From Aureliella helgolandensis (GTDB lineage Bacteria > Planctomycetota > Planctomycetia > Pirellulales > Pirellulaceae), in contig NZ_CP036298.1 of assembly GCF_007752135.1 (NCBI RefSeq), positions 5,580,859-5,644,858 of the forward strand: DNA of 64,000 nucleotides. Reading direction: 5' to 3'. Made by a program: the position numbers and the translations under genes. The notes under the pieces were generated by a model, which was not told the DNA's origin, searched no databases, and was given only the letters and a program-made list of their open reading frames with translations. This document shows, in pieces, positions 1 to 64,000 of this stretch; position 1 is the stretch's first letter; every line of letters starts with the position of its first letter.

Positions 1-996
1 CGCTGTCTTGAATTCCTAACGAAGCTCAACGAAAAGGCTGGCGAAGATGGTTACATCGCTATCGTCGAAGTCTGTGGTTTCAACGACTGGTTGCTTAAAC
101 TCTTACCACAGCACGGTTGCGTACAATCCATCCTCATTCAGCCTACCAAGAAGCCCAAGATCAAGACCGATCGTCGCGACGCTCACTCCCTGTCGGAACT
201 GCTTTGGGTGAACCAGCATCGTTTGCGTAAAGGCGAACCTGTGCGGGGCGTGCGGCAAGTCGTACTGCCCTCTCTCCATCATGCAGGGAGCCAACGAGTC
301 ACCCTGCTACGGCAGCAAGCGGGACGGGCGCGAACACGCACAACCAATTGCATCAAACACATCCTTCGCAAACACAATCTGCAGTGGCAAATGCCGACCA
401 AGACCTTTCCCAGTGTACGAGCAATCGCGTGGCTCAAAGTAGTGAAACTTCCCAACTGTGATCGCGTCGAAATGGACTGGCACCTCGAAGAGCTCGAACG
501 TTTCACACGACGCATGGAATCACTCGAAACGCAGATCGTCCAGCGCTGTGTTGGGGATCCCATGATTGATCTCATCCGCACTATCCCTGGCTGTGGCTAC
601 TACAGCGCGTTATCGCTGGTCTGCCGTGTAGGTGATCCGCAACGCTTCCCCAAGGGGAAGAGCCTGGCTCACTATTGGGGGCTCACACCTGGGGTCAATG
701 ACAGTGGCGAAGGTACTGGAAGGCGAGGGCGAATCACTAAGACGGGTAGCACAATGGCGCGTTGGATCCTCGCTCAAATCACGCTTCACTGCCTGCGACA
801 CGATCCCGTAATGAAGTCCTGGTACAAGCCGATTCGCAATCGTCGTGGTAGCAAGATCGCTCGCGTTGCGGTGATGCGAAAACTAGCTGTTATCATCCGG
901 AACATGCTAGTACACCAGCAACCCTATTTCGAGTGCCGCGATGCCATGCTTGCGCGTCGCAGAAACCAAATGGCGATCAAGTCGCCAGCAGTTTAG
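1..996 (+). CDS. IS110-family transposase, 5' end cut by window
   Basis: Reading frame 1 is open from the first base, so the N-terminus lies outside the window. The visible 331 residues show the IS110 layout: the DEDD (RuvC-like) domain with EVCGFNDW and KTDRRDAHSL carrying acidic residues, then a basic linker, then the C-terminal transposase_20 domain (TIPGCGYYSALSL, AHYWGLTPG, and TKTGSTMARWIL, which includes the serine position of the family). IS110 elements move without long terminal inverted repeats, and none is seen. Stop TAG at 994-996. The first catalytic Asp is outside the window, so activity cannot be judged. The family call is firm; the subgroup (IS1111 or IS110 proper) is not. Confidence 0.93.
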   Translation, partial: RCLEFLTKLNEKAGEDGYIAIVEVCGFNDWLLKLLPQHGCVQSILIQPTKKPKIKTDRRDAHSLSELLWVNQHRLRKGEPVRGVRQVVLPSLHHAGSQRVTLLRQQAGRARTRTTNCIKHILRKHNLQWQMPTKTFPSVRAIAWLKVVKLPNCDRVEMDWHLEELERFTRRMESLETQIVQRCVGDPMIDLIRTIPGCGYYSALSLVCRVGDPQRFPKGKSLAHYWGLTPGVNDSGEGTGRRGRITKTGSTMARWILAQITLHCLRHDPVMKSWYKPIRNRRGSKIARVAVMRKLAVIIRNMLVHQQPYFECRDAMLARRRNQMAIKSPAV

Positions 997-1541
997 TACC
1001 CCCTTTTAGTGAAGCCCTTCGAGGAGAATACGCCTATAGAAACTGTCTTTGTGTGATGTGCATTCGCCCCCGTCTCGGTTCAATGACCCTCTAGTCATTG
1101 CTTACCAACGGAGTCGGCTCACCCAGGTCGTTCGCCCGGAACCATGCGTAGATGCCACCTCGTTGCCGCCAGGCAGCCTGATAGTCGGCACGCTTCATTG
1201 ATTAGGAGCCACAGACTTGGGAGTGAGCGGAATCGAATCCGATAAATAGTGCTTGGCCAATTGAGCCAAGGCACCGTGACACGCTCACGGTGGGACCCCA
1301 CGAAGGAATGTATCGAGGTGCAATCGCATACGAAAAGAACGATCTGCAAATAGCCCGACTAAGAGATCCATCCATCGACGCAAGACACAGAAACTCAACA
1401 ATCAACCATAGCCCAGTCGCCGACTCTAAATCGAAGCATCCCGACCGAGGTGCAGCTACCGCTCCCGACTCGATTCACGAAATTTCCACAAAATCAACGA
1501 TTACCGCTTAACTCTTTCAGGAACGCTTGGTTCTCTGGCTG
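997..1541. other. Non-coding stretch after the IS110 gene
   Basis: No convincing gene. It would hold the right end of the IS110 element, but no boundary can be set from one copy. A hairpin around 1240-1263 sits in a tRNA-like but incomplete sequence, discussed under rejected items. Confidence 0.5.
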
Positions 1542-1877
1542 TCAATACGAATGTAGCAGATCAGACAGGGATGGTGGGAAGCCAGAGATGTCGCGGACGT
1601 ATAAAAGAACGCCACCTGCTGCAGTGCTAGCGAGTACGATTCCAGTCATTCCGATTGCTTTCGCTTTTCGATTAACCGCGGTGGAAGTGAGGGTTCTGTA
1701 AGAAAGAAAAACACCGATTGCGTACACTTCGATCCAATTTAGAAAAATCCAAGCGATCGCATACGGCTCAAGAAATTCACCAGGAACATAGCCGTTGAGC
1801 ATGCACGCCACGACGTAAGGTAGTAGCCAGAAGACAACAAGCAAAGAGAGTAACAACCATCGTTCGTGCTTTGTCAC
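1542..1877 (-). CDS. Small integral membrane protein, unknown
   Basis: 111 residues with about three hydrophobic segments (roughly residues 7-27, 39-60 and 74-93), separated by short charged loops, so it is probably an inner-membrane protein. The Arg/Lys-rich stretch VNRKAKAIG before the last segment suggests a cytoplasmic loop. I recognise no family and no catalytic motif. It stands alone, without operon partners, between an IS element and a long non-coding stretch. The composition is that of a real membrane protein rather than a shadow frame. Confidence 0.6.
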   Translation of the reverse strand: MTKHERWLLLSLLVVFWLLPYVVACMLNGYVPGEFLEPYAIAWIFLNWIEVYAIGVFLSYRTLTSTAVNRKAKAIGMTGIVLASTAAGGVLLYVRDISGFPPSLSDLLHSY

Positions 1878-2737
1878 AATGTCTAACCGCTTCGTCGCTG
1901 GTGTTTAGTGGAGCATAGTCGAGCCAGAGAACAACATAGTTATCCCCGAAGAGCTTCGGGGGTATTGGTTCATTTTATGGAATATCACTCGGGAGATCTG
2001 GGTGAGTGACGAATATCAATCGGGCAGTCAAAAGTTGCTGTGGGTACCCAGTTGATCCATTGAGTTCAACGGCTGCGTTCAGCCAGTTCCGGGGGGCAAT
2101 GTAGCACAGGTACCGGAACTCGATTGCCCCCGTGAATCTCAATCCTAGGCGTCCACTGTTTGGGATTCTGGCTCCAGCGAGGGCAAATATTCAAAGACCG
2201 CAAGTCTGACTCAATCTGTCTCTCTGGCTCGTTGCTATTACACCTAGACTTCGTTCCCCTCGGTGACCAGTGGGCAACCGCTTCGAATTGATTTGCAGCC
2301 AATACGTTTGAATCCGAGTAGCAGTTGTTTAACTCGGTCACTGGTATTTTCGCGGGTGACCGTCCGCATCTCCCCAAGCTGCTCTCAATTATCCACATCC
2401 TCGAACGCGATTCCATCGGGATGCAGCAGTCGGAGTCCTGAAAACCCAAAGTAGCCTACCAGCGGGTGGTGTCCAGATTTCAGCCTACCGGCAGCTACAT
2501 CACCTGGGCGACGCTGGACGCACCGTTCCGTCCACTGCATTACCAACCACTTTGCTCCGCAAAGCCCGCTGGCCAGCATCACCAACGCAGCGACCTTCGG
2601 GCACCGTCACATCTCTCAGGAAAACCTGCTGGATTCCTGCCAAATCCAGCAAGAATTGGCTTGCTGCGGTTCAAACCTCATGGCTCCATGTGTGTTGCAC
2701 GAATTAATTTCCATTCCCCCACCACACGGAGACGCGC
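1878..2737. other. Long intergenic region without a supported gene
   Basis: The open frames here (for example 2066-2449 minus and 2466-2948 plus) have shadow-like composition, no family signature and overlap each other. Two inverted repeats are visible: CCCCGAAG/CTTCGGGG at 1944-1961, and GGGGGCAAT/ATTGCCCCC between about 2090 and 2130. Nothing else could be identified. Confidence 0.5.
1944..1961. terminator. Perfect GC-rich hairpin
   Basis: Eight-base stem CCCCGAAG / CTTCGGGG with a 2-base centre. A moderately T-rich stretch follows on the plus strand. It could be a terminator or a regulatory hairpin upstream of the minus-strand membrane protein. Without a clear T-run the terminator call is weak. 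Confidence 0.35.
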
Positions 2738-2965
2738 ATGCCCAACAACCGCCAACAGAATAACCGACTGCAACCTGAGGCTGCTTACGAAAACTCGCAC
2801 CTCGTCGCCCAAGACCTCGTCGAAAGGATTCGCGAGCTGCTCTTTGACATGCCCGCGCCCGGCGTGGAAGAACACCCGATTGACTGGACGCATGTTGGTT
2901 CGATCAACGAGGTCAACAAGCGTCTCTCAAGCGTTGTCGCCTTCCTAGACGGTACGGAACACTAA
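2738..2965 (+). CDS. Small hypothetical protein (75 aa)
   Basis: 75 residues, hydrophilic, with helix-like stretches (LVAQDLVERIRELLFDMP; INEVNKRLSSVVAFLDG). A good Shine-Dalgarno (CGGAG, 7-8 bases upstream) supports the ATG at 2738. There is no signal peptide, so it is probably cytoplasmic. It lies about 95 bases upstream of the HARE-HTH gene on the same strand and may share its transcript. No family is recognised. The start signal and the amino-acid composition (Glu/Asp/Leu-rich rather than Arg/Ser-rich) argue that it is genuine. Confidence 0.6.
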   Translation: MPNNRQQNNRLQPEAAYENSHLVAQDLVERIRELLFDMPAPGVEEHPIDWTHVGSINEVNKRLSSVVAFLDGTEH

Positions 2966-3058
2966 GCCGAAACGCGGTATCAATCCGCGTCGCCGGTCGG
3001 TGGTTCGATCGGCCTGACGATGGCAGCCAACCACGAAATAGAATTGGGAACTACGACG

Positions 3059-3601
3059 ATGAAGAAGGCAGATGTAAAGATTGGTGGTGTGTACGGCGCG
3101 ACGGTTACTGGCAAGTGCGTCGAGGTCCGGATCGATGCCGAGAAGCCACGCGGCGGATGGGAGGCGACCAACTTGGTCACCAGCAAGAAGATCCACATCA
3201 AATCGGGGCGACGCTTGCAGCCGGTTGTGGGTTCAAAGAGTTCGGCCCAATCCACATCAAATGGCAAAGCGAAGAAGGTGGCTTCGGAACCAGCGAAGCA
3301 GGAGACAGTCGTCGCAGAAAAAGCTGCGGCCAAGAAACCACGCAAGTCTAAGGTCGAACCGGTGGTTGGCGAGAAGAAGCTGAGCTGCATAGCTGCAGCG
3401 CTGAAGGTCCTGGCCGAATCCGGGCAGCCACTCAACACCAAAGAGATGATCGAGGCCATGCAGGCTAAAGGCTACTGGTCCAGCCCGAGTGGCAAAACTC
3501 CGCACGCCACGCTGTACAGCGCGATTCTGCGGGACCTAGCTGCTGGGGATGCCGCCAAATTTGTAAAAACTGATCGAGGCCGGTTTGCAATCAGAACCTA
3601 G
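3059..3601 (+). CDS. HARE-HTH domain protein
   Basis: 180 residues from the preferred ATG at 3059; an in-frame ATG at 3020 would add 13. GGGA lies about 9 bases before 3059, and MKKADVKIG fits a domain beginning. N-terminal part (residues 1-55): a small beta-rich unit (GGVYGATVTGKCVEVRID) of the kind found in planctomycete nucleic-acid-binding proteins. Middle: a Lys/Ala/Glu-rich flexible linker. C-terminal about 70 residues: a HARE-HTH (HB1/ASXL-type) winged helix, with LSCIAAALKVLAESGQPLN, then the TKEMIEAM helix, then a wing ending DRGRFAIRT. The family is known from restriction endonucleases, RNA polymerase delta and chromatin factors, so DNA binding is likely. The regulated target is unknown. 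Confidence 0.78.
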   Translation: MKKADVKIGGVYGATVTGKCVEVRIDAEKPRGGWEATNLVTSKKIHIKSGRRLQPVVGSKSSAQSTSNGKAKKVASEPAKQETVVAEKAAAKKPRKSKVEPVVGEKKLSCIAAALKVLAESGQPLNTKEMIEAMQAKGYWSSPSGKTPHATLYSAILRDLAAGDAAKFVKTDRGRFAIRT

Positions 3602-4018
3602 GTTAAACCTTCAGTGCAACCTCGCACACGCCCCACTTTCTCGCCAGTGGGTAATTCTGCATCGGTAACGCCAAGGAGCCCAATCGCCTAATCGGAGAGA
3701 CTGAAATGGACAAGAACTATAGCAGGATGAGGGCATTTCCCTAGCCACCTTAGGGAAAACCGTCAGTGAAGCCTATTCGGGAGGAAGATCCGTACCACCA
3801 CCTTCCACCGGTGTCGGGGGACCTAGCTCTTTGTGAACCCATGCCGTTAACAAGTTTCGACCGCGAACAGTATCGGCGGTAGTCAATCATCAACGCCCGG
3901 TCGCTTGAAACAGCTGAAAACCGAAAGCCGGGTCTGCCCCCAACCAACACAACCAAGCCCCCCTATGTGGTACTACTCTGCGTTGTAGGTACCGGACACA
4001 GTTTCTCTCCCTTTTTTC
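3602..4018. other. Intergenic region, no gene seen
   Basis: A short stem (CCCACT 3632-3637 / AGTGGG 3646-3651) 30 bases past the HARE-HTH stop could end its transcript. A 12-codon frame at 3706-3744 has an SD-like GGAGAG, but nothing supports it as a gene. The rest shows no recognisable content. Confidence 0.45.
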
Positions 4019-4567
4019 CTATTTGCTCTCAATTGGCTGCTTCTCCCATCGCTCAAAGAGTTTTTCATAGTAGCTTCGCATGTCGATTGCATGTGGGTCT
4101 GTGAAGCAACTGCGAACTTCAGCGAGAAGTTTCGCTGCACGAACTGCCTCGCCCGCTTCACCTATTCGCTTTCCCCTAAGATTTGCCACAGAAAACAGCT
4201 CTGCAGTCTTCATTTTCGTTCCCATTATGACCGTGACCTTTTCACTGCCACCATCCAATACGACGTCACCTAATTCAGCCGCTTGCACATCGAAATACCT
4301 CTGATCTTCAATAGTTGACCGAATTCGCGAAAGAGACTCTGGCTTAACCGGGAATTCACGATTTCTAGTTCCATCGCCGTCATCGATAACGAGGTTGCCA
4401 GTGCCAGCTGAGTTGATGCTCAATTGCCAGCTGCGAGCCTGAGAAAATGGCCTAATTGAGGTAACGACAATTGTCATTGCTTGATCCAGACTTCCTTCCT
4501 GACAAACGGCCTCGCCTGCAAATACTAGGTTTACCAAAGCTGTTATCGCACAACAGAAGGCTTTCAT
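4019..4567 (-). CDS. Secreted hypothetical protein, possible immunity partner
   Basis: 182 residues beginning with a signal peptide (MKAFCCAITALVNLVFAGEAVC, cleavage near residue 22), so it is exported. The mature part looks like a small alpha/beta fold: WQLSINSAGTGNLVIDDGDG suggests strands, and SLSRIRSTIEDQRYF a helix. It lies 57 bases downstream of an orphan RHS tip on the same strand, which is where an immunity gene for a polymorphic toxin normally sits. That role is inferred from position only; the sequence matches no immunity family that I can name. Confidence 0.6.
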   Translation of the reverse strand: MKAFCCAITALVNLVFAGEAVCQEGSLDQAMTIVVTSIRPFSQARSWQLSINSAGTGNLVIDDGDGTRNREFPVKPESLSRIRSTIEDQRYFDVQAAELGDVVLDGGSEKVTVIMGTKMKTAELFSVANLRGKRIGEAGEAVRAAKLLAEVRSCFTDPHAIDMRSYYEKLFERWEKQPIESK

Positions 4568-4624
4568 GGCTATCTTCTTTCTAGACGGACAAGACGGTAC
4601 GCTCGCAAAAACTGATACCGATGA

Positions 4625-5302
4625 TCACTTGATCTGAATCGGTTTGTTGCTTTCCTCCTTCTTCGCCTTGTCACACTCGCTGATCCAGAGTTTGCGTGCA
4701 GTGTCCTTTTCGGCCTCGACCTCCTTTATGCACGTGATGTCCGATCCGCATTCAGTAATTTTGTTGTACAAGCAACGATAATGAACGAGATACGAGTCGC
4801 ACTCAGCACGTGCAAGCGTGATCTTTTCGTGGGGCCCCATTCGCTCCAGACACGAATCCTTCTTGCACTCGGGGATATGCTTATCGCGATGCAGTTCTTC
4901 GTGTTTTGTCGCACACTCCAACATTATCTTTTTCGCCTTCTCATTCTTTGGATTATGCCATCCGATCTGCCAGATACAGACCACTGCCCTGCCGTCACAG
5001 CAGATCACTCCTCCGGCATTTTGCTCGTCCAAACCATCCTTTTTTGCATCCGAACAGCACTTCTCGTCTTTTCGCGGTTCGCCCTCCGAGACCTGACCAG
5101 ATGGATCGAGTTTAATGAGGCACCTGCCGTGAACATAACAATACAGGTTGGCACTATCCTCAAACCCAATTGGATCTCTGGAGCAGAATCTCACTAAGTT
5201 GAGATTATAGAGTCTAGCTCGGTAGTGATACAGCTGCAACGTGACGCGTATCGTCCCACTCGCGGCCTGTATATGCATAGCGATTGCTGTGCAAAGAGCC
5301 AC
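4625..5302 (-). CDS. Orphan RHS tip with HExxH toxin-like domain
   Basis: 225 residues, opening with GTG soon after an in-frame TAG (near 5320), so the large RHS beta-barrel is missing. Residues about 24-70 match the RHS-associated core end (LYHYRARLYNL, RFCSRDPIGF, LDPSGQ), after which toxins are normally released. The C-terminal 150 residues are Cys-rich and contain KHEELHRDKH, a good HExxH zinc-metallopeptidase motif, followed 30-40 residues later by AECDSYLVHYRC, which resembles the E-x-x-Y element of RHS-linked zincin toxins. A metalloprotease or related toxin domain is inferred. It may be a displaced tip kept for recombination, or a dead remnant. Confidence 0.62.
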   Translation of the reverse strand: MALCTAIAMHIQAASGTIRVTLQLYHYRARLYNLNLVRFCSRDPIGFEDSANLYCYVHGRCLIKLDPSGQVSEGEPRKDEKCCSDAKKDGLDEQNAGGVICCDGRAVVCIWQIGWHNPKNEKAKKIMLECATKHEELHRDKHIPECKKDSCLERMGPHEKITLARAECDSYLVHYRCLYNKITECGSDITCIKEVEAEKDTARKLWISECDKAKKEESNKPIQIK

Positions 5303-5520
5303 TGCGAGGATGCCCTATGCATCGGTACTCCACAGGCGATGTAGGCATTATACTCTACAGTACTTGCCGCCGAACTGGTCAGTGCCGTTACACTGTATTG
5401 TTGATTTCAGTGGCAGTAGCCCCCCACACTCCCCGTCGGTTGATGTTGATATCGTAAGACTGGCTCGTTGGAAAGCGGCAAGCACCCCATTCACCGAACT
5501 CGCGAGCTACGACATCATTC

Positions 5521-7527
5521 TTACCGCCCCCAGAACCTACGCTGATTGGCCCTCCAGCGTTCAACGTCGATGTACGGCTTGCGCTGTGGATCGGGAGCCG
5601 GTTTGGGCTTGGGTGGTACCTGGCGGCGTTCTTCCTCAACCAGCCGGACTCCGCAGTAGTGCCCAGCGGCACAGGCATTGTACAGTGCATCGAACCAGTG
5701 GTTTTGCTTTCGCTTGCGGTCCCACTTGGCCACCATGCCCTTGCCTGAGATGAACTCCTCGGTCTTGACTTCAGCCGTCAGATGCTTGGCGAACGACAGG
5801 TGTTCCGTTGCATTGGCTTGGAAGAGTGTAATGGCTCCCACTCGGCTCGTGGGAGTACTGAGACGTTGGTGTACCCAGGTCTTCCAGTGGTCCGCATCGA
5901 CCTCCGCTAGGTAGACATTGGCATTGGGCAGCCAGTTGATATGAAATCCCTCACCCAGGTGCTGAACGACAGAGCCAGTTTGCGTCTCACGATTCTGCCA
6001 CTGCTGATGTTGCTGCGAGGCGCCACGCCCCACCGAGGGAATGAAGCGATTGCCTGACTCTCGATTGAATGCATACACCACATCGGTCATGTAACCAGCG
6101 TCGATGAAGCATAACTGGGGTATTAGTGTTTCACCTCCCACGACGCCAATGGGCCAGCCTGCGAGCACCATGGCTCGGAACTGTCGTAGGGCTACCATCG
6201 TTGCCTGCTCAACGCCCAGGTCGTCCGACGCCACTTCAATGCGTCCGTAGTCGACAACGTGTCCATAGGGGCCTGCAGACCAAGCTACCACAACCCAATG
6301 ATTGAGGTACTTGCCCAGATCCATCGCGATGGTGAGTGTGTCCGCGTTCATGGGCACCACGCCACGAGGAACTTCAGCTACGCGGCATGCCAGCTCATGA
6401 GTTTCAATCTCGGCATCAGTCCACTTGGTGGGGACGACTGGCAAGCACCATACGAACTGGCGGCGCTCACGTTCGGCGTTGTCTTCGTCTGCGGCTCGGC
6501 TTGCTACCCATTCCTCGGACGCGATCTCTCCGGTGGTCGCGAACAGGTTGTTGACGGCCGACCAGCGGAAGCCAAGAGTTTCGGTTTCGGGATATTCACC
6601 TTCGATCTCGCCAGAGGAGTTGATGGTCTGACCGTGGTGCACGAGCCGACAGTTCCGATTGGCCTCGACTCGCTGAGGTTCACTCCAGGGTTCTTGGCAC
6701 GCCGAGCAACTGAACGCTGCAGTCTTGCGAGCTTCAAGCTGAGACTCCGCTTCCTGCCAGCCAATCAACTGCTCCCGTTCAGGGCTGACCCAAGCGCCGC
6801 AGAGAGGGCAGGGGAGTACGATTTGACTCTGCGTACCACGCGTGTATTCCTGCCATGTGCGGCCCTGTTCGGTACTGACCGTACATTCCATGTAGACGCG
6901 AGCTCTGTGGCCAAAAGCTCGAGTCCGAGCGATCAGCTGCGAGATCTTGTCAGCCTCGCGACTCTTACGTCCCGACTCGTCCATCCCGTCTGTTTCGGTA
7001 ATAACCACCACGCGCGATGTGAAGGCGGCCCGGCTCTTATCACCGCCACCTCCGGACATAAACCGCAGCGTGGCACCATTGCGGAACTGAAGAGACTGGA
7101 CCAAGCCACCTCGACTCCCGGAGCCCTGCTTGGGAAGTTGGTCTCGATACCTGGAACGCTCGATAATGGGCAGCAGGTCTTCTCGCCACTTGTCGGCAGC
7201 CATGTCCATGTCGGGCACTCCGCATATCACCGTCTCGCCATACTCGAACAGGTGGTAGAGCAGGGGGATGACGAAGCAACTGATGCTTTTACCCGACTGG
7301 GTAGGCCCCGTGGCGACGAACCTGGACCAGCGGCCACTATCAACCTGGTCGAACCACAATCCCGTGTAGGGCTGGCGATGGACCCGAAAGCGGGTGCCAG
7401 CATAGGGACCCGAGGGAAGAACAATCTCCTCCTCTGCGAACTGGCGCATCGAGCGCATGCGGCGAGGTTTTGCCTGCTCGAGGAACCACTTCATATCCTG
7501 CAGGGCTGCTTGCTCAGTCAACAACAT
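5521..7527 (-). CDS. Phage terminase large subunit (GpA family)
   Basis: 668 residues from the ATG at 7527, which overlaps the preceding gene by 14 bases; the open frame extends further but with shadow-like sequence. The N-terminal ATPase has Walker A GPTQSGKS and Walker B VVVITETDG. Two CxxC pairs (CPLCG, CSACQ) give the zinc-ribbon insert usual in GpA proteins. The C-terminal nuclease shows acidic strands TIAMDLGKYLNHWVVVAW and CFIDAGYMTDVVYAF. The length is normal for the family. The enzyme cuts concatemeric DNA and drives it into a prohead. No portal, capsid or tail genes follow, so the element either borrows a helper's capsid or is a reduced prophage. Confidence 0.93.
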   Translation of the reverse strand: MLLTEQAALQDMKWFLEQAKPRRMRSMRQFAEEEIVLPSGPYAGTRFRVHRQPYTGLWFDQVDSGRWSRFVATGPTQSGKSISCFVIPLLYHLFEYGETVICGVPDMDMAADKWREDLLPIIERSRYRDQLPKQGSGSRGGLVQSLQFRNGATLRFMSGGGGDKSRAAFTSRVVVITETDGMDESGRKSREADKISQLIARTRAFGHRARVYMECTVSTEQGRTWQEYTRGTQSQIVLPCPLCGAWVSPEREQLIGWQEAESQLEARKTAAFSCSACQEPWSEPQRVEANRNCRLVHHGQTINSSGEIEGEYPETETLGFRWSAVNNLFATTGEIASEEWVASRAADEDNAERERRQFVWCLPVVPTKWTDAEIETHELACRVAEVPRGVVPMNADTLTIAMDLGKYLNHWVVVAWSAGPYGHVVDYGRIEVASDDLGVEQATMVALRQFRAMVLAGWPIGVVGGETLIPQLCFIDAGYMTDVVYAFNRESGNRFIPSVGRGASQQHQQWQNRETQTGSVVQHLGEGFHINWLPNANVYLAEVDADHWKTWVHQRLSTPTSRVGAITLFQANATEHLSFAKHLTAEVKTEEFISGKGMVAKWDRKRKQNHWFDALYNACAAGHYCGVRLVEEERRQVPPKPKPAPDPQRKPYIDVERWRANQRRFWGR

Positions 7528-8158
7528 CGACTGGCGCCTCTGCGGAGTGGCGTTGGGTGAAGAAGCGTTCAATCTCCGACTCAGCGTCTTCGATCGCATC
7601 GTAGAGTAGCTCTGCGGCCGTATCGCCGAACTGCTTCTGCAGCGTTTCACCAGCGGCCCTGATGAGAGCGGCCGTCTTGGCCAGTGACAGCCTTACAAGG
7701 TCCCGAGGTAACAATTCCCCTTCCCGTTCTAGACGCACTAGACGGGCCAACAGGGCCCTCTCCTCGCGATACCGTTCCAGGGCTGGGCTAGCAGGTCCGC
7801 TCAGCAGGTCGTCATCATCCCTGGCCAACTTATGCTTGTTGTCGGCCAGGAAGTCGTGCAGGGCCCGGACCACCTTGGGAAGGGACACGTTCGCACCGCC
7901 AAAGGGAATTCCGTAGCGAGATGCCTGCTCGTTGAGGATCTTGGCCTGGCGACCCGACATTGAGCGCCAGTGCTTTTGCGGTATCGTTTCGTAATACTGC
8001 CAACGGAGTCGCTCCTCCTTCTGCTTCTCATGCTGCTTGACAGCCGCCTCTTCGTCGCGCGACAAGTCATCCTTCCTGCCATCCATGATCTTGCGGTAAG
8101 CGCGTGCGACGACCTCAGATTTTTCAATCGTAACATCGCGTTTACCCGAACTTGCCAA
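7514..8158 (-). CDS. Terminase small subunit-like protein
   Basis: 214 residues. It starts with TTG at 8158, supported by GGAAGG about 10 bases upstream. The middle part (residues 55-105: HWRSMSGRQAKILNEQASRY, then VSLPKVVRALHDFLADN) reads like the DNA-packaging Nu1-type helix-turn-helix. The C-terminal half is a long charged helix (RYREERALLARLVRLEREG), probably for oligomerisation or contact with the large subunit. Position directly upstream of, and overlapping, the large terminase gene supports the role. The N-terminal 50 residues are highly charged and unassigned. Confidence 0.72.
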   Translation of the reverse strand: MASSGKRDVTIEKSEVVARAYRKIMDGRKDDLSRDEEAAVKQHEKQKEERLRWQYYETIPQKHWRSMSGRQAKILNEQASRYGIPFGGANVSLPKVVRALHDFLADNKHKLARDDDDLLSGPASPALERYREERALLARLVRLEREGELLPRDLVRLSLAKTAALIRAAGETLQKQFGDTAAELLYDAIEDAESEIERFFTQRHSAEAPVDVVD

Positions 8159-8272
8159 AGTTACTTACCTTCCAAGAATCGTACGTTACGTGTGAAAGTT
8201 CTCGGCTTTCTATACCGCCCAAACCTCCCAAATCCCCAGGAAGTACCTACGCAATACAGGGGGGTTGAGCCC

Positions 8273-9502
8273 TCAGCGGCTTGCCTGAACACTCGACTCC
8301 ATCGGTATGGGTGAGTCGCCCGTGCGCTGGAGTACCGCTGGCTTGCCACTGAACCGTTGATAGCGATCGACGATGACATCGCAGTAGATTGGATCGAGTT
8401 CCATCAGGAAGGCTTGCCTGCCCGTCTGTTCGCAGGCTAAGAGCGTGGTCCCGGAGCCTGCGAATGTATCCAGCACCTTGGAGCCACGCGCACTACTGTT
8501 CACGATGAGGTAGGCAAACAGTGCAACGGGCTTCATCGTGGGGTGTTGCTCGCTACGACTGGGTCGGTCGAAGTTTAGGACGGTCGTTTGCTTGCGGTCG
8601 GAGTACCAGCCATGCGATGCTCCGTCCTTCCAACCGTAGAGGCACGGCTCATGTTGCCAGTGGTAATCCTGACGCCCCATCACCATGATGTTCTTATTCC
8701 ATATCAGACACTGACGCACCCGTTGACCACACTCGTGCACTGCGCCTCGGAAGGTGTACCCTTCGGAGTCAGCGTGCCAGATGTAGAACGCGGCGCCGGG
8801 CTTGGACACGTTGAAAGCGTTGGTGAAGGCCCCCAGTAGAAAGGCCTTGAATTCTTGGCCCGCCATCGAGTCGTTGGCTACTTTGAGGGCGTCCTTGGTC
8901 CTTCCCGTGTAGTCCACGTTGTAGGGAGGGTCGGTGAGCCACAGGTCGGCTTGCTGTCCATCCATGAGCCTAGCAAGGTCCTCAGGCTTGGTTGAGTCGC
9001 CACACAGTAGACGATGCTTCCCAAGTACCCACAGGTCACCAGGACGCGTCACAGGCTCCTCTGGTGGCAGTGGGACGTCGTCGGGGTCGCATTCACCGTC
9101 CTGCACCTCGCCTCCCATAATCCGGTCCAGCTCCTCGGCGTCGAAGCCCAGCAGGCCCAGGTCGTACCCATCGTCGCGCAGGCCGCACAGCTCCAGTGGC
9201 AGCAGGTCCATGTTCCAGTCGGCTATCGTCGCGGTCTGATTGTCTGCGATGCGGTAGGCTCGTACTTGCTCCTGGGTAAGGTCCGTTGCAATGTGGACCG
9301 GTACTTTGTCCAGTCCCAGCTTGTGTGCCGCTTGGAGTCGTGTGTGCCCACAGACGACAACACCCTCGGCATCAACGACGATTGGCTGCCGGAATCCGTA
9401 CTCACGCAGCGAGGTGGCAACCGCCTCAACGGCGTGCTTGTTGATACGCGGGTTGCCAGGATACGGCTTGAGTTTCGACAGTGTCCACATCTCGATCTTC
9501 AT
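8273..9502 (-). CDS. ParB-domain DNA methyltransferase (beta class)
   Basis: 409 residues from the ATG at 9502, chosen because GAGG stands about 7 bases upstream and MKIEMWTLSKLKPYPGNPR is the usual ParB/sulfiredoxin-like opening. Residues 1-120: ParB N-terminal domain (PIVVDAEGVVVCGHTRLQAA). Residues about 150-390: an N6-adenine/N4-cytosine methyltransferase with the catalytic motif TDPPYNVDY before the SAM motif DTFAGSGTTLLA, the beta-class order. It probably modifies the element's own DNA against host restriction. No partner nuclease is nearby, so this is an orphan modification enzyme, a type common in phages and mobile elements. The target sequence cannot be read from the protein. Confidence 0.93.
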   Translation of the reverse strand: MKIEMWTLSKLKPYPGNPRINKHAVEAVATSLREYGFRQPIVVDAEGVVVCGHTRLQAAHKLGLDKVPVHIATDLTQEQVRAYRIADNQTATIADWNMDLLPLELCGLRDDGYDLGLLGFDAEELDRIMGGEVQDGECDPDDVPLPPEEPVTRPGDLWVLGKHRLLCGDSTKPEDLARLMDGQQADLWLTDPPYNVDYTGRTKDALKVANDSMAGQEFKAFLLGAFTNAFNVSKPGAAFYIWHADSEGYTFRGAVHECGQRVRQCLIWNKNIMVMGRQDYHWQHEPCLYGWKDGASHGWYSDRKQTTVLNFDRPSRSEQHPTMKPVALFAYLIVNSSARGSKVLDTFAGSGTTLLACEQTGRQAFLMELDPIYCDVIVDRYQRFSGKPAVLQRTGDSPIPMESSVQASR

Positions 9503-9746
9503 GCTCGCCTCGGAGATTGGTTTGAACGTGGGGCACAAGGAGATAGACGGCCAAGCAGAACCAGGCTGCACGCCAAAAGAATCGTTCGCACGCGCGGGCC
9601 GTGGGGACGATGCATTCGCTCCAGATTGAGCCCTGGGAGCCGGATGACACGTTCGAAGACATTGGGAAGATCCTTTGCGAGAGAGCACACTGGTCGTGAA
9701 ATATCCCGATGGGGAAATGCTGGGGAACCAATCGATGGAAGATTAC

Positions 9747-9977
9747 TCAAGAGAGCTCATCCTGCGAGGCGCTAGGAGCCACTGCCTTGCCTTGCAGGAA
9801 GGCTTCCAGGTCATCCCGCCTGATGCGCCACGTGCCGCTAGCAAGCTTGCTGGCGGGCAACAGGCCACGTCTGAGCCATCGCCGAACGGTGGGTACCGAC
9901 GCATCGGCATAGTCGGCCACGCTGACGAGGTTCAACCATCCGCCATCGTTTCGCTCGAGCTTGCGGCGCGTATCCAT
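9747..9977 (-). CDS. Excisionase-like HTH protein
   Basis: 76 residues with a MerR/excisionase-type winged helix: LVSVADYADASVPTVRRWLR (recognition helix) then SGTWRIRRDDLEAFL. AAGGA 7 bases upstream supports the ATG. Proteins of this size and fold act as recombination directionality factors or small repressors. On an element with a large serine recombinase it is a candidate directionality factor, but serine-recombinase directionality factors are not usually of this fold, so a regulator role is equally likely. Confidence 0.8.
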   Translation of the reverse strand: MDTRRKLERNDGGWLNLVSVADYADASVPTVRRWLRRGLLPASKLASGTWRIRRDDLEAFLQGKAVAPSASQDELS

Positions 9978-10006
9978 AGCAATCCTTCGTTGGCTGTCGA
10001 TTGTTT

Positions 10007-10270
10007 CTACTGGGCAGTTCTATCTAGCGTATCAGGTGCACAAGATTGATCAATCCTGGTGTTACCCGCCGGGGTAAAAGTGGATGGAAAAACTGGCCGA
10101 CCGAGGTCATCGACTGGAAAGACTTCCTGGCCGTGTTGATGGCACGAGTCGCATTTGAGATAGCGCCTGCGGAGATTGCCTTGGGTCTTCGTGCTGTACC
10201 GGCGTAGTGTGCCGTGGTTGCAGGCAGGGCAGGGGTCGAGGTGTCGCATGGGGTAAAACTCCGTGTTCAT
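10007..10270 (-). CDS. Small zinc-ribbon protein (Ogr/Delta-like)
   Basis: 87 residues from an internal ATG at 10270, preferred over the longer frame because upstream sequence is unlike protein. It has CPACNHGTLRRYSTKTQGN followed by KCDSCHQHG: two CxxC pairs with a Thr/Arg-rich spacer, the arrangement in Ogr/Delta-type phage late-gene activators. It could be a transcription activator for the packaging genes downstream. It lies between the HTH gene and the replication block on the same strand. The zinc ribbon is clear; the activator role is inferred. Confidence 0.6.
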   Translation of the reverse strand: MNTEFYPMRHLDPCPACNHGTLRRYSTKTQGNLRRRYLKCDSCHQHGQEVFPVDDLGRPVFPSTFTPAGNTRIDQSCAPDTLDRTAQ

Positions 10271-10398
10271 TGCTCGCGGGTCACAATCGTTTCGTTCCTT
10301 CGCGGTCAGGCGTAGCGTAGCGAAGACGCCGAGGTACCGCGTAATGTTTCTGTATGTATGCGCTCTGACGCCCCCACTAGGTGACACCAGAGCGCATA

Positions 10399-10770
10399 CT
10401 AGCGGACGTCAGAGCGCACACTAGAAGTATGTTTAGAGGGCGTGCTTACGCCCCCTCTAGCTGACTTTTTCCGGCTCAATTGCCCAGTGATCTTGAACAC
10501 TCTAGGGATTGTTCCCTGTCGTGGCTCAACGAGTTGAATAGCTTTCCAAGCCTCTAGATCGGCGAACAACTTTCTCGCAGTTCTCTGATGGACGCCAAGT
10601 GATTTGGCAAGGACCGTTGTCGATACGCGAAACACTCTATCGACGTCTGCATGCCGGAAGAACACCATCATTGCTAATCCGTGACGGGGCGGTACCCTTT
10701 GCAGCATCTTGTCAACGAGTGCATTTAGGTGTTGAAACCGCCTAGCAGACTTGGACTTGGAAGTGCTCAC
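10399..10770 (-). CDS. Winged-helix DNA-binding protein
   Basis: 123 residues. Residues 45-90 form a winged helix (VSTTVLAKSLGVHQRTARKL, then LEAWKAIQLVEPRQG as the wing). Ends are basic: SKSKSARR at the start, SRKKSARGG near the end. The start overlaps the stop of the upstream primase-helicase by 4 bases (ATGA), so translation is coupled. Position suggests a replication initiator, helicase loader or regulator of the replication genes. No specific family recognised. Confidence 0.72.
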   Translation of the reverse strand: MSTSKSKSARRFQHLNALVDKMLQRVPPRHGLAMMVFFRHADVDRVFRVSTTVLAKSLGVHQRTARKLFADLEAWKAIQLVEPRQGTIPRVFKITGQLSRKKSARGGVSTPSKHTSSVRSDVR

Positions 10771-12836
10771 AAGAAAAAGTCCTCCACTGAATCATCGCTA
10801 TCGACTTCTGTTAGGTTGCCAAACTCCGCGAGCGGTTGCGGCGTTCGCGCTAAGAACTCCATACGCGGTCGGTCAAACTCAAGCTTGAAGTCCTTTTGCG
10901 CTCCGTGGCGATTCTTGACGCACGCAAGCGTTACTCGCCGGCGCCATTCCTCGCCAAGGGCTCCCTCATCCCGCAGGACGTATGCTGAATCGGCGTTGTA
11001 CTCAACCTCCCCCGACTCCTTGAAGGAGCTTAGGCTTAGCTCTGTGGCGTTGTGAGAACCTTTGGAATCCCTCTTTGTTGCCGACAGTGCTAGAACAGCA
11101 TGTCCGCGCAGACAAAGTCGCCGTAGCGTCGCTGCAACTTCACCGACACCTATCCGCAAATCCTTCCCACTGGGTGCGAACTTTTGCAGGTAGTCGACAA
11201 TGATTAGGCTCGGCTTCTCGCCTGCCAGCCTTGCAAGATTGAACAGATTGCATTCCTCGACTACCTGTACTCGCAACAGTGTCGCGCGTATATCGCTGGC
11301 CACCTCGTCGATACGTTCACGCTCATACTGGGTAAGTCGGCCGAAACGCAGATCGTCGCTTTTGATTCGTGTGCGTCTCGTGAACTCCCGCCTTAGCAGT
11401 GCACTGAAATGCATCTCAGCATTCGCGATAATCACCTGTAAGTCCGCGTTGAGCTCGATAGCGTCGAAAGCTACCTGGGAGGCGATAACCGTCTTACCGG
11501 TCCCTGGGGGACCTCCCAGGACAGTAAGCAGTCCAAACCCAACCTCAATTCCATCGAGCGCGTCCCGCTGCCGAATCAACTGTGGGAGCGTCCCACTGTG
11601 AATGTCATCCATGTAGCCATCAAGCAACTTAATCGCAGACGTCGTAACTGGTGGCAGTTGCAGCTGTAAGCCTCCTGTGGTCGTCTCCGTGGCACTTGTC
11701 GAATCTGTAGTTGTTGCCACTTCGGTTTGACCTGCTACAGTCTCGGGAGCGCCAGCGGTCGTCTCGTAGGTTTTTGCTGCTTCTGTTTCACCTGTTGGCG
11801 CTGTGAGGTTATCAGTGTCGACAGTTAGGATTTCCCTTTTTCTCGCAAACTTGTCCTCGCGAGGCTTTCCTCTGTACAGACCATTCTGAACGCATTGCTG
11901 CACCTCCATTTCATCCAGTGGCACCGGCAGGAGTGCGTTCCAAACGAGGACATATCCAAGAATGTCTGACTCGCTCAGACGCTCGCCGTCATCCCCAACG
12001 ATTGAGGCCAAATTGCCAGCCAATCGAAACGCACAGCTGTTCCGTCCGCCTTCGTGAGGTTTGTCGGCCGCTTGGATGTAGCCCTGTGCGCGAGCATCAA
12101 GAAAACCTGAAGGACATCCAACATTGAAGCGTGACAACTGTTGCCGTTGAATTGTCGGTGTTAAGTGCTTCTCTAGTCCTGGGAGCTCGAATTCTTGCAA
12201 TTTGTACCGACGGTCGGAATTGATAAACAGCGGTGCAACAGTGTTCCCCGACTTGCGAATCGAGCCGACTGGCCGCAATAGTCGGTCCAAGTTAGCAGTG
12301 GAATCAACTTTCGCACCCTTAGCGCAGATCCTCAGTTCTTCCAACCATCGGCCCGAGATTGCCGCGCATCGCATGCGGTTCTCATCGTCGAAGATGTAGT
12401 GCGGTTCATCGAGCAGCCAGTAAACGTGGTAGCCGCCATCGTCGCCATCGGACTGGATAATAGCGCTAGGTGACAGTGGCATCGTGTCGAGTGCGGCAAG
12501 CATGTCCTGCTGAGTAGCGTAGCCAGGTTTGCCTGCATCAATGTCGAAATGCAATGAGACAACCGCTTCGACCTCCTTCTCCGAGCCGATACCGTGCAGA
12601 TTGCGTTGTTTGACGCGATCGTAGTCAATTGGATTTACCTTGATAAACAAATCAGTGGGCTCAAGCTCTACATGTCGCGCCGCTAAATCCAGTTGATCGA
12701 TATTAAACACCGCTGACACTTGATTGCGACAGGGCTTTACGAATACGACCTGACCACGACTGCAGTTCCCGTACAATGCATGGAGGTATTCACTCGACAG
12801 TACGTTTGCATTCTTAGTCACGCTCGTGCTCCTCAA
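10767..12836 (-). CDS. Primase-helicase fusion
   Basis: 689 residues. N-terminal primase (residues 1-210) of the RepB/AEP type: catalytic HFDIDAGKPG (96-105), GGYHVYWLL (134-142) and the NLDRLLRPVGSIRKSGN region (183-198). Residues 270-320 resemble a PriCT-like helical part. A Thr/Glu-rich low-complexity linker (348-389) follows. The C-terminal domain is a RecA-fold DnaB-like helicase with Walker A GGPPGTGKT (441-449) and Walker B LIIVDYLQ (544-551). It would prime and unwind the element's own DNA, so autonomous replication is likely. The start overlaps the end of the Topo VI A-like gene by 23 bases. All replication genes form one tight minus-strand operon. Confidence 0.85.
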   Translation of the reverse strand: MRSTSVTKNANVLSSEYLHALYGNCSRGQVVFVKPCRNQVSAVFNIDQLDLAARHVELEPTDLFIKVNPIDYDRVKQRNLHGIGSEKEVEAVVSLHFDIDAGKPGYATQQDMLAALDTMPLSPSAIIQSDGDDGGYHVYWLLDEPHYIFDDENRMRCAAISGRWLEELRICAKGAKVDSTANLDRLLRPVGSIRKSGNTVAPLFINSDRRYKLQEFELPGLEKHLTPTIQRQQLSRFNVGCPSGFLDARAQGYIQAADKPHEGGRNSCAFRLAGNLASIVGDDGERLSESDILGYVLVWNALLPVPLDEMEVQQCVQNGLYRGKPREDKFARKREILTVDTDNLTAPTGETEAAKTYETTAGAPETVAGQTEVATTTDSTSATETTTGGLQLQLPPVTTSAIKLLDGYMDDIHSGTLPQLIRQRDALDGIEVGFGLLTVLGGPPGTGKTVIASQVAFDAIELNADLQVIIANAEMHFSALLRREFTRRTRIKSDDLRFGRLTQYERERIDEVASDIRATLLRVQVVEECNLFNLARLAGEKPSLIIVDYLQKFAPSGKDLRIGVGEVAATLRRLCLRGHAVLALSATKRDSKGSHNATELSLSSFKESGEVEYNADSAYVLRDEGALGEEWRRRVTLACVKNRHGAQKDFKLEFDRPRMEFLARTPQPLAEFGNLTEVDSDDSVEDFFL

Positions 12837-14031
12837 CGGCTAGCTGATAGAGAGCCATATCCCAAGTTTCCCCTTTTGTCGCGATCCTATTGGCGACGCG
12901 ACTTTTCAAGTTTTCAGGAATTTGTGCTGCGATAGCTTCCTCGCGAGCGGTAACAAGACTTTGTATAAGTTCTTGATTTGCCCTTCTCACGGCAATTGCT
13001 CGACGGTATGCAGCTTCCAAGACTTGAATGTCAGGTACCAGCCGCATCGGAAGATGCCCTTTCAGCTTGCCCTCTAGCCACCCAATAAACTCGGGTGCGG
13101 TGAACGCATTGAGTTCAACACGTCTACCTGAACGGAGATAAGAGACTTCCTCCGACGTGACGTTCTCCAGGCAGATGTTACGGTACTTGACCTTTTCCGA
13201 CGCCAATGAGTATTCTTCGACGTCGGCCAGACGCAGGCCGAAGTCAGTCACGTTTATTTGGTGCTGGAAATGGTATGCAACCCGATCGTTGTCTAGGGCA
13301 TACTCCGACTCTGATGTCAGGCAGCTGGCAATCTGAAATCCAGCTTCGTCGAAATCATGCACTACAAAAAGCGGTACGCCACCGTCAACACGGCAAACAT
13401 GATCAACGAGTTGTCTCGCGGCAGCGACGGACTGGCCTTTGCACGAAAGGATCGCCAAGTCGAATCGTTCCGCGATTTTTGCCTCGTTCAACAGCGGCTC
13501 GAATCCTTCCTTTTCGATATAAAGCACTGCGGCGTATCGCTCGTTTTCCGCAATCGACGGCCACTGGGTGGGAAGCGAGATGTGTTGCAGGTCGCTCACC
13601 GCAGTCCGGTCCCGCAAGTACCTGTCAATCGAGAGCGTTCCAACCGGAATGCGCACTTCGTTGTTAGCGTTGGGAACGGTGAATGTTCCTCGAGGATCCG
13701 CGGTGATCTTCCAGTCGACCGTGTGAGTGTTGAGATACTTGCGTAGGATGGTCTGCGAGAAGTAGGCTGCATCGATTTCACGACCAGTCAACTCACGGAA
13801 TTTCTCGCGGCTTGCGTAGTACATCTGTCGCTGGGATACCGGAAATCTTCCGTTGCCAGACGCATGCTGGTAAGCGTCTGGGAGTATTTGATGTGCAATG
13901 TCAGAAAAGTTCACTCGATTTGAGTAGTAGTAGCCTCGCGGACGGCGGGATCCGCGCTCCTCAGCCTTACGCTGCTTCGCCCAGCCCTTGGTTACGGACT
14001 GGATCGCACCAATGATTGCGTCTGACTTCAT
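12814..14031 (-). CDS. Topo VI A / Spo11-like DNA-cleaving subunit
   Basis: 405 residues. The N-terminal 5Y-CAP-type domain includes VSQRQMYYASR (residues 66-75); Tyr71 or Tyr72 fits the catalytic tyrosine in the R-x-x-Y-Y signature of Topo VI A and Spo11. The Toprim domain has the glutamate in YIEKEG (171-176), SCKGQSVAAARQL, and the metal-binding DxD in HDFDEAG (225-231). The length is close to archaeal Topo VI A. Three bases separate it from the upstream ATPase gene, which has a Topo VI B-like Bergerat fold, so the two probably form an A2B2 type IIB topoisomerase or a break-forming complex. Such enzymes are rare in bacteria and known mainly from plasmids and mobile elements. Confidence 0.85.
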   Translation of the reverse strand: MKSDAIIGAIQSVTKGWAKQRKAEERGSRRPRGYYYSNRVNFSDIAHQILPDAYQHASGNGRFPVSQRQMYYASREKFRELTGREIDAAYFSQTILRKYLNTHTVDWKITADPRGTFTVPNANNEVRIPVGTLSIDRYLRDRTAVSDLQHISLPTQWPSIAENERYAAVLYIEKEGFEPLLNEAKIAERFDLAILSCKGQSVAAARQLVDHVCRVDGGVPLFVVHDFDEAGFQIASCLTSESEYALDNDRVAYHFQHQINVTDFGLRLADVEEYSLASEKVKYRNICLENVTSEEVSYLRSGRRVELNAFTAPEFIGWLEGKLKGHLPMRLVPDIQVLEAAYRRAIAVRRANQELIQSLVTAREEAIAAQIPENLKSRVANRIATKGETWDMALYQLAVEEHERD

Positions 14032-14034
14032 GTC

Positions 14035-15345
14035 TCACTCCTCAACGATTACGGAAGACTTGCCTCGGTCCGAGTACTGGACCTTTGGACAACTGATATG
14101 CAGTACAACAACGGTGGGCTCATCACGACCGGCACGCTGTTCCTCAAGAACGGAATCGAGCGATTTCCCATACGCGCCCAATTGCCGGAAGGGATTGATA
14201 ATGGCCGGGCTCCAGTTCACGCCAGTGATAATGCGGCGTGGCCTCGTCTCCTCCGGACAGTACGCGAAACAGGTCTCTATAACCCATGGAATCCCGTCGT
14301 CCGTACCTACGACTTTCTTGTAGGCAAAGCTCTCAGGATCCCCTCCAGCCAGCGCACAGCGAGACTGCAGGTGGTGTTCGCCAACGATTCCCAAAGCTGC
14401 TGGCCTAACGGGCTTTGCCTCGCTTTTCATCGCCGTAAGCAGTCTGCCCACTAAGCCTCTATCGATGCAGTCATCGGCGACTAATTCCGATAGGAGAGTT
14501 CGCGACAGACCGACTGCTTCCAGCACCTTCCTCTGCTTCGCTGAGCCGGTCAGACCACGGAATTCAGCAATGAACTCACGGACCAACCGGTCCCGATGGC
14601 AGATGTTGGCAGCAATCAATCGCTCGAGCTCGTCGACACCGTACCAGTGTGGATCGGTAGGATTCGACGGCAACCATTTATTCCAACTAGGGGCGGACGC
14701 TTCGAGGTCCACTCGCTCACCCTCCCAGTCAACGGAGAGCGACAGATGAGGATTGAGCCAACAGTAGTCTTCGGCAATTTGTAAAAATCGGGCCTTCGAA
14801 TGCTCTAGGATTAACCTAGCTGAATCGGGCCACTGCACGCTTACAACAGTTCCTTCAGTGATGGGTGAGTCGCCCAGCTGATGGTCAATCTTGGGCTCCT
14901 GGCGCACTCGATCCACGGTAACCCTGATCTCATGCTGCACCCCTTGAGACTGGATGACAACGGAACCTTCACCACAAAGCGCGAAGGGCATGGCCACCAC
15001 TGTTTTGAGCGCGTTCCCTTGCGATCCCCGACACGGCGACACATAAGCCTCGCGGCTGGAGACGCGGACATTGAAATCCAATACGGAGTCAACGACACTT
15101 GGCGGGAGCCCTGGGCCGTTGTCTGAGATCGTCAAGCCTGATTCATCAACACAGACTTGGATGCGCGGCGGCACTCCAGCCTCCTCACAGGCGTCCAGTG
15201 CGTTGTCGACCAGCTCCTTGAGGCACACCAGTGGCCACTCGGCAACTTGGTGTCCGGTCTGAGCTACAAGCTCCTTCCTGGATAGAAAATCGAGTGCTCG
15301 ATTCGTTTCAAAATGGAGACGGACAAGTTTGGTGGTGTCGGCCAT
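14035..15345 (-). CDS. Topo VI B-like GHKL ATPase subunit
   Basis: 436 residues from ATG 15345; AAGGAA lies about 10 bases upstream, and LHFETNRALDFLS is the usual Topo VI B opening. The Bergerat ATPase motifs are in order: N-box ELVDNALDA (44-52), G1 box DNGPG (75-79), and G2 box RGSQGNALKT (106-115), close to the GQQG-type loop of Topo VI B. A transducer-like part follows. It lacks obvious sequence for the long C-terminal domain of archaeal Topo VI B and is shorter. Together with the A-like subunit just downstream it should form an ATP-gated type IIB enzyme resolving supercoils or catenanes during replication of the element. Confidence 0.83.
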   Translation of the reverse strand: MADTTKLVRLHFETNRALDFLSRKELVAQTGHQVAEWPLVCLKELVDNALDACEEAGVPPRIQVCVDESGLTISDNGPGLPPSVVDSVLDFNVRVSSREAYVSPCRGSQGNALKTVVAMPFALCGEGSVVIQSQGVQHEIRVTVDRVRQEPKIDHQLGDSPITEGTVVSVQWPDSARLILEHSKARFLQIAEDYCWLNPHLSLSVDWEGERVDLEASAPSWNKWLPSNPTDPHWYGVDELERLIAANICHRDRLVREFIAEFRGLTGSAKQRKVLEAVGLSRTLLSELVADDCIDRGLVGRLLTAMKSEAKPVRPAALGIVGEHHLQSRCALAGGDPESFAYKKVVGTDDGIPWVIETCFAYCPEETRPRRIITGVNWSPAIINPFRQLGAYGKSLDSVLEEQRAGRDEPTVVVLHISCPKVQYSDRGKSSVIVEE

Positions 15346-15410
15346 CAATGGCGGTTCCTTGGATAAGATTGCTGTGTGCGTTCTAAATTCATGATCTTGG
15401 TGTCCGAGCA

Positions 15411-15776
15411 CTAGCTACTCGCTGGCTCGGCAGTGATGCGCTGTACAGAAAAAGAGGATGGTCCAAACTCTCTATTGAGAAATCCAACGTAGAGTCGATT
15501 GAGATCCTGCCCGACTTCGGAACCACCGTCGATTTCGCAATTCCGACTGGTGGCGTCGAATCGATAGCGACCGTTCATCCTGATGGCACTTGGGCCGTGT
15601 AGGGCCTCCGCTGCGATAACGGCGACTAACAGCGTCGCCTCGGCTTCTCGTGCGTCCACGGACTTGTCGAAAGCGTAGCGATAAATTTCACGGATCACGG
15701 ACAGTACTCCTGGGCAAATATCGGACGGGGATGAAAATGACATACGAAGAACGAAGGAAACCGTCGCGCTACTCAT
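15411..15776 (-). CDS. Small hypothetical protein of the element
   Basis: 121 residues from the ATG at 15776, which overlaps the end of the sigma-factor gene by 8 bases; another ATG at 15743 is possible. The middle (KSVDAREAEATLLVAVIAAE) is helical. The end (RYRFDATSRNCEID, LYVGFLNREFGPSSFSV) looks like strands of a small alpha/beta protein. No known family. It is set between the sigma gene and the ATPase subunit gene in the same operon, so a role with either is possible. Confidence 0.55.
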   Translation of the reverse strand: MSSATVSFVLRMSFSSPSDICPGVLSVIREIYRYAFDKSVDAREAEATLLVAVIAAEALHGPSAIRMNGRYRFDATSRNCEIDGGSEVGQDLNRLYVGFLNREFGPSSFSVQRITAEPASS

Positions 15777-16356
15777 GCAAGTAAATCTGAAGTCCAGATA
15801 GCCTGTGACGCAAAGCCACCATGCGTCGGTAGATCGTTCCACGGCAGACGCCGAAATGTCGCGCTAATTCTGTCGCGGAATGGCCTTCAAGTTTTGCCTT
15901 GAGAAGTGACCGCTGCCCGCTAGTGAGATGTTCAGATGCTTCTTGGAGATCGATGCCCAGCTGCGTGTCGGCAAATGTTTGAGTACGACCGCCGATACGG
16001 CGTTTCAGAGACTGCTCGTCGATGCATTGCCAGAGTTCGGTAGCTGCATCCACTCCTGCGTCAACCGAAGAGTGGAGGGAGGCCAGATTGAGGGCTCCCT
16101 GGTGTTTCTTAGCGCGTCGCTGACGTGAAGCGTCCAGGAGTGAGCTGTCCGTGATCTGGCTAACGTAGCCGTAGAAGGAACCTCGCGTTTCATCAAAGTT
16201 CGACAATTTGGACAGTATCTGCAGCATGGTGTGGCTGCATGTATCTTCCAAATCGTGGGCAGTCAGGGTTCGGCCAAAGAAGCGTTTAGCTTTCCGAAGG
16301 ACTAGCTTCCTGCATTCCTCAACTTGGTGGTCAGAAAGCGACGGCGAAATCCGCAT
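15769..16356 (-). CDS. Sigma-70-family (ECF-like) sigma factor
   Basis: 195 residues. Region 2: DLEDTCSHTMLQILSKLSNF through RGSFYGYVSQITDSSLLDA, with a basic RQRRAKK after it. Region 4 HTH: GQRSLLKAKLEGHSATELA then HFGVCRGTIYRRM. Regions 1 and 3 are absent, as in ECF sigmas. CGGAG 9-10 bases before the ATG supports the start. It heads the minus-strand operon of the mobile element, and a perfect 25-bp inverted repeat lies 14 bases upstream. It may direct host RNA polymerase to the element's promoters. No anti-sigma gene is next to it. Confidence 0.87.
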   Translation of the reverse strand: MRISPSLSDHQVEECRKLVLRKAKRFFGRTLTAHDLEDTCSHTMLQILSKLSNFDETRGSFYGYVSQITDSSLLDASRQRRAKKHQGALNLASLHSSVDAGVDAATELWQCIDEQSLKRRIGGRTQTFADTQLGIDLQEASEHLTSGQRSLLKAKLEGHSATELARHFGVCRGTIYRRMVALRHRLSGLQIYLHE

Positions 16357-16369
16357 TGAACTGCTCCGA

Positions 16370-16394
16370 GAATAAGAACGGGTGTTTCTTATTC
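16370..16394. promoter_or_regulatory. Perfect inverted repeat upstream of sigma gene
   Basis: GAATAAGAA (16370-16378) and TTCTTATTC (16386-16394) form perfect 9-bp arms around a 7-base centre, starting 14 bases upstream of the sigma-factor start. Length and place suit an operator for a dimeric repressor or autoregulation. A transcript hairpin in the leader is the other option. Confidence 0.5.
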
Positions 16395-16397
16395 CCG

Positions 16398-16409
16398 GCG
16401 CACGTGCGC
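16398..16409. promoter_or_regulatory. 12-bp perfect palindrome GCGCACGTGCGC
   Basis: Palindrome just beyond the 25-bp inverted repeat, followed by a direct repeat TTAGATGA spaced by two bases (16410-16427). The cluster in the 156-bp gap between two element genes could be a control region or part of a replication origin. Function not established. Confidence 0.35.
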
Positions 16410-16512
16410 TTAGATGACGTTAGATGAGCGCAAACCCCGTATGGACAATGGTTTACATCGCGCAATATTTTCTTTCTTGAGCTATGTCTTCCCCCCCCTT
16501 GCGCGCAAGGTT

Positions 16513-17805
16513 TCAGTCGGATTCCGAACCTTTGCGTGACGGATTGCGCCCCCTCTGTCTGGCTCCTAAATCAATTTCCGAAGGATCCATCGGCACTGGA
16601 ACCGCAGCTTTTGCTTTTTCCTTAGCGAGCATATTCTGAACAGTGGGTGGTAGCGGATTACCCTTTTCGTACCACTCACGTGCGATTTTGATCCATCGCG
16701 AAATCGTCCCCAAATCCACTGTCACTTTGAGTTTCTTCTTGATTTCTGCGTTTGACAATTGCGACAGTGTACGGAGCAGGTATGCAGCTATTTGTTCCTT
16801 CTTGGGGGGCTTCAGTTTTTCAGGGGCCTCCTCCATCAGGGACGCATAGGTTCGGCCCGAAGTAAGATCATCCAGCGTCTGTCGCAATTCAACCACAAGT
16901 TCCTCGATCGCACTAAGGCTAGTCAGTAGGTGTGTCTCTGCCAGCCGCTTTTCCTCGTACGTTGGAGGGGGCTCATTTGCACGCAGTGGCGTGTTCAGAT
17001 GAAGCGCTACCGCCGCGCCAACAACTAGCTTACCCATTTCGGGGATTACATTCGATTTGACGTTCTCTATTCCGTCCGGCCATCGCAGCTGCAAAATGTC
17101 CACTGACTCAGGGGGCACGATTTTCTGAGACCCCCACCATTCGCGCGCGTCTACCCGATAGCGATCCCTCAGCCTCGCTGCCAGATTGATCGTCTGGAGG
17201 TGTTGACGCAGGTCTGGATTAACAGCGGGCCACTGCCGGATCTCGTGCACGGCGTTGATGGCAGCATCCAGAACCTTGGGGAGAAGGTCTGCAACCCTCA
17301 TGACATGGGCATCTTTGTGAATCGTCCCCAAAACAGAGTCGACTTCCCAGTACGAAAGCGGTCGGGGAGTCTGGGGTTCGGCGTCGTCGGCGGGAGCCGA
17401 TTCGTCGAGAAGCAAGTGCTGTAGTCGTTCCAGTACTGGAAACTGCCCTTCGATCAAAAACTCGACTGCTTCGCGATCATCTATCCGATTTCCTTTGATG
17501 TCGTCATGGCAATCAATCATTGAAGTTCGCCCTGCCGAGCGATCCAGTGGTGGGGCAGTAAACTGCAGGCGCACAAACAATCCGTTTTGGAGCTCGTAGA
17601 GCGAATCATAGTAAGTTCCATGGTGCCGATACGGCATCGGCGAGGTGGCTGTCCAGCAGCGTCTTGCGTCTCTTAGCGGCTGAAACCAACTCCCATCTTC
17701 CAGCTTGACTGCTGAACCCTCGAAACTGAATTGTTGGCTCAACGGTCGCAAACCTTCATCGCTCACTTTCATCCCTCCAGAAAAACTTATGCGCGACACC
17801 CTCAT
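16513..17805 (-). CDS. 430-aa element protein with C-terminal HTH, unknown
   Basis: 430 residues; an alternative ATG at 17772 follows GGAGG directly but with too short a spacing. The N-terminal half (to about 200) is mixed alpha/beta with no motif I can name. The middle is helical. Residues about 350-400 (SNAEIKKKLKVTVDLGTISRWI) look like a helix-turn-helix, and the C-terminus is basic (GARQRGRNPSRKG). It may be a DNA-binding initiator or partition-like protein. It is divergent from the recombinase module, with about 100 bases between them holding promoters for both sides. Confidence 0.68.
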   Translation of the reverse strand: MRVSRISFSGGMKVSDEGLRPLSQQFSFEGSAVKLEDGSWFQPLRDARRCWTATSPMPYRHHGTYYDSLYELQNGLFVRLQFTAPPLDRSAGRTSMIDCHDDIKGNRIDDREAVEFLIEGQFPVLERLQHLLLDESAPADDAEPQTPRPLSYWEVDSVLGTIHKDAHVMRVADLLPKVLDAAINAVHEIRQWPAVNPDLRQHLQTINLAARLRDRYRVDAREWWGSQKIVPPESVDILQLRWPDGIENVKSNVIPEMGKLVVGAAVALHLNTPLRANEPPPTYEEKRLAETHLLTSLSAIEELVVELRQTLDDLTSGRTYASLMEEAPEKLKPPKKEQIAAYLLRTLSQLSNAEIKKKLKVTVDLGTISRWIKIAREWYEKGNPLPPTVQNMLAKEKAKAAVPVPMDPSEIDLGARQRGRNPSRKGSESD

Positions 17806-17904
17806 CGTGCTCTGCGTATGTTAACCGGTAGGTCAAAGGGGCAAGTAGCGTCCCGACAAATCTTCGCGGCTGATCAAACGCAAAAATACAGGAATCTAAT
17901 CGCA

Positions 17905-18147
17905 ATGACGCATAAATCGTCTATGCCAGAGTTTGATCTGGATCATACGAGAACGCAGATCGCCAGCATCCTAGCCACGGGCATTATCCGCCACAGTCGG
18001 GCCAAACTCGCAGAGAGTTCCGAAATCTCGCCCCACAGCGCCGAGCCAGCGCTTGAATTTCCTGGACAGACTGCGCTCTCTGTCACCACGCGGGTTAACT
18101 CTCAGCGAAATACCCTAGGAACAGGAGAGGCACATGTTGAACATTGA
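17905..18147 (+). CDS. Small protein heading the recombinase module
   Basis: 80 residues, missed by simple calling because it sits inside a longer frame. The ATG at 17905 has AGGA about 11 bases before it. It has a recognisable motif DLDHTRTQIASILATGIIRH, then a low-complexity tail. Small genes of this type often stand before DUF2924 and recombinase genes in proteobacteria and planctomycetes. Its end overlaps the DUF2924 start by 14 bases, so translation is probably coupled. Function unknown. Confidence 0.5.
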   Translation: MTHKSSMPEFDLDHTRTQIASILATGIIRHSRAKLAESSEISPHSAEPALEFPGQTALSVTTRVNSQRNTLGTGEAHVEH

Positions 18148-18628
18148 GAAAGAGGTCGCCGCCATGGAGCGGATGACCGTCAACCAACTTCGCATTAAGT
18201 ATGCGGACGTATTTGGTGAGGGGACCAACGGTCGGAACAAAGTCTGGTTGCTCAAGCGGATTGCTTGGCGAATGCAGGCCAACGAGGAAGGTGATCTTTC
18301 CGAACGGGCTCGTAAACGGGCCTTTGAAATTGCCAACGATGCAGACCTACGGATGCTGCCACCAAGGCAATCTAAGCTATCGGTCGACTCCTCCGAGCGG
18401 ACCGTCACGAAGAAAGTCGGGATTGCTCACTCCAACGAGCTTCTGCCCGGTACCAAACTTCAGCGGATCTACAAGGGGGAAACGTTCTCGGTCACGGTGC
18501 TGGAAAGTGGATTTGAGTTCCAAGGTGAACGCTTCAAATCACTGACTGCGGTTGCCAAGGCTGTCACCGAGAAGCACTGGAACGGCTTTCACTTCTTCGG
18601 CCTGCGTCAACCAAGGAGTGCCAAATGA
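18134..18628 (+). CDS. DUF2924 protein
   Basis: 164 residues with the DUF2924 features: VNQLRIKYADVFGE (a LEM/SAP-like short helical start), NKVWLLKRIAWRMQA, then a C-terminal beta part (GTKLQRIYKGETFSVTVL and ALT-like SLTAVAKAVTEKHWNGFHFF). The SD AGGAGAGG is strong. The gene overlaps the large serine recombinase by 4 bases (ATGA). DUF2924 genes almost always precede such recombinases, so a role in integration or excision is likely, perhaps DNA binding at att sites. The biochemistry is unknown. Confidence 0.88.
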   Translation: MLNIEKEVAAMERMTVNQLRIKYADVFGEGTNGRNKVWLLKRIAWRMQANEEGDLSERARKRAFEIANDADLRMLPPRQSKLSVDSSERTVTKKVGIAHSNELLPGTKLQRIYKGETFSVTVLESGFEFQGERFKSLTAVAKAVTEKHWNGFHFFGLRQPRSAK

Positions 18629-20184
18629 GCCGCCGAACAAAAGAGAAGCCGCCTGCTAGGGACGTCGTGCGGTGTGCCATCTACACACGCAAGTCGACGG
18701 AGGAGGGACTTGAGCAGGAGTTCAATTCCCTCGATGCCCAGCGCGAGGCGGGAGAAGCGTACATCAAGAGCCAGCAGCATGAGGGCTGGGTGTGCGTGCC
18801 GGATGCGTATGATGACGGTGGATTCACCGGCGCCAATATGGAGCGTCCAGCTCTGCGACGACTGCTCTGCGACATCGAAGAAGGGAAGGTAGACTGCGTT
18901 GTGGTCTACAAGGTCGATCGACTGTCTCGCAACTTGATGGACTTCGGACGCATCATCGAAATCCTCGACCGGCACAACGTGGCGTTCGTATCGGTAACTC
19001 AATCATTTAACACTTCGACATCCATGGGGCGACTGATCCTCAACGTGCTGTTGTCGTTCGCCCAGTTCGAACGGGAGATGATTAGCGAGCGCACGCGGGA
19101 CAAGATTGCAGCCGCTCGACGCAAAGGCAAATGGTCGGGTGGCATGCCTGTGCTGGGCTACGATGTGGCGAACACGAAACTGGTGGTAGACGAATGTGAA
19201 GCAGGACGGGTGCGAGAGATCTTTCGGCTGTACCTCGATCAACAATCGCTGTTGGACGTTGCCAAGGAGATCAACGCGAAAGGCTGGCGTACCAAACGCT
19301 GGGTCACCAAGAAGTCCGAGGTGCGCGGTGGAAAGCTCTTCGACAAGGGTTCCCTGCATCGACTGCTGACCAACGTGGTCTATGTCGGCAAGCTCACTTA
19401 TAAGACTGAAGTCCATGAAGGGGAGCACGAAGCCATCGTGGACCTTGAGTCGTTCAACCAGGCTCAGGCGCTGCTTGAGCGGAATGGGAGAAGTGGTGGG
19501 CGAGAAGTCCGGAACAAGCACAATGCTCTACTACGAGGCTTGATGCACTGTGGGGCCTGCGACTGCGGCATGAGCCATTCGTACTCCAAGAAGGGTAGCA
19601 AGCTCTACAGATACTACGTCTGCCACAGGGCGCAAAAGCGGGGCTGGGAGGAGTGCCCTGCGCCGTCCCTACCGGCGGGTGAGATTGAGCGGTTCGTAGT
19701 CGACCAGATTAAGCGCATTGGCCGAGATCCTGCCTTGATTCGCACCACGTTGGCCCAGGTGCAACGACAAACGGACGAAGAACTCCGACGCCTCGCGGCC
19801 GAGAAAACGGCACTGGCCCGCGATGTGCGGCAAGACTACGTCGAGGTTGGTAGATTGGCCGGTACCGCATTGGCTGGCGATCCAAGACTGTTGGAGGTTC
19901 AAACTCGAATCCGGGAGGCTGAACGCAGGATGACCGTCATTGGGGAAGAGCTGGCATCGCTGAAATCGCAGGCCATTGATGAAAAGGACGTTGCAGCCTC
20001 CCTGGGTGAATTCGATAGCATCTGGGAAGCACTCGCACCACGGGAACAGGCCCGCGTACTGGAGCTGCTCATTGAACGAGTTACCTACGATGCCGATACC
20101 AGCACCCTGTCGATCACTTACCGACCAACCGGTATCAAGTCACTGGCCAAGCAGGGTATTGATCGAATTGAGGAAGCAGCATGA
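18625..20184 (+). CDS. Large serine recombinase (element integrase)
   Basis: 519 residues. Catalytic N-terminal resolvase domain: YTRKSTEEG with catalytic Ser24, VVVYKVDRLSRNLMDFGRII, FERE and the SERTRDKIAAARRKG E-helix. The recombinase domain follows (GYDVANTKLVVDE to about 300), then a zinc ribbon MHCGACDCGM with a second Cys set CHRAQKRGWEEC. A C-terminal coiled coil (about 380-470) starts with RQTDEELRRLAAEKTALA. All key residues are present, so it should be active. It catalyses site-specific integration and excision at attP/attB without a host factor. The att sites could not be located by eye. Confidence 0.95.
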   Translation: MSRRTKEKPPARDVVRCAIYTRKSTEEGLEQEFNSLDAQREAGEAYIKSQQHEGWVCVPDAYDDGGFTGANMERPALRRLLCDIEEGKVDCVVVYKVDRLSRNLMDFGRIIEILDRHNVAFVSVTQSFNTSTSMGRLILNVLLSFAQFEREMISERTRDKIAAARRKGKWSGGMPVLGYDVANTKLVVDECEAGRVREIFRLYLDQQSLLDVAKEINAKGWRTKRWVTKKSEVRGGKLFDKGSLHRLLTNVVYVGKLTYKTEVHEGEHEAIVDLESFNQAQALLERNGRSGGREVRNKHNALLRGLMHCGACDCGMSHSYSKKGSKLYRYYVCHRAQKRGWEECPAPSLPAGEIERFVVDQIKRIGRDPALIRTTLAQVQRQTDEELRRLAAEKTALARDVRQDYVEVGRLAGTALAGDPRLLEVQTRIREAERRMTVIGEELASLKSQAIDEKDVAASLGEFDSIWEALAPREQARVLELLIERVTYDADTSTLSITYRPTGIKSLAKQGIDRIEEAA

Positions 20185-20579
20185 TTCAAACTCAACACAA
20201 GATTCATTTCAAATCGGGCAGACGTTCGCGCAAGGAGCTGTCGGGCGGAGTCGCTACACCTCAGCCAACGGGTCGGCTGCCACGCATTACCAAATTGATG
20301 GCTCTGGCGATTCGCCTTGACCATCTCATCAAGACTGGGCAGGTCACCGACCAAGCAGAGCTGGCACGTGTGGGACATGTGTCACGGGCGCGGCTGACTC
20401 AAATTATGAATCTGCTCTACCTGGCGCCGGACATCCAAGAGGAGCTACTGCACTTGCCTGTCACAGTGAATGGACAAGATGCAATCATTGAGCGGGACCT
20501 GAGGGCGATTGCGGGGATGGTGAGTTGGAAAGAGCAGCGGGAGGCTCGGAAGCATACCGAAGCAAGGCACATTCGTTAA
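20181..20579 (+). CDS. HTH protein after the recombinase
   Basis: 132 residues, overlapping the recombinase stop by 4 bases. It has a basic N-terminus (KSGRRSRKELSGG), then a helix-turn-helix resembling the ParB/KorB type: TDQAELARVGHVSRARLTQIM followed by LAPDIQEELL. This gene commonly closes the DUF2924-recombinase module. It could be a directionality factor or a repressor of the module. DNA binding is well supported; the exact role is inferred. Confidence 0.8.
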   Translation: MIQTQHKIHFKSGRRSRKELSGGVATPQPTGRLPRITKLMALAIRLDHLIKTGQVTDQAELARVGHVSRARLTQIMNLLYLAPDIQEELLHLPVTVNGQDAIIERDLRAIAGMVSWKEQREARKHTEARHIR

Positions 20580-20915
20580 TTCTCTGACTACATTCGAAGC
20601 CACTGCTACGAGGATTTTCGCGAAGTTGCCACGTCGGCAAAACTACTGCCGAACGTCCAAACTCCACTTTCCGCTTTACGTCCTTGAAGTGGAACGAGCA
20701 ATTTCAGTGACCAATCCAGAGTTGCATACGTTGGTCTAACTTGAGACAGTTCGCGAAGCCACTAACTCGCATAGATTGAAGTGCACAAAGTTAGCCACCA
20801 ACGGACGGTTGATGCCCAATAACGGTTTGTCATGTGTCACTAGCCTGGCCCCTCCCATCGTCGAGGCTCTCGATTCGCGAATTATGTCCAAAACTCTACT
20901 GCATGAGATCTTCTA
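20580..20915. other. Gap between recombinase module and defence pair
   Basis: 336 bases between convergent genes. No gene and no clear hairpin with a T-run. This is where an element boundary or att site could lie, but no direct repeat was recognised by eye. Confidence 0.4.
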
Positions 20916-21686
20916 TCAGCTTTTGGGTTGGGGTGTTTCCTCTGCGATCGTTGAAACCGAATTCAACTGCAACTCTAAGGCTTCAACTAGAGCACCAGCC
21001 TTATTCACGAAGGCTTTAAGTCGCGATATTCGCCCCTCCAATTGCTCGCGAACTCTTTGGTTAAGGCTAGGCTCTGTGCTAAACTCATCCTCCGGGGCGA
21101 CAAGCTTGATCACAATCTCGGACGGTCCATCATCTCGGCCGGCATTCATTGCGTCCTTGACCCACTCTTTGGATTTGTCAGTAGCCAAACTTGCGGCCTG
21201 TGTTAAGCAGTGTCCAATTAGCAGTTTAGCCGAATAGTCGAGGCCGTCCGCTAATTCCAGCCAGGACTCTACTTTAGATTCCTCGGCATTTGATCCTTTG
21301 CCAGGGCGCATCTCGCGGAAATAGCGCGGGGTTTCATCTTCTGGGTCTAAGCTCGCAACAGCCCTGACAATCGGCTCCATGTCCTCAAAGGGTCGCTTGC
21401 CACTTGGCAACTCGCTGCGATGCCTCCAAAGCCTCAGAATGGCATGAAAGCAATCCTGCTTTGCTGATTCTTTGGCCTCTCCGTCTTCCGTTTCGCACCT
21501 GGTAATAAGTTCAGCTACATAGTGCGATATCCAACGACCAAGGGTATCAACTGACGGCTCTAGCCCAAGTTCATCTACGAGTTTACGCCCCAGTGTCACG
21601 ATAGCATCAGAGTGTTCTAAATTGTCCGTCTGTTCCGAGGAGGTAGAGCTTTGCTTTTGTGGGGATTCGTTCATTGTCATTTTCAA
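20916..21686 (-). CDS. 256-aa partner of the STAND ATPase, unknown
   Basis: 256 residues, acidic and helical (SDAIVTLGRKLVDELGLEPS; LDYSAKLLIGHCLTQAASLA; LNQRVREQLEGRISRLKAF). The end looks like a coiled coil. No signal peptide or membrane part. The start overlaps the 3' end of the 2093-aa ATPase gene by 80 bases (68 if the ATG at 21674 is used), an unusually long overlap that points to co-translation and a shared function. No known family recognised. It may be a regulator, adaptor or sensor part of the defence system. Confidence 0.75.
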   Translation of the reverse strand: MKMTMNESPQKQSSTSSEQTDNLEHSDAIVTLGRKLVDELGLEPSVDTLGRWISHYVAELITRCETEDGEAKESAKQDCFHAILRLWRHRSELPSGKRPFEDMEPIVRAVASLDPEDETPRYFREMRPGKGSNAEESKVESWLELADGLDYSAKLLIGHCLTQAASLATDKSKEWVKDAMNAGRDDGPSEIVIKLVAPEDEFSTEPSLNQRVREQLEGRISRLKAFVNKAGALVEALELQLNSVSTIAEETPQPKS

Positions 21687-24600
21687 GGCTGCTTTCGTAC
21701 GGTCGACGTTGACGCCGACGATCTATCTGGACCTCTATTATCAAATCACGACCAAGCCTAGCTAGCAAATCAACGACGAAGTCCAAAGTTGCTTGAAGTA
21801 GACTACCGCGTTCAGGATTGCTGCTCTCATGACGCTTTGCTTCATCGTATTGGCCCCATACTTTCGAAGCCATCACAACCGATGCTGCTGAATTCCTCCA
21901 AAATCTATCGTCTAGGTCAGCAGTAACAGACATCAAATCAACTACGAAGCGTGCAGGCGAAGGTGGAGGAAAACTGATTCCTCCGGACCAACGATCCATA
22001 CCATCCAATCCCTGGTCACGACAGTGGTCGACTACCCACCCCTTGAGTGCAAAGCCGAACTTATCGATTTCCATGTCACTTCCTGCGTTTGGGATGGCAT
22101 AGTCATAAACATTTCCCGCTGTCCCAAGTGCTCTGAGAAGTGAATGCGATTTATCTGGCGTTACCAATGCGCTGTAGACTCGATTCGACTGCTCAAACTT
22201 AGAGTCAGTAGTTGTCCATGTCCCCCACACGTTGAGCATGCCTCCAATATTCAGAGCCTCGTCAAAATCGTCCGATGTGATGCGATAGTCTGTGCCGTCA
22301 TCCTTCGTTCGATCCTGCCAAGAATACCGTGCCACTGGAACCGGATCACGTCTGTCCCAAAGCCAGCGCCCATCACCTCGCGACAAATCATGGCGGTCAA
22401 GCCTGTCTGCGAACTTGTCTATCTCCCCATACTCAGAATCGCGATATGTCGGGGTACTAGCTAGAAGATTTCCCGCGACCATCATCATGGCGTGATAGGA
22501 GTAATAAAAATGCAAGTTGTCGACTCGTGGATACGATCCGTGAGAATGAAGCGTGTGCCCTTCTTCATAAAGCCCACGTTTACTGCGCTCGTCGTCGTCC
22601 GAGCGTCCGCTTGCTTTGGAGCCGAAGGAGTTCCTGATTATCTTCAACGCTTCAGATTCGATCTCGTCTTGAGACAATGCGAATACTTCACCGATAGGTG
22701 CATACCAGTAAGGCCCAATATCGAAACCAAAGTAGAAACGATCATCGTCGCTGGTGGGAGTCTGAACTTTTGTCTTGGTTCTGCCACGGTCATAGGTCTT
22801 TGAATCGACAATGGGATAGGGGGATTGGTTGATGTTAACGAGTCGATCCTTGAGACCATTCTTGTCAGCAAGCCCCCCATTATTCATCAGCGCGAGCGCC
22901 GAGCGCGCAGCCAAAAGCCGGATTAGAACATGAGTCTGATCTTTGATCGCCCAATCCACGATTTGATCTGCAAACGGCACGAACGCTTCCGGGAACTCAG
23001 TCGCGGCGCGCGCCACGCCAATAAGGAACCATTGGAAAGCATGAAGGCCATAAAACGGTAGCCTTGCGTCGACAAAAGGAACGCCCTGCCTTTTTATTGC
23101 ATAATTGAATATATGGCTGATCAGATCCTGCCGCCCCAATGTAGCTAGCCCGAGAACCACATGCGAGCCTTCCCATCGCAGGGCGGCTTCCGGCGCAGCC
23201 ATTGATGTCCAAATGTAGCCTGCTAGCGCAACCTTTGTATCCGTGGGAGGCAATAGCTCATTCGACCATGGTCCATCCCCATCCCGATCCTCCAAGATTG
23301 GGGTTAGGAGGTGGAGACCGAAATCTAGCGTTTCAAGCGCCTCATCTTCAGATAGCTTAGTCGCAAGAAGGCCTACCAAAGAGAATAACCTGTCCGAGTT
23401 TGCTAGTGCGGACGATTGACCGACAGCATCGAGCACAGCATCGACTAATTCGCTTTCATTTATCCCTGCAAGTGTACAAGCGGTCGTGAAAGGCATTACT
23501 TCATAGTGTCGGTTTTTTGCAACATGCATGCAGTAGCGACGACAAAAGACTTTGAGAGTTGTCTCCAAAGCGAGTCGAGTAGCTGGCCGGTCCTTCCATC
23601 CGATGAGTGCAACTTCTAAAAATTCCCTTAAATGGAATAGCTCGAAATCAGGAACGTTTGCGAAAGCTTCAATGAATAAGGCCTCGGAACCAGCTGGTAC
23701 ACGCGCTATGGCTTCCTTAAAAAAGTTCTCGTGTATCCAAGGTGTTTCCATCTTTCTGAAATTTCTATAGGCCAGTACCAACCCATCAGGTTCGGCCAAA
23801 TTATGGCTGGAGAAAACAGCATCCCAAGTCCAGGCTGGCGGTGCTTGCGTGTAACTCATCAATTCTGTTGCGGCTTCGGATTCTCGACGTTGGACGACAA
23901 GCCTTTTTGCCTCTTCAAACTCAGTGATCTCATCTAAATCATTTAGTTCAATTCCATGCTTCGAGGTACACCTCATTACAGCAGAAAAGTCACCTCCACT
24001 AAACTTCATGTAGCGAAAGACGTATGCGGCTGTGTCAGCACTCTCATCTATCGACGCGCATTCCGATAACGCACTGTCGAGCAATTGATCGTATCTCCAA
24101 TTTGCACGAAATCCGATCAAAGGTAACGCATCCCGCGCACCCAACACTCCACCTTTGATGAGTTGGGTTATCGCAATAGGCAGTATACGCTCGGACGATC
24201 CGAAACCTCGGTCTCGCCAGCGGCTCAATATGGCTAAAGTAGATGCCGGACAAAGACCGCATAGTGCCTCAATAGTTGCTTCCCAATTGAAGTGCTTATC
24301 TCGGACGACATAGTCGTAAGTCAACTCGGCACAACGTGCGAAGTGGTAAGCGGTCTCTGGTGACGGACGGTCACAACGAGCAGCGCGATCCGCTAAGTCT
24401 AAAATGGAGTCCCATCGCCCCAGATTCTCGTCGCCAATCTTGCTAGCAACCTCAACAGCTTCATTAAAGAATGCAGCCGCATCTGTTCGACTCACCAGCA
24501 AAATTGAGCGGGCGGCATTGATATAGCCTTCCGATTTGCTTTCGGCATCTGCCCGCTCCTCCTTCGTGAGGTTAAATGCCTCAATCGCAAAATCGATAGC

Positions 24601-27600
24601 ATTTGCCTTGGTGCTCTCTTTTTGACCGCACAACCGAGCGAGAGTGGTCAGCGTAGGAGTAAAGAGCGGCCTTTTGAGGCCGCTCTTCCATTCAGTAAAT
24701 GCGGCGAGTGTCTTTGAATCGACTGCGTCAAGCCGGTGCAGAACGTCCAACCACAATAAAGCGATTTCATTCGATGTGTGGAAATCGTCCCGATAAGAGT
24801 CTTTTCCCGCGCTGTTAGATGCCTGGCGCGTTCGTTTGAGTTCGTCTTCCAGAGTTGCTTTCGTAACACGTCCGATTAGCGTTGAAGCCCAAAGTTGGTA
24901 CCAGGGAAGCAGTGCGCCAATGTCCTCTTGAAATTCTTGGAGATCACTTGACCTCGAATGCTGGTTCTCCTTGTCAATCTCAGCCCGCAGCTCAGAATGG
25001 GCTAAATCACGGAGTGCTAGAACCTGGTTTTGCAGGGCAGCCCGGAGACAATACGCGCGCAAAATTGGCACCCCGGCTTTGGAGAATCGCGATGCCAGAA
25101 CCCTGGGCGGATCAGCAGGCAGGTAGCGAGAAAGAATCTCGGATGCTTCGATATTGGTGCTTGTCCCAAGCTGTAGACCGGCTTCGACGATTGCCGTTAC
25201 AGCATTAAGCGCGGATTCCCGGTCATCCCAAGCATGGCCATCTGAGAGTTTGATCCGCGAGTTTGCAACTAACCGGAGGGCACGCTGCGTTACGTTGATT
25301 GGCGGCGTACACTGGACTCTTCGAAGCTCAACTGCAATTGCAAGGACTAGGCAAAGATTGTTGCCAGCGGCCTGCGCAAGAGCTTCCACTTCGTTAAAGC
25401 GCCCATGGTCGATGAGACGCCTTGTAACTAATTTGCCGACGCGGAATGCCACATCGCGTGGCCGCCAGCTTCTAAGGTTATGCGCCCCACTTTCGGGGCC
25501 GTGAATGTTGATATCGGCTAACGTAAGTTCGACGATATCCTCATCCGATACTTTTTCGTCTTCACGTTCGTTCGAGGGTAGTTGACTCCAGTTGCGCAAC
25601 CATTCATATGCCATCCGCAACCGACTTCGTGCATCGCCCAAAAGCTCTCGACGACCCGACAACAAAGAAGCTTCATAGGCGTGATGAGCCCCGATCCAGC
25701 CTGATCCGAACGTCCGGCGCGATACCAGTTCCTGAATGAGTTCCGAATCCAAAAAAGCCGCCGCTAGATCGGTGTTCGCTTGCAGAAGTCTCCGGCTCCG
25801 GTCGTCACCCGCCATCTCGCCTCCAGCTTTCAATGCCAATTTGGCTGCATCGAGATGGCGCTGAATTCGAAGGCATGCTTTCAGCGCGAACTGCAACCGC
25901 TGTAGTTCAACGTCTCGCTTTTCCAATGGACTTGTTTCAGGAAGAGCTGCAGAGGTGAGAGCGAGTTCGACTAGCTCAGAAAACCTTCCGGATTCCAGCA
26001 ATAATTGAGGTAGCACTGACGCTGCATAGGCGCTCGTCTTCGCAAGGGGAGTTAGTCCTGCGATATACCCTTCCATCTCGTCAGTCGAAGGCTTGAATTT
26101 CTCCCGAAACCACGTTTCGGCAGGCTCATCAAGAAACTGAATTGTATCACCAGCCACTAGTAGCGGACGACCAAGGTCGACAGCGAAGCTCTTTATAGCC
26201 CCCTCATCAACGCCTGACATTTGAGACAAGATCGGAATAGGGACTAATGGACGCATAACAGCCAAGCCGGCGCATAACTTATCAATCTGAACCTTTTCAA
26301 TGGGACCAATATTGTCTTTCAGTTTCGCAATGGCACCTTCCAATAAACTCCCAATGGTGTCATCCACAGTTGTGGGATTGGGGCCAAGCAGGCGCAGCGT
26401 CTCGGAAAGAGCATTATTGCGTGATAGCGCGAGTGCTTGAACACGTGGGTTGTGTGAACTTAGGCCATGAAACTCCCCAATATCGTGTTCGTTTGCCTCC
26501 GCAAATGTCTGTCGAAGGTGGGCTGCTGTTTCGTCTCGGCTGAACGGCTCCAACTCGCAACATATCGACTCTACAGGTGGATCAAGCGCGTTCTGACGAT
26601 GCGACCGGCAAAGGAAAACAAGGCGAACATTGTCTGGCACTTTGGTACGTATAAGGTCGCGGACGAATGATCGGGATTCACCAATTTCTTCTGCCGCCAT
26701 TTGCGCGTTGTCCGCAGCGTCGACCACGAGGCATAGGAGGCCATTGGCGTTGGCAAGCCTCACTTTCGTTGCGGCTTGCTTAAGCCTGTGAATAAACGCT
26801 CGCATATAGGATGAAACGTCGTCATGATCGGTGGGAATCAAGAGATGGCAAAGCCCCTTAGCTGCAAGCTCATTTGCGATTTGCACGAGGGCATCTTTGT
26901 GTCTGTGGCGATAGCCCAATGAATTGCGGTATTGGCCGTTGCCGAAGCAGTCAAACAAAATGCCCGTAGATCCGTCGGGAAGACCGCGTGAGATGCGAGT
27001 CGCGAAGACAGTCTTGCCCACTCCAGCCGAAGCATGAACGATCACCGGCGATTGTGCCTCGACAATTTTGCGAATCAGGTTTGCTTCCTGAGCACGCGGT
27101 ATTGCAGAATCGAGTATTTCGATCTGGCAATTGGCTGGAAAGAGACGGCCCTCATCGGTTTTCAATGCTCTGAGGACATCTGTCTTCGTGATAATGGGAT
27201 TGCTTTCTCCCTCAGAGAGCGCTCTTCTGGTAACAAGTTCTTTCAATTGTGTAGGAGCATCAACATCGGCACCGGGAAGATAACCGCTTACCTCCTGAAA
27301 CAGAATATTCCGCTGATCCCAGTAATCATCTTGCCTGCCTTTAAAGTGCAGCAGTTTTGAGAACGCCGTGAGCTCATCGCCGTGAAGACCAACAAAACGT
27401 TCTAGCTTGTTAAACTCATTGGGATTACGCGCGGCTACTCTCGCTGCAGCGTCAGCGACGGTGTCCGTGAAGTCCGAGCCGATGGGCCTATTGGTCACGA
27501 ACCAAAATTGGAGCTTTGCCGCGAGCCCATCAGCAGGAAATGATTGAAGCAGGTCTTTATAACGCTTTGCAAAACCTTCGACAGTCTTTTGAAGACCGCT

Positions 27601-27888
27601 AGCAGTCCACGGCTCTGATGAACGCTGCGTTGAATGTTTGAGCTGCATATATCGGATAAGTCGAGCATCTCGGATGTTTTCACTGCCGAAATATTCTGCA
27701 ATGTCGATAACTTCCTCACCGACATCAGTTGGAGGTTCACCTTGTCGCTCATTCGGAGATGGGCCTTCGATGCTGATGGAAACCAAATCGCTTTCTGATG
27801 ATAGGAGTTGAAGGCAGTGCCGAGCCGCCCACAAGTAATGAAATTGGTCTCCGTCACGACTATAGCGAACTAGGTTTGCATTCGACAT
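21607..27888 (-). CDS. Giant STAND ATPase with Cap4-like nuclease region (Avs-like)
   Basis: 2093 residues. Residues 1-130: region like the Cap4/DUF4297 dsDNA endonuclease, with RYSRDGDQFHYLWAARHC, acidic SISIEGPS (37-44), EEVIDIAEYF (58-67) and YMQLKHS (80-86), fitting a PD-(D/E)xK fold with Q-x-K. Residues 280-480: P-loop ATPase of the STAND/NACHT type with Walker A HASAGVGKT (285-293), Walker B LLCLVVDAAD (384-393) and the VRLVFLCRSH sensor region. The remaining 1600 residues are a helical-repeat-like array (TPR/ARM appearance), the usual ligand sensor. This layout matches Avs-type anti-phage NTPases, which recognise phage proteins and then cut DNA. Subtype not assigned. It lies beside a serine-recombinase element, a usual place for defence cargo. 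Confidence 0.8.
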   Translation of the reverse strand: MSNANLVRYSRDGDQFHYLWAARHCLQLLSSESDLVSISIEGPSPNERQGEPPTDVGEEVIDIAEYFGSENIRDARLIRYMQLKHSTQRSSEPWTASGLQKTVEGFAKRYKDLLQSFPADGLAAKLQFWFVTNRPIGSDFTDTVADAAARVAARNPNEFNKLERFVGLHGDELTAFSKLLHFKGRQDDYWDQRNILFQEVSGYLPGADVDAPTQLKELVTRRALSEGESNPIITKTDVLRALKTDEGRLFPANCQIEILDSAIPRAQEANLIRKIVEAQSPVIVHASAGVGKTVFATRISRGLPDGSTGILFDCFGNGQYRNSLGYRHRHKDALVQIANELAAKGLCHLLIPTDHDDVSSYMRAFIHRLKQAATKVRLANANGLLCLVVDAADNAQMAAEEIGESRSFVRDLIRTKVPDNVRLVFLCRSHRQNALDPPVESICCELEPFSRDETAAHLRQTFAEANEHDIGEFHGLSSHNPRVQALALSRNNALSETLRLLGPNPTTVDDTIGSLLEGAIAKLKDNIGPIEKVQIDKLCAGLAVMRPLVPIPILSQMSGVDEGAIKSFAVDLGRPLLVAGDTIQFLDEPAETWFREKFKPSTDEMEGYIAGLTPLAKTSAYAASVLPQLLLESGRFSELVELALTSAALPETSPLEKRDVELQRLQFALKACLRIQRHLDAAKLALKAGGEMAGDDRSRRLLQANTDLAAAFLDSELIQELVSRRTFGSGWIGAHHAYEASLLSGRRELLGDARSRLRMAYEWLRNWSQLPSNEREDEKVSDEDIVELTLADINIHGPESGAHNLRSWRPRDVAFRVGKLVTRRLIDHGRFNEVEALAQAAGNNLCLVLAIAVELRRVQCTPPINVTQRALRLVANSRIKLSDGHAWDDRESALNAVTAIVEAGLQLGTSTNIEASEILSRYLPADPPRVLASRFSKAGVPILRAYCLRAALQNQVLALRDLAHSELRAEIDKENQHSRSSDLQEFQEDIGALLPWYQLWASTLIGRVTKATLEDELKRTRQASNSAGKDSYRDDFHTSNEIALLWLDVLHRLDAVDSKTLAAFTEWKSGLKRPLFTPTLTTLARLCGQKESTKANAIDFAIEAFNLTKEERADAESKSEGYINAARSILLVSRTDAAAFFNEAVEVASKIGDENLGRWDSILDLADRAARCDRPSPETAYHFARCAELTYDYVVRDKHFNWEATIEALCGLCPASTLAILSRWRDRGFGSSERILPIAITQLIKGGVLGARDALPLIGFRANWRYDQLLDSALSECASIDESADTAAYVFRYMKFSGGDFSAVMRCTSKHGIELNDLDEITEFEEAKRLVVQRRESEAATELMSYTQAPPAWTWDAVFSSHNLAEPDGLVLAYRNFRKMETPWIHENFFKEAIARVPAGSEALFIEAFANVPDFELFHLREFLEVALIGWKDRPATRLALETTLKVFCRRYCMHVAKNRHYEVMPFTTACTLAGINESELVDAVLDAVGQSSALANSDRLFSLVGLLATKLSEDEALETLDFGLHLLTPILEDRDGDGPWSNELLPPTDTKVALAGYIWTSMAAPEAALRWEGSHVVLGLATLGRQDLISHIFNYAIKRQGVPFVDARLPFYGLHAFQWFLIGVARAATEFPEAFVPFADQIVDWAIKDQTHVLIRLLAARSALALMNNGGLADKNGLKDRLVNINQSPYPIVDSKTYDRGRTKTKVQTPTSDDDRFYFGFDIGPYWYAPIGEVFALSQDEIESEALKIIRNSFGSKASGRSDDDERSKRGLYEEGHTLHSHGSYPRVDNLHFYYSYHAMMMVAGNLLASTPTYRDSEYGEIDKFADRLDRHDLSRGDGRWLWDRRDPVPVARYSWQDRTKDDGTDYRITSDDFDEALNIGGMLNVWGTWTTTDSKFEQSNRVYSALVTPDKSHSLLRALGTAGNVYDYAIPNAGSDMEIDKFGFALKGWVVDHCRDQGLDGMDRWSGGISFPPPSPARFVVDLMSVTADLDDRFWRNSAASVVMASKVWGQYDEAKRHESSNPERGSLLQATLDFVVDLLARLGRDLIIEVQIDRRRQRRPYESSLENDNERIPTKAKLYLLGTDGQFRTL

Positions 27889-28866
27889 TTTTGACTTAAA
27901 CTAATAGGTACTCAGTCAAGGCACGAGCTTATGATGATCATGGATTGTTGACAAAAGTCACGGTGGACTTTTCGTCTTGGCAATAGTATCCCTTCGCAGG
28001 GCTTTGTTTTCGGTGTTCAAAAGTGATGCGTTGGTGGTTCACTGATTGAACGTTTCGCGCAGAAGGGCTGATTTTATGCCCTGCCTCCACGGATTCATTT
28101 TCCCGACGCAAAAAATATCATACCGTAACGCGCGGAGACGGGCGTCGCTCGCTGTTCTACTACCAGAAATGCTACCCACCGTGTCACAAAAGTACTTCAG
28201 GACGAGGTGGAACGCAATTTGTGCATTGTGCAGCGTGCAGCGTGCTACGGGCTGCCAAATCACATTCACGCCATGATCCAACCCTTGGTGCCGAATCGTG
28301 CTCAAGGCATACGGCACCGGTCGTCGGTAACGCGAACTGTTATGTGAAGTGGAATGGGTGGACCGGGCATCTTAATTGAGGTCGCTAAAGATATCCTTTG
28401 TCGAAGTCGCGGGATACTGCTGTCGCGGTCGGAAACCACTCCCGGCTGAGATGTCAATTTGACGATGGTAACTCGACAGCCATTGGCGTGCTGAAACGCC
28501 GGTCCCGTATTACACAGGAGGGCGTGTCATTAGCCGCAACCAGCCCATTCCAACACGCCCTCTGTCCGATAGATCAATAGCCCTTGACAATTACGACACG
28601 GTGCTGGGACTGCACTGACCACGGCAGCAGCCCTGGCATACTGGTTGCTGAGGTGTCTTTCACGGACAGTGGGAATGGCTAGGAACTTAGTCCAGCTGGC
28701 CGACAGAGAAATGCCCTACAACCAGCGAGCTAAATCCGGCAAGCCTACTGCGTACACCATGGGGCAGCGGTACGTCTCTAGCCAACAACTGTTGACTGCC
28801 AAGTTGACGTCGGATTTGAGTTAAGCCGTACTGAAAGTAACTTGTGTCGGGTTAAAAGGATACCAG
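27889..28866. other. 978-bp stretch without a supported gene
   Basis: Open frames are short and in conflict. Composition differs little from other intergenic DNA here. The 5' part holds the promoter of the giant ATPase. The TA-rich CTTAAACTAATAGGTACTC just upstream of its start could be a -10 region, but no clear -35 was fixed. Nothing else recognised. Confidence 0.45.
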
Positions 28867-29388
28867 CTATCTGCTCCCCCAGAATAATGCGTCCAAGTGC
28901 ACACGACTTGTTTTTCTTTCTGTCGCGACTTCAATAGCCAGCCTTTGGAATCGCTCGTTTATCTCTGGAGTTACATATTTCACTCCCAACCATCGCGGGA
29001 TCGACCGCTCGCTTGCTAGTTCCCGAATTGCATTCGCGGACAGAGAATCAAGGGGGATTTCAAATAATGCTTCCGCTTGAGCAAGTTCGAAATAGTTTGA
29101 TAGGTAGATATTGTAGAGCGATCCTCTCAAAAAAATATTCAGTACTTTACGGGCGACACCCCAATATCGAGCGCCAACGGGAAGCCCGTCGCACACAGAC
29201 TGAGTGTCGCGTTCCAACGCGAAAGTAAACTCTGCGTGATCAGCGGTGCCATACCTAGATAGCTCTACCTTGCTAAGGGCAGTACGTGCGGCAGCTACGA
29301 CCCCCTTGGTGCGAAGACCACGAACAGTTGACGCACCAACGCTACCGTAGGCGGTATATCGACGAATTATGTCTATATTTTCGTTCAT
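28867..29388 (-). CDS. Hypothetical protein (173 aa)
   Basis: 173 residues, mainly helical, soluble. Distinct parts: STVRGLRTKGVVAAARTALS, FALERDTQSVCDGLP, ARYWGVARKVLNIFLRG, YLSNYFELAQAEALFEIPLD. The Trp/Tyr-rich centre and the AIRELASERSIPRWLG end give it the look of a real folded protein. The pattern resembles small proteins annotated as hypothetical in many bacterial phyla, but I cannot name a family. It is isolated, with no operon partner, between the defence pair and the metal island. Confidence 0.65.
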   Translation of the reverse strand: MNENIDIIRRYTAYGSVGASTVRGLRTKGVVAAARTALSKVELSRYGTADHAEFTFALERDTQSVCDGLPVGARYWGVARKVLNIFLRGSLYNIYLSNYFELAQAEALFEIPLDSLSANAIRELASERSIPRWLGVKYVTPEINERFQRLAIEVATERKTSRVHLDALFWGSR

Positions 29389-30453
29389 TAGAGCCCAGTG
29401 TGGTGGGTTGAATTAATGGCGATTCTTGGTGCCGAACTCGCCAACTCTGCTGCACAACGTCGGTGTCTGATAGGCTAGATTTCTTCGACAGTCGTGTCAG
29501 CGCCGAACGGCTCAAAAAAATTTCTGAGCGGACTAGCACCGTAACGATCCTTTACTTTCGCCAGAAAAATTCACAGCAGCGCGATCCCGTAGGGTTTGCT
29601 TTGATAGTGATTCGCATTCAGGCTTCTTTAAACCGGTGACACGGGTGAGTCGCTTGGCAAGGTCGCGCACTTCCCAACCAGTGCCCTGAGTCCAACCGTC
29701 CCCGTCTCGCCAGCCATGAATGCGAATAGCTACCATGGTTGCAATTATAACAGCACGGCCGGCGGCTCGGGTTAAAGCTATCTGTTGCGGGAATGGGCTA
29801 AGTCTTCGCCAACTCAAGCAATGCAAACACTAGCCTACTGGGCTACACAGAACCGCTTCGAGAGTAGGGTTCGTTCCGGACACCGAAGCGAACCTGCTTG
29901 TTAACCCGATTCGTCCGGGAGAGCAGAGAGCGCGAGCATTTTGGGCCAGATTGGGTCCAGCTCGACCGATGAGCAGCGCGCTAAAACCGCAGGGACGGGT
30001 TCTCTGAATAGCAGGTTGTGAGAAAACCTTGCAAAAACCACTATAGAAATGCAAAACGCCGAGGCGAAATGCTCTCGGCGTCTTGAGTTAACTAGGTTGT
30101 CGTCGCTATTCCGCAGCGAAAACAAGCTCCTCCGGTAGGACTCGAAGGTAGTTTATCCACATAGGACTTGTATAGGAACAAGGTTGCTTTTGTGTTGGAA
30201 TCCCTGCATTTTACGCGAATTGTAGCGTTTTGCTAGGGCAGTCGTGTTGAGCATGGATTGGGCTCATATTGCCAACATTGCCCCGTTTTTGCCCCGCAAA
30301 TAACAGCCTATCGTCATACTGGATTCGGAAATATTCTGGCCCGAGACTTGACCATAAAACCGGCTCGGCTCCAGAACTAACTACACTAATTCCCCAGTTG
30401 GAAAGCATGACGATACACTTCGGCTGGACAGGTTTAAAATGTGTTTCGCGCGT
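29389..30453. other. 1-kb stretch, no confident gene
   Basis: A 67-codon minus-strand frame starting at ATG 29736 (IRIHGWRDGDGWTQGTGWEV) has a TATAAT about 15 bases upstream but no SD and no family. It may be a remnant. A good minus-strand terminator lies at 30056-30081. Other frames look like shadows. Confidence 0.4.
30056..30081 (-). terminator. Rho-independent terminator (minus strand)
   Basis: ACGCCGAG / CTCGGCGT, 8-bp perfect GC-rich stem with a 10-base loop. Read on the minus strand it is followed by TTTTGC. It probably ends transcription arriving from the csp-like gene about 370 bases upstream, which has no closer hairpin. Confidence 0.6.
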
Positions 30454-30786
30454 TTATGCAGCCATAGAAGAACAGCTTTCTTGGCATTTGCGACAGCACT
30501 TGACGCACTTTTCCATCCCGCCGACTTGTTCGCAACTGTCCGCACAAGCTTTGCAAATCTCGGCGCAGGCTCGACAATACAGGGCGTGGTGATCGCTGTT
30601 TCGACTCATGAAGTCAACACAGGCGTTACAGGCGGCTATGCAGTCGAGCATCAATTTGACATGGGTCTGCTCTACATGGTCACCACCTTCGGATAGGCAG
30701 TGGCTACATAACATGTTTGCGCAGGTTACTTGGCACTCTTGACAGTTCGCGAGGCACTGTTTCATAGAAGCGGTTGCCGTACTCAT
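30454..30786 (-). CDS. csp: Four-helix-bundle copper storage protein (Csp3-like)
   Basis: 110 residues with 19 cysteines arranged as CxxC and CxxxC along helices: [58 protein letters not shown]. This is the DUF326/Csp pattern, in which cysteines line the core of a four-helix bundle and bind many Cu(I) ions. There is no signal peptide or Tat motif, so it is of the cytosolic Csp3 kind. It is divergent from copA with a CsoR-like box between (30854-30870), so both are probably induced by copper together. It buffers excess Cu(I) until CopA exports it. Confidence 0.92.
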
Positions 30787-30853
30787 TTCTTGTTCTCCTT
30801 ATGGAAACTCGGTTGCGGCCCAGTTGCCGCTGGAAATCCGGAATGCAACTTGC

Positions 30854-30870
30854 ATACCAGTATGGGGTAT
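30854..30870. promoter_or_regulatory. CsoR-like operator between csp and copA
   Basis: ATACCAGTATGGGGTAT, of the form RTACC-N7-GGTAY, the same arrangement as the known B. subtilis copZA CsoR site. It lies 38 bases before the copA start and 67 bases before the csp start, so one site can control both. Copper binding to CsoR would release it. Confidence 0.7.
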
Positions 30871-30907
30871 ATTGCCGGTTGCCAATTTGTCAGCAAAGGA
30901 AAAGGTT

Positions 30908-33298
30908 ATGGTCTCAACGAAAGTCACTGCCACAGATCCGGTCTGCGGAATGACTGTGAATCCAGGTGAAGCACTCCACAGTGAACATGAGGGTAGGCCA
31001 TATTATTTTTGTAGCGCCGGATGTCAAAGAAAATTTGAAGAAGATCCGAGTGGTGTTTTGACCGACAGAGCGGACAAAGACTCAGCTAAGAAATATGAAA
31101 CGAAGGAAGACGCTTCGTGTTGCAGCAGCGGTAAACATGGTGGCTCGTCGACCATGGCGAACGATTGGAAGTCAGACTCCAAAGCAATCTACACTTGCCC
31201 CATGCACCCGGAGATCGAACAAATAGGTCCAGGTGATTGCCCAATCTGCGGGATGGACCTGGAACCGAAGGTCATCGACTTTGCGGACAGCGGAGACGGC
31301 GAACAGTATGCTGGCATGAAGCGTCGCTTTTGGATCGGAGTTGCTCTATCCGTGCCGCTACTGGTGATCGCGATGGGTCCCATGGTGGGTTTACAAGTTG
31401 CGGAATGGATGGGTAACGCAGCGTTTGGATGGCTGCAGCTTGCTTTGGCCACGCCGGTAGTATTCTGGTGTGGGTGGCCATTGCTGGTACGCGGGGCGAA
31501 GTCGTTTCTCAGCTTGAATTTGAACATGTTCTCGCTGATTGCGGTCGGAACCCTGGCGGCCTATCTGTTTAGTCTGGTCGTTGTCTTGCTGCCAAGCGTG
31601 ATACCTGAAGCATTCTTCGAAAATGGCGTGCCACCGCTGTACTTTGAGGCAGCCGCTGTGATCATCACGCTGGTCTTACTTGGCCAAGTGTTGGAGCTGC
31701 GCGCTCGCCAGCAAACTGGCGGTGCAATTCGAGCTCTGATGCAGCTCACACCGGAAACGGCCCATCGTATCGTCGACGGTGGCGAAGAGGAAGTCTCGCT
31801 GGATTCCGTTCGCAAGGGCGACCGCCTGCGAGTGCGACCCGGCGAGAAGGTTCCGGTGGATGGTCGTGTCGTCAGTGGCTCAAGCAACGTGGATGAGTCG
31901 ATGCTGACGGGCGAACCCATTCCGGTGAGCAAAAGTGAGGGTGATGAAGTCACGGGAGGGACGCTGAACCAGACGGGTGCGTTGGTGATGGAAGCCGTGG
32001 GAGTGGGTGCTGACACTGTGCTGCACCGCATTGTTCAGATGGTTGCCGACGCTCAGCGAAGCCGTGCTCCAATCCAAAAGCTTGTCGATGTCGTAGCGCG
32101 TTACTTTGTCCCCGCCGTGATCCTTTGTTCGATTCTGACCTTCATTGGTTGGGCTCTGCTCGGCCCCCAACCGCAACTTGCACATGCATTTGTGGCTGCA
32201 GTGGCAGTGCTGATCATTGCTTGCCCTTGCGCTCTAGGGCTTGCAACTCCCATGTCCGTCATGGTCGGCGTTGGTCGCGGCGCGAGAGAAGGCGTATTGA
32301 TCAAGAACGCAGAAGTCTTGGAAGTCATGGAAAAAATTGACACAGTTGTGGTCGACAAGACCGGGACGCTGACTCAAGGGCGACCCGAAGTGTCCGCGAT
32401 TGAAATCTTTGGAGAATGGAAACAAGCCGACGTACTTGGACTTGCTGCGGCGGTCGAAAGTCAAAGCGAACATCCGTTGGCTCAAGCCGTAGTGCGACGG
32501 GTCAAAGCGGATAATCTCTCGTTCCCGGAAGCAAGTGACTTCGAAAGTATTACGGGCGGCGGCGTGCGCGCCCGCGTCGATGGTCACGCCGTGTTGATCG
32601 GCAAGGCCGACCTGCTGGAAGAACAATCGGTATCGGAAGTTTCGGCTGGAAAAGTGAATGCTGCTCAACATCAATCCCAAGGTGCAACGGTTGTTTTCGT
32701 CGCGATCGACGGAAAACTTGCGGCAATGGTGGCTATCACCGACCCAATTAAAGAAAGTACGCCAGCCGCTTTGGAGACATTGCATGGGCTCGGACTTAGA
32801 GTCATCATGCTCACCGGAGATGCCGAACCGACGGCCCGAGCTGTGGCAGAGAGGCTCGGCATTGATGAATTTCATGCTGGCGTCTCTCCTGAGAACAAGC
32901 ATAAGTTCGTGAAGCGTTTGAAAAATGAAGGCAAAGTCGTAGCGATGGCAGGTGACGGGATCAACGATGCTCCTGCTTTAGCTGAAGCCGATGTCGGCAT
33001 TGCGATGGGCACTGGAACAGGCGTAGCGATTGAATCAGCCGGTGTCACTTTGGTTGGTGGAGATTTGCGCGGCGTGGCGGCAGCCAACAGTTTGAGTCGC
33101 AAAACGATGAGCAACATTCGCCAGAACTTGTTCTTCGCTTTCATTTATAACGCGCTCGGAATCCCAGTTGCGGCGGGGTTGCTCTACCCGTTCTTTGGTG
33201 TTTTGCTGAGCCCAATGATTGCTGCGGCAGCCATGAGTTTTAGTAGCGTTTCAGTTATTGCCAACGCACTGCGACTGCGCTCGGCGGAATTAACATGA
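30908..33298 (+). CDS. copA: Copper-exporting P1B-type ATPase
   Basis: 796 residues from ATG 30908 (SD AGGAAAAGG). Domain order: YHS domain (residues 10-50, DPVCGMTV and YYFCSAGC); Cys-rich link (CCSSG); heavy-metal-binding domain (95-120, YTCPMHPE to CPICGMDL); then the P-type core with TGEP, the CPC metal site in [15 protein letters not shown] phosphorylation site, and [20 protein letters not shown]. The classic N-terminal CxxC ferredoxin-like HMA domain is absent and replaced by YHS plus HMBD. It exports Cu(I) from cytosol to periplasm at the cost of ATP. It opens a plus-strand cluster with tolC, the multicopper oxidase and csoR. Confidence 0.96.
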
Positions 33299-33374
33299 TG
33301 TCGGCAAAGTTCACCGAATCAGTTTAAAGACACTATTCGACCAATTCCAATTCTTTTAATTCTGCGATATTCCT

Positions 33375-33391
33375 GTACCCCATGCAGGTAT
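33375..33391. promoter_or_regulatory. CsoR-like operator before tolC-1
   Basis: GTACCCCATGCAGGTAT fits RTACC-N7-GGTAY and lies 64 bases before the tolC-family start. It gives the outer-membrane gene its own copper-responsive promoter, separate from copA. Confidence 0.65.
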
Positions 33392-33454
33392 GCGTTCGAT
33401 GAGTCTAGCAGGGCAAGGATGCCATCGATCCGCAGTTGAAGGAACAACGCAAAA

Positions 33455-34888
33455 ATGAAGTGCAAGCATTCCCGAATCCGCAAGTTGTTGACGCTAGCAT
33501 TGTCCGCGTCGGCTTCCATGGCCTCGGCACAACAGGCGCATTTTAGCGACGGCAGCGCCCGCTCGATGACGATGCCCGCCGATCGTCGCGTGTTGCCAGA
33601 AAGCGAACTCCCTCCGCTGCCCGAAGTGCCAACTGGCTTCTTCGACTCTGGTCTCAGCGAAACCGCAAACCAATCCAGCTATACGCTCGATTATTTGCTT
33701 CAGTTGGCGGCAGCCAACAATCCCACTATCCGCCAGGCGCGGCGCCAGATTTCCGGCGAAACAGCCAAAGCACTGCAGGCCGGCTTGTATCCAAATCCAA
33801 TCTTGATGTATGTCGGGGAAAAAATAAACAGCGACGGGAGCGCGGGTGAGTTTCAGGGATTTGAAATACAGCAACGCTTTGTGACCGCCAATAAATTGCA
33901 ATTGAGTCGCTTGAAGTACCGTCAGCGGGCTCAAGTCGCCGAGCATCTGGCGATCGCTCAGCAATACCGCGTCAGCAATGATATTCAAAAGCACTTCTAT
34001 CAGACGCTGGCGGCATCGGAGCGATTGGATATGCGGCGGGAGTTACTTAAGACGGCCGAAGACACTAGTGTTACCGCACGGGAGTTGTATAACCAAGGTC
34101 AGACGACGCTGCCCGGCATTCGACGCGCCAACATCGATTTGCAACAACATCGCTTGGATCTGCTCAATGCAGAGAATGAATTCGCCGAAGCATTTCGTAA
34201 ACTGACTGCTGTAATCGGCTGCGATATATCTCTTGGGTATATCGACGGAAACCTGCGTCCCCAACGGGCGCTTCCCACTTTCGATGCCGTCTATGCCGAG
34301 TTGATTGACAATAGCCCCGAGGTGTTGGCAGCCCGAGCCAAATTGGCGGCTGACCATACCGCCGTACGTCGCGAATCAGTGCAGTGGGTTCCAGATATCG
34401 TTGTTCAAGGGGGCCCGGGCTATAACTTTTCCAATTATGACCCTGTGTATAATGCAAGCGTACGACTTGAATTGCCCATTTATGACCGGAATCAGGGGAC
34501 GATTCTTCAAGCGCGAAATGATTTGGCTCGTCAGCGGGAGGAAATTCGTCGGATCGAACTGCTCTTGCGTGAGCGTTTGGCAATGGCTTACCGCACCTAT
34601 GCAACTTCTTTGCAGCATGCCACGGAATACGAGGGAGTGATCATCCCGGAGCGACAGCGGGCTTATGAAGAACTGCTACAAAGTTACAAAGAAAATCGAG
34701 TTGACTGGCCTGAAATACTGGATGCGCAAACCGCTTTGTTTACTGCGAGGCTTCAACAAATTGATCAGTTTCGTGATGTGCGAATTCAGGAAACGCTTAT
34801 CGATGGCTTCCTGCTCGAAGGTGGCTTGATGGCCGCCGAAAGTTCCACGCCTCCAGGGCATATCGATTCCGTTCCAAAGCCCAGATAG
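33455..34888 (+). CDS. TolC-family outer-membrane efflux protein (CusC-like)
   Basis: 477 residues. Signal peptide (LLTLALSASASMASAQQ). Two OEP repeats: the first from about residue 75 (YTLDYLLQLAAANNPTIRQA), the second from about 270 with SPEVLAARAKLAADHTAVRR and a long helix ending near 450. A duplicate-strand feature typical of TolC (FNYGPGYNFS-like GGPGYNFSNYDP, LELPIYDRNQGTI) is present. It would form the trimeric exit channel for one of the RND pumps downstream. It stands apart from its RND genes, in the copA cluster under a CsoR box, so it could serve several pumps. A second TolC is at 48750. Confidence 0.92.
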   Translation: MKCKHSRIRKLLTLALSASASMASAQQAHFSDGSARSMTMPADRRVLPESELPPLPEVPTGFFDSGLSETANQSSYTLDYLLQLAAANNPTIRQARRQISGETAKALQAGLYPNPILMYVGEKINSDGSAGEFQGFEIQQRFVTANKLQLSRLKYRQRAQVAEHLAIAQQYRVSNDIQKHFYQTLAASERLDMRRELLKTAEDTSVTARELYNQGQTTLPGIRRANIDLQQHRLDLLNAENEFAEAFRKLTAVIGCDISLGYIDGNLRPQRALPTFDAVYAELIDNSPEVLAARAKLAADHTAVRRESVQWVPDIVVQGGPGYNFSNYDPVYNASVRLELPIYDRNQGTILQARNDLARQREEIRRIELLLRERLAMAYRTYATSLQHATEYEGVIIPERQRAYEELLQSYKENRVDWPEILDAQTALFTARLQQIDQFRDVRIQETLIDGFLLEGGLMAAESSTPPGHIDSVPKPR

Positions 34889-34924
34889 GAATATGGCGAA
34901 TGCGAGCGAAGAGTGGGAGATGAT

Positions 34925-34956
34925 AAAGTGTCTCTGGTCTCTTCAATAGACACTTT
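34925..34956 (+). terminator. Hairpin between tolC and the multicopper oxidase
   Basis: AAAGTGTCT and AGACACTTT form a perfect 9-bp stem with a 14-base loop, followed by T-rich sequence. It may end or attenuate transcription between the two genes. AT-rich, so moderate strength. Confidence 0.4.
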
Positions 34957-34980
34957 TCAGACGTGACAATTGGAGCTCCT

Positions 34981-36501
34981 ATGACACCAGACGAAGATCG
35001 CCGTCAGTTTTTGAAGCTTGGTTCCTTGGTTGCCGCTGGTGGATTGCTGGCAGGTAAATCTGCAGCTCAGCAGCCTCCGAGTGCTGCTGGCCCGCCGGTT
35101 CCCATGGCTGGCAGTCATGCTGGCCACGAGTCGGCACCGCAACCACAAATCCCCGCCGATTCCGATGTCAAAGCAGAGTATGATGGATTTTCACGCTTCA
35201 AACCTAGTCGAGGCAATGACCCCGACTCGGAGTTCTATCTTGGGAAGCGTGTGCCGGGCTTTCGTAGCGTTGAGGCTGGGCCGGCTCCGTTTGAAGCGCC
35301 TGACCTAACCAAATTGCCTTGGAAAATGGTGAATGGCGCTAAGGAGTTTCATTTGGTTCCAATGGCTGTTGAACGTGAGTTCCTGCCTGGCTACAAAATG
35401 AACGTTTATGGCTACAACGACACCATGCCTGGACCTACGATCGAGGTCAACCAAGGCGACCGCGTGCGCATCATCGTCACCAACGAACTTCCCGAATCGA
35501 CGACCGTGCACTGGCATGGCTTTGAACTGCCAGTTCAATACGATGGTAGTGAGACTCTAACGCAGAACCCCATCGAACCGGGCAAATCGTTTGTCTACGA
35601 ATTTGACATCCATGAAGAGGGGACGTTCTTCTATCACGCACACGTGCCCATGCAAGAGGCTTTTGGGAGCGTCGGTTGGTTCATTGTCCATCCGCGCAAA
35701 GTATTCGACCCACCAGTTGATCGCGATTTCGGTTTGATCTTCCAGAATTTCTTTATTGAACCGAATCAAACGATCGCCGACAGTTGGCGGATGGATTGGA
35801 ACTGGCACACGATCAATGGTCGCAGTGGCCCCTATACGACGCCACTGGTGGTCAAACACGGTGAGCGAGTCAGAGTTCGACTCATGAATTTTGCGCCCAT
35901 GCAGCATCACCCCATTCACCTACACGGACATACATTCTGGGTGACCGGCCATGAAGGAGCACGGGCTCCCAAAACTGCTTGGATACCTCGCAACAACGTG
36001 TTGGTTGGTATCGCACAGGCGACCGACTTCGAGTTCGTTGCCAATAACCCTGGCGACTGGATGTTCCATTGTCACATGGTTCACCACATGATGAATCACA
36101 TGACACGACAAGTGGGTCCGCGCATTCGCAAGAATGTTTCGGTGGACCAATATCTGGCCAACACCGCCACACGACCCCCAGTGGATGCCAGCAGGGACGA
36201 TCCAGGCTTTGCGACTCCAGGCTATCCGCAAGAAATGAAATCCATGAATATGTCCGATTCGATGATGGAGACCATTTGGAATCGTCGCGAAGTACAGGGG
36301 ATGCGAGCGATGTGGCCGATGTCGATCATGGGCCTGATGACCGCGTTGCGCGTGCTTCCAGAGGACTTGTACCACAAGGTCATGGAGACAGATGAGCCCG
36401 TGGACAAAGGGAGCGTCTTTGAGGAGATCGTGCGCCGGTTCGGAAATCCAGACGACTACGAGCCTGGAAAAATGAAAATGATGCCAGGCATGAAAATGTA
36501 A
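34981..36501 (+). CDS. Tat-exported multicopper oxidase (Cu(I) oxidase)
   Basis: 506 residues from ATG 34981 (GGAG 6 bases upstream). N-terminal Tat signal: DRRQFLKLGS then a hydrophobic stretch to about residue 30. Cupredoxin domains with all copper motifs: HWHG (177-180), YHAH (218-221), HPIHLHGH (310-317) and HCHMVHHMMNH (363-373), so T1 and the T2/T3 cluster are complete. The C-terminus is Met-rich (PGKMKMMPGMKM), as in CueO-type enzymes that bind Cu(I). It oxidises Cu(I) to Cu(II) in the periplasm with oxygen. It is the gene before csoR in the copper cluster; manganese oxidation is a less likely alternative. Confidence 0.93.
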   Translation: MTPDEDRRQFLKLGSLVAAGGLLAGKSAAQQPPSAAGPPVPMAGSHAGHESAPQPQIPADSDVKAEYDGFSRFKPSRGNDPDSEFYLGKRVPGFRSVEAGPAPFEAPDLTKLPWKMVNGAKEFHLVPMAVEREFLPGYKMNVYGYNDTMPGPTIEVNQGDRVRIIVTNELPESTTVHWHGFELPVQYDGSETLTQNPIEPGKSFVYEFDIHEEGTFFYHAHVPMQEAFGSVGWFIVHPRKVFDPPVDRDFGLIFQNFFIEPNQTIADSWRMDWNWHTINGRSGPYTTPLVVKHGERVRVRLMNFAPMQHHPIHLHGHTFWVTGHEGARAPKTAWIPRNNVLVGIAQATDFEFVANNPGDWMFHCHMVHHMMNHMTRQVGPRIRKNVSVDQYLANTATRPPVDASRDDPGFATPGYPQEMKSMNMSDSMMETIWNRREVQGMRAMWPMSIMGLMTALRVLPEDLYHKVMETDEPVDKGSVFEEIVRRFGNPDDYEPGKMKMMPGMKM

Positions 36502-36502
36502 G

Positions 36503-36546
36503 CTCAGCCGCACAGCCGACTGTTCCCCCACCACGGCTGACACTTT
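36503..36546 (+). terminator. Possible terminator after the oxidase gene
   Basis: CAGCCG and CGGCTG halves (near 36513 and 36534) enclose a C-rich loop, followed by CACTTTTAAG. Stem of about 6 bp plus a short T-run. Confidence 0.35.
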
Positions 36547-36629
36547 TAAGTTTGGCTGATATAATCGGGTTTTCCCTCATTCGGACGTGGGAATTCATCC
36601 CCTCCAATTGCTAGACGATGTAGTTCCGG

Positions 36630-36908
36630 ATGCTCTCTGACGACGACAAGAAGAAGCTAGACCATCGCCTAGCCCGAGTGTTGGGCCAAGTTGAAGCGGT
36701 TAGGCGAATGATCGAGGACGAGGAGTACTGCGTCAATATCCTGATGCAGTTGTCTGCGGCGACGGGCGCATTAGACAAGGTCGGTCAGATCATCTTGAAG
36801 CAGCATATCCAAACGTGCGTCAGCGATGCGATCAAGAGCGGCAGTTCCCAGGACCGCGACGAAAAGATTGAAGAGCTGATGAACGTCTTTCGGAAGTACG
36901 GCGAGTGA
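36630..36908 (+). CDS. csoR: CsoR-family copper-sensing repressor
   Basis: 92 residues, three-helix CsoR/FrmR fold. The Cu(I) ligands are present at Cys34, His59 and Cys63, with the same 25- and 4-residue spacing as in studied CsoR proteins; this argues against RcnR, FrmR or CstR roles. It starts MLSDDDKKKLDHRLARVLGQ. As a tetramer it represses copper genes until Cu(I) binds. No RTACC-N7-GGTAY box is seen in its own upstream region, so autoregulation is not shown. Its probable targets are the boxes at 30854, 33375, 48638 and 51287. Confidence 0.94.
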   Translation: MLSDDDKKKLDHRLARVLGQVEAVRRMIEDEEYCVNILMQLSAATGALDKVGQIILKQHIQTCVSDAIKSGSSQDRDEKIEELMNVFRKYGE

Positions 36909-37274
36909 GAGAAGAAGGCTAGAAGTGAAGGAGCCGGAAATTCGGTTCATGTTGCATCCCGAGATCCAGTTCTCCTCCGCTACCCTCTGTCGACTTTTTT
37001 CCAGTAAGTCGTGAAGAAACATCGGGACTGTGTATCAAAAAGAGCAATCAGAGAAGAGATTCCTTGTCGGAAGCTTTTGAAATCTCTTGGATCTGCCCGC
37101 CATGAGCTTGGGTCACACTCACCCCGCCGCGAGACAGTTGACAGTAATGGCAGTAACCGCGGTGCTATTAGCCTTGTCGGTGACAACTGGAACTGGATCT
37201 CACGCCTTGAAGCTGTGCTCTCGTTCGTGCTGCCAAACTCACTTCGTACGTTTGATCTTAAGAGTTGGTTCTGC
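36909..37274. other. Gap upstream of the phosphatase
   Basis: 366 bases. An in-frame extension of the phosphatase to 37011 is open but has no signal or domain, so it is treated as non-coding leader with the promoter. Nothing else seen. Confidence 0.4.
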
Positions 37275-38708
37275 ATGAGAACTCGGTTTTGGAATCGCCT
37301 ACCGATACGTCGTCAGTTGATGTTGGCGGTCAATGGTCTACTTCTTTTCGTTGTAAGTGCTTTCCTATTGATTGGGCACGGGATACGGCTTCGCGATGCC
37401 GAGCGTGAAAAGCGAATTGCGTTGGCTGAGGAATCCAAAACAGTCTATGAATCTGTGGATGCGATTGCGAATCGAGGCAACGAGTACATACAAAAACTGA
37501 TCGACGACATATGCGCTCGAATGAACACCGACGAATCACCTGGGCATCATATTGCTGTCGATTGGCAGGGTAGCTCGATGCAAGCGAAGTCCCACGGACG
37601 AGCTTCTCACGACATGCTCCATGCAATGCGAAGTGTAGCAACGGACTCTGGTACGACTGGGCTGCCATTCGTCGTTGGTATATTCGAGGGACCTAAAGGA
37701 ACGATCTACGTTTCCGAATCACGAAGCTCTTTGCTTTACGGCGCTAGACAAGAACTATTTCGCCAAATCACCGGAGTATTGGTCGCTGGGGCTTTGGCTG
37801 GACTGATGGTCAACTTTGTCCTGCGGAGAGTCGTTACCAAACCATTGCGTCGTCTGATGACAGCTTTGAAAAGCATTGGTGAGGGAGACCTAAATGTGAT
37901 TGCCGAAGGGCGAAGCTGTGAAGAGTTGAGTTTTCTGGCAGAACAGATCAACGAGATGAGTGGCAAGCTTGCAGCAGCCGATGAAGACCGTCGCCTTCAC
38001 ATGAAAAAGGCTCATGAGATTCAGCAGCATTTGCGTCCATCCGTTGCCAACCACGGAATGATTGAGACGGCGGAAGTCTTTGAACCCGCTGACGATGTGG
38101 GTGGTGACTATTTCGATATCATTCCGCTCGGTGAGGGACGCTGCCTGCTTTGCCTCGCAGATGTATCTGGGCACGGAGTTCCGGCAGCAATGGCAGCGGC
38201 GGTGATTAAAACTCTCGTGCTTGAAGCAATCGAGGTGACGCAAAGTCCAGCGGAAATCCTGACTCGCATCAATCGCCGATATACGGAAATCATCATGCCG
38301 GGGCACTTCGCAACCATGGTTGTCGTTGTGGTTGACGAGAAAAGAATGTTCCTAAGCTGTGGCAATGCCGGGCACGAACACCCCTTCATTCAAATGCCGG
38401 GAAAGGCCGTGCAGCGCTTTGAGGAAAGTGACCTTGTAATTGGCGTGGATCAAGACACGGTTTACTCGGAAGTGAAAATGCAAATTGATCTGGGAACGAA
38501 GATCGTACTGGTGTCGGATGGAGTGACCGAGATGTTTGACCCTGACGAACATCAATTCGGAACTCAACGAGTCGCCAAAGTCATGGAAGAGTTTGCTGGT
38601 GACAATCCTAAGCAACTTGTAGCAAGGTTCTCAGATGCCTTGAAAGCATTTCGCAAAATGCGTCCGCCTTTTGACGACACAACTCTGCTGGTAGCAAGAG
38701 TCGGATGA
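37275..38708 (+). CDS. Membrane SpoIIE-type protein phosphatase with HAMP
   Basis: 477 residues from ATG 37275. Transmembrane segment at about 15-37 (LMLAVNGLLLFVVSAFLLIG), periplasmic sensor to about 160, second segment (ITGVLVAGALAGLMVNFVL), HAMP domain (VTKPLRRLMTALKSIGEGDL), short coil, then PP2C/SpoIIE domain with ADDVGGDYFDIIPL, LADVSGHGVPAAMAA, CGNAGHEHPF, LVSDGVTEMFD and PFDDTTLL metal-binding aspartates. It would dephosphorylate a serine on an anti-sigma antagonist (partner switching) in response to a periplasmic signal. It lies downstream of csoR, which suggests a stress role. No RsbV/RsbW-type partners are adjacent. Confidence 0.9.
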   Translation: MRTRFWNRLPIRRQLMLAVNGLLLFVVSAFLLIGHGIRLRDAEREKRIALAEESKTVYESVDAIANRGNEYIQKLIDDICARMNTDESPGHHIAVDWQGSSMQAKSHGRASHDMLHAMRSVATDSGTTGLPFVVGIFEGPKGTIYVSESRSSLLYGARQELFRQITGVLVAGALAGLMVNFVLRRVVTKPLRRLMTALKSIGEGDLNVIAEGRSCEELSFLAEQINEMSGKLAAADEDRRLHMKKAHEIQQHLRPSVANHGMIETAEVFEPADDVGGDYFDIIPLGEGRCLLCLADVSGHGVPAAMAAAVIKTLVLEAIEVTQSPAEILTRINRRYTEIIMPGHFATMVVVVVDEKRMFLSCGNAGHEHPFIQMPGKAVQRFEESDLVIGVDQDTVYSEVKMQIDLGTKIVLVSDGVTEMFDPDEHQFGTQRVAKVMEEFAGDNPKQLVARFSDALKAFRKMRPPFDDTTLLVARVG

Positions 38709-38718
38709 GTCAAAGGGT

Positions 38719-39387
38719 TCATGCCTTCATTGCTTTCTTGCTTCGGTCTCCCTTGTAGCGACCAAAAGTAACCGAATCGAATACGGGCGAAGGTGGGTAG
38801 CCTGAAAACGTAAGTCTACCGAGTCGAAATATCCACGCGGTCCCCAGTTCCTGAAACCCCATACGTCGAACAGCCCTGAGCGAATTCTCGTTGGTAGCGT
38901 CCGTCGTGAGCAGCAGACGGCGAACTCCTCGCGCACGCAAGGGTAGCTCCATCGCGCTCATCATCGCTCCATATAGTCTTTCGCCGCGATACTCGGGCAT
39001 TACAAGGACGTTGTGTACGAAGCCTGTGTCCTCCGGCATAGAGATTGGAAGCCCCGCCTGCAAATCACCGTTGTGATTGAATTCGGCTGGAACGTCGCCA
39101 ATTGATACCCATGAGAACGCAGCGAGTATTTCTTTTTCGAATATTGCGTAGCAATTGGCGCGTTTCTTAGCCAAGTCGTCCAGTCGCGATTCGTTGAACA
39201 ATTCTGGAAACAGAGTGAGTAATTCGCGAAAGCGCTCCGTGGTTAGTTCGACGAATTCAAAACCCTGTGGAAGTAGCGTTGGACGAAGTTCGAAGTACTC
39301 CACTCCAAACACGCGGCTGATGTCTGCCGTACCGATGCGTCGAATCGCCCGGTAAGGTAAGTAGCGCAGCCGCGTTAGCACACTCAT
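38719..39387 (-). CDS. GNAT-family N-acetyltransferase
   Basis: 222 residues. GNAT motif A: VHNVLVMPEYRGERLYGAMM, with the R-x-x-G-x-A/G pyrophosphate loop as YRGERLYG. Motif B: LLLTTDATNENSLRAVRRMGF. An N-terminal helical arm of about 60 residues precedes the core. It transfers acetyl from acetyl-CoA to an unknown amine. It is convergent with the phosphatase, ending 11 bases away, and lies in front of a minus-strand lipoprotein gene. No clear link to metal resistance. Confidence 0.85.
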   Translation of the reverse strand: MSVLTRLRYLPYRAIRRIGTADISRVFGVEYFELRPTLLPQGFEFVELTTERFRELLTLFPELFNESRLDDLAKKRANCYAIFEKEILAAFSWVSIGDVPAEFNHNGDLQAGLPISMPEDTGFVHNVLVMPEYRGERLYGAMMSAMELPLRARGVRRLLLTTDATNENSLRAVRRMGFQELGTAWIFRLGRLTFSGYPPSPVFDSVTFGRYKGDRSKKAMKA

Positions 39388-39417
39388 AGGTCATGGTCTC
39401 GATTACTTGTCACTGAG

Positions 39418-39711
39418 CTAGTGGCAGCAACTTCCGCCGGAACTGCTAGATGCCGATCGCGGCGGGGCTGAGTTGGAGGAACTTCCGTAAGCATTGGTGG
39501 ACGCAGCCGAGTAAGACGTCGTAGTAGCATTTGGTGCAGCCATGTCAGTGTCATACTGAATGTTGGCAGCAGTGCGTTCGATGTAATCCTGCGCTGCGTC
39601 ACGCTGTGCCGTTTGCTTAGCTCTCCACGGTGGCATGGCACAGCCCGTGCTGAGCAGTAAAATAACGACCAATCCGACCGCGGTTATCTTTCGAGTCTGT
39701 TGTCTATTCAT
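39418..39711 (-). CDS. Small lipoprotein with Ser-rich body and CCH end
   Basis: 97 residues from ATG 39711 (AAGGA 8 bases upstream). Lipobox LLLSTGC, so lipidated at that Cys. The body is Ser/Ala/Asn-rich, likely disordered, and it ends with GGSCCH, a short metal-binding-like tail. It follows the CPV-repeat gene on the same strand. Membrane-anchored metal binder is a fair guess; no family is known. Confidence 0.65.
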   Translation of the reverse strand: MNRQQTRKITAVGLVVILLLSTGCAMPPWRAKQTAQRDAAQDYIERTAANIQYDTDMAAPNATTTSYSAASTNAYGSSSNSAPPRSASSSSGGSCCH

Positions 39712-39879
39712 CGTTACATCCTTGTCGTTAAGATGGCGCATGCATCGACTCAGTCATCCAAAGTCGAGACGATAAAGTAGCACCTAAATTAAAGGGCAGG
39801 GGCGGCGTGATGCATCGTCACACCCAGCGGGCGTAAGTCCTCAGGACACCGCCCCCGCGAGAGCCAGTTAGGAAGTTGG

Positions 39880-39913
39880 GAGTGAAGGAGTTGGGAGAAT
39901 CACTCCTTCACTC
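39880..39913 (-). terminator. 12-bp perfect hairpin at the end of the CPV-repeat gene
   Basis: GAGTGAAGGAGT (39880-39891) and ACTCCTTCACTC (39902-39913) pair fully around a 10-base loop. It overlaps the stop codon. No U-tract on the minus strand, so it may stabilise the mRNA end or terminate weakly. Confidence 0.45.
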
Positions 39914-41279
39914 AGCGTAAAGACGGTGCATCGACTCCTTGCTGTGCGAGAACAGTCAAATACTTCTGCGGTTCAGCCGCAATTTTCTTCGCGCAACCAG
40001 GGCAGCATATGTAAATTGCCTTACCATTCGCGTCCACTTTGTAGGGGCCACCCATCGCATCTAGCGGTTCGTCCATTACCGGACAACGCTTCTGTGCAGC
40101 GATAAACGGAGCGTCTGCCGCACTCACTTTAAAGATGCCCTCTCGAACTTGTTCTGCTCCAGCTGGTACGCTCCCAACTCCTCCATTCCAAGCGCCTTGT
40201 CCGTAGACCATCGCAAGGTACTTGGCGGGCTCGGCTTCAACCTTTTTGATACAGCCTTTGCAGCACAGGAAAATTGGCTTGTCACCAATCATGGCTTTGA
40301 TCGGAGTCCCCATGCCACCCAGCGGTTCATCCATCACCGGGCAGACCTTCTGTTGGGCGATGAGAGCCGCATCGGCTTGAGTCGCTGCGGATACGGTGAT
40401 TTCAGGTGTGGCTTGGCTTCCGTAAACCATCGCCAAGTACTTAGCTGGCTCAGCCTGAATCTTCTTGATGCAACCCTTGCAACAAAGGAAGATTGGTTTG
40501 TCTCCAATCATGACTTTGATCGGCTGGCCCATACTGCCCAGCGACTCGTCCATCACGGGGCACTTTCCTTGCTTGGCGATGAGCGGCGCATCGGCATCGG
40601 TTGCGGCGGTGACTGTGATCTCAGGCCGACCAGATGCATACTTGGCGGGGTTTGACTGGATTGCACTTACACACCCTGCACAGCAGGCGTAAACGGTTTG
40701 TCCATTGACGTCGACCGCGACTGGATCACCCATACTGCCCAGCGGCTTGCCACTGACGGGACAGATTTTCTGACGGGCGATCGCCGCCGAAGCAAGCTGC
40801 TGCTGACTGGCTGGCACCGTGGTGACCTCTTGTAGGTTGAGCGGCTGGCTGCCGATTCCGGGCAGTCCAACCAGTTGTAGGTCAATCTCGATTTGGCGAC
40901 CCGCGATCTGCGAAAGATTGACAGGAGCCGTGAGGGCTCCCTTACCATCGGGCAGAAGATCGTAACGATAACGTTTGGCGTTTCCTTCGATCCTTAATGA
41001 TGCCGCCCCTCGACCACGTTCGACCGATAGCGGCTGTCCATTATGATCAAACACAAACATCTGAATGCCGCCCTGCGAGACGACTGTTTCGAATTGAAGG
41101 GAGCCTGATTGCTGCAAAGTTCCGCCATGCGGACCTTGTTTTGTCGCGGTTGCCGTCTGCCCCGGCATCGCATGCTGATGGCCATGTGCCTCATGGGCTG
41201 TCTGTGCATTTGCGAAGACTGGGAATACCACGGCTAGCATCCCTGTTAGCGCCAATAGTTTTGGAAAGTGGTAGCTCAT
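39912..41279 (-). CDS. Periplasmic protein with four CPV / CC-x-GC repeats
   Basis: 455 residues from ATG 41279 (GGAGAACAAGG upstream). Signal peptide ends near FANAQ; a His-rich stretch (HEAHGHQHAM) follows, then a beta domain to about 150 similar to that in other His-rich RND-linked proteins. Four repeats begin with CPV at 173, 240, 313 and 399. Each has CPVMDEPLG-x-MG, a KVxIGDKPIFLCC strand, GC-x-KK and AEPAKYL, so each offers three to four Cys as ligands, like a TRASH/YHS metal finger. It follows the CusA permease gene on the same strand (about 100 bases). Periplasmic copper binding or delivery to the pump is inferred. Internal repeats 2 and 3 are near-identical. Confidence 0.82.
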   Translation of the reverse strand: MSYHFPKLLALTGMLAVVFPVFANAQTAHEAHGHQHAMPGQTATATKQGPHGGTLQQSGSLQFETVVSQGGIQMFVFDHNGQPLSVERGRGAASLRIEGNAKRYRYDLLPDGKGALTAPVNLSQIAGRQIEIDLQLVGLPGIGSQPLNLQEVTTVPASQQQLASAAIARQKICPVSGKPLGSMGDPVAVDVNGQTVYACCAGCVSAIQSNPAKYASGRPEITVTAATDADAPLIAKQGKCPVMDESLGSMGQPIKVMIGDKPIFLCCKGCIKKIQAEPAKYLAMVYGSQATPEITVSAATQADAALIAQQKVCPVMDEPLGGMGTPIKAMIGDKPIFLCCKGCIKKVEAEPAKYLAMVYGQGAWNGGVGSVPAGAEQVREGIFKVSAADAPFIAAQKRCPVMDEPLDAMGGPYKVDANGKAIYICCPGCAKKIAAEPQKYLTVLAQQGVDAPSLR

Positions 41280-41382
41280 CCTTGTTCTCCATATTCTGTT
41301 ACTAGAGGGGAAATTCTTCCAAGTGCCTACGTGACTCTTAGATGCAAGAAGGAAACATTCCTTCACGGAAAGTCGAAAAACT

Positions 41383-44300
41383 CTATGCAGCATTCAGATG
41401 TTCCTCATTCGGGGCTGAAGGCATCTCTTCTGTCCCTTCCCAAAGTGGATCACTAAAACCGAAGCGCATCTTCAATTCGAGATACGCTGAGTACAGTGTT
41501 GGGACGATAAACGATGTAAACGGTTCAGCCAGCATTCCTCCAAATACGGGAATTGCCATCGCACGAGCAACATCGGCTCCACGGCCAGTGGCAATGAGCA
41601 CTGGAATCAGCGCAGCCAGCGTGGTGACAGTTGTCATCATGCAGGGGCGAATACGTTTTAGTCCGGCTTCATAAACAGTGTTACGAATGTCTTCAACGCT
41701 GCGTATTTTGCGTTTTTGTAGCAATTGATGGATGTAGGTGGCCATGACCACTCCGTCATCCACTGCCAAACCGAACAGCGCAATAAATCCAACCCATACC
41801 GCAGTATTGAGCTCCACATCCATCCAAGCTACGAGCACCATACCTCCCGCAAAAGCAACGGGAATTCCAGTGAAGACAGCCATCGAAATTGGAAGGTTCC
41901 GGAACTCAACGTAGATCAGCAGCAAATTGATCATCAGGACAACGGGGATGATCCACATCAATCGTCGGTTGGCTTCGATCTGATTTCGGAAGCTTCCGAC
42001 GGCTTCGAGCGAATATCCAGCTGGTAGCGACAGTCGAATGGGGTCCGATTCTGGTAGGAGTTGCGCTTCGCGTAACTGCTGTTCGATTGCGGCAACCGAT
42101 TCTAAATCGCCCTTGGCTCCGTTAGTCATAAACGCAACGTGGGCAACAAGCCTTCCGTTTTCGCTATTGATGGCACCGGGACCCCAAGTTGTCTCCAGCT
42201 TGGCAAGTTCCTCCAGGGGAACAACCGCACCGCTGTGTGTCACAATTGGTAGTCGACTAAGCTGATCAATACGTTCGCGCAAATCCCGGTTATAGCGCAG
42301 TCGCACGGGATAGCGTTCACGGCCTTCGACCGTCTTAATTAGGTTCATTCCACCGAGTGCGGTCTCGATGATCTGGTTAACCATCGACGCACTCATGCCA
42401 TATCGAGAAGCGGCCTCGCGATCGACAGTGAACTCAATGTAGGGCTTGCCAAGGACAATGTCTGGATTGACGGTCCCTGCGTTGATAAGTGGAGATTTCT
42501 TGAGCTGTCCTGCCACATCCATAGCCGCATCCGCCAGCGTTGAGAGGTTATCTCCGTAGACGCGAATTGCCATTGGAGCCTTAATGCCGCTTTGCAGCAT
42601 GACAACTCGTCCTTCAATAGGTTGCAAGGCTGAGGCGGGAGTAACACCAGGCAGGCTGGCCACACGATTGATCTCGTCCCAGATATCACGAGCCTTTACG
42701 CCTTCACGCCACTCACTCTCGGGCTTAAGCATGACGTAGGTTTCGATCATCGCCGCCGGAGCGGGGTCAAGCGCTGATTCAACTCGACCAATCTTGCCGA
42801 GAACGTCCTTGACTTCCGGGATTTGTCCAATCAATACATCCTGAGTTTGCAGCACCTGCATCGCTTGCGAAAAGCTGGCTGCTGGATAGAGCGTCGGCAT
42901 ATAGAACCAGCTACCCTCGTCCAGTGCGATCCAATCGTCACTTCGCAGTCCAGTGAAAACGTGTTTTGCGTCAATGTAGCCAGGGAACTCGTTGAGGTCG
43001 GCTCCAAACACTTTGGCCACACGTTCTACAGGTTGTAGAACGGTCGGCATCCCAACGTAGGCGCCGACACCAATCACCAACAGCATGGCCGGAAAAGACA
43101 ATGCAATCGCTTTGTGGTTAAGAGCTTGGCGTAATCGAGCAGCGTAAATCCAGCGCACAAAACGGCTCGATGGAATCTCTTCAATGGGTCGAATGCGTTC
43201 TCGCATCAATTGCCAGCCAGCAATGAAGCCAATAAGGCCGGCGGTAAGCGTCACGAACCATGCAGATATAGCGAAATGTTCAGCGAGACGCACTGCCCAC
43301 ATGAAGTGAGCAGTCGTTGAAAGTAGGGCAGCCAAGGCAAGCCCTGCCGCCAACGCGGTTCGCTTGCGATAGCCAGCACTCCGAAGCATCAACCGGCTGA
43401 GCGCGGGGACGATCGTCACGGCAGTGATCATGGCTGCCGCGATCGCGAAAGTCTTCGTAAAGGCGAGTGGTGAAAACAGTCGGTAGTCGCGTCCAGTAAG
43501 AAAGAATACTGGAAGAAAACTAACGATCGTAGTTGCCACGGCAGTCACAACGGCAGGCGCAACTTCGATCGAAGCATCGTAGACGACATCAGCTCTGTCT
43601 TTCCGATTGTCGATAGGCTCTTTTTCCCAATCCGCCAAGTGCTGGTAGATGTTCTCGGAGACAATGATGCCCATATCAACCATCGTACCAATTGCAATGG
43701 CGATACCCGCTAGCGACATAATGTTGGAGCCAACGCCAACGACATGCATGGCAATAAAGGACATCAGTACGGCGGCGGGCAAGCAGATGGCAACCACAAA
43801 ACTGCTGCGAATATGTAGCAAGAACAGCAGAATAATGATGGCGGTGATGATAATTTCATCACGCAATGCGTGAGTCAGCGTTGCCATCGTCTCATCGATC
43901 AAGCCGCTGCGATCGTAGACTCCATGGATCGTGACGCCCTTCAGAGCTGGTTCAATCTGAGCAATCTTGCTCTTAATGCGATCGATAACGACGCGCGGGT
44001 TCTCGCCATACCGCATGACAACTACCCCACCGACGGCTTCCGCTCCGTTGTAATCAAGTGCACCGCGACGAAAGTCAGGACCAAGTTGCACATTAGCTAC
44101 ATCGCTGACACGTACCGGCACCCCGTCGCGCTGCATGATTACGGTTTGCTCGATGTCGGCGATCGCCTTTTCTTTGTCACCATCGGTACCAAGAAATCCC
44201 TTGCCACGTACAATGAATTCCATGCCAGTTGACTCAACTGTCTTGGCTCCCACATCCACGTTGGAGCCCTTGATCGCCATTGCCAGCGCATCAAGCGGGA

Positions 44301-44901
44301 TGTTATGAAAACGAAGCTTGTCTGGATCAACTTCGATTTGGTACTGACGCACATAGCCACCGATGGAGGCAACTTCGCTGACCCCTTCCACGGCTTGCAA
44401 TTCGTATTTGATGACGAAATCTTGCAGGCTTCGCAGATCCGCCAAGTTCATTCCGTCTTTGGGTGGCTGCAAGGTGTAGTAGTAGACTTGGCCAAGTCCC
44501 GTCGCGTCTGGACCGAGCTGCGGTACGACTCCATCGGGCAACTGAGAAGCTGCGGTGCCCAGTTGTTCTGAAACTCGACTGCGAGCCCAGTAGAAATCAA
44601 TCTCATCCTTGAACGTGACCTGTACAAAGCTGTATCCAAACATGCTCTTACCACGCACCGACTCGGCTCCGGGTACTGCCAGCAGCGACACGCTGAGTGG
44701 ATACGTGACTTGATCTTCGATGTCTTTCGGTGAGCGTCCCGGCCATGGAGTCAATACGATAACTTGGTTTTCACCGACGTTGGGGATCGCATCAATAGGC
44801 ACGGCTTGGTAGGCAAACCAGCCACCGACGCTGAGTCCGATGGTCACGAGTACGACCAACCAAGGTTCTTTGACGCAAAAGCGAATGAGAAGGTTAAGCA
44901 T
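41383..44901 (-). CDS. cusA: Heavy-metal RND permease, CusA-like (system 1)
   Basis: 1172 residues, 12 membrane segments expected. N-terminus LIRFCVKEPWLVVLVTIGLS; IDAIPNVGENQVIVLT-like start of the pore domain; signature GIAIAIGTMVDMGIIVSENI in membrane segment 4, with C-terminal counterpart FIALFGLAVDDGVVMATYI. This fits the Cu/Ag HME group. It is an inner-membrane proton-driven pump passing metal to the adaptor and TolC. The start overlaps the IVP gene by 8 bases, so it is translated through coupling. Partner adaptor with two heavy-metal-binding domains is at 45448-47700, which favours copper or silver. Confidence 0.95.
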   Translation of the reverse strand: MLNLLIRFCVKEPWLVVLVTIGLSVGGWFAYQAVPIDAIPNVGENQVIVLTPWPGRSPKDIEDQVTYPLSVSLLAVPGAESVRGKSMFGYSFVQVTFKDEIDFYWARSRVSEQLGTAASQLPDGVVPQLGPDATGLGQVYYYTLQPPKDGMNLADLRSLQDFVIKYELQAVEGVSEVASIGGYVRQYQIEVDPDKLRFHNIPLDALAMAIKGSNVDVGAKTVESTGMEFIVRGKGFLGTDGDKEKAIADIEQTVIMQRDGVPVRVSDVANVQLGPDFRRGALDYNGAEAVGGVVVMRYGENPRVVIDRIKSKIAQIEPALKGVTIHGVYDRSGLIDETMATLTHALRDEIIITAIIILLFLLHIRSSFVVAICLPAAVLMSFIAMHVVGVGSNIMSLAGIAIAIGTMVDMGIIVSENIYQHLADWEKEPIDNRKDRADVVYDASIEVAPAVVTAVATTIVSFLPVFFLTGRDYRLFSPLAFTKTFAIAAAMITAVTIVPALSRLMLRSAGYRKRTALAAGLALAALLSTTAHFMWAVRLAEHFAISAWFVTLTAGLIGFIAGWQLMRERIRPIEEIPSSRFVRWIYAARLRQALNHKAIALSFPAMLLVIGVGAYVGMPTVLQPVERVAKVFGADLNEFPGYIDAKHVFTGLRSDDWIALDEGSWFYMPTLYPAASFSQAMQVLQTQDVLIGQIPEVKDVLGKIGRVESALDPAPAAMIETYVMLKPESEWREGVKARDIWDEINRVASLPGVTPASALQPIEGRVVMLQSGIKAPMAIRVYGDNLSTLADAAMDVAGQLKKSPLINAGTVNPDIVLGKPYIEFTVDREAASRYGMSASMVNQIIETALGGMNLIKTVEGRERYPVRLRYNRDLRERIDQLSRLPIVTHSGAVVPLEELAKLETTWGPGAINSENGRLVAHVAFMTNGAKGDLESVAAIEQQLREAQLLPESDPIRLSLPAGYSLEAVGSFRNQIEANRRLMWIIPVVLMINLLLIYVEFRNLPISMAVFTGIPVAFAGGMVLVAWMDVELNTAVWVGFIALFGLAVDDGVVMATYIHQLLQKRKIRSVEDIRNTVYEAGLKRIRPCMMTTVTTLAALIPVLIATGRGADVARAMAIPVFGGMLAEPFTSFIVPTLYSAYLELKMRFGFSDPLWEGTEEMPSAPNEEHLNAA

Positions 44902-45451
44902 TTGGATCCTCCGGCTCTTCAGACAAGGAGTCTGGGAGACAAGGAGACAGGGAGTCTGGGAGAGGGTGAGAGAGGGAGTGCAGCTCGGATTGGTCGATTT
45001 CGGGGGCGTCGTCCGAAATGTATTCAGTTCTACTCTCTTTCACTCCTTGTCTCCCCGTCCCCTTGTCTCTCCACTGGACGCACCACTTCTCTGGCGATGC
45101 AATCATCGAAACGATCATCTTTAAAATCTCGTCATAGAACCCGTTTGCGTCTTCGGCCGTTTTCTGATTGAGGTATCCATGGGCAGCGGCATACTCAAGC
45201 CAAACCTGCGTCTCAGCCGCTTCGGCCTCAGCGATATTGAGCGTGCTACAAAAGTGTTTCTCGTAACGACGTTTTCGCCACGCCTCCGCAATGTTAGCGC
45301 TAACACTCCTAGAAGATCGACGCACCTGATCGGTCAGGGAAAACATTTCCTCACGAGGAAACGATTTCGATAGTTCAAAGATCCGCTTTCCTGCGGCGAA
45401 CGACTTCTGATAGACGATCAAATCACGATGACTATAGATGCGGTCACTCAT
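44894..45451 (-). CDS. Four-helix-bundle S23/IVP protein between adaptor and permease
   Basis: 185 residues. Residues 1-120 form the 23S-rRNA-intervening-sequence protein fold: DLIVYQKSFAAGKRIFELSK, LTDQVRRSSRSVSANIAEA, HFCSTLNIAEAEAAETQVWL. The remaining 65 residues are encoded by octamer repeats (GGAGNNNN) and look like junk tail (LPDSLSPCLPDSLSEE). It overlaps the adaptor stop by 4 bases and the permease start by 8. S23-type bundles are related to the Avd accessory of diversity-generating retroelements, but no reverse transcriptase is present. Function unknown; probably a mobile or selfish cassette rather than a pump part. Confidence 0.88.
   Translation of the reverse strand: MSDRIYSHRDLIVYQKSFAAGKRIFELSKSFPREEMFSLTDQVRRSSRSVSANIAEAWRKRRYEKHFCSTLNIAEAEAAETQVWLEYAAAHGYLNQKTAEDANGFYDEILKMIVSMIASPEKWCVQWRDKGTGRQGVKESRTEYISDDAPEIDQSELHSLSHPLPDSLSPCLPDSLSEEPEDPNA
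44927..45072. repeat. Octamer repeat arrays GGAGNNNN in two orientations
   Basis: Five in-phase octamers (GGAGTCTG, GGAGACAA, GGAGACAG, GGAGTCTG, GGAGAGGG) at 44927-44966, and a matching array in the opposite sense at about 45030-45072. Both lie in the C-terminal tail of the IVP gene. They mark the cassette edge. Confidence 0.75.
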
Positions 45452-47700
45452 TTCATATCACCTCTACTGAACCCAGTCTCAACAACGCCCACTCTCCCAC
45501 TCTCCATGTCTCCTTGTCTTCCCATCTCCCTCACCAACTCCCCACAGCGAAGCATCTCATCACCCCAGTAAGGGTTCGCAAGCTCGCCGCCCGGTTGCAT
45601 CCAATCACCGCCACCGCCGGGAACCATCGGACAGTAATAGTGGGTGAGTGCTTGAGCAGACTTGGGTCCCCTAGCCGCTACGGCTGCTCGGAGCAGGGCG
45701 TGGCTCACACCTCGGTATGCCTCGCGGGCTGTTTCGAGTGATCCATCCATTCGAACTGCCGACCTTCGGGCATTGGCGATCTGCTTTTGCGCCACATCAG
45801 GAACTTCAGCTGACATTTCCAAGTTGGACAAAGAATCCAACATTGTGTTGAGCGCGACTGGCGGAGGAGCTAAATCGGCAGCCAGCGCACATTGAATTTC
45901 AAAGTAGGCGTCATAGGCTCGATCAAATTCTTGTCCTGCCGTACCGGCGAGCATCACGGGACTAATTTCTGGCAGTTCCAGCGGTCCTGGCGCGTAGCTC
46001 GGTGCTTTGCTTGGGTCCATTAGTGATGGGTTGCCCGCAAGTTGCATTTGCGAGTCAATCAAGAAGTTGCCACCTGTGGCGACTGTCTCACCAGCGGCCA
46101 AGCCTTCGATAATGACGGCTTCGAAATCATTCATTGGTCCAACATGCACACGACGAATTTCAAACCGTCCCGGTTCCGTTTCGACGTAGATCACTCCGTT
46201 GTCGCCGTTCAACAACACGGAATCACGCGGTACCGTGACAACCTGTTGCTGAGGCTGCGGCTCGAGGGTATATCCGAGTTGCACAGTCGAAACTAGGTCC
46301 ATGCCGCATAGCGGGCACTTTCCCGGTTCATCCCGAATGACTTGCGGATGCATGGGGCTGATGTATTTGCCGGACAACGCTGGATCGTAAACAAGTGTGC
46401 CAGGAATCGCGGGAACAGAGATCCTGGCGGTTGCATAGTCGCCTGGTCGAAGCTTTCCATCGAAATTCATCACTTCGACCCGAACGCGAACTGTTCGAGT
46501 TGTTTTATTGACCGTAGGATCAATGAACGCAACACGCCCCGTAAAGACCTCTCCCGGCAACGACTGAATTTCAGCCTCGACTTGCTGGCCGAAACGAACA
46601 TGGGCTGCGTCATCTGGGAATAGGTCGAGCATCATCCACACCGATGTTAGATCGGCGATTTGAAGGAGCTTCTGCCCGGTCTTAACATAATCACCCTCGA
46701 CGGCTGACTTCTCAATAACCGTTCCACTCTGAGGTGACTTTATACGGATGCGAGATTCGGGTTTACGGCTCGTGCTTAGCGACTCGAGCTGATCTTTGGT
46801 CATGCCCAGCTCACTAAGATTCTCTCGAGCCATCTCGCGCAGATCGCTGTTGCCGACGCTGAAGCGACTCGAGGAATTGCTTTCCAAGCTGGTAACAAAT
46901 TCAGTTTGAGCAGTGTAGAGCTGCGGGCTGTAAATCAGCGCCAGATCGTCTCCCTCATTAACTTGCACGCCGACATAGTTGGCGTACATCACATCAAGCC
47001 TTCCGTCGACGTACGCTGAAATCGTAGACAGACGACTCTCGTCAAAATCAATGGAACCAATCGTGCGGATGGTTCGCGTCATGTCGCCCATTTTGGACAG
47101 GGCTGTTTGGATACCGACCAAGCGTCGAGCCGCTGCTTCGATCGTGACTGAGATTCCGTCGCCGCCGCCGCCTCCAGTTGCCTCGACCAGTTCCATCGCA
47201 CAAACCGGGCAGCGCCCTGGTTCTGTCGACGGTGGTGTACACATCATCGGACAGATGTAGCGTTTGTCTTCGTCACCGGCAGAGTCGCCCTCGTTCTGGG
47301 GCGAAACATTGCCACCGGAAAAACCGCCCGCAGTGATCCACGCCGTGCGTTGAGCGACGCCGACCATCGCCAACAGAATTGCTCCAACGCCGACGACCAT
47401 CGCCGATTTCAGTGCGAAATGGAGCAACCAGGACCAACCGCCAAGTCGTGATTCGGCGACTACCGAAGAGACTGGTACGGGCTGGTTAGTACCTGCATTT
47501 TCATTGGTTGAAGTTGCGTCTGCTGCAGGCGAAGAATTCGTTTGCGGCGATGTCTGGGATTCTATTTTTGATTTCTTCACTTGGTCTTCCTCCATGGTCG
47601 CGCCAGCTGGCACGGTAGCCTGCTGCTCATCGGCACCGGCTAAATTGCTGCTAGGGTGTTCAATGGGTTTGTCGTCTGGTTTCATTTCCGTATCTCGCAT
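45448..47700 (-). CDS. cusB: RND adaptor with two heavy-metal-binding domains (system 1)
   Basis: 750 residues if ATG 47700 is used (ATG 47685 is possible). A long polar N-terminus, one membrane segment (about 98-115), HMBD 1 (148-172: YICPMMCTPP to CPVCAMEL), the HlyD-like core with lipoyl/barrel pieces (RLSTISAYVDGRLDVMYANY; RIKSPQSGTVIEKSAVEGD), HMBD 2 (445-467: YISPMHPQ to CPLCGMDL), then a C-terminal helical part with another Cys site (THYYCPMVPG). It links CusA and TolC and can bind metal itself. The C-terminal tail is coded by octamer repeats, a sign of the neighbouring cassette insertion. Confidence 0.93.
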   Translation of the reverse strand: MRDTEMKPDDKPIEHPSSNLAGADEQQATVPAGATMEEDQVKKSKIESQTSPQTNSSPAADATSTNENAGTNQPVPVSSVVAESRLGGWSWLLHFALKSAMVVGVGAILLAMVGVAQRTAWITAGGFSGGNVSPQNEGDSAGDEDKRYICPMMCTPPSTEPGRCPVCAMELVEATGGGGGDGISVTIEAAARRLVGIQTALSKMGDMTRTIRTIGSIDFDESRLSTISAYVDGRLDVMYANYVGVQVNEGDDLALIYSPQLYTAQTEFVTSLESNSSSRFSVGNSDLREMARENLSELGMTKDQLESLSTSRKPESRIRIKSPQSGTVIEKSAVEGDYVKTGQKLLQIADLTSVWMMLDLFPDDAAHVRFGQQVEAEIQSLPGEVFTGRVAFIDPTVNKTTRTVRVRVEVMNFDGKLRPGDYATARISVPAIPGTLVYDPALSGKYISPMHPQVIRDEPGKCPLCGMDLVSTVQLGYTLEPQPQQQVVTVPRDSVLLNGDNGVIYVETEPGRFEIRRVHVGPMNDFEAVIIEGLAAGETVATGGNFLIDSQMQLAGNPSLMDPSKAPSYAPGPLELPEISPVMLAGTAGQEFDRAYDAYFEIQCALAADLAPPPVALNTMLDSLSNLEMSAEVPDVAQKQIANARRSAVRMDGSLETAREAYRGVSHALLRAAVAARGPKSAQALTHYYCPMVPGGGGDWMQPGGELANPYWGDEMLRCGELVREMGRQGDMESGRVGVVETGFSRGDMK
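45489..45533. repeat. Octamer array in the 3' end of the adaptor gene
   Basis: On the minus strand the pattern reads GGAGACAT, GGAGAGTG, GGAGAGTG. The array codes the last residues of the adaptor and flanks the IVP gene on its upstream side. Same unit as at 44927 and 50345. Confidence 0.65.
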
Positions 47701-47988
47701 TTGAATTCGTTCGGTCCCTGGGCAATATGCATCGACGCAAACGCACTGTGATGGCGGAACGTCAAGCGACAGTTTCAGGGAGAACCGGAATCTAGCAGGT
47801 CGCTGCCTCCACAAATTCTCTCGGTCAACAAACTACGCTGTTGGCGTAGCGTGATGCTGCTTGAGATTGGCGGAGGTTAGTAACTCAGCCCAATTACCAG
47901 CGCGCAAGCATCACTGGCTGCGTTGCTGAAAAAAGGCGAAGGAAGATGGGGGCATGCGATAAATGCGCAGCGCTCCCTGGGGAAGGCG
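47701..47988. other. Leader between the Cys-rich gene and cusB
   Basis: 288 bases, no gene. It holds CTACGC/GCGTAG arms at 47833-47849. It may carry a separate promoter for cusB. Confidence 0.35.
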
Positions 47989-48597
47989 CTACAATCGCCA
48001 GACGCAGAGTTCGATCTGCGCGAAGTGCAAGATCGCAGATGGAGGACCACTATCAAAGGCAGGGACCCTCGGTAGCTGTTGTTTCGGTTCAGCTATATCG
48101 CTGGATGCAAAGCCCAGCGAGACGAGATCACGCACTTCGTTGGCGGGAGAACGCGGAGCAGGAGCGTAGGGAACCTCAGGCGCATGAAGGCAGCGACAGC
48201 CGGAAACCATCAGTGGACTATTCGCAGTAGTCGCTAGCTGATCGTCGGAACACCGCAATGGAGAACCGTCAGCCAGTGGCTCATTGGCCATCTCCGTATC
48301 CGCAAATGGATCAACCTCGGATGTCGACTCAATGCCCTGCTCAGTAGCGGAGCCATGTCCGCAGCAACTAGCGCTTTCCTCATTGGATTCCTCAACGGAA
48401 CCGACATCAGAATGCCCACTGCAACAACCGCAGCGTCCAGCGGGAGACTCAACCTCACAGCTGCCGCATCCTTGGCAGGTGAACGGCGAACTGCAATCGC
48501 CAGAACATGCCTTTTGAAGCGCACGCACCATCGTCGGCTGAATCGTTATCGAAACGATTAGTAAAAGATTGACGGCAATGCGAATTAAGCGGGCCAT
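47989..48597 (-). CDS. Cys-rich exported protein, first gene of system 1
   Basis: 202 residues. Signal peptide (IRIAVNLLLIVSITIQ). The mature N-terminal part has many Cys in close pairs (CSGDCSSPFTCQGCGSC, GRCGCCSGH, SCCGHG), likely metal-binding. The later part has an unpaired GCRCLH and is otherwise Ser/Pro-rich. No known family. It is upstream of cusB on the same strand and divergent from tolC-2; a CsoR box sits in between. Comparable small Cys/His-rich genes head the other two RND systems here (52139, 61535), which suggests a planctomycete-type periplasmic metal buffer. Confidence 0.72.
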   Translation of the reverse strand: MARLIRIAVNLLLIVSITIQPTMVRALQKACSGDCSSPFTCQGCGSCEVESPAGRCGCCSGHSDVGSVEESNEESASCCGHGSATEQGIESTSEVDPFADTEMANEPLADGSPLRCSDDQLATTANSPLMVSGCRCLHAPEVPYAPAPRSPANEVRDLVSLGFASSDIAEPKQQLPRVPAFDSGPPSAILHFAQIELCVWRL

Positions 48598-48637
48598 GAG
48601 AATTGTGTGGAAGTTTCCCTTAAATCGTTCCGATGAT

Positions 48638-48654
48638 ATACCCCGAGATGGTAT
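48638..48654. promoter_or_regulatory. CsoR-like operator in the cys-rich / tolC-2 divergon
   Basis: ATACCCCGAGATGGTAT matches RTACC-N7-GGTAY and lies 41 bases before the Cys-rich gene and 96 before tolC-2. It can control both directions and so puts RND system 1 under CsoR. Confidence 0.68.
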
Positions 48655-48749
48655 ATGGAGTATATCGGAAATTCTGCCAATTGGTACAAGTCCAATTTGC
48701 CAAAACGGCGTGATTGCCGTTTCAATTGTAGTTTGCGGAGCGGATTAGT

Positions 48750-50336
48750 ATGAGAACTCAGTCAACGGACGAGCGTGTTTCTAACCGGAAACGGCGATTT
48801 TTTCTCGCTCTTCTGGCTGGTTTCTCAACGAGCGGATGTGCGACTTCGCCTGAACCAAGACCGTCGGCATTCTCGCAGACTGCCCCCTTACCCCAGAGCG
48901 CAGTCGCCGGTAACGAGACTAAGCCGCCCAATGTAAGCCAAACCCAGCCCCCCCAGTTGTCTTCAACTATTCTGACCATTGCCTACAACGAGGGCTTGGT
49001 TTCGGCAGCGCCGCAACCAGTATTCGTTCAGGATGCCGAGGAAGCCGAGGGGGGCAAGCCATCTGATAGCGAGTCGATTGAGGAAACGGCCCAGCCAGAG
49101 GTGGTTCGACCACCGAACTCGAACTCCGTCTCTGCAACCGGAACGCAGCAGCCTGCCCAATACTTTGTGTCAGTCGCAATGGCCGGGCATCCGAAGCTTC
49201 GAGCCGCGCGACAACGAGTCGCTGCGGCCACGAACGTAGCGCCGCAAGTCAGTGCGTTACCTGATCCAATGTTCAATAACACCTTCTGGCCGATGCAAAA
49301 TCAAGCGTTGCAAACTGCCGGTGGTCGAGTCGGCCATCAGTTTGGCTTATCGCAAGGCGTTCCATGGCCAGAGAAGCTCAGGACGAAGGCAGCTATTGCG
49401 AATCGCGAAGTACAGATGGCACAAGCTGAGGTAGATCGCATCGAGCGCGAGATCACCGAAGCAGTTCGCCTTGCATACTATGAAGTATGGTTCACAACGC
49501 GTGCCATTGCCATCATTCAAGAGACTCGTGAATTGGTTGACGATCTAACGCAAGTTGCAGAAGCCCGCTACAAGAGCGGCGGAAGTCAGCAAGATGTTCT
49601 GCGAGCACAGTTGGAAGCAGATCGACTCGACGATCAAATTGTGACACTCCGCAAGCAAAAGGAACAGGCGCAAGCCGACCTTGCCGCGCTGGTCCAACAG
49701 CCGGTTTCATTGATCCCAGAAGCGAGCGAAGAGCTTGGCCTAACCAATGTTCCCGAGCGGCTCGATGGATTATTGGTCCTTGCCGAGCAATGTAGTCCCG
49801 AGCTACGAGCGATTGCGTGGGAAATCCAAAGGGACCGTCAAAAGCAGAAATTGGCCTGCCTCCAGAAATACCCTGACCTTCAAGTCGGCTTGAACTACGC
49901 AATCATTAGCGATGACAGCAACGCGATTAGCCCAGTAGCGAATGGTCATGACAACATCAGTTTCACCGTCGGGACAACATTGCCCATTTGGCGCGAAAAA
50001 ATCAACGCGGGGATCCGTGAGGCGGCACATCGCACCACCAGCTCGACAGAGCGACTGGAAGCTGAGCGAGATGCGATACAAGGCAAGCTACGCCGTTTGA
50101 TGGCGCAGGCCGACGCGCTCGTCCAGCAGCAAGACATCTACAAGAAGCGCATCATTCCGCGCACAGAAGACACCCTTAAACTGTCTATTGCAGATTACCG
50201 AGGCAAACGAACCGATTTTTTCACACTGATCGAAACGTATCGCGATCTACTCATGTTTGAAACTCAAATGGCACGTTTTGAAGCCACACTTGCAGGCACC
50301 GTGGCACAGATCGAACGTACTGTTGGTTGCCCCTGA
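48750..50336 (+). CDS. cusC: TolC-family outer-membrane lipoprotein (CusC-like, system 1)
   Basis: 528 residues. Lipobox TSGC near residue 30 (LAGFSTSGCATSP) indicates a lipid anchor, as in CusC. A long polar spacer to about 135 precedes the OEP fold, which starts at FVSVAMAGHPKLRAARQRVA and repeats from about 350 (QCSPELRAIAWEIQRDRQKQ). Coiled-coil helices with ITEAVRLAYYEVWFTTRAIA. It lies divergent from system 1 under a shared CsoR box, so it is the most likely partner of the CusBA pair. Ends in a strong hairpin built from octamer repeats. Confidence 0.92.
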   Translation: MRTQSTDERVSNRKRRFFLALLAGFSTSGCATSPEPRPSAFSQTAPLPQSAVAGNETKPPNVSQTQPPQLSSTILTIAYNEGLVSAAPQPVFVQDAEEAEGGKPSDSESIEETAQPEVVRPPNSNSVSATGTQQPAQYFVSVAMAGHPKLRAARQRVAAATNVAPQVSALPDPMFNNTFWPMQNQALQTAGGRVGHQFGLSQGVPWPEKLRTKAAIANREVQMAQAEVDRIEREITEAVRLAYYEVWFTTRAIAIIQETRELVDDLTQVAEARYKSGGSQQDVLRAQLEADRLDDQIVTLRKQKEQAQADLAALVQQPVSLIPEASEELGLTNVPERLDGLLVLAEQCSPELRAIAWEIQRDRQKQKLACLQKYPDLQVGLNYAIISDDSNAISPVANGHDNISFTVGTTLPIWREKINAGIREAAHRTTSSTERLEAERDAIQGKLRRLMAQADALVQQQDIYKKRIIPRTEDTLKLSIADYRGKRTDFFTLIETYRDLLMFETQMARFEATLAGTVAQIERTVGCP

Positions 50337-50344
50337 AAAGAGAG

Positions 50345-50397
50345 AGAGTCTGGGAGCAGGGGAGTCTGGGAGAGAGGGAACTTGCACTCCCAGACTC
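50345..50397. terminator. Bidirectional terminator built from octamer repeats
   Basis: Five octamers (AGAGTCTG, GGAGCAGG, GGAGTCTG, GGAGAGAG, GGAACTTG) at 50345-50384; GAGTCTGGGAG (50362-50372) pairs perfectly with CTCCCAGACTC (50387-50397), loop 14. It stands between the convergent tolC-2 and sigma genes, so it can stop both. Confidence 0.6.
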
Positions 50398-50404
50398 TCC
50401 CCCT

Positions 50405-50998
50405 CTACTCCCAATAAAGCCTCGTCAACTGCTGGCGAAGTTCTTTTCGAGCACGGTTCAGTCGTGAACCAACTGTGCCCTCGGGAATTCCCATTGATTC
50501 GGCAATATCTCTATACGACAAACCTTGTTGTTCTTTGAGCAGAAAGACAACTCGTAATTCGGGTTCGAGACGTTCAAGAGCTGTCTGAACTAGTTGCGAT
50601 TCCTCGCTCCTGACGAGACGATCGTCATCGACTGTTACTGGATCCAAGACGTACGGTGTAGTGGTCTGCCTCTTTTGCTTTCTCAAGTACTGCAAGGCTT
50701 CATTGGTTGCAAGTCGAAACAGCCACGTTTCCAGTCTTGATTGCCCGCTGAATTGGTCAAGTTTGCGAAACATCTGTAGGAAGACTTGTTGCGTCAGGTC
50801 GTCGGCATCTTGGCGTCCGACCATCCGAACCATCAATCCATAGACGCGACTTTTGCATTGCTCATAGATCGCTTGCATGGCAGCGTTATCTCCCGCAACG
50901 CATGACGCTACCAAGCGATCCGTAGTATGAGCATTTGGTAACTCGCTTGCTGGCTGAACGGACGCACTGTCATGGTCGAAATGATTCAAGGTGTCCAT
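50405..50998 (-). CDS. ECF sigma factor
   Basis: 197 residues. Region 2: DRLVASCVAGDNAAMQAIYE, QDADDLTQQVFLQMFRKLDQF, SRLETWLFRLATNEALQYLR. Region 4: LEPELRVVFLLKEQQGLSYR, DIAESMGIPEGTVGSRLNRAR. Regions 1 and 3 missing, as in ECF sigmas of the RpoE kind. No anti-sigma gene next to it, so control may be transcriptional or by a distant partner. Its place inside the copper island suggests that it drives part of the envelope response. Confidence 0.95.
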   Translation of the reverse strand: MDTLNHFDHDSASVQPASELPNAHTTDRLVASCVAGDNAAMQAIYEQCKSRVYGLMVRMVGRQDADDLTQQVFLQMFRKLDQFSGQSRLETWLFRLATNEALQYLRKQKRQTTTPYVLDPVTVDDDRLVRSEESQLVQTALERLEPELRVVFLLKEQQGLSYRDIAESMGIPEGTVGSRLNRARKELRQQLTRLYWE

Positions 50999-51286
50999 GC
51001 TCCTGCTTTATCGAACAGGTCACACCACGCCCTGAATTGAACTCCCCAACGATCATTCATTGAACGAAACGCGGAATTATCTGGGTTTAAAGTGAAGGAT
51101 GCAGAACTGTGGAGCATCAAAAGCGGAAAACCCGTGCAACTAGGGACGCGGTCGGTATCGGAGGTGTTGCTTCAAATGAAAGTGCATATCCCAGCCAATA
51201 AACGGGCGAGTTTGCGAGCGAACAAAAAAGCAAAATGACAATCCGAACGAGCGATTATGTCGTTGGTCTAATGCGACAATCGTACC
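50999..51286. other. Promoter region of the sigma gene, no gene
   Basis: 288 bases before the copper box. It contains the sigma-gene upstream region; no clear -35 AAC element was identified. Confidence 0.35.
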
Positions 51287-51303
51287 ATACCCGTGTGGGG
51301 TAC
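51287..51303. promoter_or_regulatory. CsoR-like operator before a decayed gene
   Basis: ATACCCGTGTGGGGTAC, the best-matched of the four RTACC-N7-GGTAY sites. No intact gene follows within 800 bases; a CPV-type remnant at 51710 is the probable former target. Confidence 0.62.
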
Positions 51304-51709
51304 CAAAGGGCGTTCAGGCGGAATGTGCTCTAGTTCGAAAGAGGGGAGGCCAAAATTGAATCATGCCTCGTCAATTGCTGGCTAGCAATGTCTCAATTTC
51401 GGTTACGTCGCGCAGACCGATAATGGTTATGCGCCCACTTCCACGCTCCCAAGAAACGGACTGCGTGCAATTGAAGCTCACCTGCTGTAGATGCTGCTTG
51501 CTGCGCCTGAGATCACAAATAATAGCCAAAGCCGGTCACCGAATCGTCTGGCGTCGCAGGGGACCTCAAGTGAATGAGTTACGCTGAGGACGACCTGTGT
51601 TTTGAGAAAACCGATGGGCCAAAACAGAATCTGTTTTGGCCTTTCGCGTTTCATAACATCACTCAACACCACCTAAAGGACTCGGGGAAATTATATTGAG
51701 CATAACCGG
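51304..51709. other. Non-coding stretch between operator and remnant
   Basis: 406 bases with only short shadow frames. It may contain the eroded N-terminal part of the pseudogene, but no signal peptide is recognisable. Confidence 0.35.
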
Positions 51710-51859
51710 TGCCCTGTGACGGGCGAGCCATTGGACTCGATGGGAGGTGCAATCCCAGTGACGGTTCAAGGACAAACTCTTTATGTTTGCTGCTAGGTCT
51801 GTGTAAAGAAAGTCAAGGGCGATCCTGATAGGTACCTTGCCATTGCACCCTCGGAGTGA
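51710..51859 (+). pseudogene. Remnant of a CPV / CC-x-GC repeat gene with an internal TAG
   Basis: The plus-strand frame from 51710 reads CPVTGEPLDSMGGAIP, VTVQGQTLYVCC, then TAG (51794-51796), then VCVKKVKGDPDRYL, ending TGA 51857-51859. This matches one repeat of the protein at 39912-41279 residue by residue (CPVMDEPLG-x-MG, IFLCCKGC, KK, AEPAKYL). The Lys codon AAG has become TAG. The rest of the gene is not found upstream in frame. It is a decayed copy, near a still-recognisable CsoR box. Confidence 0.7.
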
Positions 51860-52138
51860 TCGTCTGCTCGTTTAGTTGTGCTGTTGGCCATGTGCAAGCG
51901 TCAATTGCATTTCGCTTGCTTGGTTGGCCCACTACCATTGTTGGTGGTTGGGATCGCAACTGTTGCTTTTCCCAGCGAGCACCTTCTTTTTGCTAGCAGG
52001 AAGCAGCCCTACGATTCTGTTATTCGACCCAAATTTTGGGATATAGGCACAAGAACGAACTAGACTGCGGCCTAGGAGGAGACTGTAGTGATGTGGTATA
52101 CTTAACTAACCAATCCAAACACTTGGGCTTTTCGGTTA

Positions 52139-52657
52139 ATGCGAAAACTAGTTTCACTTCTACTAATTCCTCTGGCCGTGCTGGGGCAATGCTTGCCTCA
52201 TTCGCATGCGGGAGTCGGTGCGCATGCACCGGACGACCATTCATCACGTCCTCATATTCACTTGTCCGGTGGACATCAGCATGATTCGCTTGATGATGAT
52301 CATCACCAGACGGAGCATCACCATGATGGTCGAAGCGATGAGGAGCAGGGACATCACCGCACCGATTTTGGTGATGCTAACCTTGAGGTCCCACAGTGGG
52401 TACAGCCGAGCGTTGCGCCGTGTTCAGATTTTGCGGTTCCAACTGATCATGATTCCGATGCGATCTACTTTGCGGATCCATCGTGTGCGGTCAAGCTAGC
52501 TGATTCTATTCCGTACAATGATTTAATGGATTTCGGCTGGGGCAGGAGCACCCCGTTTGTATTGGGCAATGCTGGTATTCGTAATAGGATCAGCCATCCG
52601 CCTGATCGGTATGCTTCGCTTCCGATCTTTCTAACTGTCAGCTCGCTGCTGCTTTGA
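52139..52657 (+). CDS. His-rich exported protein, first gene of system 2
   Basis: 172 residues. Signal peptide (KLVSLLLIPLAVLGQCLPHS). Residues 25-75 are very rich in His and Asp (HIHLSGGHQHDSLDDDHHQ, then EHHHDGRSDEEQGHH), a strong metal-binding sponge. The later part is plain, with two Cys (APCSDF, PSCAVKL) and a hydrophobic end (LPIFLTVSSLLL). It is followed by the adaptor gene about 150 bases on. Probably a periplasmic Zn/Cu/Co/Ni buffer; the His bias rather than Cys suggests divalent metals. No family recognised. Confidence 0.7.
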   Translation: MRKLVSLLLIPLAVLGQCLPHSHAGVGAHAPDDHSSRPHIHLSGGHQHDSLDDDHHQTEHHHDGRSDEEQGHHRTDFGDANLEVPQWVQPSVAPCSDFAVPTDHDSDAIYFADPSCAVKLADSIPYNDLMDFGWGRSTPFVLGNAGIRNRISHPPDRYASLPIFLTVSSLLL

Positions 52658-52811
52658 GCAGTAGCCTTCTCACCTTTCGTTCGGGCTAGTCCGTTCGACT
52701 TCTTTGGTGACATTTTCGCTTTCGAGCTAAATTCCAATCCATTATTCGGACCTACGCGCACGCGCTGAAGGCCGTTCTTGTCGTAGCAACTCATTAATAA
52801 ATGACCCTGAT

Positions 52812-54233
52812 ATGAAACGCATTGTAGCGCTAATGAAATCACTTGTTGGCCCGGCCATCGTGGTCGGTGTGGTGGTCGCGATTTGGTTTTTTCGCGACCG
52901 CTTGTTCCAAACGGATGATCCGTCCACCAAGGCCACAGCCGACGCCCAGACTCCGCCGGAGAAGCAGACCGTTCTGGAGATCAGTCCCCAGGCGAGGAAA
53001 AACTTAAGCCTCGCCTCCAAGCCAGCGAAACCTCAGGAATACTGGCGAACCGTGTTAATTCCGGGTGAAATCGCCGATCGGCCGGGTCTGTCTGATCGGG
53101 GAGTCACGTCACCAGCGGTTGGCATAGTGACTGCGATACATGCATTTCCTGGAGACACGATTCGGCCGGGTGAAGCCGTATTCTCACTACGACTTTTCAG
53201 TGAATATCTCCAGAGCACGCAGACCCAGCTGTTCAAAGCGACGCAAGAAACAGCAATCGTCAATGCCGAGATTGGACGGTTGTCGGGACTCACGCAGAGT
53301 GGGGCGGTCTCACGAAGCCGGATCATCGATTTGGAGAGTGAACTGAAGCGGCAGAACGCACTTATTCAATCATCTCGGCAAGATCTGCTGACCAGAGGAT
53401 TGATGCCACAACAAGTAGAAGAAGTCGCACAGGGCAACTTTGTGACCACGGTCGAAGTCACGGCCCCGCCACTAAAATCGCCGCCGTTGGATGTGACTCG
53501 CGATGGGTTTACACCGGCACAAACAGTCAGTCTCATTTCAGGTGACGAAGCCTCAAGTGGATTCGCCTACGAGGTGCAGGATTTGTCCGTCGAACTAGGG
53601 CAGCAGGTGCAAGCGGGGCAACTGCTCGCGCAACTTTCCAATCATCAGTCGCTGTATGTCGTTGGCCATGCCTTTAAACGTGAAGCTCCGTTTCTTGAGC
53701 AAGCAGCTCAGGCGCAGTGGCCCATCAGCATCGAGTTTGCTGAGGATGCCGAGGTGAATTGGCCCCAGCTTGAGCAGACTTTTATGATTCGTCATCTGTC
53801 GAACGCTATCGACGTCGAAAGCCGGACATTTGACTTTTTCATACCACTTACAAATCAATCTCGAACCTATGAGCAGCTCGACCAGACTTTCCTCGTCTGG
53901 CGTTTCCGGCCTGGGCAACGAACGCGGCTCCATGTACCGGTTGAGAGGTATGACAACGTATTTGTCCTGCCAGCCGCGGCCGTAGTCCGCGAGGGACCCG
54001 AAGCCTACGTATTCCGACAAAACGGTGACCTGTTCAAACAATTGCCCGTGCACGTTCTACACGAAGACCGGCTGTCCGTTGTGATTGCCAACGACGGCAG
54101 CATAGCTGCTGGATCGTATTTGGCGCAAAACGCGGCCGCTTCGCTCAATCGTGTTCTGAAGGCACAAACAGCCAGCGGTGAGCAGCCCGGTTTACATGTC
54201 CACCCCGATGGTACCACCCACGCCGCTCATTGA
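52812..54233 (+). CDS. RND adaptor (system 2)
   Basis: 473 residues. Single membrane segment at about 10-28 (LVGPAIVVGVVVAIWFF). HlyD/CusB-type core with the first barrel and lipoyl halves (VTSPAVGIVTAIHAFPGDT; IRPGEAVFSLRLFSEYL), hairpin helices to about 200, the second lipoyl half (VEVTAPPLKSPPLDVTRDG) and QDLSVELGQQVQAGQLLAQL, then beta-barrel. No HMBD domains, unlike system 1. The C-terminus is His-containing (GLHVHPDGTTHAAH). Its stop codon lies within a heptamer repeat array at 54231. Confidence 0.9.
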   Translation: MKRIVALMKSLVGPAIVVGVVVAIWFFRDRLFQTDDPSTKATADAQTPPEKQTVLEISPQARKNLSLASKPAKPQEYWRTVLIPGEIADRPGLSDRGVTSPAVGIVTAIHAFPGDTIRPGEAVFSLRLFSEYLQSTQTQLFKATQETAIVNAEIGRLSGLTQSGAVSRSRIIDLESELKRQNALIQSSRQDLLTRGLMPQQVEEVAQGNFVTTVEVTAPPLKSPPLDVTRDGFTPAQTVSLISGDEASSGFAYEVQDLSVELGQQVQAGQLLAQLSNHQSLYVVGHAFKREAPFLEQAAQAQWPISIEFAEDAEVNWPQLEQTFMIRHLSNAIDVESRTFDFFIPLTNQSRTYEQLDQTFLVWRFRPGQRTRLHVPVERYDNVFVLPAAAVVREGPEAYVFRQNGDLFKQLPVHVLHEDRLSVVIANDGSIAAGSYLAQNAAASLNRVLKAQTASGEQPGLHVHPDGTTHAAH

Positions 54234-54265
54234 TTGAAGATTGCAGATTGAAGACTGAAGATTAG
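54231..54265. repeat. Heptamer array, consensus AGATTGA
   Basis: TGATTGA, AGATTGC, AGATTGA, AGACTGA, AGATTAG in phase. It starts with the stop codon of the adaptor and ends 13 bases before the ATG of the frameshifted IVP gene. It marks the upstream edge of the IVP cassette. Confidence 0.7.
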
Positions 54266-54278
54266 GAGAGGAGTCACG

Positions 54279-54633
54279 ATGAATGATTCGGAACTGAAGA
54301 AGCGGACAAAACAGTTTTGCACTGCGAGTGATGAAGCTGGTTGGAGCATTGCCAGAAAATGCTGTCGGTCGTCCTATCGGGAATCAATTGATTCGTAGTG
54401 CGACTTCCGTTGGCGCGAACTATCGAGCCGCATGTCGCGGTCGCTCGAAAGCCGAATTTGTATCAAAGCTCAGTATCGTCATCGAGGAAGCAGATGAGAG
54501 TTGCTACTGGCTCGAACTCATCATCGAAGGCGAGCTCTTAGCAAAGGATAAAGTCGAAGCACTACTCGACGAAGCCAATCAAATCACAGCAATCATGGTC
54601 GCCTCCCGAAAGACTGCCAAAGGCGACAAATGA
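54279..54633 (+). pseudogene. Frameshifted four-helix-bundle S23/IVP gene
   Basis: ATG 54279 has AGGAGAGGAG just upstream and gives MNDSELKKRTKQF; the frame then fails. After one extra T in the run at 54315-54318 the true frame continues as ALRVMKLVGALPENAVGR, GNQLIRSATSVGANYRAA, FVSKLSIVIEEADESCYWL to 54633. The full protein would be about 117 residues, a usual S23/IVP size and a different subfamily from the copy at 44894. The downstream part could still be translated from GTG 54328. It overlaps the permease start by 4 bases. Sequencing error is an alternative to true decay. Confidence 0.78.
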
Positions 54634-57600
54634 TCAACACCCAACCAATCATCATTCTCCATCGAAAATCTTCAATGCTTGATGCAGTTATACGCGCTTC
54701 GCTTCGCTATCGAATGTTGGTCGTCGTGGTCAGCCTTGCCGTGCTGGTATACGGATCGTACCTGGCAACTCAAATGTCTATCGACGTGTTTCCTGATTTA
54801 GACAGGCCACGCGTCGTCATTATCACTGAGGCACCGGGCCTCGCAACTGAAGAAGTAGAAACGCTGGTAACACAGCCGATTGAAATCGCCCTACTCGGTG
54901 CCAATGGTGTGCAAGCTGTTCGCAGCCAATCAACGGCCGGATTGAATGTTATTTATATCGAGTTTAGCTGGTCAACCGAGATTCGCGCCGCTCGACAAAC
55001 CGTGCAAGAACGCTTGGCCACGCTAGAAGGCATTTTGCCCCAGGGCATTCGTCCGCAAATGACGCCACCGTCGTCGATTATGGGCCAAATTGTGGTCGCG
55101 GGCATTTATCGTCAAGCAGGGCCGGAAGGCGGAAGACTTGCGCAAGTGGGTAGGACCGACATGATGGCGGAACTGGTCGTCGGTGACAATGAGAACTTTC
55201 AAATTCAGGTCTGGCAGCCCGTCAATCGCCACGATAAATCGACGTGGAAGAAAGTCGAAACTGCTGAATTTCAATGGAGCGAAGATCCCAACACTGACGC
55301 CGCAACACGCCAATATCCCGTTGGCACCGCGACCATTCGGCTCGAAGGCAATGAGTATAGGGCTGATTTCTTCACAAACGAAAAACAACAATTAGAACTG
55401 CGTACCGTTGCCGACTGGGTGATCCGCCCCCGTCTGCTGAAAACAACGGGAGTCGCAGAAGTGTTCATGCTCGGCGGTGATCGCAAGCAGTACCAGATCC
55501 TGATCGATCCACCCGTACTGCTGGAATACGACGTCACTGTGCAAGATGTCGAGCAGGCGCTTCGTGAAAGCAACATCAATACCAGTGGTGGCTTTGCGAT
55601 CACAGGTGAGACTGAAAGGCCGATTCGTATCCTTGGCCGCTTGGGACCAGATTCACGAGTTGTTATCGAAGAACTTAAGAAGGTTCCTGTCGGTGCTCAA
55701 GCTAAGCGCGCGGTGTTACTCGAACAAGTTGCCAGAGTCATCGAAGGCCCGCAGCTCAAACGTGGCGATGGCAGCGTGGACGGTCACCCAGGCATCGTCT
55801 TCACGACTGTAAAGCAACCGCACATCGACACCCGCAAGTTGACCGATGCTGTGGCAGAAGCGTTTTCTGAGGTCGAAGCATCGCTTCCGGCTGACATCAT
55901 CGTCAACTCGGAGCTGTTCCGACTCAAGAATTTTATTGATCGGGGGATTTTCAATGTAGGCGAAGCTCTGGTGATTGGCGCCGTGATGGTAATCATCGTG
56001 CTGTTCCTGTTCTTGTTGAATTTTCGCACGACTTTCATCACCTTGACTGCCATTCCGTTATCGCTGGTGATGACCACGCTGGTGTTCCGAATGATCGGAT
56101 GGATCAGTGGCAGCGAATTGTCGATCAACGTCATGACACTTGGCGGGATCGCTGTGGCCATGGGTGAATTGGTTGATGACGCGATTGTTGACGTAGAAAA
56201 CATCTTCCGGCGACTCAAGCAAAACAATCAACTATCAATCGAAAATCAAAAGCCACCGATTTTGGTTGTCTTTCAAGCCAGCCGAGAGATTCGTAGCTCC
56301 ATCGTTTTTGGCACGGCGGTTGTGATTCTCTCCTTCATGCCCTTATTTGCCCTATCCGGAGTAGAGGGGCGACTGTTCACCCCACTAGGTGTCGCTTACA
56401 TCGTTTCGATCTTGGCCTCATTCGTCGTTTCGATGACAGTGACACCAGTGCTGTCCTATTATCTGTTGCCTCAATCTGGAGCAACTCATCGAGAAGGCGA
56501 TGGGTTCGTTCTACATAGCCTCAAGCAGGCAGTAACACACCTCATCCGGCTAAGTATGGCTATGCCAGGTACACTTCTCATTCTGACTTGGCTCGCGGTT
56601 GTGATTGCTGCGTGGCAGATGTCGCTGTTGGGCCGAAACTTCCTGCCACCTTTCGACGAAGGTAGCATCCAGGTTAACGTCACCCTGCCGCCCGGTTCGT
56701 CGCTCAATGCTTCCAACCAGGTCTCAAGGTCGATCGATCAGGTTTTTCAGTCGATGCAAAAGACAGAGGAAAATCCCGGAGGCGAGATATTGCACTTCGT
56801 TCGGCGGACGGGACGAGCCGAAATGGACGAACATGCATCGCCGGTCAACTTTGGTGAATACATTCTTAGTATGAACCCTGAGTCAGGAACCGAGCGCGAG
56901 GAAATATTGTCGGAGCTGCGCGCGAAGATCAGCAATGAAGCTCCCGGCGTTGATATCGAAGTCGAACAGCCGCTAGCGCACTTGATTAGTCACATGGTTT
57001 CAGGCGTCTACGCCCAAATAGCGATCAAGATTCACGGCGATGATCTTGATACGTTGCAGCGCGTGGCGGAACAAGTCAAAGCAACCATCCAAGATGTTCC
57101 GGGTATCACGCCACCTATTGTCGAGCCGATTCGTGAAACCTCGGAGCTGCACATAGCGCTACGAGCGGACGATTTGGCATTTTATGGTTTGACACGCGAG
57201 TATGTTGCGGGTGTATTGCAAACGGCCCTTCAAGGTGAGGTTGTTTCCCAAGTGCTCGAAGGGCAACGGCGATTTGACCTGCTGGTGCGTTTGGAAGAAG
57301 AGTATCGCACCGACTATGCCAATTTGGGGCGACTTCGCATCGACTTGCCCCATCGCGGGACTAACGCCGAACGTGGCCAAGTGGAACTGCATGAACTCGC
57401 CGACATTGGCGAAGGAACCGGTCCCAACTCGGTTAATCGCGAGAACGCACGACGGCGAATAGTGATTCGCTGTAACACGGAAGGTCGTGACTTGGCTGGC
57501 GCAGTCGGGGATATCAAGCAACGCGTTGGTGCGCAGGTCCAAATGCCGGTTGGGTACTTCATTGAGTACGGCGGACAGTTTGAAAGTCAACAACGGGCAA

Positions 57601-58154
57601 CGCAGCTTATCATCGTGCTGGCCGCAATTTCCGTGGTCGGGATGTTCGTGGTCCTGCTAGTTTTGTTTCCTTCAGTACGGATCGTACTGCAAATACTCAA
57701 CGCACTTCCAACAGCCTTCATCGGTGGTGTGATGGCATTGATCATCACCCAGCAGAGTCTGACGGTTGCCAGCCTGGTTGGGTTCATATCTCTGGGCGGA
57801 ATTGCAGTTCGCAACGGAATATTGCTTGTCACCCACTATTTCCACCTCATGAAGGAAGAGGGAGAAAGTTTTACGCAGGCTATGATCCTGCGCGGCAGCC
57901 TAGAGCGATTGGCCCCTGTGTTGATGACTGCTCTCACTGCCGGTATTGGGCTAATTCCGTTGGTGCTGGGTGGGCAAGAGCCAGGCCGCGAGATTCTGTA
58001 CCCAGTGGCAACGGTCATCCTCGGTGGCTTAACGACATCCACGTTTTGTGAGTTCCTGATTCATCCAGGAATGTTTTGGAAGTTCAGCGGCAAAGACGCC
58101 GCCAGATTGGCCAATGAAGGAGCGTCTGAGGACGATCATTTGTTGACCCAATGA
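54630..58154 (+). CDS. Heavy-metal RND permease (system 2)
   Basis: 1174 residues from ATG 54630, coupled to the IVP end (ATGA); ATG 54675 is an alternative and looks like the older start (MLDAVIRASLRYRMLVVVV). Twelve membrane segments expected. Pore-domain start IDVFPDLDRPRVVIITEAPG. TM4 signature LGGIAVAMGELVDDAIVDVE, with acidic residues for proton relay. C-terminal VGFISLGGIAVRNGILLVTH. A long insert at about 165-260 has no clear parallel in CusA. The HME group is clear; the metal is not, although His-rich neighbours suggest divalent ions. Confidence 0.93.
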   Translation: MINTQPIIILHRKSSMLDAVIRASLRYRMLVVVVSLAVLVYGSYLATQMSIDVFPDLDRPRVVIITEAPGLATEEVETLVTQPIEIALLGANGVQAVRSQSTAGLNVIYIEFSWSTEIRAARQTVQERLATLEGILPQGIRPQMTPPSSIMGQIVVAGIYRQAGPEGGRLAQVGRTDMMAELVVGDNENFQIQVWQPVNRHDKSTWKKVETAEFQWSEDPNTDAATRQYPVGTATIRLEGNEYRADFFTNEKQQLELRTVADWVIRPRLLKTTGVAEVFMLGGDRKQYQILIDPPVLLEYDVTVQDVEQALRESNINTSGGFAITGETERPIRILGRLGPDSRVVIEELKKVPVGAQAKRAVLLEQVARVIEGPQLKRGDGSVDGHPGIVFTTVKQPHIDTRKLTDAVAEAFSEVEASLPADIIVNSELFRLKNFIDRGIFNVGEALVIGAVMVIIVLFLFLLNFRTTFITLTAIPLSLVMTTLVFRMIGWISGSELSINVMTLGGIAVAMGELVDDAIVDVENIFRRLKQNNQLSIENQKPPILVVFQASREIRSSIVFGTAVVILSFMPLFALSGVEGRLFTPLGVAYIVSILASFVVSMTVTPVLSYYLLPQSGATHREGDGFVLHSLKQAVTHLIRLSMAMPGTLLILTWLAVVIAAWQMSLLGRNFLPPFDEGSIQVNVTLPPGSSLNASNQVSRSIDQVFQSMQKTEENPGGEILHFVRRTGRAEMDEHASPVNFGEYILSMNPESGTEREEILSELRAKISNEAPGVDIEVEQPLAHLISHMVSGVYAQIAIKIHGDDLDTLQRVAEQVKATIQDVPGITPPIVEPIRETSELHIALRADDLAFYGLTREYVAGVLQTALQGEVVSQVLEGQRRFDLLVRLEEEYRTDYANLGRLRIDLPHRGTNAERGQVELHELADIGEGTGPNSVNRENARRRIVIRCNTEGRDLAGAVGDIKQRVGAQVQMPVGYFIEYGGQFESQQRATQLIIVLAAISVVGMFVVLLVLFPSVRIVLQILNALPTAFIGGVMALIITQQSLTVASLVGFISLGGIAVRNGILLVTHYFHLMKEEGESFTQAMILRGSLERLAPVLMTALTAGIGLIPLVLGGQEPGREILYPVATVILGGLTTSTFCEFLIHPGMFWKFSGKDAARLANEGASEDDHLLTQ

Positions 58155-58218
58155 GATTGTTTTCCGGTTCGAATCAAGTGATTCGAATCCCCATCACCTG
58201 TTTTGGAGAATACGATTA

Positions 58219-58749
58219 ATGAGAGTTTCACACCCGCTTTTCGCACTTGCTGCAGCAATCTGCATGATAGTCAACCTTGGGTGCAAGCCAGAGACCGCTG
58301 CACCTACGGCGGCGACTAGCTCGACTGCACCATCGTCAAATAACGACCACGGTCATCCACATGAGGGTGAGGATGACCATGCTCACGCTGGCGGCCACGG
58401 GGCCGGACCCCACGACGGGACACTGGCTGACTGGGGTGGTGGCAAGTACCACGTTGAATTCACTGTGGATCATGAGAAACAGGAAGGGACGGTTTACATA
58501 CTCGGTGCGGATGAGAAGACCCCCACTCCAATCAAAGCTGCAGAAATTCAACTGAGCATCACGGATCCGATGATGCAGGTAACACTGAAAGCGTCTCCGC
58601 AGGCAGGTGATGCCCAAGGGACCGCATCGCGCTTCGTTGGGAATCACGAAAAACTTGGTGTCGTGCAAGAATATGCTGGCACAATTAGTGGCGTTATCGA
58701 TGACACTCCCTACTCGGGCGACTTCGCAGAAGTGGCCCATGCACACTAG
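58219..58749 (+). CDS. His-rich lipoprotein (system 2)
   Basis: 176 residues. Lipobox IVNLGC, so a lipoprotein. Residues 40-75: HGHPHEGEDDHAHAGGHGAG, then PHDGTLADWGGGKYHVEF, the last part shared in style with the beta domain of the CPV-repeat protein (PHGG, then strands). The C-terminal 100 residues are beta-rich. GGAG stands before the ATG. A periplasmic metal binder serving the system 2 pump is inferred. Confidence 0.75.
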   Translation: MRVSHPLFALAAAICMIVNLGCKPETAAPTAATSSTAPSSNNDHGHPHEGEDDHAHAGGHGAGPHDGTLADWGGGKYHVEFTVDHEKQEGTVYILGADEKTPTPIKAAEIQLSITDPMMQVTLKASPQAGDAQGTASRFVGNHEKLGVVQEYAGTISGVIDDTPYSGDFAEVAHAH

Positions 58750-58761
58750 GAATCCGACACT

Positions 58762-59106
58762 ATGTTTTGGATGATTGTGAAAGCTCTAATCTCGGCGGTG
58801 GTAATTGTCGCTGTCGCCGAGATTTCGGGACGTGTCCCCAGGCTTGGAGCACTGCTTTTAACACTACCGATCGTCAGTATTCTTGCCTTCATCATGACAT
58901 GGAACAAAGACCATGAGATGAGCACTATTACCCAGCTAGCTCGGGAGACTTTGGTGCTCGTTCCTTTGGGGTTGCCATTCTTCGTCCCGTTTGCATTCGC
59001 AAACTGGACCGGACTCGCGTTCTGGCCGAGCTTTGCACTCGGCGTAATTTTGGCATCGCTTACGATCGGAACCTGGTTTTGGATCGGAATGTTCGCGCAT
59101 AGGTGA
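58762..59106 (+). CDS. DUF3147-family membrane protein
   Basis: 114 residues and four hydrophobic segments: LISAVVIVAVAEISGRVPRL, GALLLTLPIVSILAFIMTW, LVLVPLGLPFFVPFAFANWT, WPSFALGVILASLTIGTWFW. The pattern is that of DUF3147. It follows the lipoprotein gene after 12 bases and so belongs to the operon. Function unknown; DUF3147 genes often sit near metal-transport genes in Bacteroidetes and planctomycetes, as far as I recall. Confidence 0.78.
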   Translation: MFWMIVKALISAVVIVAVAEISGRVPRLGALLLTLPIVSILAFIMTWNKDHEMSTITQLARETLVLVPLGLPFFVPFAFANWTGLAFWPSFALGVILASLTIGTWFWIGMFAHR

Positions 59107-59336
59107 ATGCTATCGGATTCGTACTCTTGGTAGCAGTGTGCCACGAGGACCGACCATGGAGAATTGACGACTCAGATTCGTGACGGATCGCTTCCCCGCA
59201 CCAACCTCGAGACGGTAGAGCAGGTAGCATCTTAACTTGTGTCTATTTCTGTATTGGAACGCAGTCCCTGGCATTGCGGTTTGCGGCTCGCACGAGCAAT
59301 GGACGATGGTCAGTGATGTATCAAGGAGTTTTGAGT

Positions 59337-60152
59337 TTGAACAATCAGTCTGAAGTCGTTATTCGCTTGGCGTGTTTTTCCTTCGTGCTGCTTGCGATGG
59401 TCGTATGGGAATTGCTTGCGCCTCGCCGCGAACTGTCGTTGAAACGGCGTTGGCGGTGGAGTAGCAACATCGGTCTTGTCATCTTGAATGGAATTCTGGT
59501 TCGATTCTTAATGCCGATCACGGCCGTGGGCGCCGCACTGCTCGCTCAATCATCTGGCTATGGATTTCTGAATTTCGTGGATTGGCCCACGTGGCTGGAA
59601 ATCATGATAGGGGTCGTTGCTTTTGACCTTGCCATTTACGGTCAACACCTGCTGTTTCACAAGGTTCCGTGGTTGTGGCGTTTGCACATGGTCCACCATG
59701 CAGACATGGATTTTGACGTGACGACAGGGCTGCGGTTTCACACTTTTGAGATACTTCTTTCCGTCCTGATCAAGTTAGCGGTCGTCTTTGTACTGGGTCC
59801 AGCCGCCATCGCGGTCGCTATTTTTGAATTACTGCTCAATGCGACGTCAATGTTCAATCACAGTAATATCTCGATTCCGCTGTGGCTCGACAAGATGTTG
59901 CGTTTTGTGGTGGTCACACCGGACATGCACCGCGTGCATCATTCGGTCATTCGATGCGAAACAAATAGCAACTTTGGATTCAACCTTCCCTGGTGGGATT
60001 ACCTCTTTCGGACTTATCTATCACAACCGCAAGATGGCCACGACCAGATGACGATTGGAGTCAGTGACTATCGCGATGAAACTCAGACCGAACACCTACC
60101 TGGGATGTTGCAACTGCCGTTTCGATCAAGCGGCAGGCCCGAACGCAATTGA
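59337..60152 (+). CDS. Sterol desaturase / fatty acid hydroxylase family enzyme
   Basis: 271 residues from TTG 59337, which has AAGGAG 8 bases upstream; ATG 59316 is the alternative. Di-iron integral membrane enzyme. His clusters: HLLFH, HMVHH, FNHSN and HRVHHS, in order, as in the FA_hydroxylase fold, with four membrane segments. It uses O2 to oxidise a lipid. Its place after DUF3147 on the same strand may be accidental; a 230-bp gap suggests its own promoter. The substrate is unknown. Confidence 0.88.
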   Translation: MNNQSEVVIRLACFSFVLLAMVVWELLAPRRELSLKRRWRWSSNIGLVILNGILVRFLMPITAVGAALLAQSSGYGFLNFVDWPTWLEIMIGVVAFDLAIYGQHLLFHKVPWLWRLHMVHHADMDFDVTTGLRFHTFEILLSVLIKLAVVFVLGPAAIAVAIFELLLNATSMFNHSNISIPLWLDKMLRFVVVTPDMHRVHHSVIRCETNSNFGFNLPWWDYLFRTYLSQPQDGHDQMTIGVSDYRDETQTEHLPGMLQLPFRSSGRPERN

Positions 60153-60232
60153 GCCTTGCACTGTTGTTCCATTCTTAAAGATTGCCGCTGGCTGTTTGCG
60201 AGAAGTGGCTGTCAGAGGCGACAGAAAGAGAA

Positions 60233-60267
60233 TCAGGCCGGGCGAGCTTCCTCACTCACCCGGCTGA
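60233..60267. terminator. Hairpin between convergent genes
   Basis: TCAG-CCGGG and CCCGGCTGA pair with one bulge around a 16-base loop. It separates the desaturase from the TCCAK-repeat gene. No U-tract. Confidence 0.35.
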
Positions 60268-60311
60268 TAATCGAAGTCGGTATACGAACCAGTCTAGCCG
60301 AGAGTAGAAAG

Positions 60312-60695
60312 TTAAGCAGCAAACTCCCTGCTTGCTTTTCCGCAGCATGCAGCACGAGTCGAGCAGCAGTACGCTCGTTTTGCACAGCATGTTGGCTGTG
60401 GCGCTGCCAATGCTAGTTCGACAACGACTGCTTGCTCTGCTTTGCCACAGCATGCTCGCTTAACGGTGCAGCAATAAGCGTGCTTAGCGCAGCACGTTGG
60501 ACGGCCAACATTGTTAGTCACGCTGGTATCGTCGACAACCGCTGGCGACGTCCGGCAGCATTCGCGCTGGACTTGGCAGCAATAAGCGTGTTTCGCGCAA
60601 CACGTTGGCTCCAACACACCAACTCCATCAAGTCCATTGCTACCAGGAACCAACATTACCGCGAACAGAATTGACGTAATCGTACTTGTAAACAT
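60312..60695 (-). CDS. Exported protein with three TCCAK-x-AYCC repeats
   Basis: 127 residues from ATG 60695 (TTGGAG about 10 bases upstream). Signal peptide near STITSILFAVMLVPGSNG. Three 18-residue repeats at 31-48, 67-84 and 102-119: T-C-C-A-K-[H/R]-A-Y-C-C-x3-R/A-x-C-C, 18 Cys in total. Between them are unlike linkers. Cys in CC pairs 6-8 residues apart suggest several Cu(I)/Ag(I) or zinc clusters, or disulfides in the periplasm. I know no name for the family. It lies on the minus strand near a second Cys protein (60789), both between RND systems 2 and 3. Confidence 0.78.
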   Translation of the reverse strand: MFTSTITSILFAVMLVPGSNGLDGVGVLEPTCCAKHAYCCQVQRECCRTSPAVVDDTSVTNNVGRPTCCAKHAYCCTVKRACCGKAEQAVVVELALAAPQPTCCAKRAYCCSTRAACCGKASREFAA

Positions 60696-60788
60696 GATCG
60701 ATACTCCAAGAATCAAAAGTAACATACAGAAAGCCTGAGAAAACCGGCCACATTCAGATTTCAGTGAGCGAACGGAAGCACGCGTCAC

Positions 60789-61169
60789 TCAAATCTGAAG
60801 CCGCACGTGCAGTTGAATCAAAGAGTTGCTAAGAAGATTGGCCGAAGGCACTTCACGTAAGAATGACTCGGCGCTTGGTATCATTCGAATTGCGAAAACT
60901 CGCCCAGCCCCACGAGGAATCAAATTCTTATTCAATTCTACTGGCAGCATCCAGACCGTCACCTTGCAGGTTGCCATCACCGGACAGCTATCATCGGTGG
61001 CAGGATTGCAGCAAGCCTGGCTTGGCACATCGCTGTGGCAGCACCCACGTTGACAGACCCTGGAGTCGTTCGAATGTGCGATTGTTGTCGGGACACCGGC
61101 AATCAAACCGAACGCTACGACAATAGCGGGCATAATTCGCGAAGCCGCACCTGTACGCAAAGCGTTCAT
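60789..61169 (-). CDS. Small exported Cys-containing protein
   Basis: 126 residues. Signal peptide at 12-32 (IMPAIVVAFGLIAGVPTTIA). A Cys group follows: CQRGCCHSDVPSQACC, DDSCPVMATCKV. The C-terminal half is ordinary and ends LIQLHVRLQI. Metal binding by the CC and CxxxC groups is likely. It lies 93 bases upstream of the TCCAK-repeat gene on the same strand, so the two may be transcribed together. Confidence 0.6.
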   Translation of the reverse strand: MNALRTGAASRIMPAIVVAFGLIAGVPTTIAHSNDSRVCQRGCCHSDVPSQACCNPATDDSCPVMATCKVTVWMLPVELNKNLIPRGAGRVFAIRMIPSAESFLREVPSANLLSNSLIQLHVRLQI

Positions 61170-61534
61170 TTCGTTGAGTCTAGTGGGGAGGAGCTAGTTT
61201 GACGACTGAAATTTAGCTCTCGATGACATATTGGATGCAGCCAGTCTGGTACTTCTTCACGCCTCAGACAGGATTTCGGAGATTTTTTGCCATATCTAGA
61301 GCCAAATCGACTTGCGGGTCGAGTGGGAATTGCGGCCTGTGATTGAAAGCAAGCGATCTGCAAGGGCCGTCCTGCGCTCCAACCTTGGAGCTACGGATTC
61401 AATCTTGGTCTATGGTTCGTCTACGATCCGACAACGCGACGAGGTTAGGGATGCTATTGCTGCACAGCCTACCCGGACCTACAATGAAAAGGTCCGATAC
61501 AATCGTACAACTGTCTGAAGCTCTAAAGTTTTTC

Positions 61535-61957
61535 ATGTTTCGTATTGCCATCATCTCGCTCATCACACTTCGTGTGGTTCTGTGTCCGCTTTTTTGCGGC
61601 GGATGCGCTGAGAGTGTGCATGGATGTGAGGTGAACGAAGGGGTTCATTCTGCATGTTGCGATTCGAATTGCGGACCCTGTGGAAGTGATGAAAGGCCAG
61701 CGCCTTCGCCATGCGACTGTCCTGAAGATTCTCCAGTTCTTCCTTGTGATTCGGGCTGCGTGAGTCATGCTGCGCCCGAGCTAATCGAACGTATTTTAGG
61801 TGACGATTTTGGACTGACTTTCTGCTTAGGTCCCGACTTCTTTGCTCAGGTCGATTCACTTGGCAACTTTTCTTTTCCTGATGTCGAGCGCTCCCATCGC
61901 TTCGATCTCGAGAGCGGACAAACAATCCGTCTCGTTTTCGCTTCTTTACTGCTATAG
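61535..61957 (+). CDS. Cys-rich exported protein, first gene of system 3
   Basis: 140 residues from ATG 61535 (ATG 61484 possible). Signal peptide (RIAIISLITLRVVLC). Cys groups: CPLFCGGCAESVHGCEV, SACCDSNCGPCGS, CDCPEDSPVLPCDSGC. The second half, ending SGQTIRLVFASLLL, is plain. It precedes the CzcB-like adaptor on the same strand, paralleling the Cys-rich gene of system 1 and the His-rich gene of system 2. Confidence 0.68.
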   Translation: MFRIAIISLITLRVVLCPLFCGGCAESVHGCEVNEGVHSACCDSNCGPCGSDERPAPSPCDCPEDSPVLPCDSGCVSHAAPELIERILGDDFGLTFCLGPDFFAQVDSLGNFSFPDVERSHRFDLESGQTIRLVFASLLL

Positions 61958-62133
61958 GCCGCTGCTGGCCATTGCTCGCTAACCAGCGAACGTCCGTTGC
62001 TGTCACCAACCTTGGCTAGACGCTGCGCGTTTTGATTTTAGCTGTCTGGTTGGCCTGCATCCACGGTTCGCGCTTCGGATCGCACCGGTTGCGTTTCCGG
62101 CTTGTCCAATCCATTACCAGCAGGAGTCTATCC

Positions 62134-63819
62134 ATGAGTCATTCCATTGTTGATGCGCCGAAACAGGACCAGTCGCAACATTCGGCGAAGCCGTCCGTCA
62201 ACGGTCATCACGTCGATACATCCGAGCCTGAAATGGGTAAGAAACTAGAACAACGCGGACCGCTCCGGCGCGGGTTATCCCTAGTGCTGGGAAGTATCGG
62301 GCCGATTTTGGTTCTGATCGGGTTCGCGGCCGTGTTCTACTACGGACATCACAACGATTGGCGAATCCCTAAATTCGCATCTCTGACAGGATCAGCCGAA
62401 CCGGTCGTTAGCGATTGGTGTGAAGAACACGCCGTGCCAGAATCCATTTGCGTCGAGTGCGATCCTACTCTGATGCCGAAAGGCCCCGACTACGGTTGGT
62501 GTGAGGTCCACGGCGTGCATAACTGCGTTCTGGAGCATCCGGATGTTGCTCAGTTGAAGGAGACGCCTGCGGTACCGCCAGGCGACTTGGAACGAGCATC
62601 GAGAGCATTGGAGATAGCCCCACGGAAGGAAAACAATAGTGCTTGCAAGGTTTACCAGTCTCGCATTCAGTTTGCATCAGTCGAATCGGTGCAGCAAGCC
62701 GGCGTCGACGTTGAACTCGTCGACCGTGCTCCGATCGTTGAAGCGATCACTGGCAGTGGCGAAATCGTCTATGACCCCACACGTCAAGCCAGTCTGGCCT
62801 CACGCTTGCCTGGAACGGTTTGGTTGGTAAGCAAGAAAGTGGGTGATCCAGTTGCCAAAGGCGAGGTACTGGCCGTGATCGATGCTGCGGCAGTCGGCGA
62901 GTTAAAAACAACGTTGCTGCGAGACCTCGCCGAACGGAATCTGCAACAGCAGAACGTAGCAAGACTTTACGAAGCTCGCGATGCCGTCGCCGGATCGCGA
63001 ATTCTTGATTCCGAAGCTGCACTTTCGAAAGCCCAAGCTGATGTGCTGGCTGCAGACCAGTCGCTTCGAAATCTCGGGTTACCGGTCGATGTCGATTCGT
63101 TACAGGGGCTAAGCGAAGGGCAGGTGCTCGATCAACTGCGCTTGCTCGGCATCCCAGAGTCAATCCGTAGTCAACTCGATCCGCAATCGGTCTCGTCAAA
63201 CTTACTGCCGGTTCGCTCGCCCATCGAGGGCGTCGTTGTCGAGCGTAGTGTGGCACCGGGTGAAGTCGTTGATCCGGCGCGGATTCTTTTTCAAGTCGCC
63301 GATGTTCGCCAAATGTGGCTGACATTGAATGTGCCGCTCGAGAATATGAGCCAACTCGCCATTGGTCAGCCAGTTCATTTTCACGCCGATGGAAGCCGCG
63401 AAACGGTGGTGGGAAAGCTGGACTGGATCAGCACGTCGGCGGATCGGATGACGCGGATGGTTCAAGTGCGGGCTGTGCTGGACAACCCGGACGGTCGCCT
63501 TCGCAACGAGACGTTTGGTACGGGCGAAGTTGTATTGCGAAACGAATCTGATGCGATCGTAATTCCGACTGGTGCGTCGCACTGGGAAGGCTGCTGCCAA
63601 ATCGTCTTCGTTCGCGACAAGAACTATTTCGTCAGTCCCGAGAGCGCCAAGGTTTTTCATGTGCGTAGCGTCAGGCTTGGAGCTGTAAACGCGAATCAAA
63701 CCGAGGTGCTTTCTGGCGTGTTGCCGGGCGAAGTCATTGCCACGGCGGGTAGCGATGTGCTGCGTGCTCAATTACTAAAAAACAACTTAGGCGCAGGCTG
63801 TGACTGCGTCGCCGAATAG
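62134..63819 (+). CDS. RND adaptor with W-C-E-x-H N-terminal region (system 3)
   Basis: 561 residues from ATG 62134 (GGAG 8 bases upstream). Cytoplasmic polar N-terminus, one membrane segment at about 53-72 (GPILVLIGFAAVFYYG). Then a Cys/His unit: WCEEHAVPESICVECDPTLM and, about 25 residues on, WCEVHGVHNCVLEHPD, a duplicated W-C-E-x-H motif that could bind metal. Then the HlyD/CzcB-like core: SLASRLPGTVWLVSKKVGDP, helical hairpin, SPIEGVVVERSVAPGEVVD, VADVRQMWLTLNVPLENMSQ, and barrel. It ends with CDCVAE. The next gene is an RND permease, 11 bases downstream, without an IVP between. Confidence 0.92.
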   Translation: MSHSIVDAPKQDQSQHSAKPSVNGHHVDTSEPEMGKKLEQRGPLRRGLSLVLGSIGPILVLIGFAAVFYYGHHNDWRIPKFASLTGSAEPVVSDWCEEHAVPESICVECDPTLMPKGPDYGWCEVHGVHNCVLEHPDVAQLKETPAVPPGDLERASRALEIAPRKENNSACKVYQSRIQFASVESVQQAGVDVELVDRAPIVEAITGSGEIVYDPTRQASLASRLPGTVWLVSKKVGDPVAKGEVLAVIDAAAVGELKTTLLRDLAERNLQQQNVARLYEARDAVAGSRILDSEAALSKAQADVLAADQSLRNLGLPVDVDSLQGLSEGQVLDQLRLLGIPESIRSQLDPQSVSSNLLPVRSPIEGVVVERSVAPGEVVDPARILFQVADVRQMWLTLNVPLENMSQLAIGQPVHFHADGSRETVVGKLDWISTSADRMTRMVQVRAVLDNPDGRLRNETFGTGEVVLRNESDAIVIPTGASHWEGCCQIVFVRDKNYFVSPESAKVFHVRSVRLGAVNANQTEVLSGVLPGEVIATAGSDVLRAQLLKNNLGAGCDCVAE

Positions 63820-63830
63820 GGAGAGCACGG

Positions 63831-64000
63831 ATGCTTAATTGGCTCATTGACTTTTCACTCAAGCACCGCGCGCTGGTGATCCTGGTCGCGCTGCTGTTTG
63901 CGGTCATCGGTGGTTTCTCGCTACGGCAACTTGACATTGATGCATTTCCGGACACCACTCCGGTAATGATTCAAATCAATACGGTAGCGCCGTCGCTGGC
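63831..64000 (+). CDS. RND permease, 3' cut by window end (system 3)
   Basis: 56 codons visible. ATG 63831 with GGGAGAG upstream. MLNWLIDFSLKHRALVILVA, a membrane segment, then IDAFPDTTPVMIQINT, the normal CzcA/CusA beginning. The rest is outside the window. It completes the third pump of this island. Confidence 0.93.
   Translation, partial: MLNWLIDFSLKHRALVILVALLFAVIGGFSLRQLDIDAFPDTTPVMIQINTVAPSL

Follow-up and report, generated by a model that had tools for sequence, protein, structure and literature searches.

In the passages of the reviews drawn on here, enzymes of the Topo VIII family are described as a single fused B-A chain in their usual state, "usually" forming a homodimer, although not universally (PMC7614492, PMC8185306); the known enzymes are weak in activity, many of them being apparently inactivated, and the biochemically studied species nearest to the pair described below is the Topo VIII of P. 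polymyxa (PMC7614492). In the same reviews Topo VIII is mentioned for plasmids and for integrated elements, and Mini-A, a truncated homologue of Topo VI-A, for phages and viruses of archaea (PMC7614492, PMC8185306). In Topo VI a conserved transducer lysine touches the gamma-phosphate of ATP (PMC13040014), and the stalk couples the state of the ATPase to cleavage (PMC13040014, PMC5922973).

The window, i.e. the whole analysed stretch of 64,000 nucleotides of Aureliella helgolandensis DNA, carries two adjacent genes which share features with several of these systems. Like the P. polymyxa Topo VIII, the pair is encoded by a mobile element, has the order B then A and is similar in sequence; like Topo VI (A2B2), it consists of two genes whose products have the same folds and the same kind of catalytic residues. 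The single fused B-A chain is not found in the window, where a stop codon separates B and A, and the pair was filed as a split variant rather than as a standard Topo VIII. While Mini-A is a lone A homologue, A of the window has a full adjacent B partner; A has the fold also found in the Spo11 core complex (8uru_A, E 4.3e-5), but the GHKL site of B is intact, in contrast to the degenerate one of the meiotic B-like partners of Spo11 (PMC5922973). We regard the pair as probably a two-polypeptide type IIB topoisomerase of the Topo VIII family, assembled as A2B2, with the chain broken before the stalk and serving the replication of the element.

The gene pair and its mobile element

The comparison rests on 69 relative loci (L044-L112), 61 of which make up, together with the window, an alignment of 62 rows; four loci in which no B was found were dropped (L073, L094, L096, L112), and four more, split by the start of the record or broken, were set aside (L045, L089, L098, L099). 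Counts for B refer to 60 rows, with the fragments L063 and L086 excluded, except for the count of B tails, which includes L063. The genes and their catalytic motifs are as follows.

12814-14031, minus strand: A subunit (405 aa) with a stalk-like helix, a winged-helix region with Tyr72 and a Toprim domain
13816-13830, minus strand: catalytic tyrosine motif R68-Q-M-Y-Y72 of A (Y72 in 62/62 rows; R68 in 61/62, the remaining row having X)
13513-13515, minus strand: Toprim glutamate E173 of A (kept in 62/62 rows)
13348-13356, minus strand: Toprim DxD, D226-F-D228 of A (each D in 62/62 rows)
14035-15345, minus strand: B subunit (436 aa) with a GHKL ATPase, an H2TH-like region and a transducer without stalk
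15202-15216, minus strand: N box E44-L-V-D-N48 of B (E44 in 57/59 filled rows; K in L052, D in L095)
14059-14070, minus strand: DRGK, B residues 426-429, the lysine being aligned with K427 of S. shibatae Topo VI-B

Both open reading frames of the adjacent Topo VI A-like and B-like genes, as predicted by the sequence-only reading, were found, and so were the motifs that it had assigned to them: R68-x-x-Y71-Y72, E173 and D226-x-D228 in A and, in B, the Bergerat motifs of a GHKL ATPase, namely the N box (E44...N48), DNGPG (75-79) and the RGxxGNALK loop. The marks of a type IIB enzyme (RxxYY, Toprim E and DxD, GHKL ATPase) are present, and all catalytic residues checked are present in the window pair. 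The gene of B has an alternative GTG start at 15411.

A is a Topo VI-A/Spo11-fold subunit; the sequence-only reading had made its proposal depend on this very fold in the Tyr/Toprim subunit, and the fold was found. TOP6A-Spo11_Toprim of Pfam matches A above the cut-off (E 4.3e-8), the NCBIfam Topo VI-A model matches part of the protein (E 8.2e-12), and all nine PDB matches of the AF2 model of A at E<=0.001 (mean pLDDT 91.7, 55-row alignment) are Topo VI-A or Spo11, with 9o0g_A on top (E 8.1e-10), the overall superposition being loose (TM 0.37-0.45 by query). A phmmer search of A against PDB sequences recovered no Topo VI chain. As for B, the NCBIfam Topo VI-B model matches it over residues 40-432 (E 3.5e-22, under the equivalog cut-off of that model), and the PDB Topo VI-B chain 2zbk_B matches with E 1.4e-10. 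Its fold was approached via the natural fusion L068, the top 16 PDB matches of whose model are all Topo VI-B; in the helical stretch between GHKL and transducer, also present in the L068 model, B aligns with Topo VI-B.

The location of the pair in a mobile element with primase-helicase and terminase genes, also proposed from the sequence, is borne out by the following features.

5141-20540, no strand: mobile element, its probable limits set by homology to a deletion derivative that the same genome contains
5521-7650, minus strand: terminase large subunit of GpA type (Pfam GpA_ATPase 3.1e-23, GpA_nuclease 4.9e-17)
8273-9688, minus strand: DNA methyltransferase with a fused ParB-like domain (PHROG 498, E 1.6e-164)
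10767-12836, minus strand: primase-helicase, PriCT_1 + DnaB_C (Pfam DnaB_C E 5.5e-24, PriCT_1 3.6e-5)
15769-16356, minus strand: sigma-70/ECF-like factor upstream of the pair (TIGR02937, E 1e-15)
18134-18628, plus strand: DUF2924 protein beside the recombinase (Pfam DUF2924, E 2.3e-41)
18625-20184, plus strand: large serine recombinase (Resolvase 1.6e-41, Recombinase 6.7e-16, Zn ribbon 2.2e-14)

The last 23 nt of A are shared with the open reading frame of the primase-helicase, which runs on the same strand, as does the terminase further downstream. The left edge of the element is soft, because it is located in Rhs-like sequence (recognised by eye). As to att repeats, the tested flanks share no word of 12 bases or longer and one of 11, and the refined edges of the element share one 7-base word only. 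The serine recombinase, the terminase, the deletion derivative and the patchy occurrence of the pair (5/98 related genomes, its own included) establish that it is encoded by a mobile element, as is characteristic of Topo VIII.

The surroundings of the relatives were searched as well. Scans of IMG/VR with single proteins matched nothing, whereas alignment queries found nine loci, among which L134 and L137 have TerL nearby, L135 a head maturation protease, and L135 and L137 DnaB-type helicases; in INPHARED phages neither A nor B had a match at E<=1e-3. In tblastn, only 29/78 loci matched any of a set of 15 queries (phage, replication or integrase), and none of the 78 had a relative of the window's own terminase or primase-helicase; hence the neighbourhood is not conserved. 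Clustering of the open reading frames around the relatives likewise gave few common families beyond the pair.

Could the pair make programmed double-strand breaks without strand passage, either like Spo11 or as a nuclease used in defence or against the host? Spo11 and the nucleases of MksBEFG, Wadjet and Gabija are described as homologues of Top6 (PMC13040014), the model of A matches Spo11, and Pfam gives a weak, sub-threshold DUF2399 in A. However, the split members retain both the GHKL site and the lysine of RGK, which points to an ATP-gated cycle; moreover, neither A nor B nor the fused protein of L068 matched PADLOC at E<=0.001, and the neighbours include replication and phage genes. We consider this function unlikely, although it is the strongest of the competitors.

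Position of the break and fused and split relatives

Two further features define the joint between the subunits.

14029-14037, minus strand: junction, read from the sequence, with the B stop TGA (14035-14037), a single codon GAC and the A start ATG (14029-14031) in the same frame
13957-14025, minus strand: N-terminal helix of A (residues 3-25, an AF2 helix), proposed to correspond to the transducer stalk of Topo VI-B

The DRGK lysine of B is presumably the transducer lysine which contacts ATP, and its G-K is kept in 30/30 split B rows. B of the window stops 7 residues past this lysine, and in all 31 split pairs the tail past it measures 5-16 residues (10, 6, 12 and 6 in the IMG/VR split pairs L134-L137, which stand outside the 62 rows), whereas Topo VI-B of the same phylum extends 82-167 residues further in 28/28 cases (29 were fetched, the 29th being excluded as cut by the contig end). 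In Topo VI it is B that carries the stalk, together with a hairpin at the C-terminus (PMC13040014), as in these 28; B of the window has no stalk. The split position, after the loop of the transducer lysine and before the stalk, is the distinctive feature of the window pair. The shortness of B relative to archaeal B subunits, noticed in the sequence-only reading, concerns its C-terminus and is explained by the stalk helix, which apparently forms the beginning of A instead. The gene break thus falls within the connection between the sensing of ATP and the cutting of DNA, and the lever helix appears to be located on the cutting subunit and not on the ATPase subunit.

The first helix of A appears to be the equivalent of the Topo VI-B stalk, judging from its position, the predicted helix and the profile alignment, residue identity being small. 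In the natural fused relatives the same helix directly follows DRGK in one chain with B; in the model of L068 it is a single helix (439-475) after DRGK 429-432. Alignment by hhalign of fused B plus stalk with Topo VI-B (probability 99.8, E 4.1e-29) extends beyond the lysine for 27 residues. When the profiles of A and Topo VI-A were compared, the Toprim part alone was aligned, so the identity of this helix with the N-terminal helix of Topo VI-A is neither supported nor excluded by this comparison; the hhalign result and the spacing after the lysine favour the B stalk. A stalk on A is not described in the passages drawn on here (PMC11302465, PMC8185306, PMC7614492, PMC8084294, PMC5922973, PMC13040014); the split site may be described already in the primary Topo VIII papers (doi 10.1093/nargab/lqz021, 10.1093/nar/gku568).

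A separate pair had been called unusual, which did not hold for this family: 31/62 rows, the window counted, are split. On the tree at least 10 changes between fused and split forms are seen, nine of them forced by starred branches, and in the starred clade to which the window belongs 10/11 rows are split. By contrast, the P. polymyxa Topo VIII clade is fused in 18/18 rows, and its B part measures 344-387 aa (by HMM boundaries) vs 436 in the window. The spacing between B and A lies between -11 and +12 nt in 25/31 split pairs, nine of the 31 being at -4.

A decayed fused Topo VIII, inactive owing to a recent nonsense mutation (the TGA), is likewise unlikely and slightly less probable than the break-making enzyme. 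B and A of the window do share a frame, with a single codon between stop and ATG; fused relatives exist, some relatives are broken (A in 3/69 loci, L089, L098 and L099), and many Topo VIII are thought, in the cited portion of the review, to be inactivated (PMC7614492). Nevertheless, A is out of frame with B in 25/31 split pairs, the window's own clade is almost uniformly split, and the catalytic residues are intact.

Kinship with Topo VIII and Topo VI

The protein WP_014600290 of plasmid pPPM1a (in L046) we take to be the studied P. polymyxa Topo VIII. An HMM of its clade, built from 12 of the 18 rows (in the family models L044 was excluded from the rest), gives 167.3 bits for A and 92.2 bits for B, as compared with 44.7 and 78.6 bits for the best NCBIfam Topo VI models and 1.6 and 61.2 bits for HMMs built from planctomycete Topo VI, a contrast weakened, mostly for B, by the unequal depth of the compared models. 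Profile-profile comparison with the Topo VIII clade yields E 3.4e-67 (A) and 2.6e-39 (B). By these scores the Topo VIII clade of the P. polymyxa plasmid is closer kin to the pair than Topo VI is, by a wide margin for A and a modest one for B, and A does not group with Topo VI. The profile search suggested beforehand, with Topo VI A/B and Topo VIII models, matched both subunits and ranked the Topo VIII clade higher; of the earlier proposal, a two-gene pair of type IIB subunits A and B stands, but Topo VI is not its nearest kin. The transducer motif WKxY, by which Topo VI-B binds DNA, is present in 10/10 Topo VI-B rows and absent from B of the window and from 41/41 rows of its family. Takahashi et al. 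reportedly proposed in 2020 a C-terminal motif that separates Topo VI, Topo VIII and Mini-A.

The host, a single contig of 8.44 Mb, is a planctomycete, as had been supposed, and a relative of the same genus carries a match (G013:C131). The view that bacterial type IIB enzymes come chiefly from mobile elements did not survive: the Topo VI-A model matches 26 of the 58 other genomes sampled in the phylum (27/59 with the window's own weak match). As for the candidate assignment of the pair as the host's own Topo VI, it was rejected, the genome having no other A and no other match of the Topo VI-A model. The sole second match of B there is weak (76 residues, E 5.6e-4).

It is quite improbable that the pair is nothing but a divergent Topo VI (A2B2) of the usual bacterial kind, with archaea or planctomycete chromosomes as its source. 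Two genes, the Topo VI names given by NCBIfam, the frequency of Topo VI in the phylum and the modest margin for B speak for such an origin, but the score of A, a B that has neither the C-terminal stalk nor WKxY, and the lack of any other Topo VI gene found in the host genome speak against it.

Proposed mechanism and significance

Readthrough or bypass of the stop, with the fused chain as the working form, is hardly credible. The frame shared in the window speaks for it, but B and A are in different frames in 25/31 split pairs, with gaps of -11 to +48 nt, and visual inspection of the 16 nt preceding each of the nine -4 junctions revealed no slippery heptamer.

Returning to the split Topo VIII-family enzyme, which most likely assembles as A2B2, B would dimerise on ATP and trap one duplex, and then drive the A dimer to cut and reseal a second duplex through Tyr72. 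The chain being broken between the DRGK loop and the stalk, the lever helix would belong to A and would complete the B transducer by packing back onto B. The most likely activity is relaxation or decatenation of DNA in the element's own replication, beside its primase-helicase. Against this reading weigh the low activity of known Topo VIII enzymes, the absence of WKxY from the family, the small residue identity behind the stalk match, the comparison of A with Topo VI-A that spans the Toprim part only, the loss of the catalytic Glu of B in L052, the broken A of L089, L098 and L099, and a neighbourhood that is not conserved.

Somewhat less firmly, we lean towards a third type IIB architecture, in which fission at a single point between the ATP-sensing lysine and the lever shifted the lever from the ATPase subunit to the cleaving one, took place (or was reversed) many times in phage-like elements, and left a split transducer to be completed on assembly. 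If so, ATP sensing and force transmission reside in different polypeptides. Here nature has cut the chain at the joint of sensor and lever, apparently several times and with the catalytic residues retained, and the split pairs and natural fusions, differing mainly in this cut, may serve to probe the need for a covalent sensor-lever link in strand passage. Phage-like elements would also gain, with such pairs, a type IIB topoisomerase that has both A and B.

The topoisomerase genes and their family

The pair consists of a gene for a Topo VI-A/Spo11-like subunit (A) and a gene for a Topo VI-B-like GHKL ATPase (B).

Genes of the pair, in window coordinates
15345-14035, minus strand: B, ORF of 436 aa (a GTG start at 15411 is an alternative)
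14031-12814, minus strand: A, ORF of 405 aa

The stop of B is followed by one codon and then by the ATG of A, both genes being in the same frame. Directly before B lies a 143-aa ORF (15411-15842, minus strand) matching no Pfam or NCBIfam family at E<=1; an 84-residue stretch of it is 42% identical to a sequence upstream of the pair in L039, a related element in another genome (G045).

A has hits to the Topo VI-A/Spo11 Toprim family in Pfam (E 4.3e-8) and to Topo VI-A in NCBIfam (E 8.2e-12). B matches NCBIfam Topo VI-B over most of its length (residues 40-432, E 3.5e-22) and, in the PDB, chains of Topo VI-B (E 1.4e-10 for the best). By sequence alone, phmmer detected no PDB relative of A; the AF2 model of A (55-row alignment, mean pLDDT 91.7) has nine PDB matches at E<=0.001, all of them Topo VI-A or Spo11, with query TM-scores as modest (0.37-0.45) as expected of a flexible two-domain protein at 12-15% identity.

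As to the choice between Topo VIII and Topo VI, an HMM of the Paenibacillus polymyxa Topo VIII clade (12 rows) gives 167.3 bits for A and 92.2 for B, compared with 1.6 and 61.2 for planctomycete Topo VI HMMs and 44.7 and 78.6 for the NCBIfam Topo VI models. Our own Topo VI HMMs are narrow (8 and 10 rows from one phylum), so that a strong contrast holds for A and a modest one for B. In profile-profile comparison, the values are E 3.4e-67 (Topo VIII clade) versus 6.3e-9 (Topo VI) for A and 2.6e-39 versus 3.9e-29 for B; moreover, the DNA-binding motif WKxY, present in 10/10 rows of Topo VI-B, is found in 0/41 of the window's family. From these scores, E-values and the missing motif we place the pair, as a split variant, within the Topo VIII family. 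In the literature Topo VIII is described as a single-chain variant (PMC5922973), usually a homodimer (PMC7614492), with "most of them" homodimeric (PMC8185306); the wording of the latter two indicates that exceptions to the single chain were already known.

Relatives were collected by a one-genome-per-species scan (65 loci), to which plasmid records added further loci, including P. polymyxa pPPM1a, Halalkalicoccus jeotgali plasmid 5 and a Synechococcus plasmid. Eight of the 69 loci were set aside, and the remaining 61 with the window make 62 rows, of which 31 have two genes and 31 a single fused one; 4/9 IMG/VR loci show the same split. Across the 62 rows there is no variation (62/62 each) in the second tyrosine of RxxYY, the Toprim Glu or either Asp of DxD, while the catalytic Glu of B is retained in 57 of the 59 filled rows. 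The fused relative L052 has KKCIDN in place of KELVDN as its N box, and this Glu is gone, the A residues being retained.

The split site and the stalk helix

Every one of the 31 split B proteins stops 5-16 residues past the lysine of a conserved [RKH]GK motif; in contrast, Topo VI-B of the same phylum continues for 82-167 residues after the equivalent SK/EK motif (28/28, a 29th locus, cut by its contig end, being excluded). Residues 423-433 of B align with 421-431 of S. shibatae Topo VI-B, K429 corresponding to K427, which we take to be the lysine touching the ATP gamma-phosphate. A transducer lysine contacting the ATP gamma-phosphate does exist in Topo VI, according to PMC13040014.

The first helix of A (residues 3-25, AF2) carries the pattern IxxVTKxWxKQRKAEER, and in natural fusions the same helix directly follows DRGK. 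In the model of one fusion, L068 (pLDDT 89.2), the best 16 PDB matches of which are all Topo VI-B, helix 439-475 runs unbroken after DRGK 429-432. When ten fused B+helix regions were aligned by profile with ten Topo VI-B (E 4.1e-29), the match extended 27 residues beyond the lysine, into the stalk, which in Topo VI spans from the transducer to A and whose stability couples the ATPase state to cleavage (PMC13040014 and PMC5922973). Taken together, the end of B, the helix of A and of the fusions, the alignment and the role of the stalk suggest that in split members the sensor loop closes B and the predicted lever opens A.

On a quick, unrooted tree of the 62 rows (stalk columns omitted, no bootstrap) all 18 rows of the P. 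polymyxa clade are fused, and the 44-row clade with the window comprises 31 split and 13 fused rows. The state changes at least 10 times, nine changes being forced by starred branches, as compared with a mean of 21 for shuffled labels (0/500 shuffles had as few). With such a tree, 16/59 inner branches of which are open, the changes may be fissions or fusions. Junctions of split pairs are tight (-11 to +12 nt in 25/31, exactly -4 in 9/31), and A and B are in different frames in 25/31.

The element and its putative enzyme

Another part of this genome, 59 kb leftward, shares 93% identity with window 5141-6344 and with 18160-20540, the match stopping outside these limits, and lacks ~11.8 kb between the matching ends. 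This derivative marks the probable extent of the element and its likely status as mobile or duplicated.

Content of the element, ~5141-20540
serine recombinase, DUF2924 protein, sigma-like factor, A/B pair
primase-helicase, ParB-methyltransferase, GpA-type terminase

The deletion derivative (G000:C1:5521215-5524772, in L132) lacks the topoisomerase pair together with the middle. Since no portal, capsid or tail genes were seen within 5141-20540, the element appears to be a remnant or satellite-like.

By eye, Rhs-like C-terminal remnants lie at the left edge of both copies (window 4625-5302, minus strand, with no Pfam match; G000 5520795-5521421). Further left are a HARE-HTH protein (3020-3601, plus strand), within a stretch (2599-3834) 94% identical to one 68 kb leftward in the same genome, and an IS110-type transposase (1-996, plus strand). 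At 20916-27888 (minus strand), just past the right edge, lie a full-length Avs3a (PADLOC, residues 1-2093) and Avs3b. Avs3 senses phage terminase, and the two Avs3 genes adjoin an element encoding one.

In 29/78 loci there was a match to one or more of 15 query proteins, most commonly integrases. Of the IMG/VR split pairs, L135 has a head maturation protease and, like L137, a DnaB-type helicase; a terminase is present in L134 and L137. None of the 78 loci matched the terminase or the primase-helicase of the window, which suggests that the pair moves between differing phage-like backbones. The serine recombinase of L039 (10002-12030) is divided into two parts lying on opposite strands, of which the first is inverted.

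The host genome has two type IIA A-subunit genes, and no Topo VI gene was found in it besides the pair. Our main explanation, held as probable and tempered by the modest contrast between Topo VIII and Topo VI for B, is a split Topo VIII-family pair that would pass strands at the cost of ATP in support of the element's replication. Counting against it are the broken copies L089, L098 and L099 among the relatives, the Glu loss in L052, and the low activity and common inactivation of Topo VIII that PMC7614492 reports.
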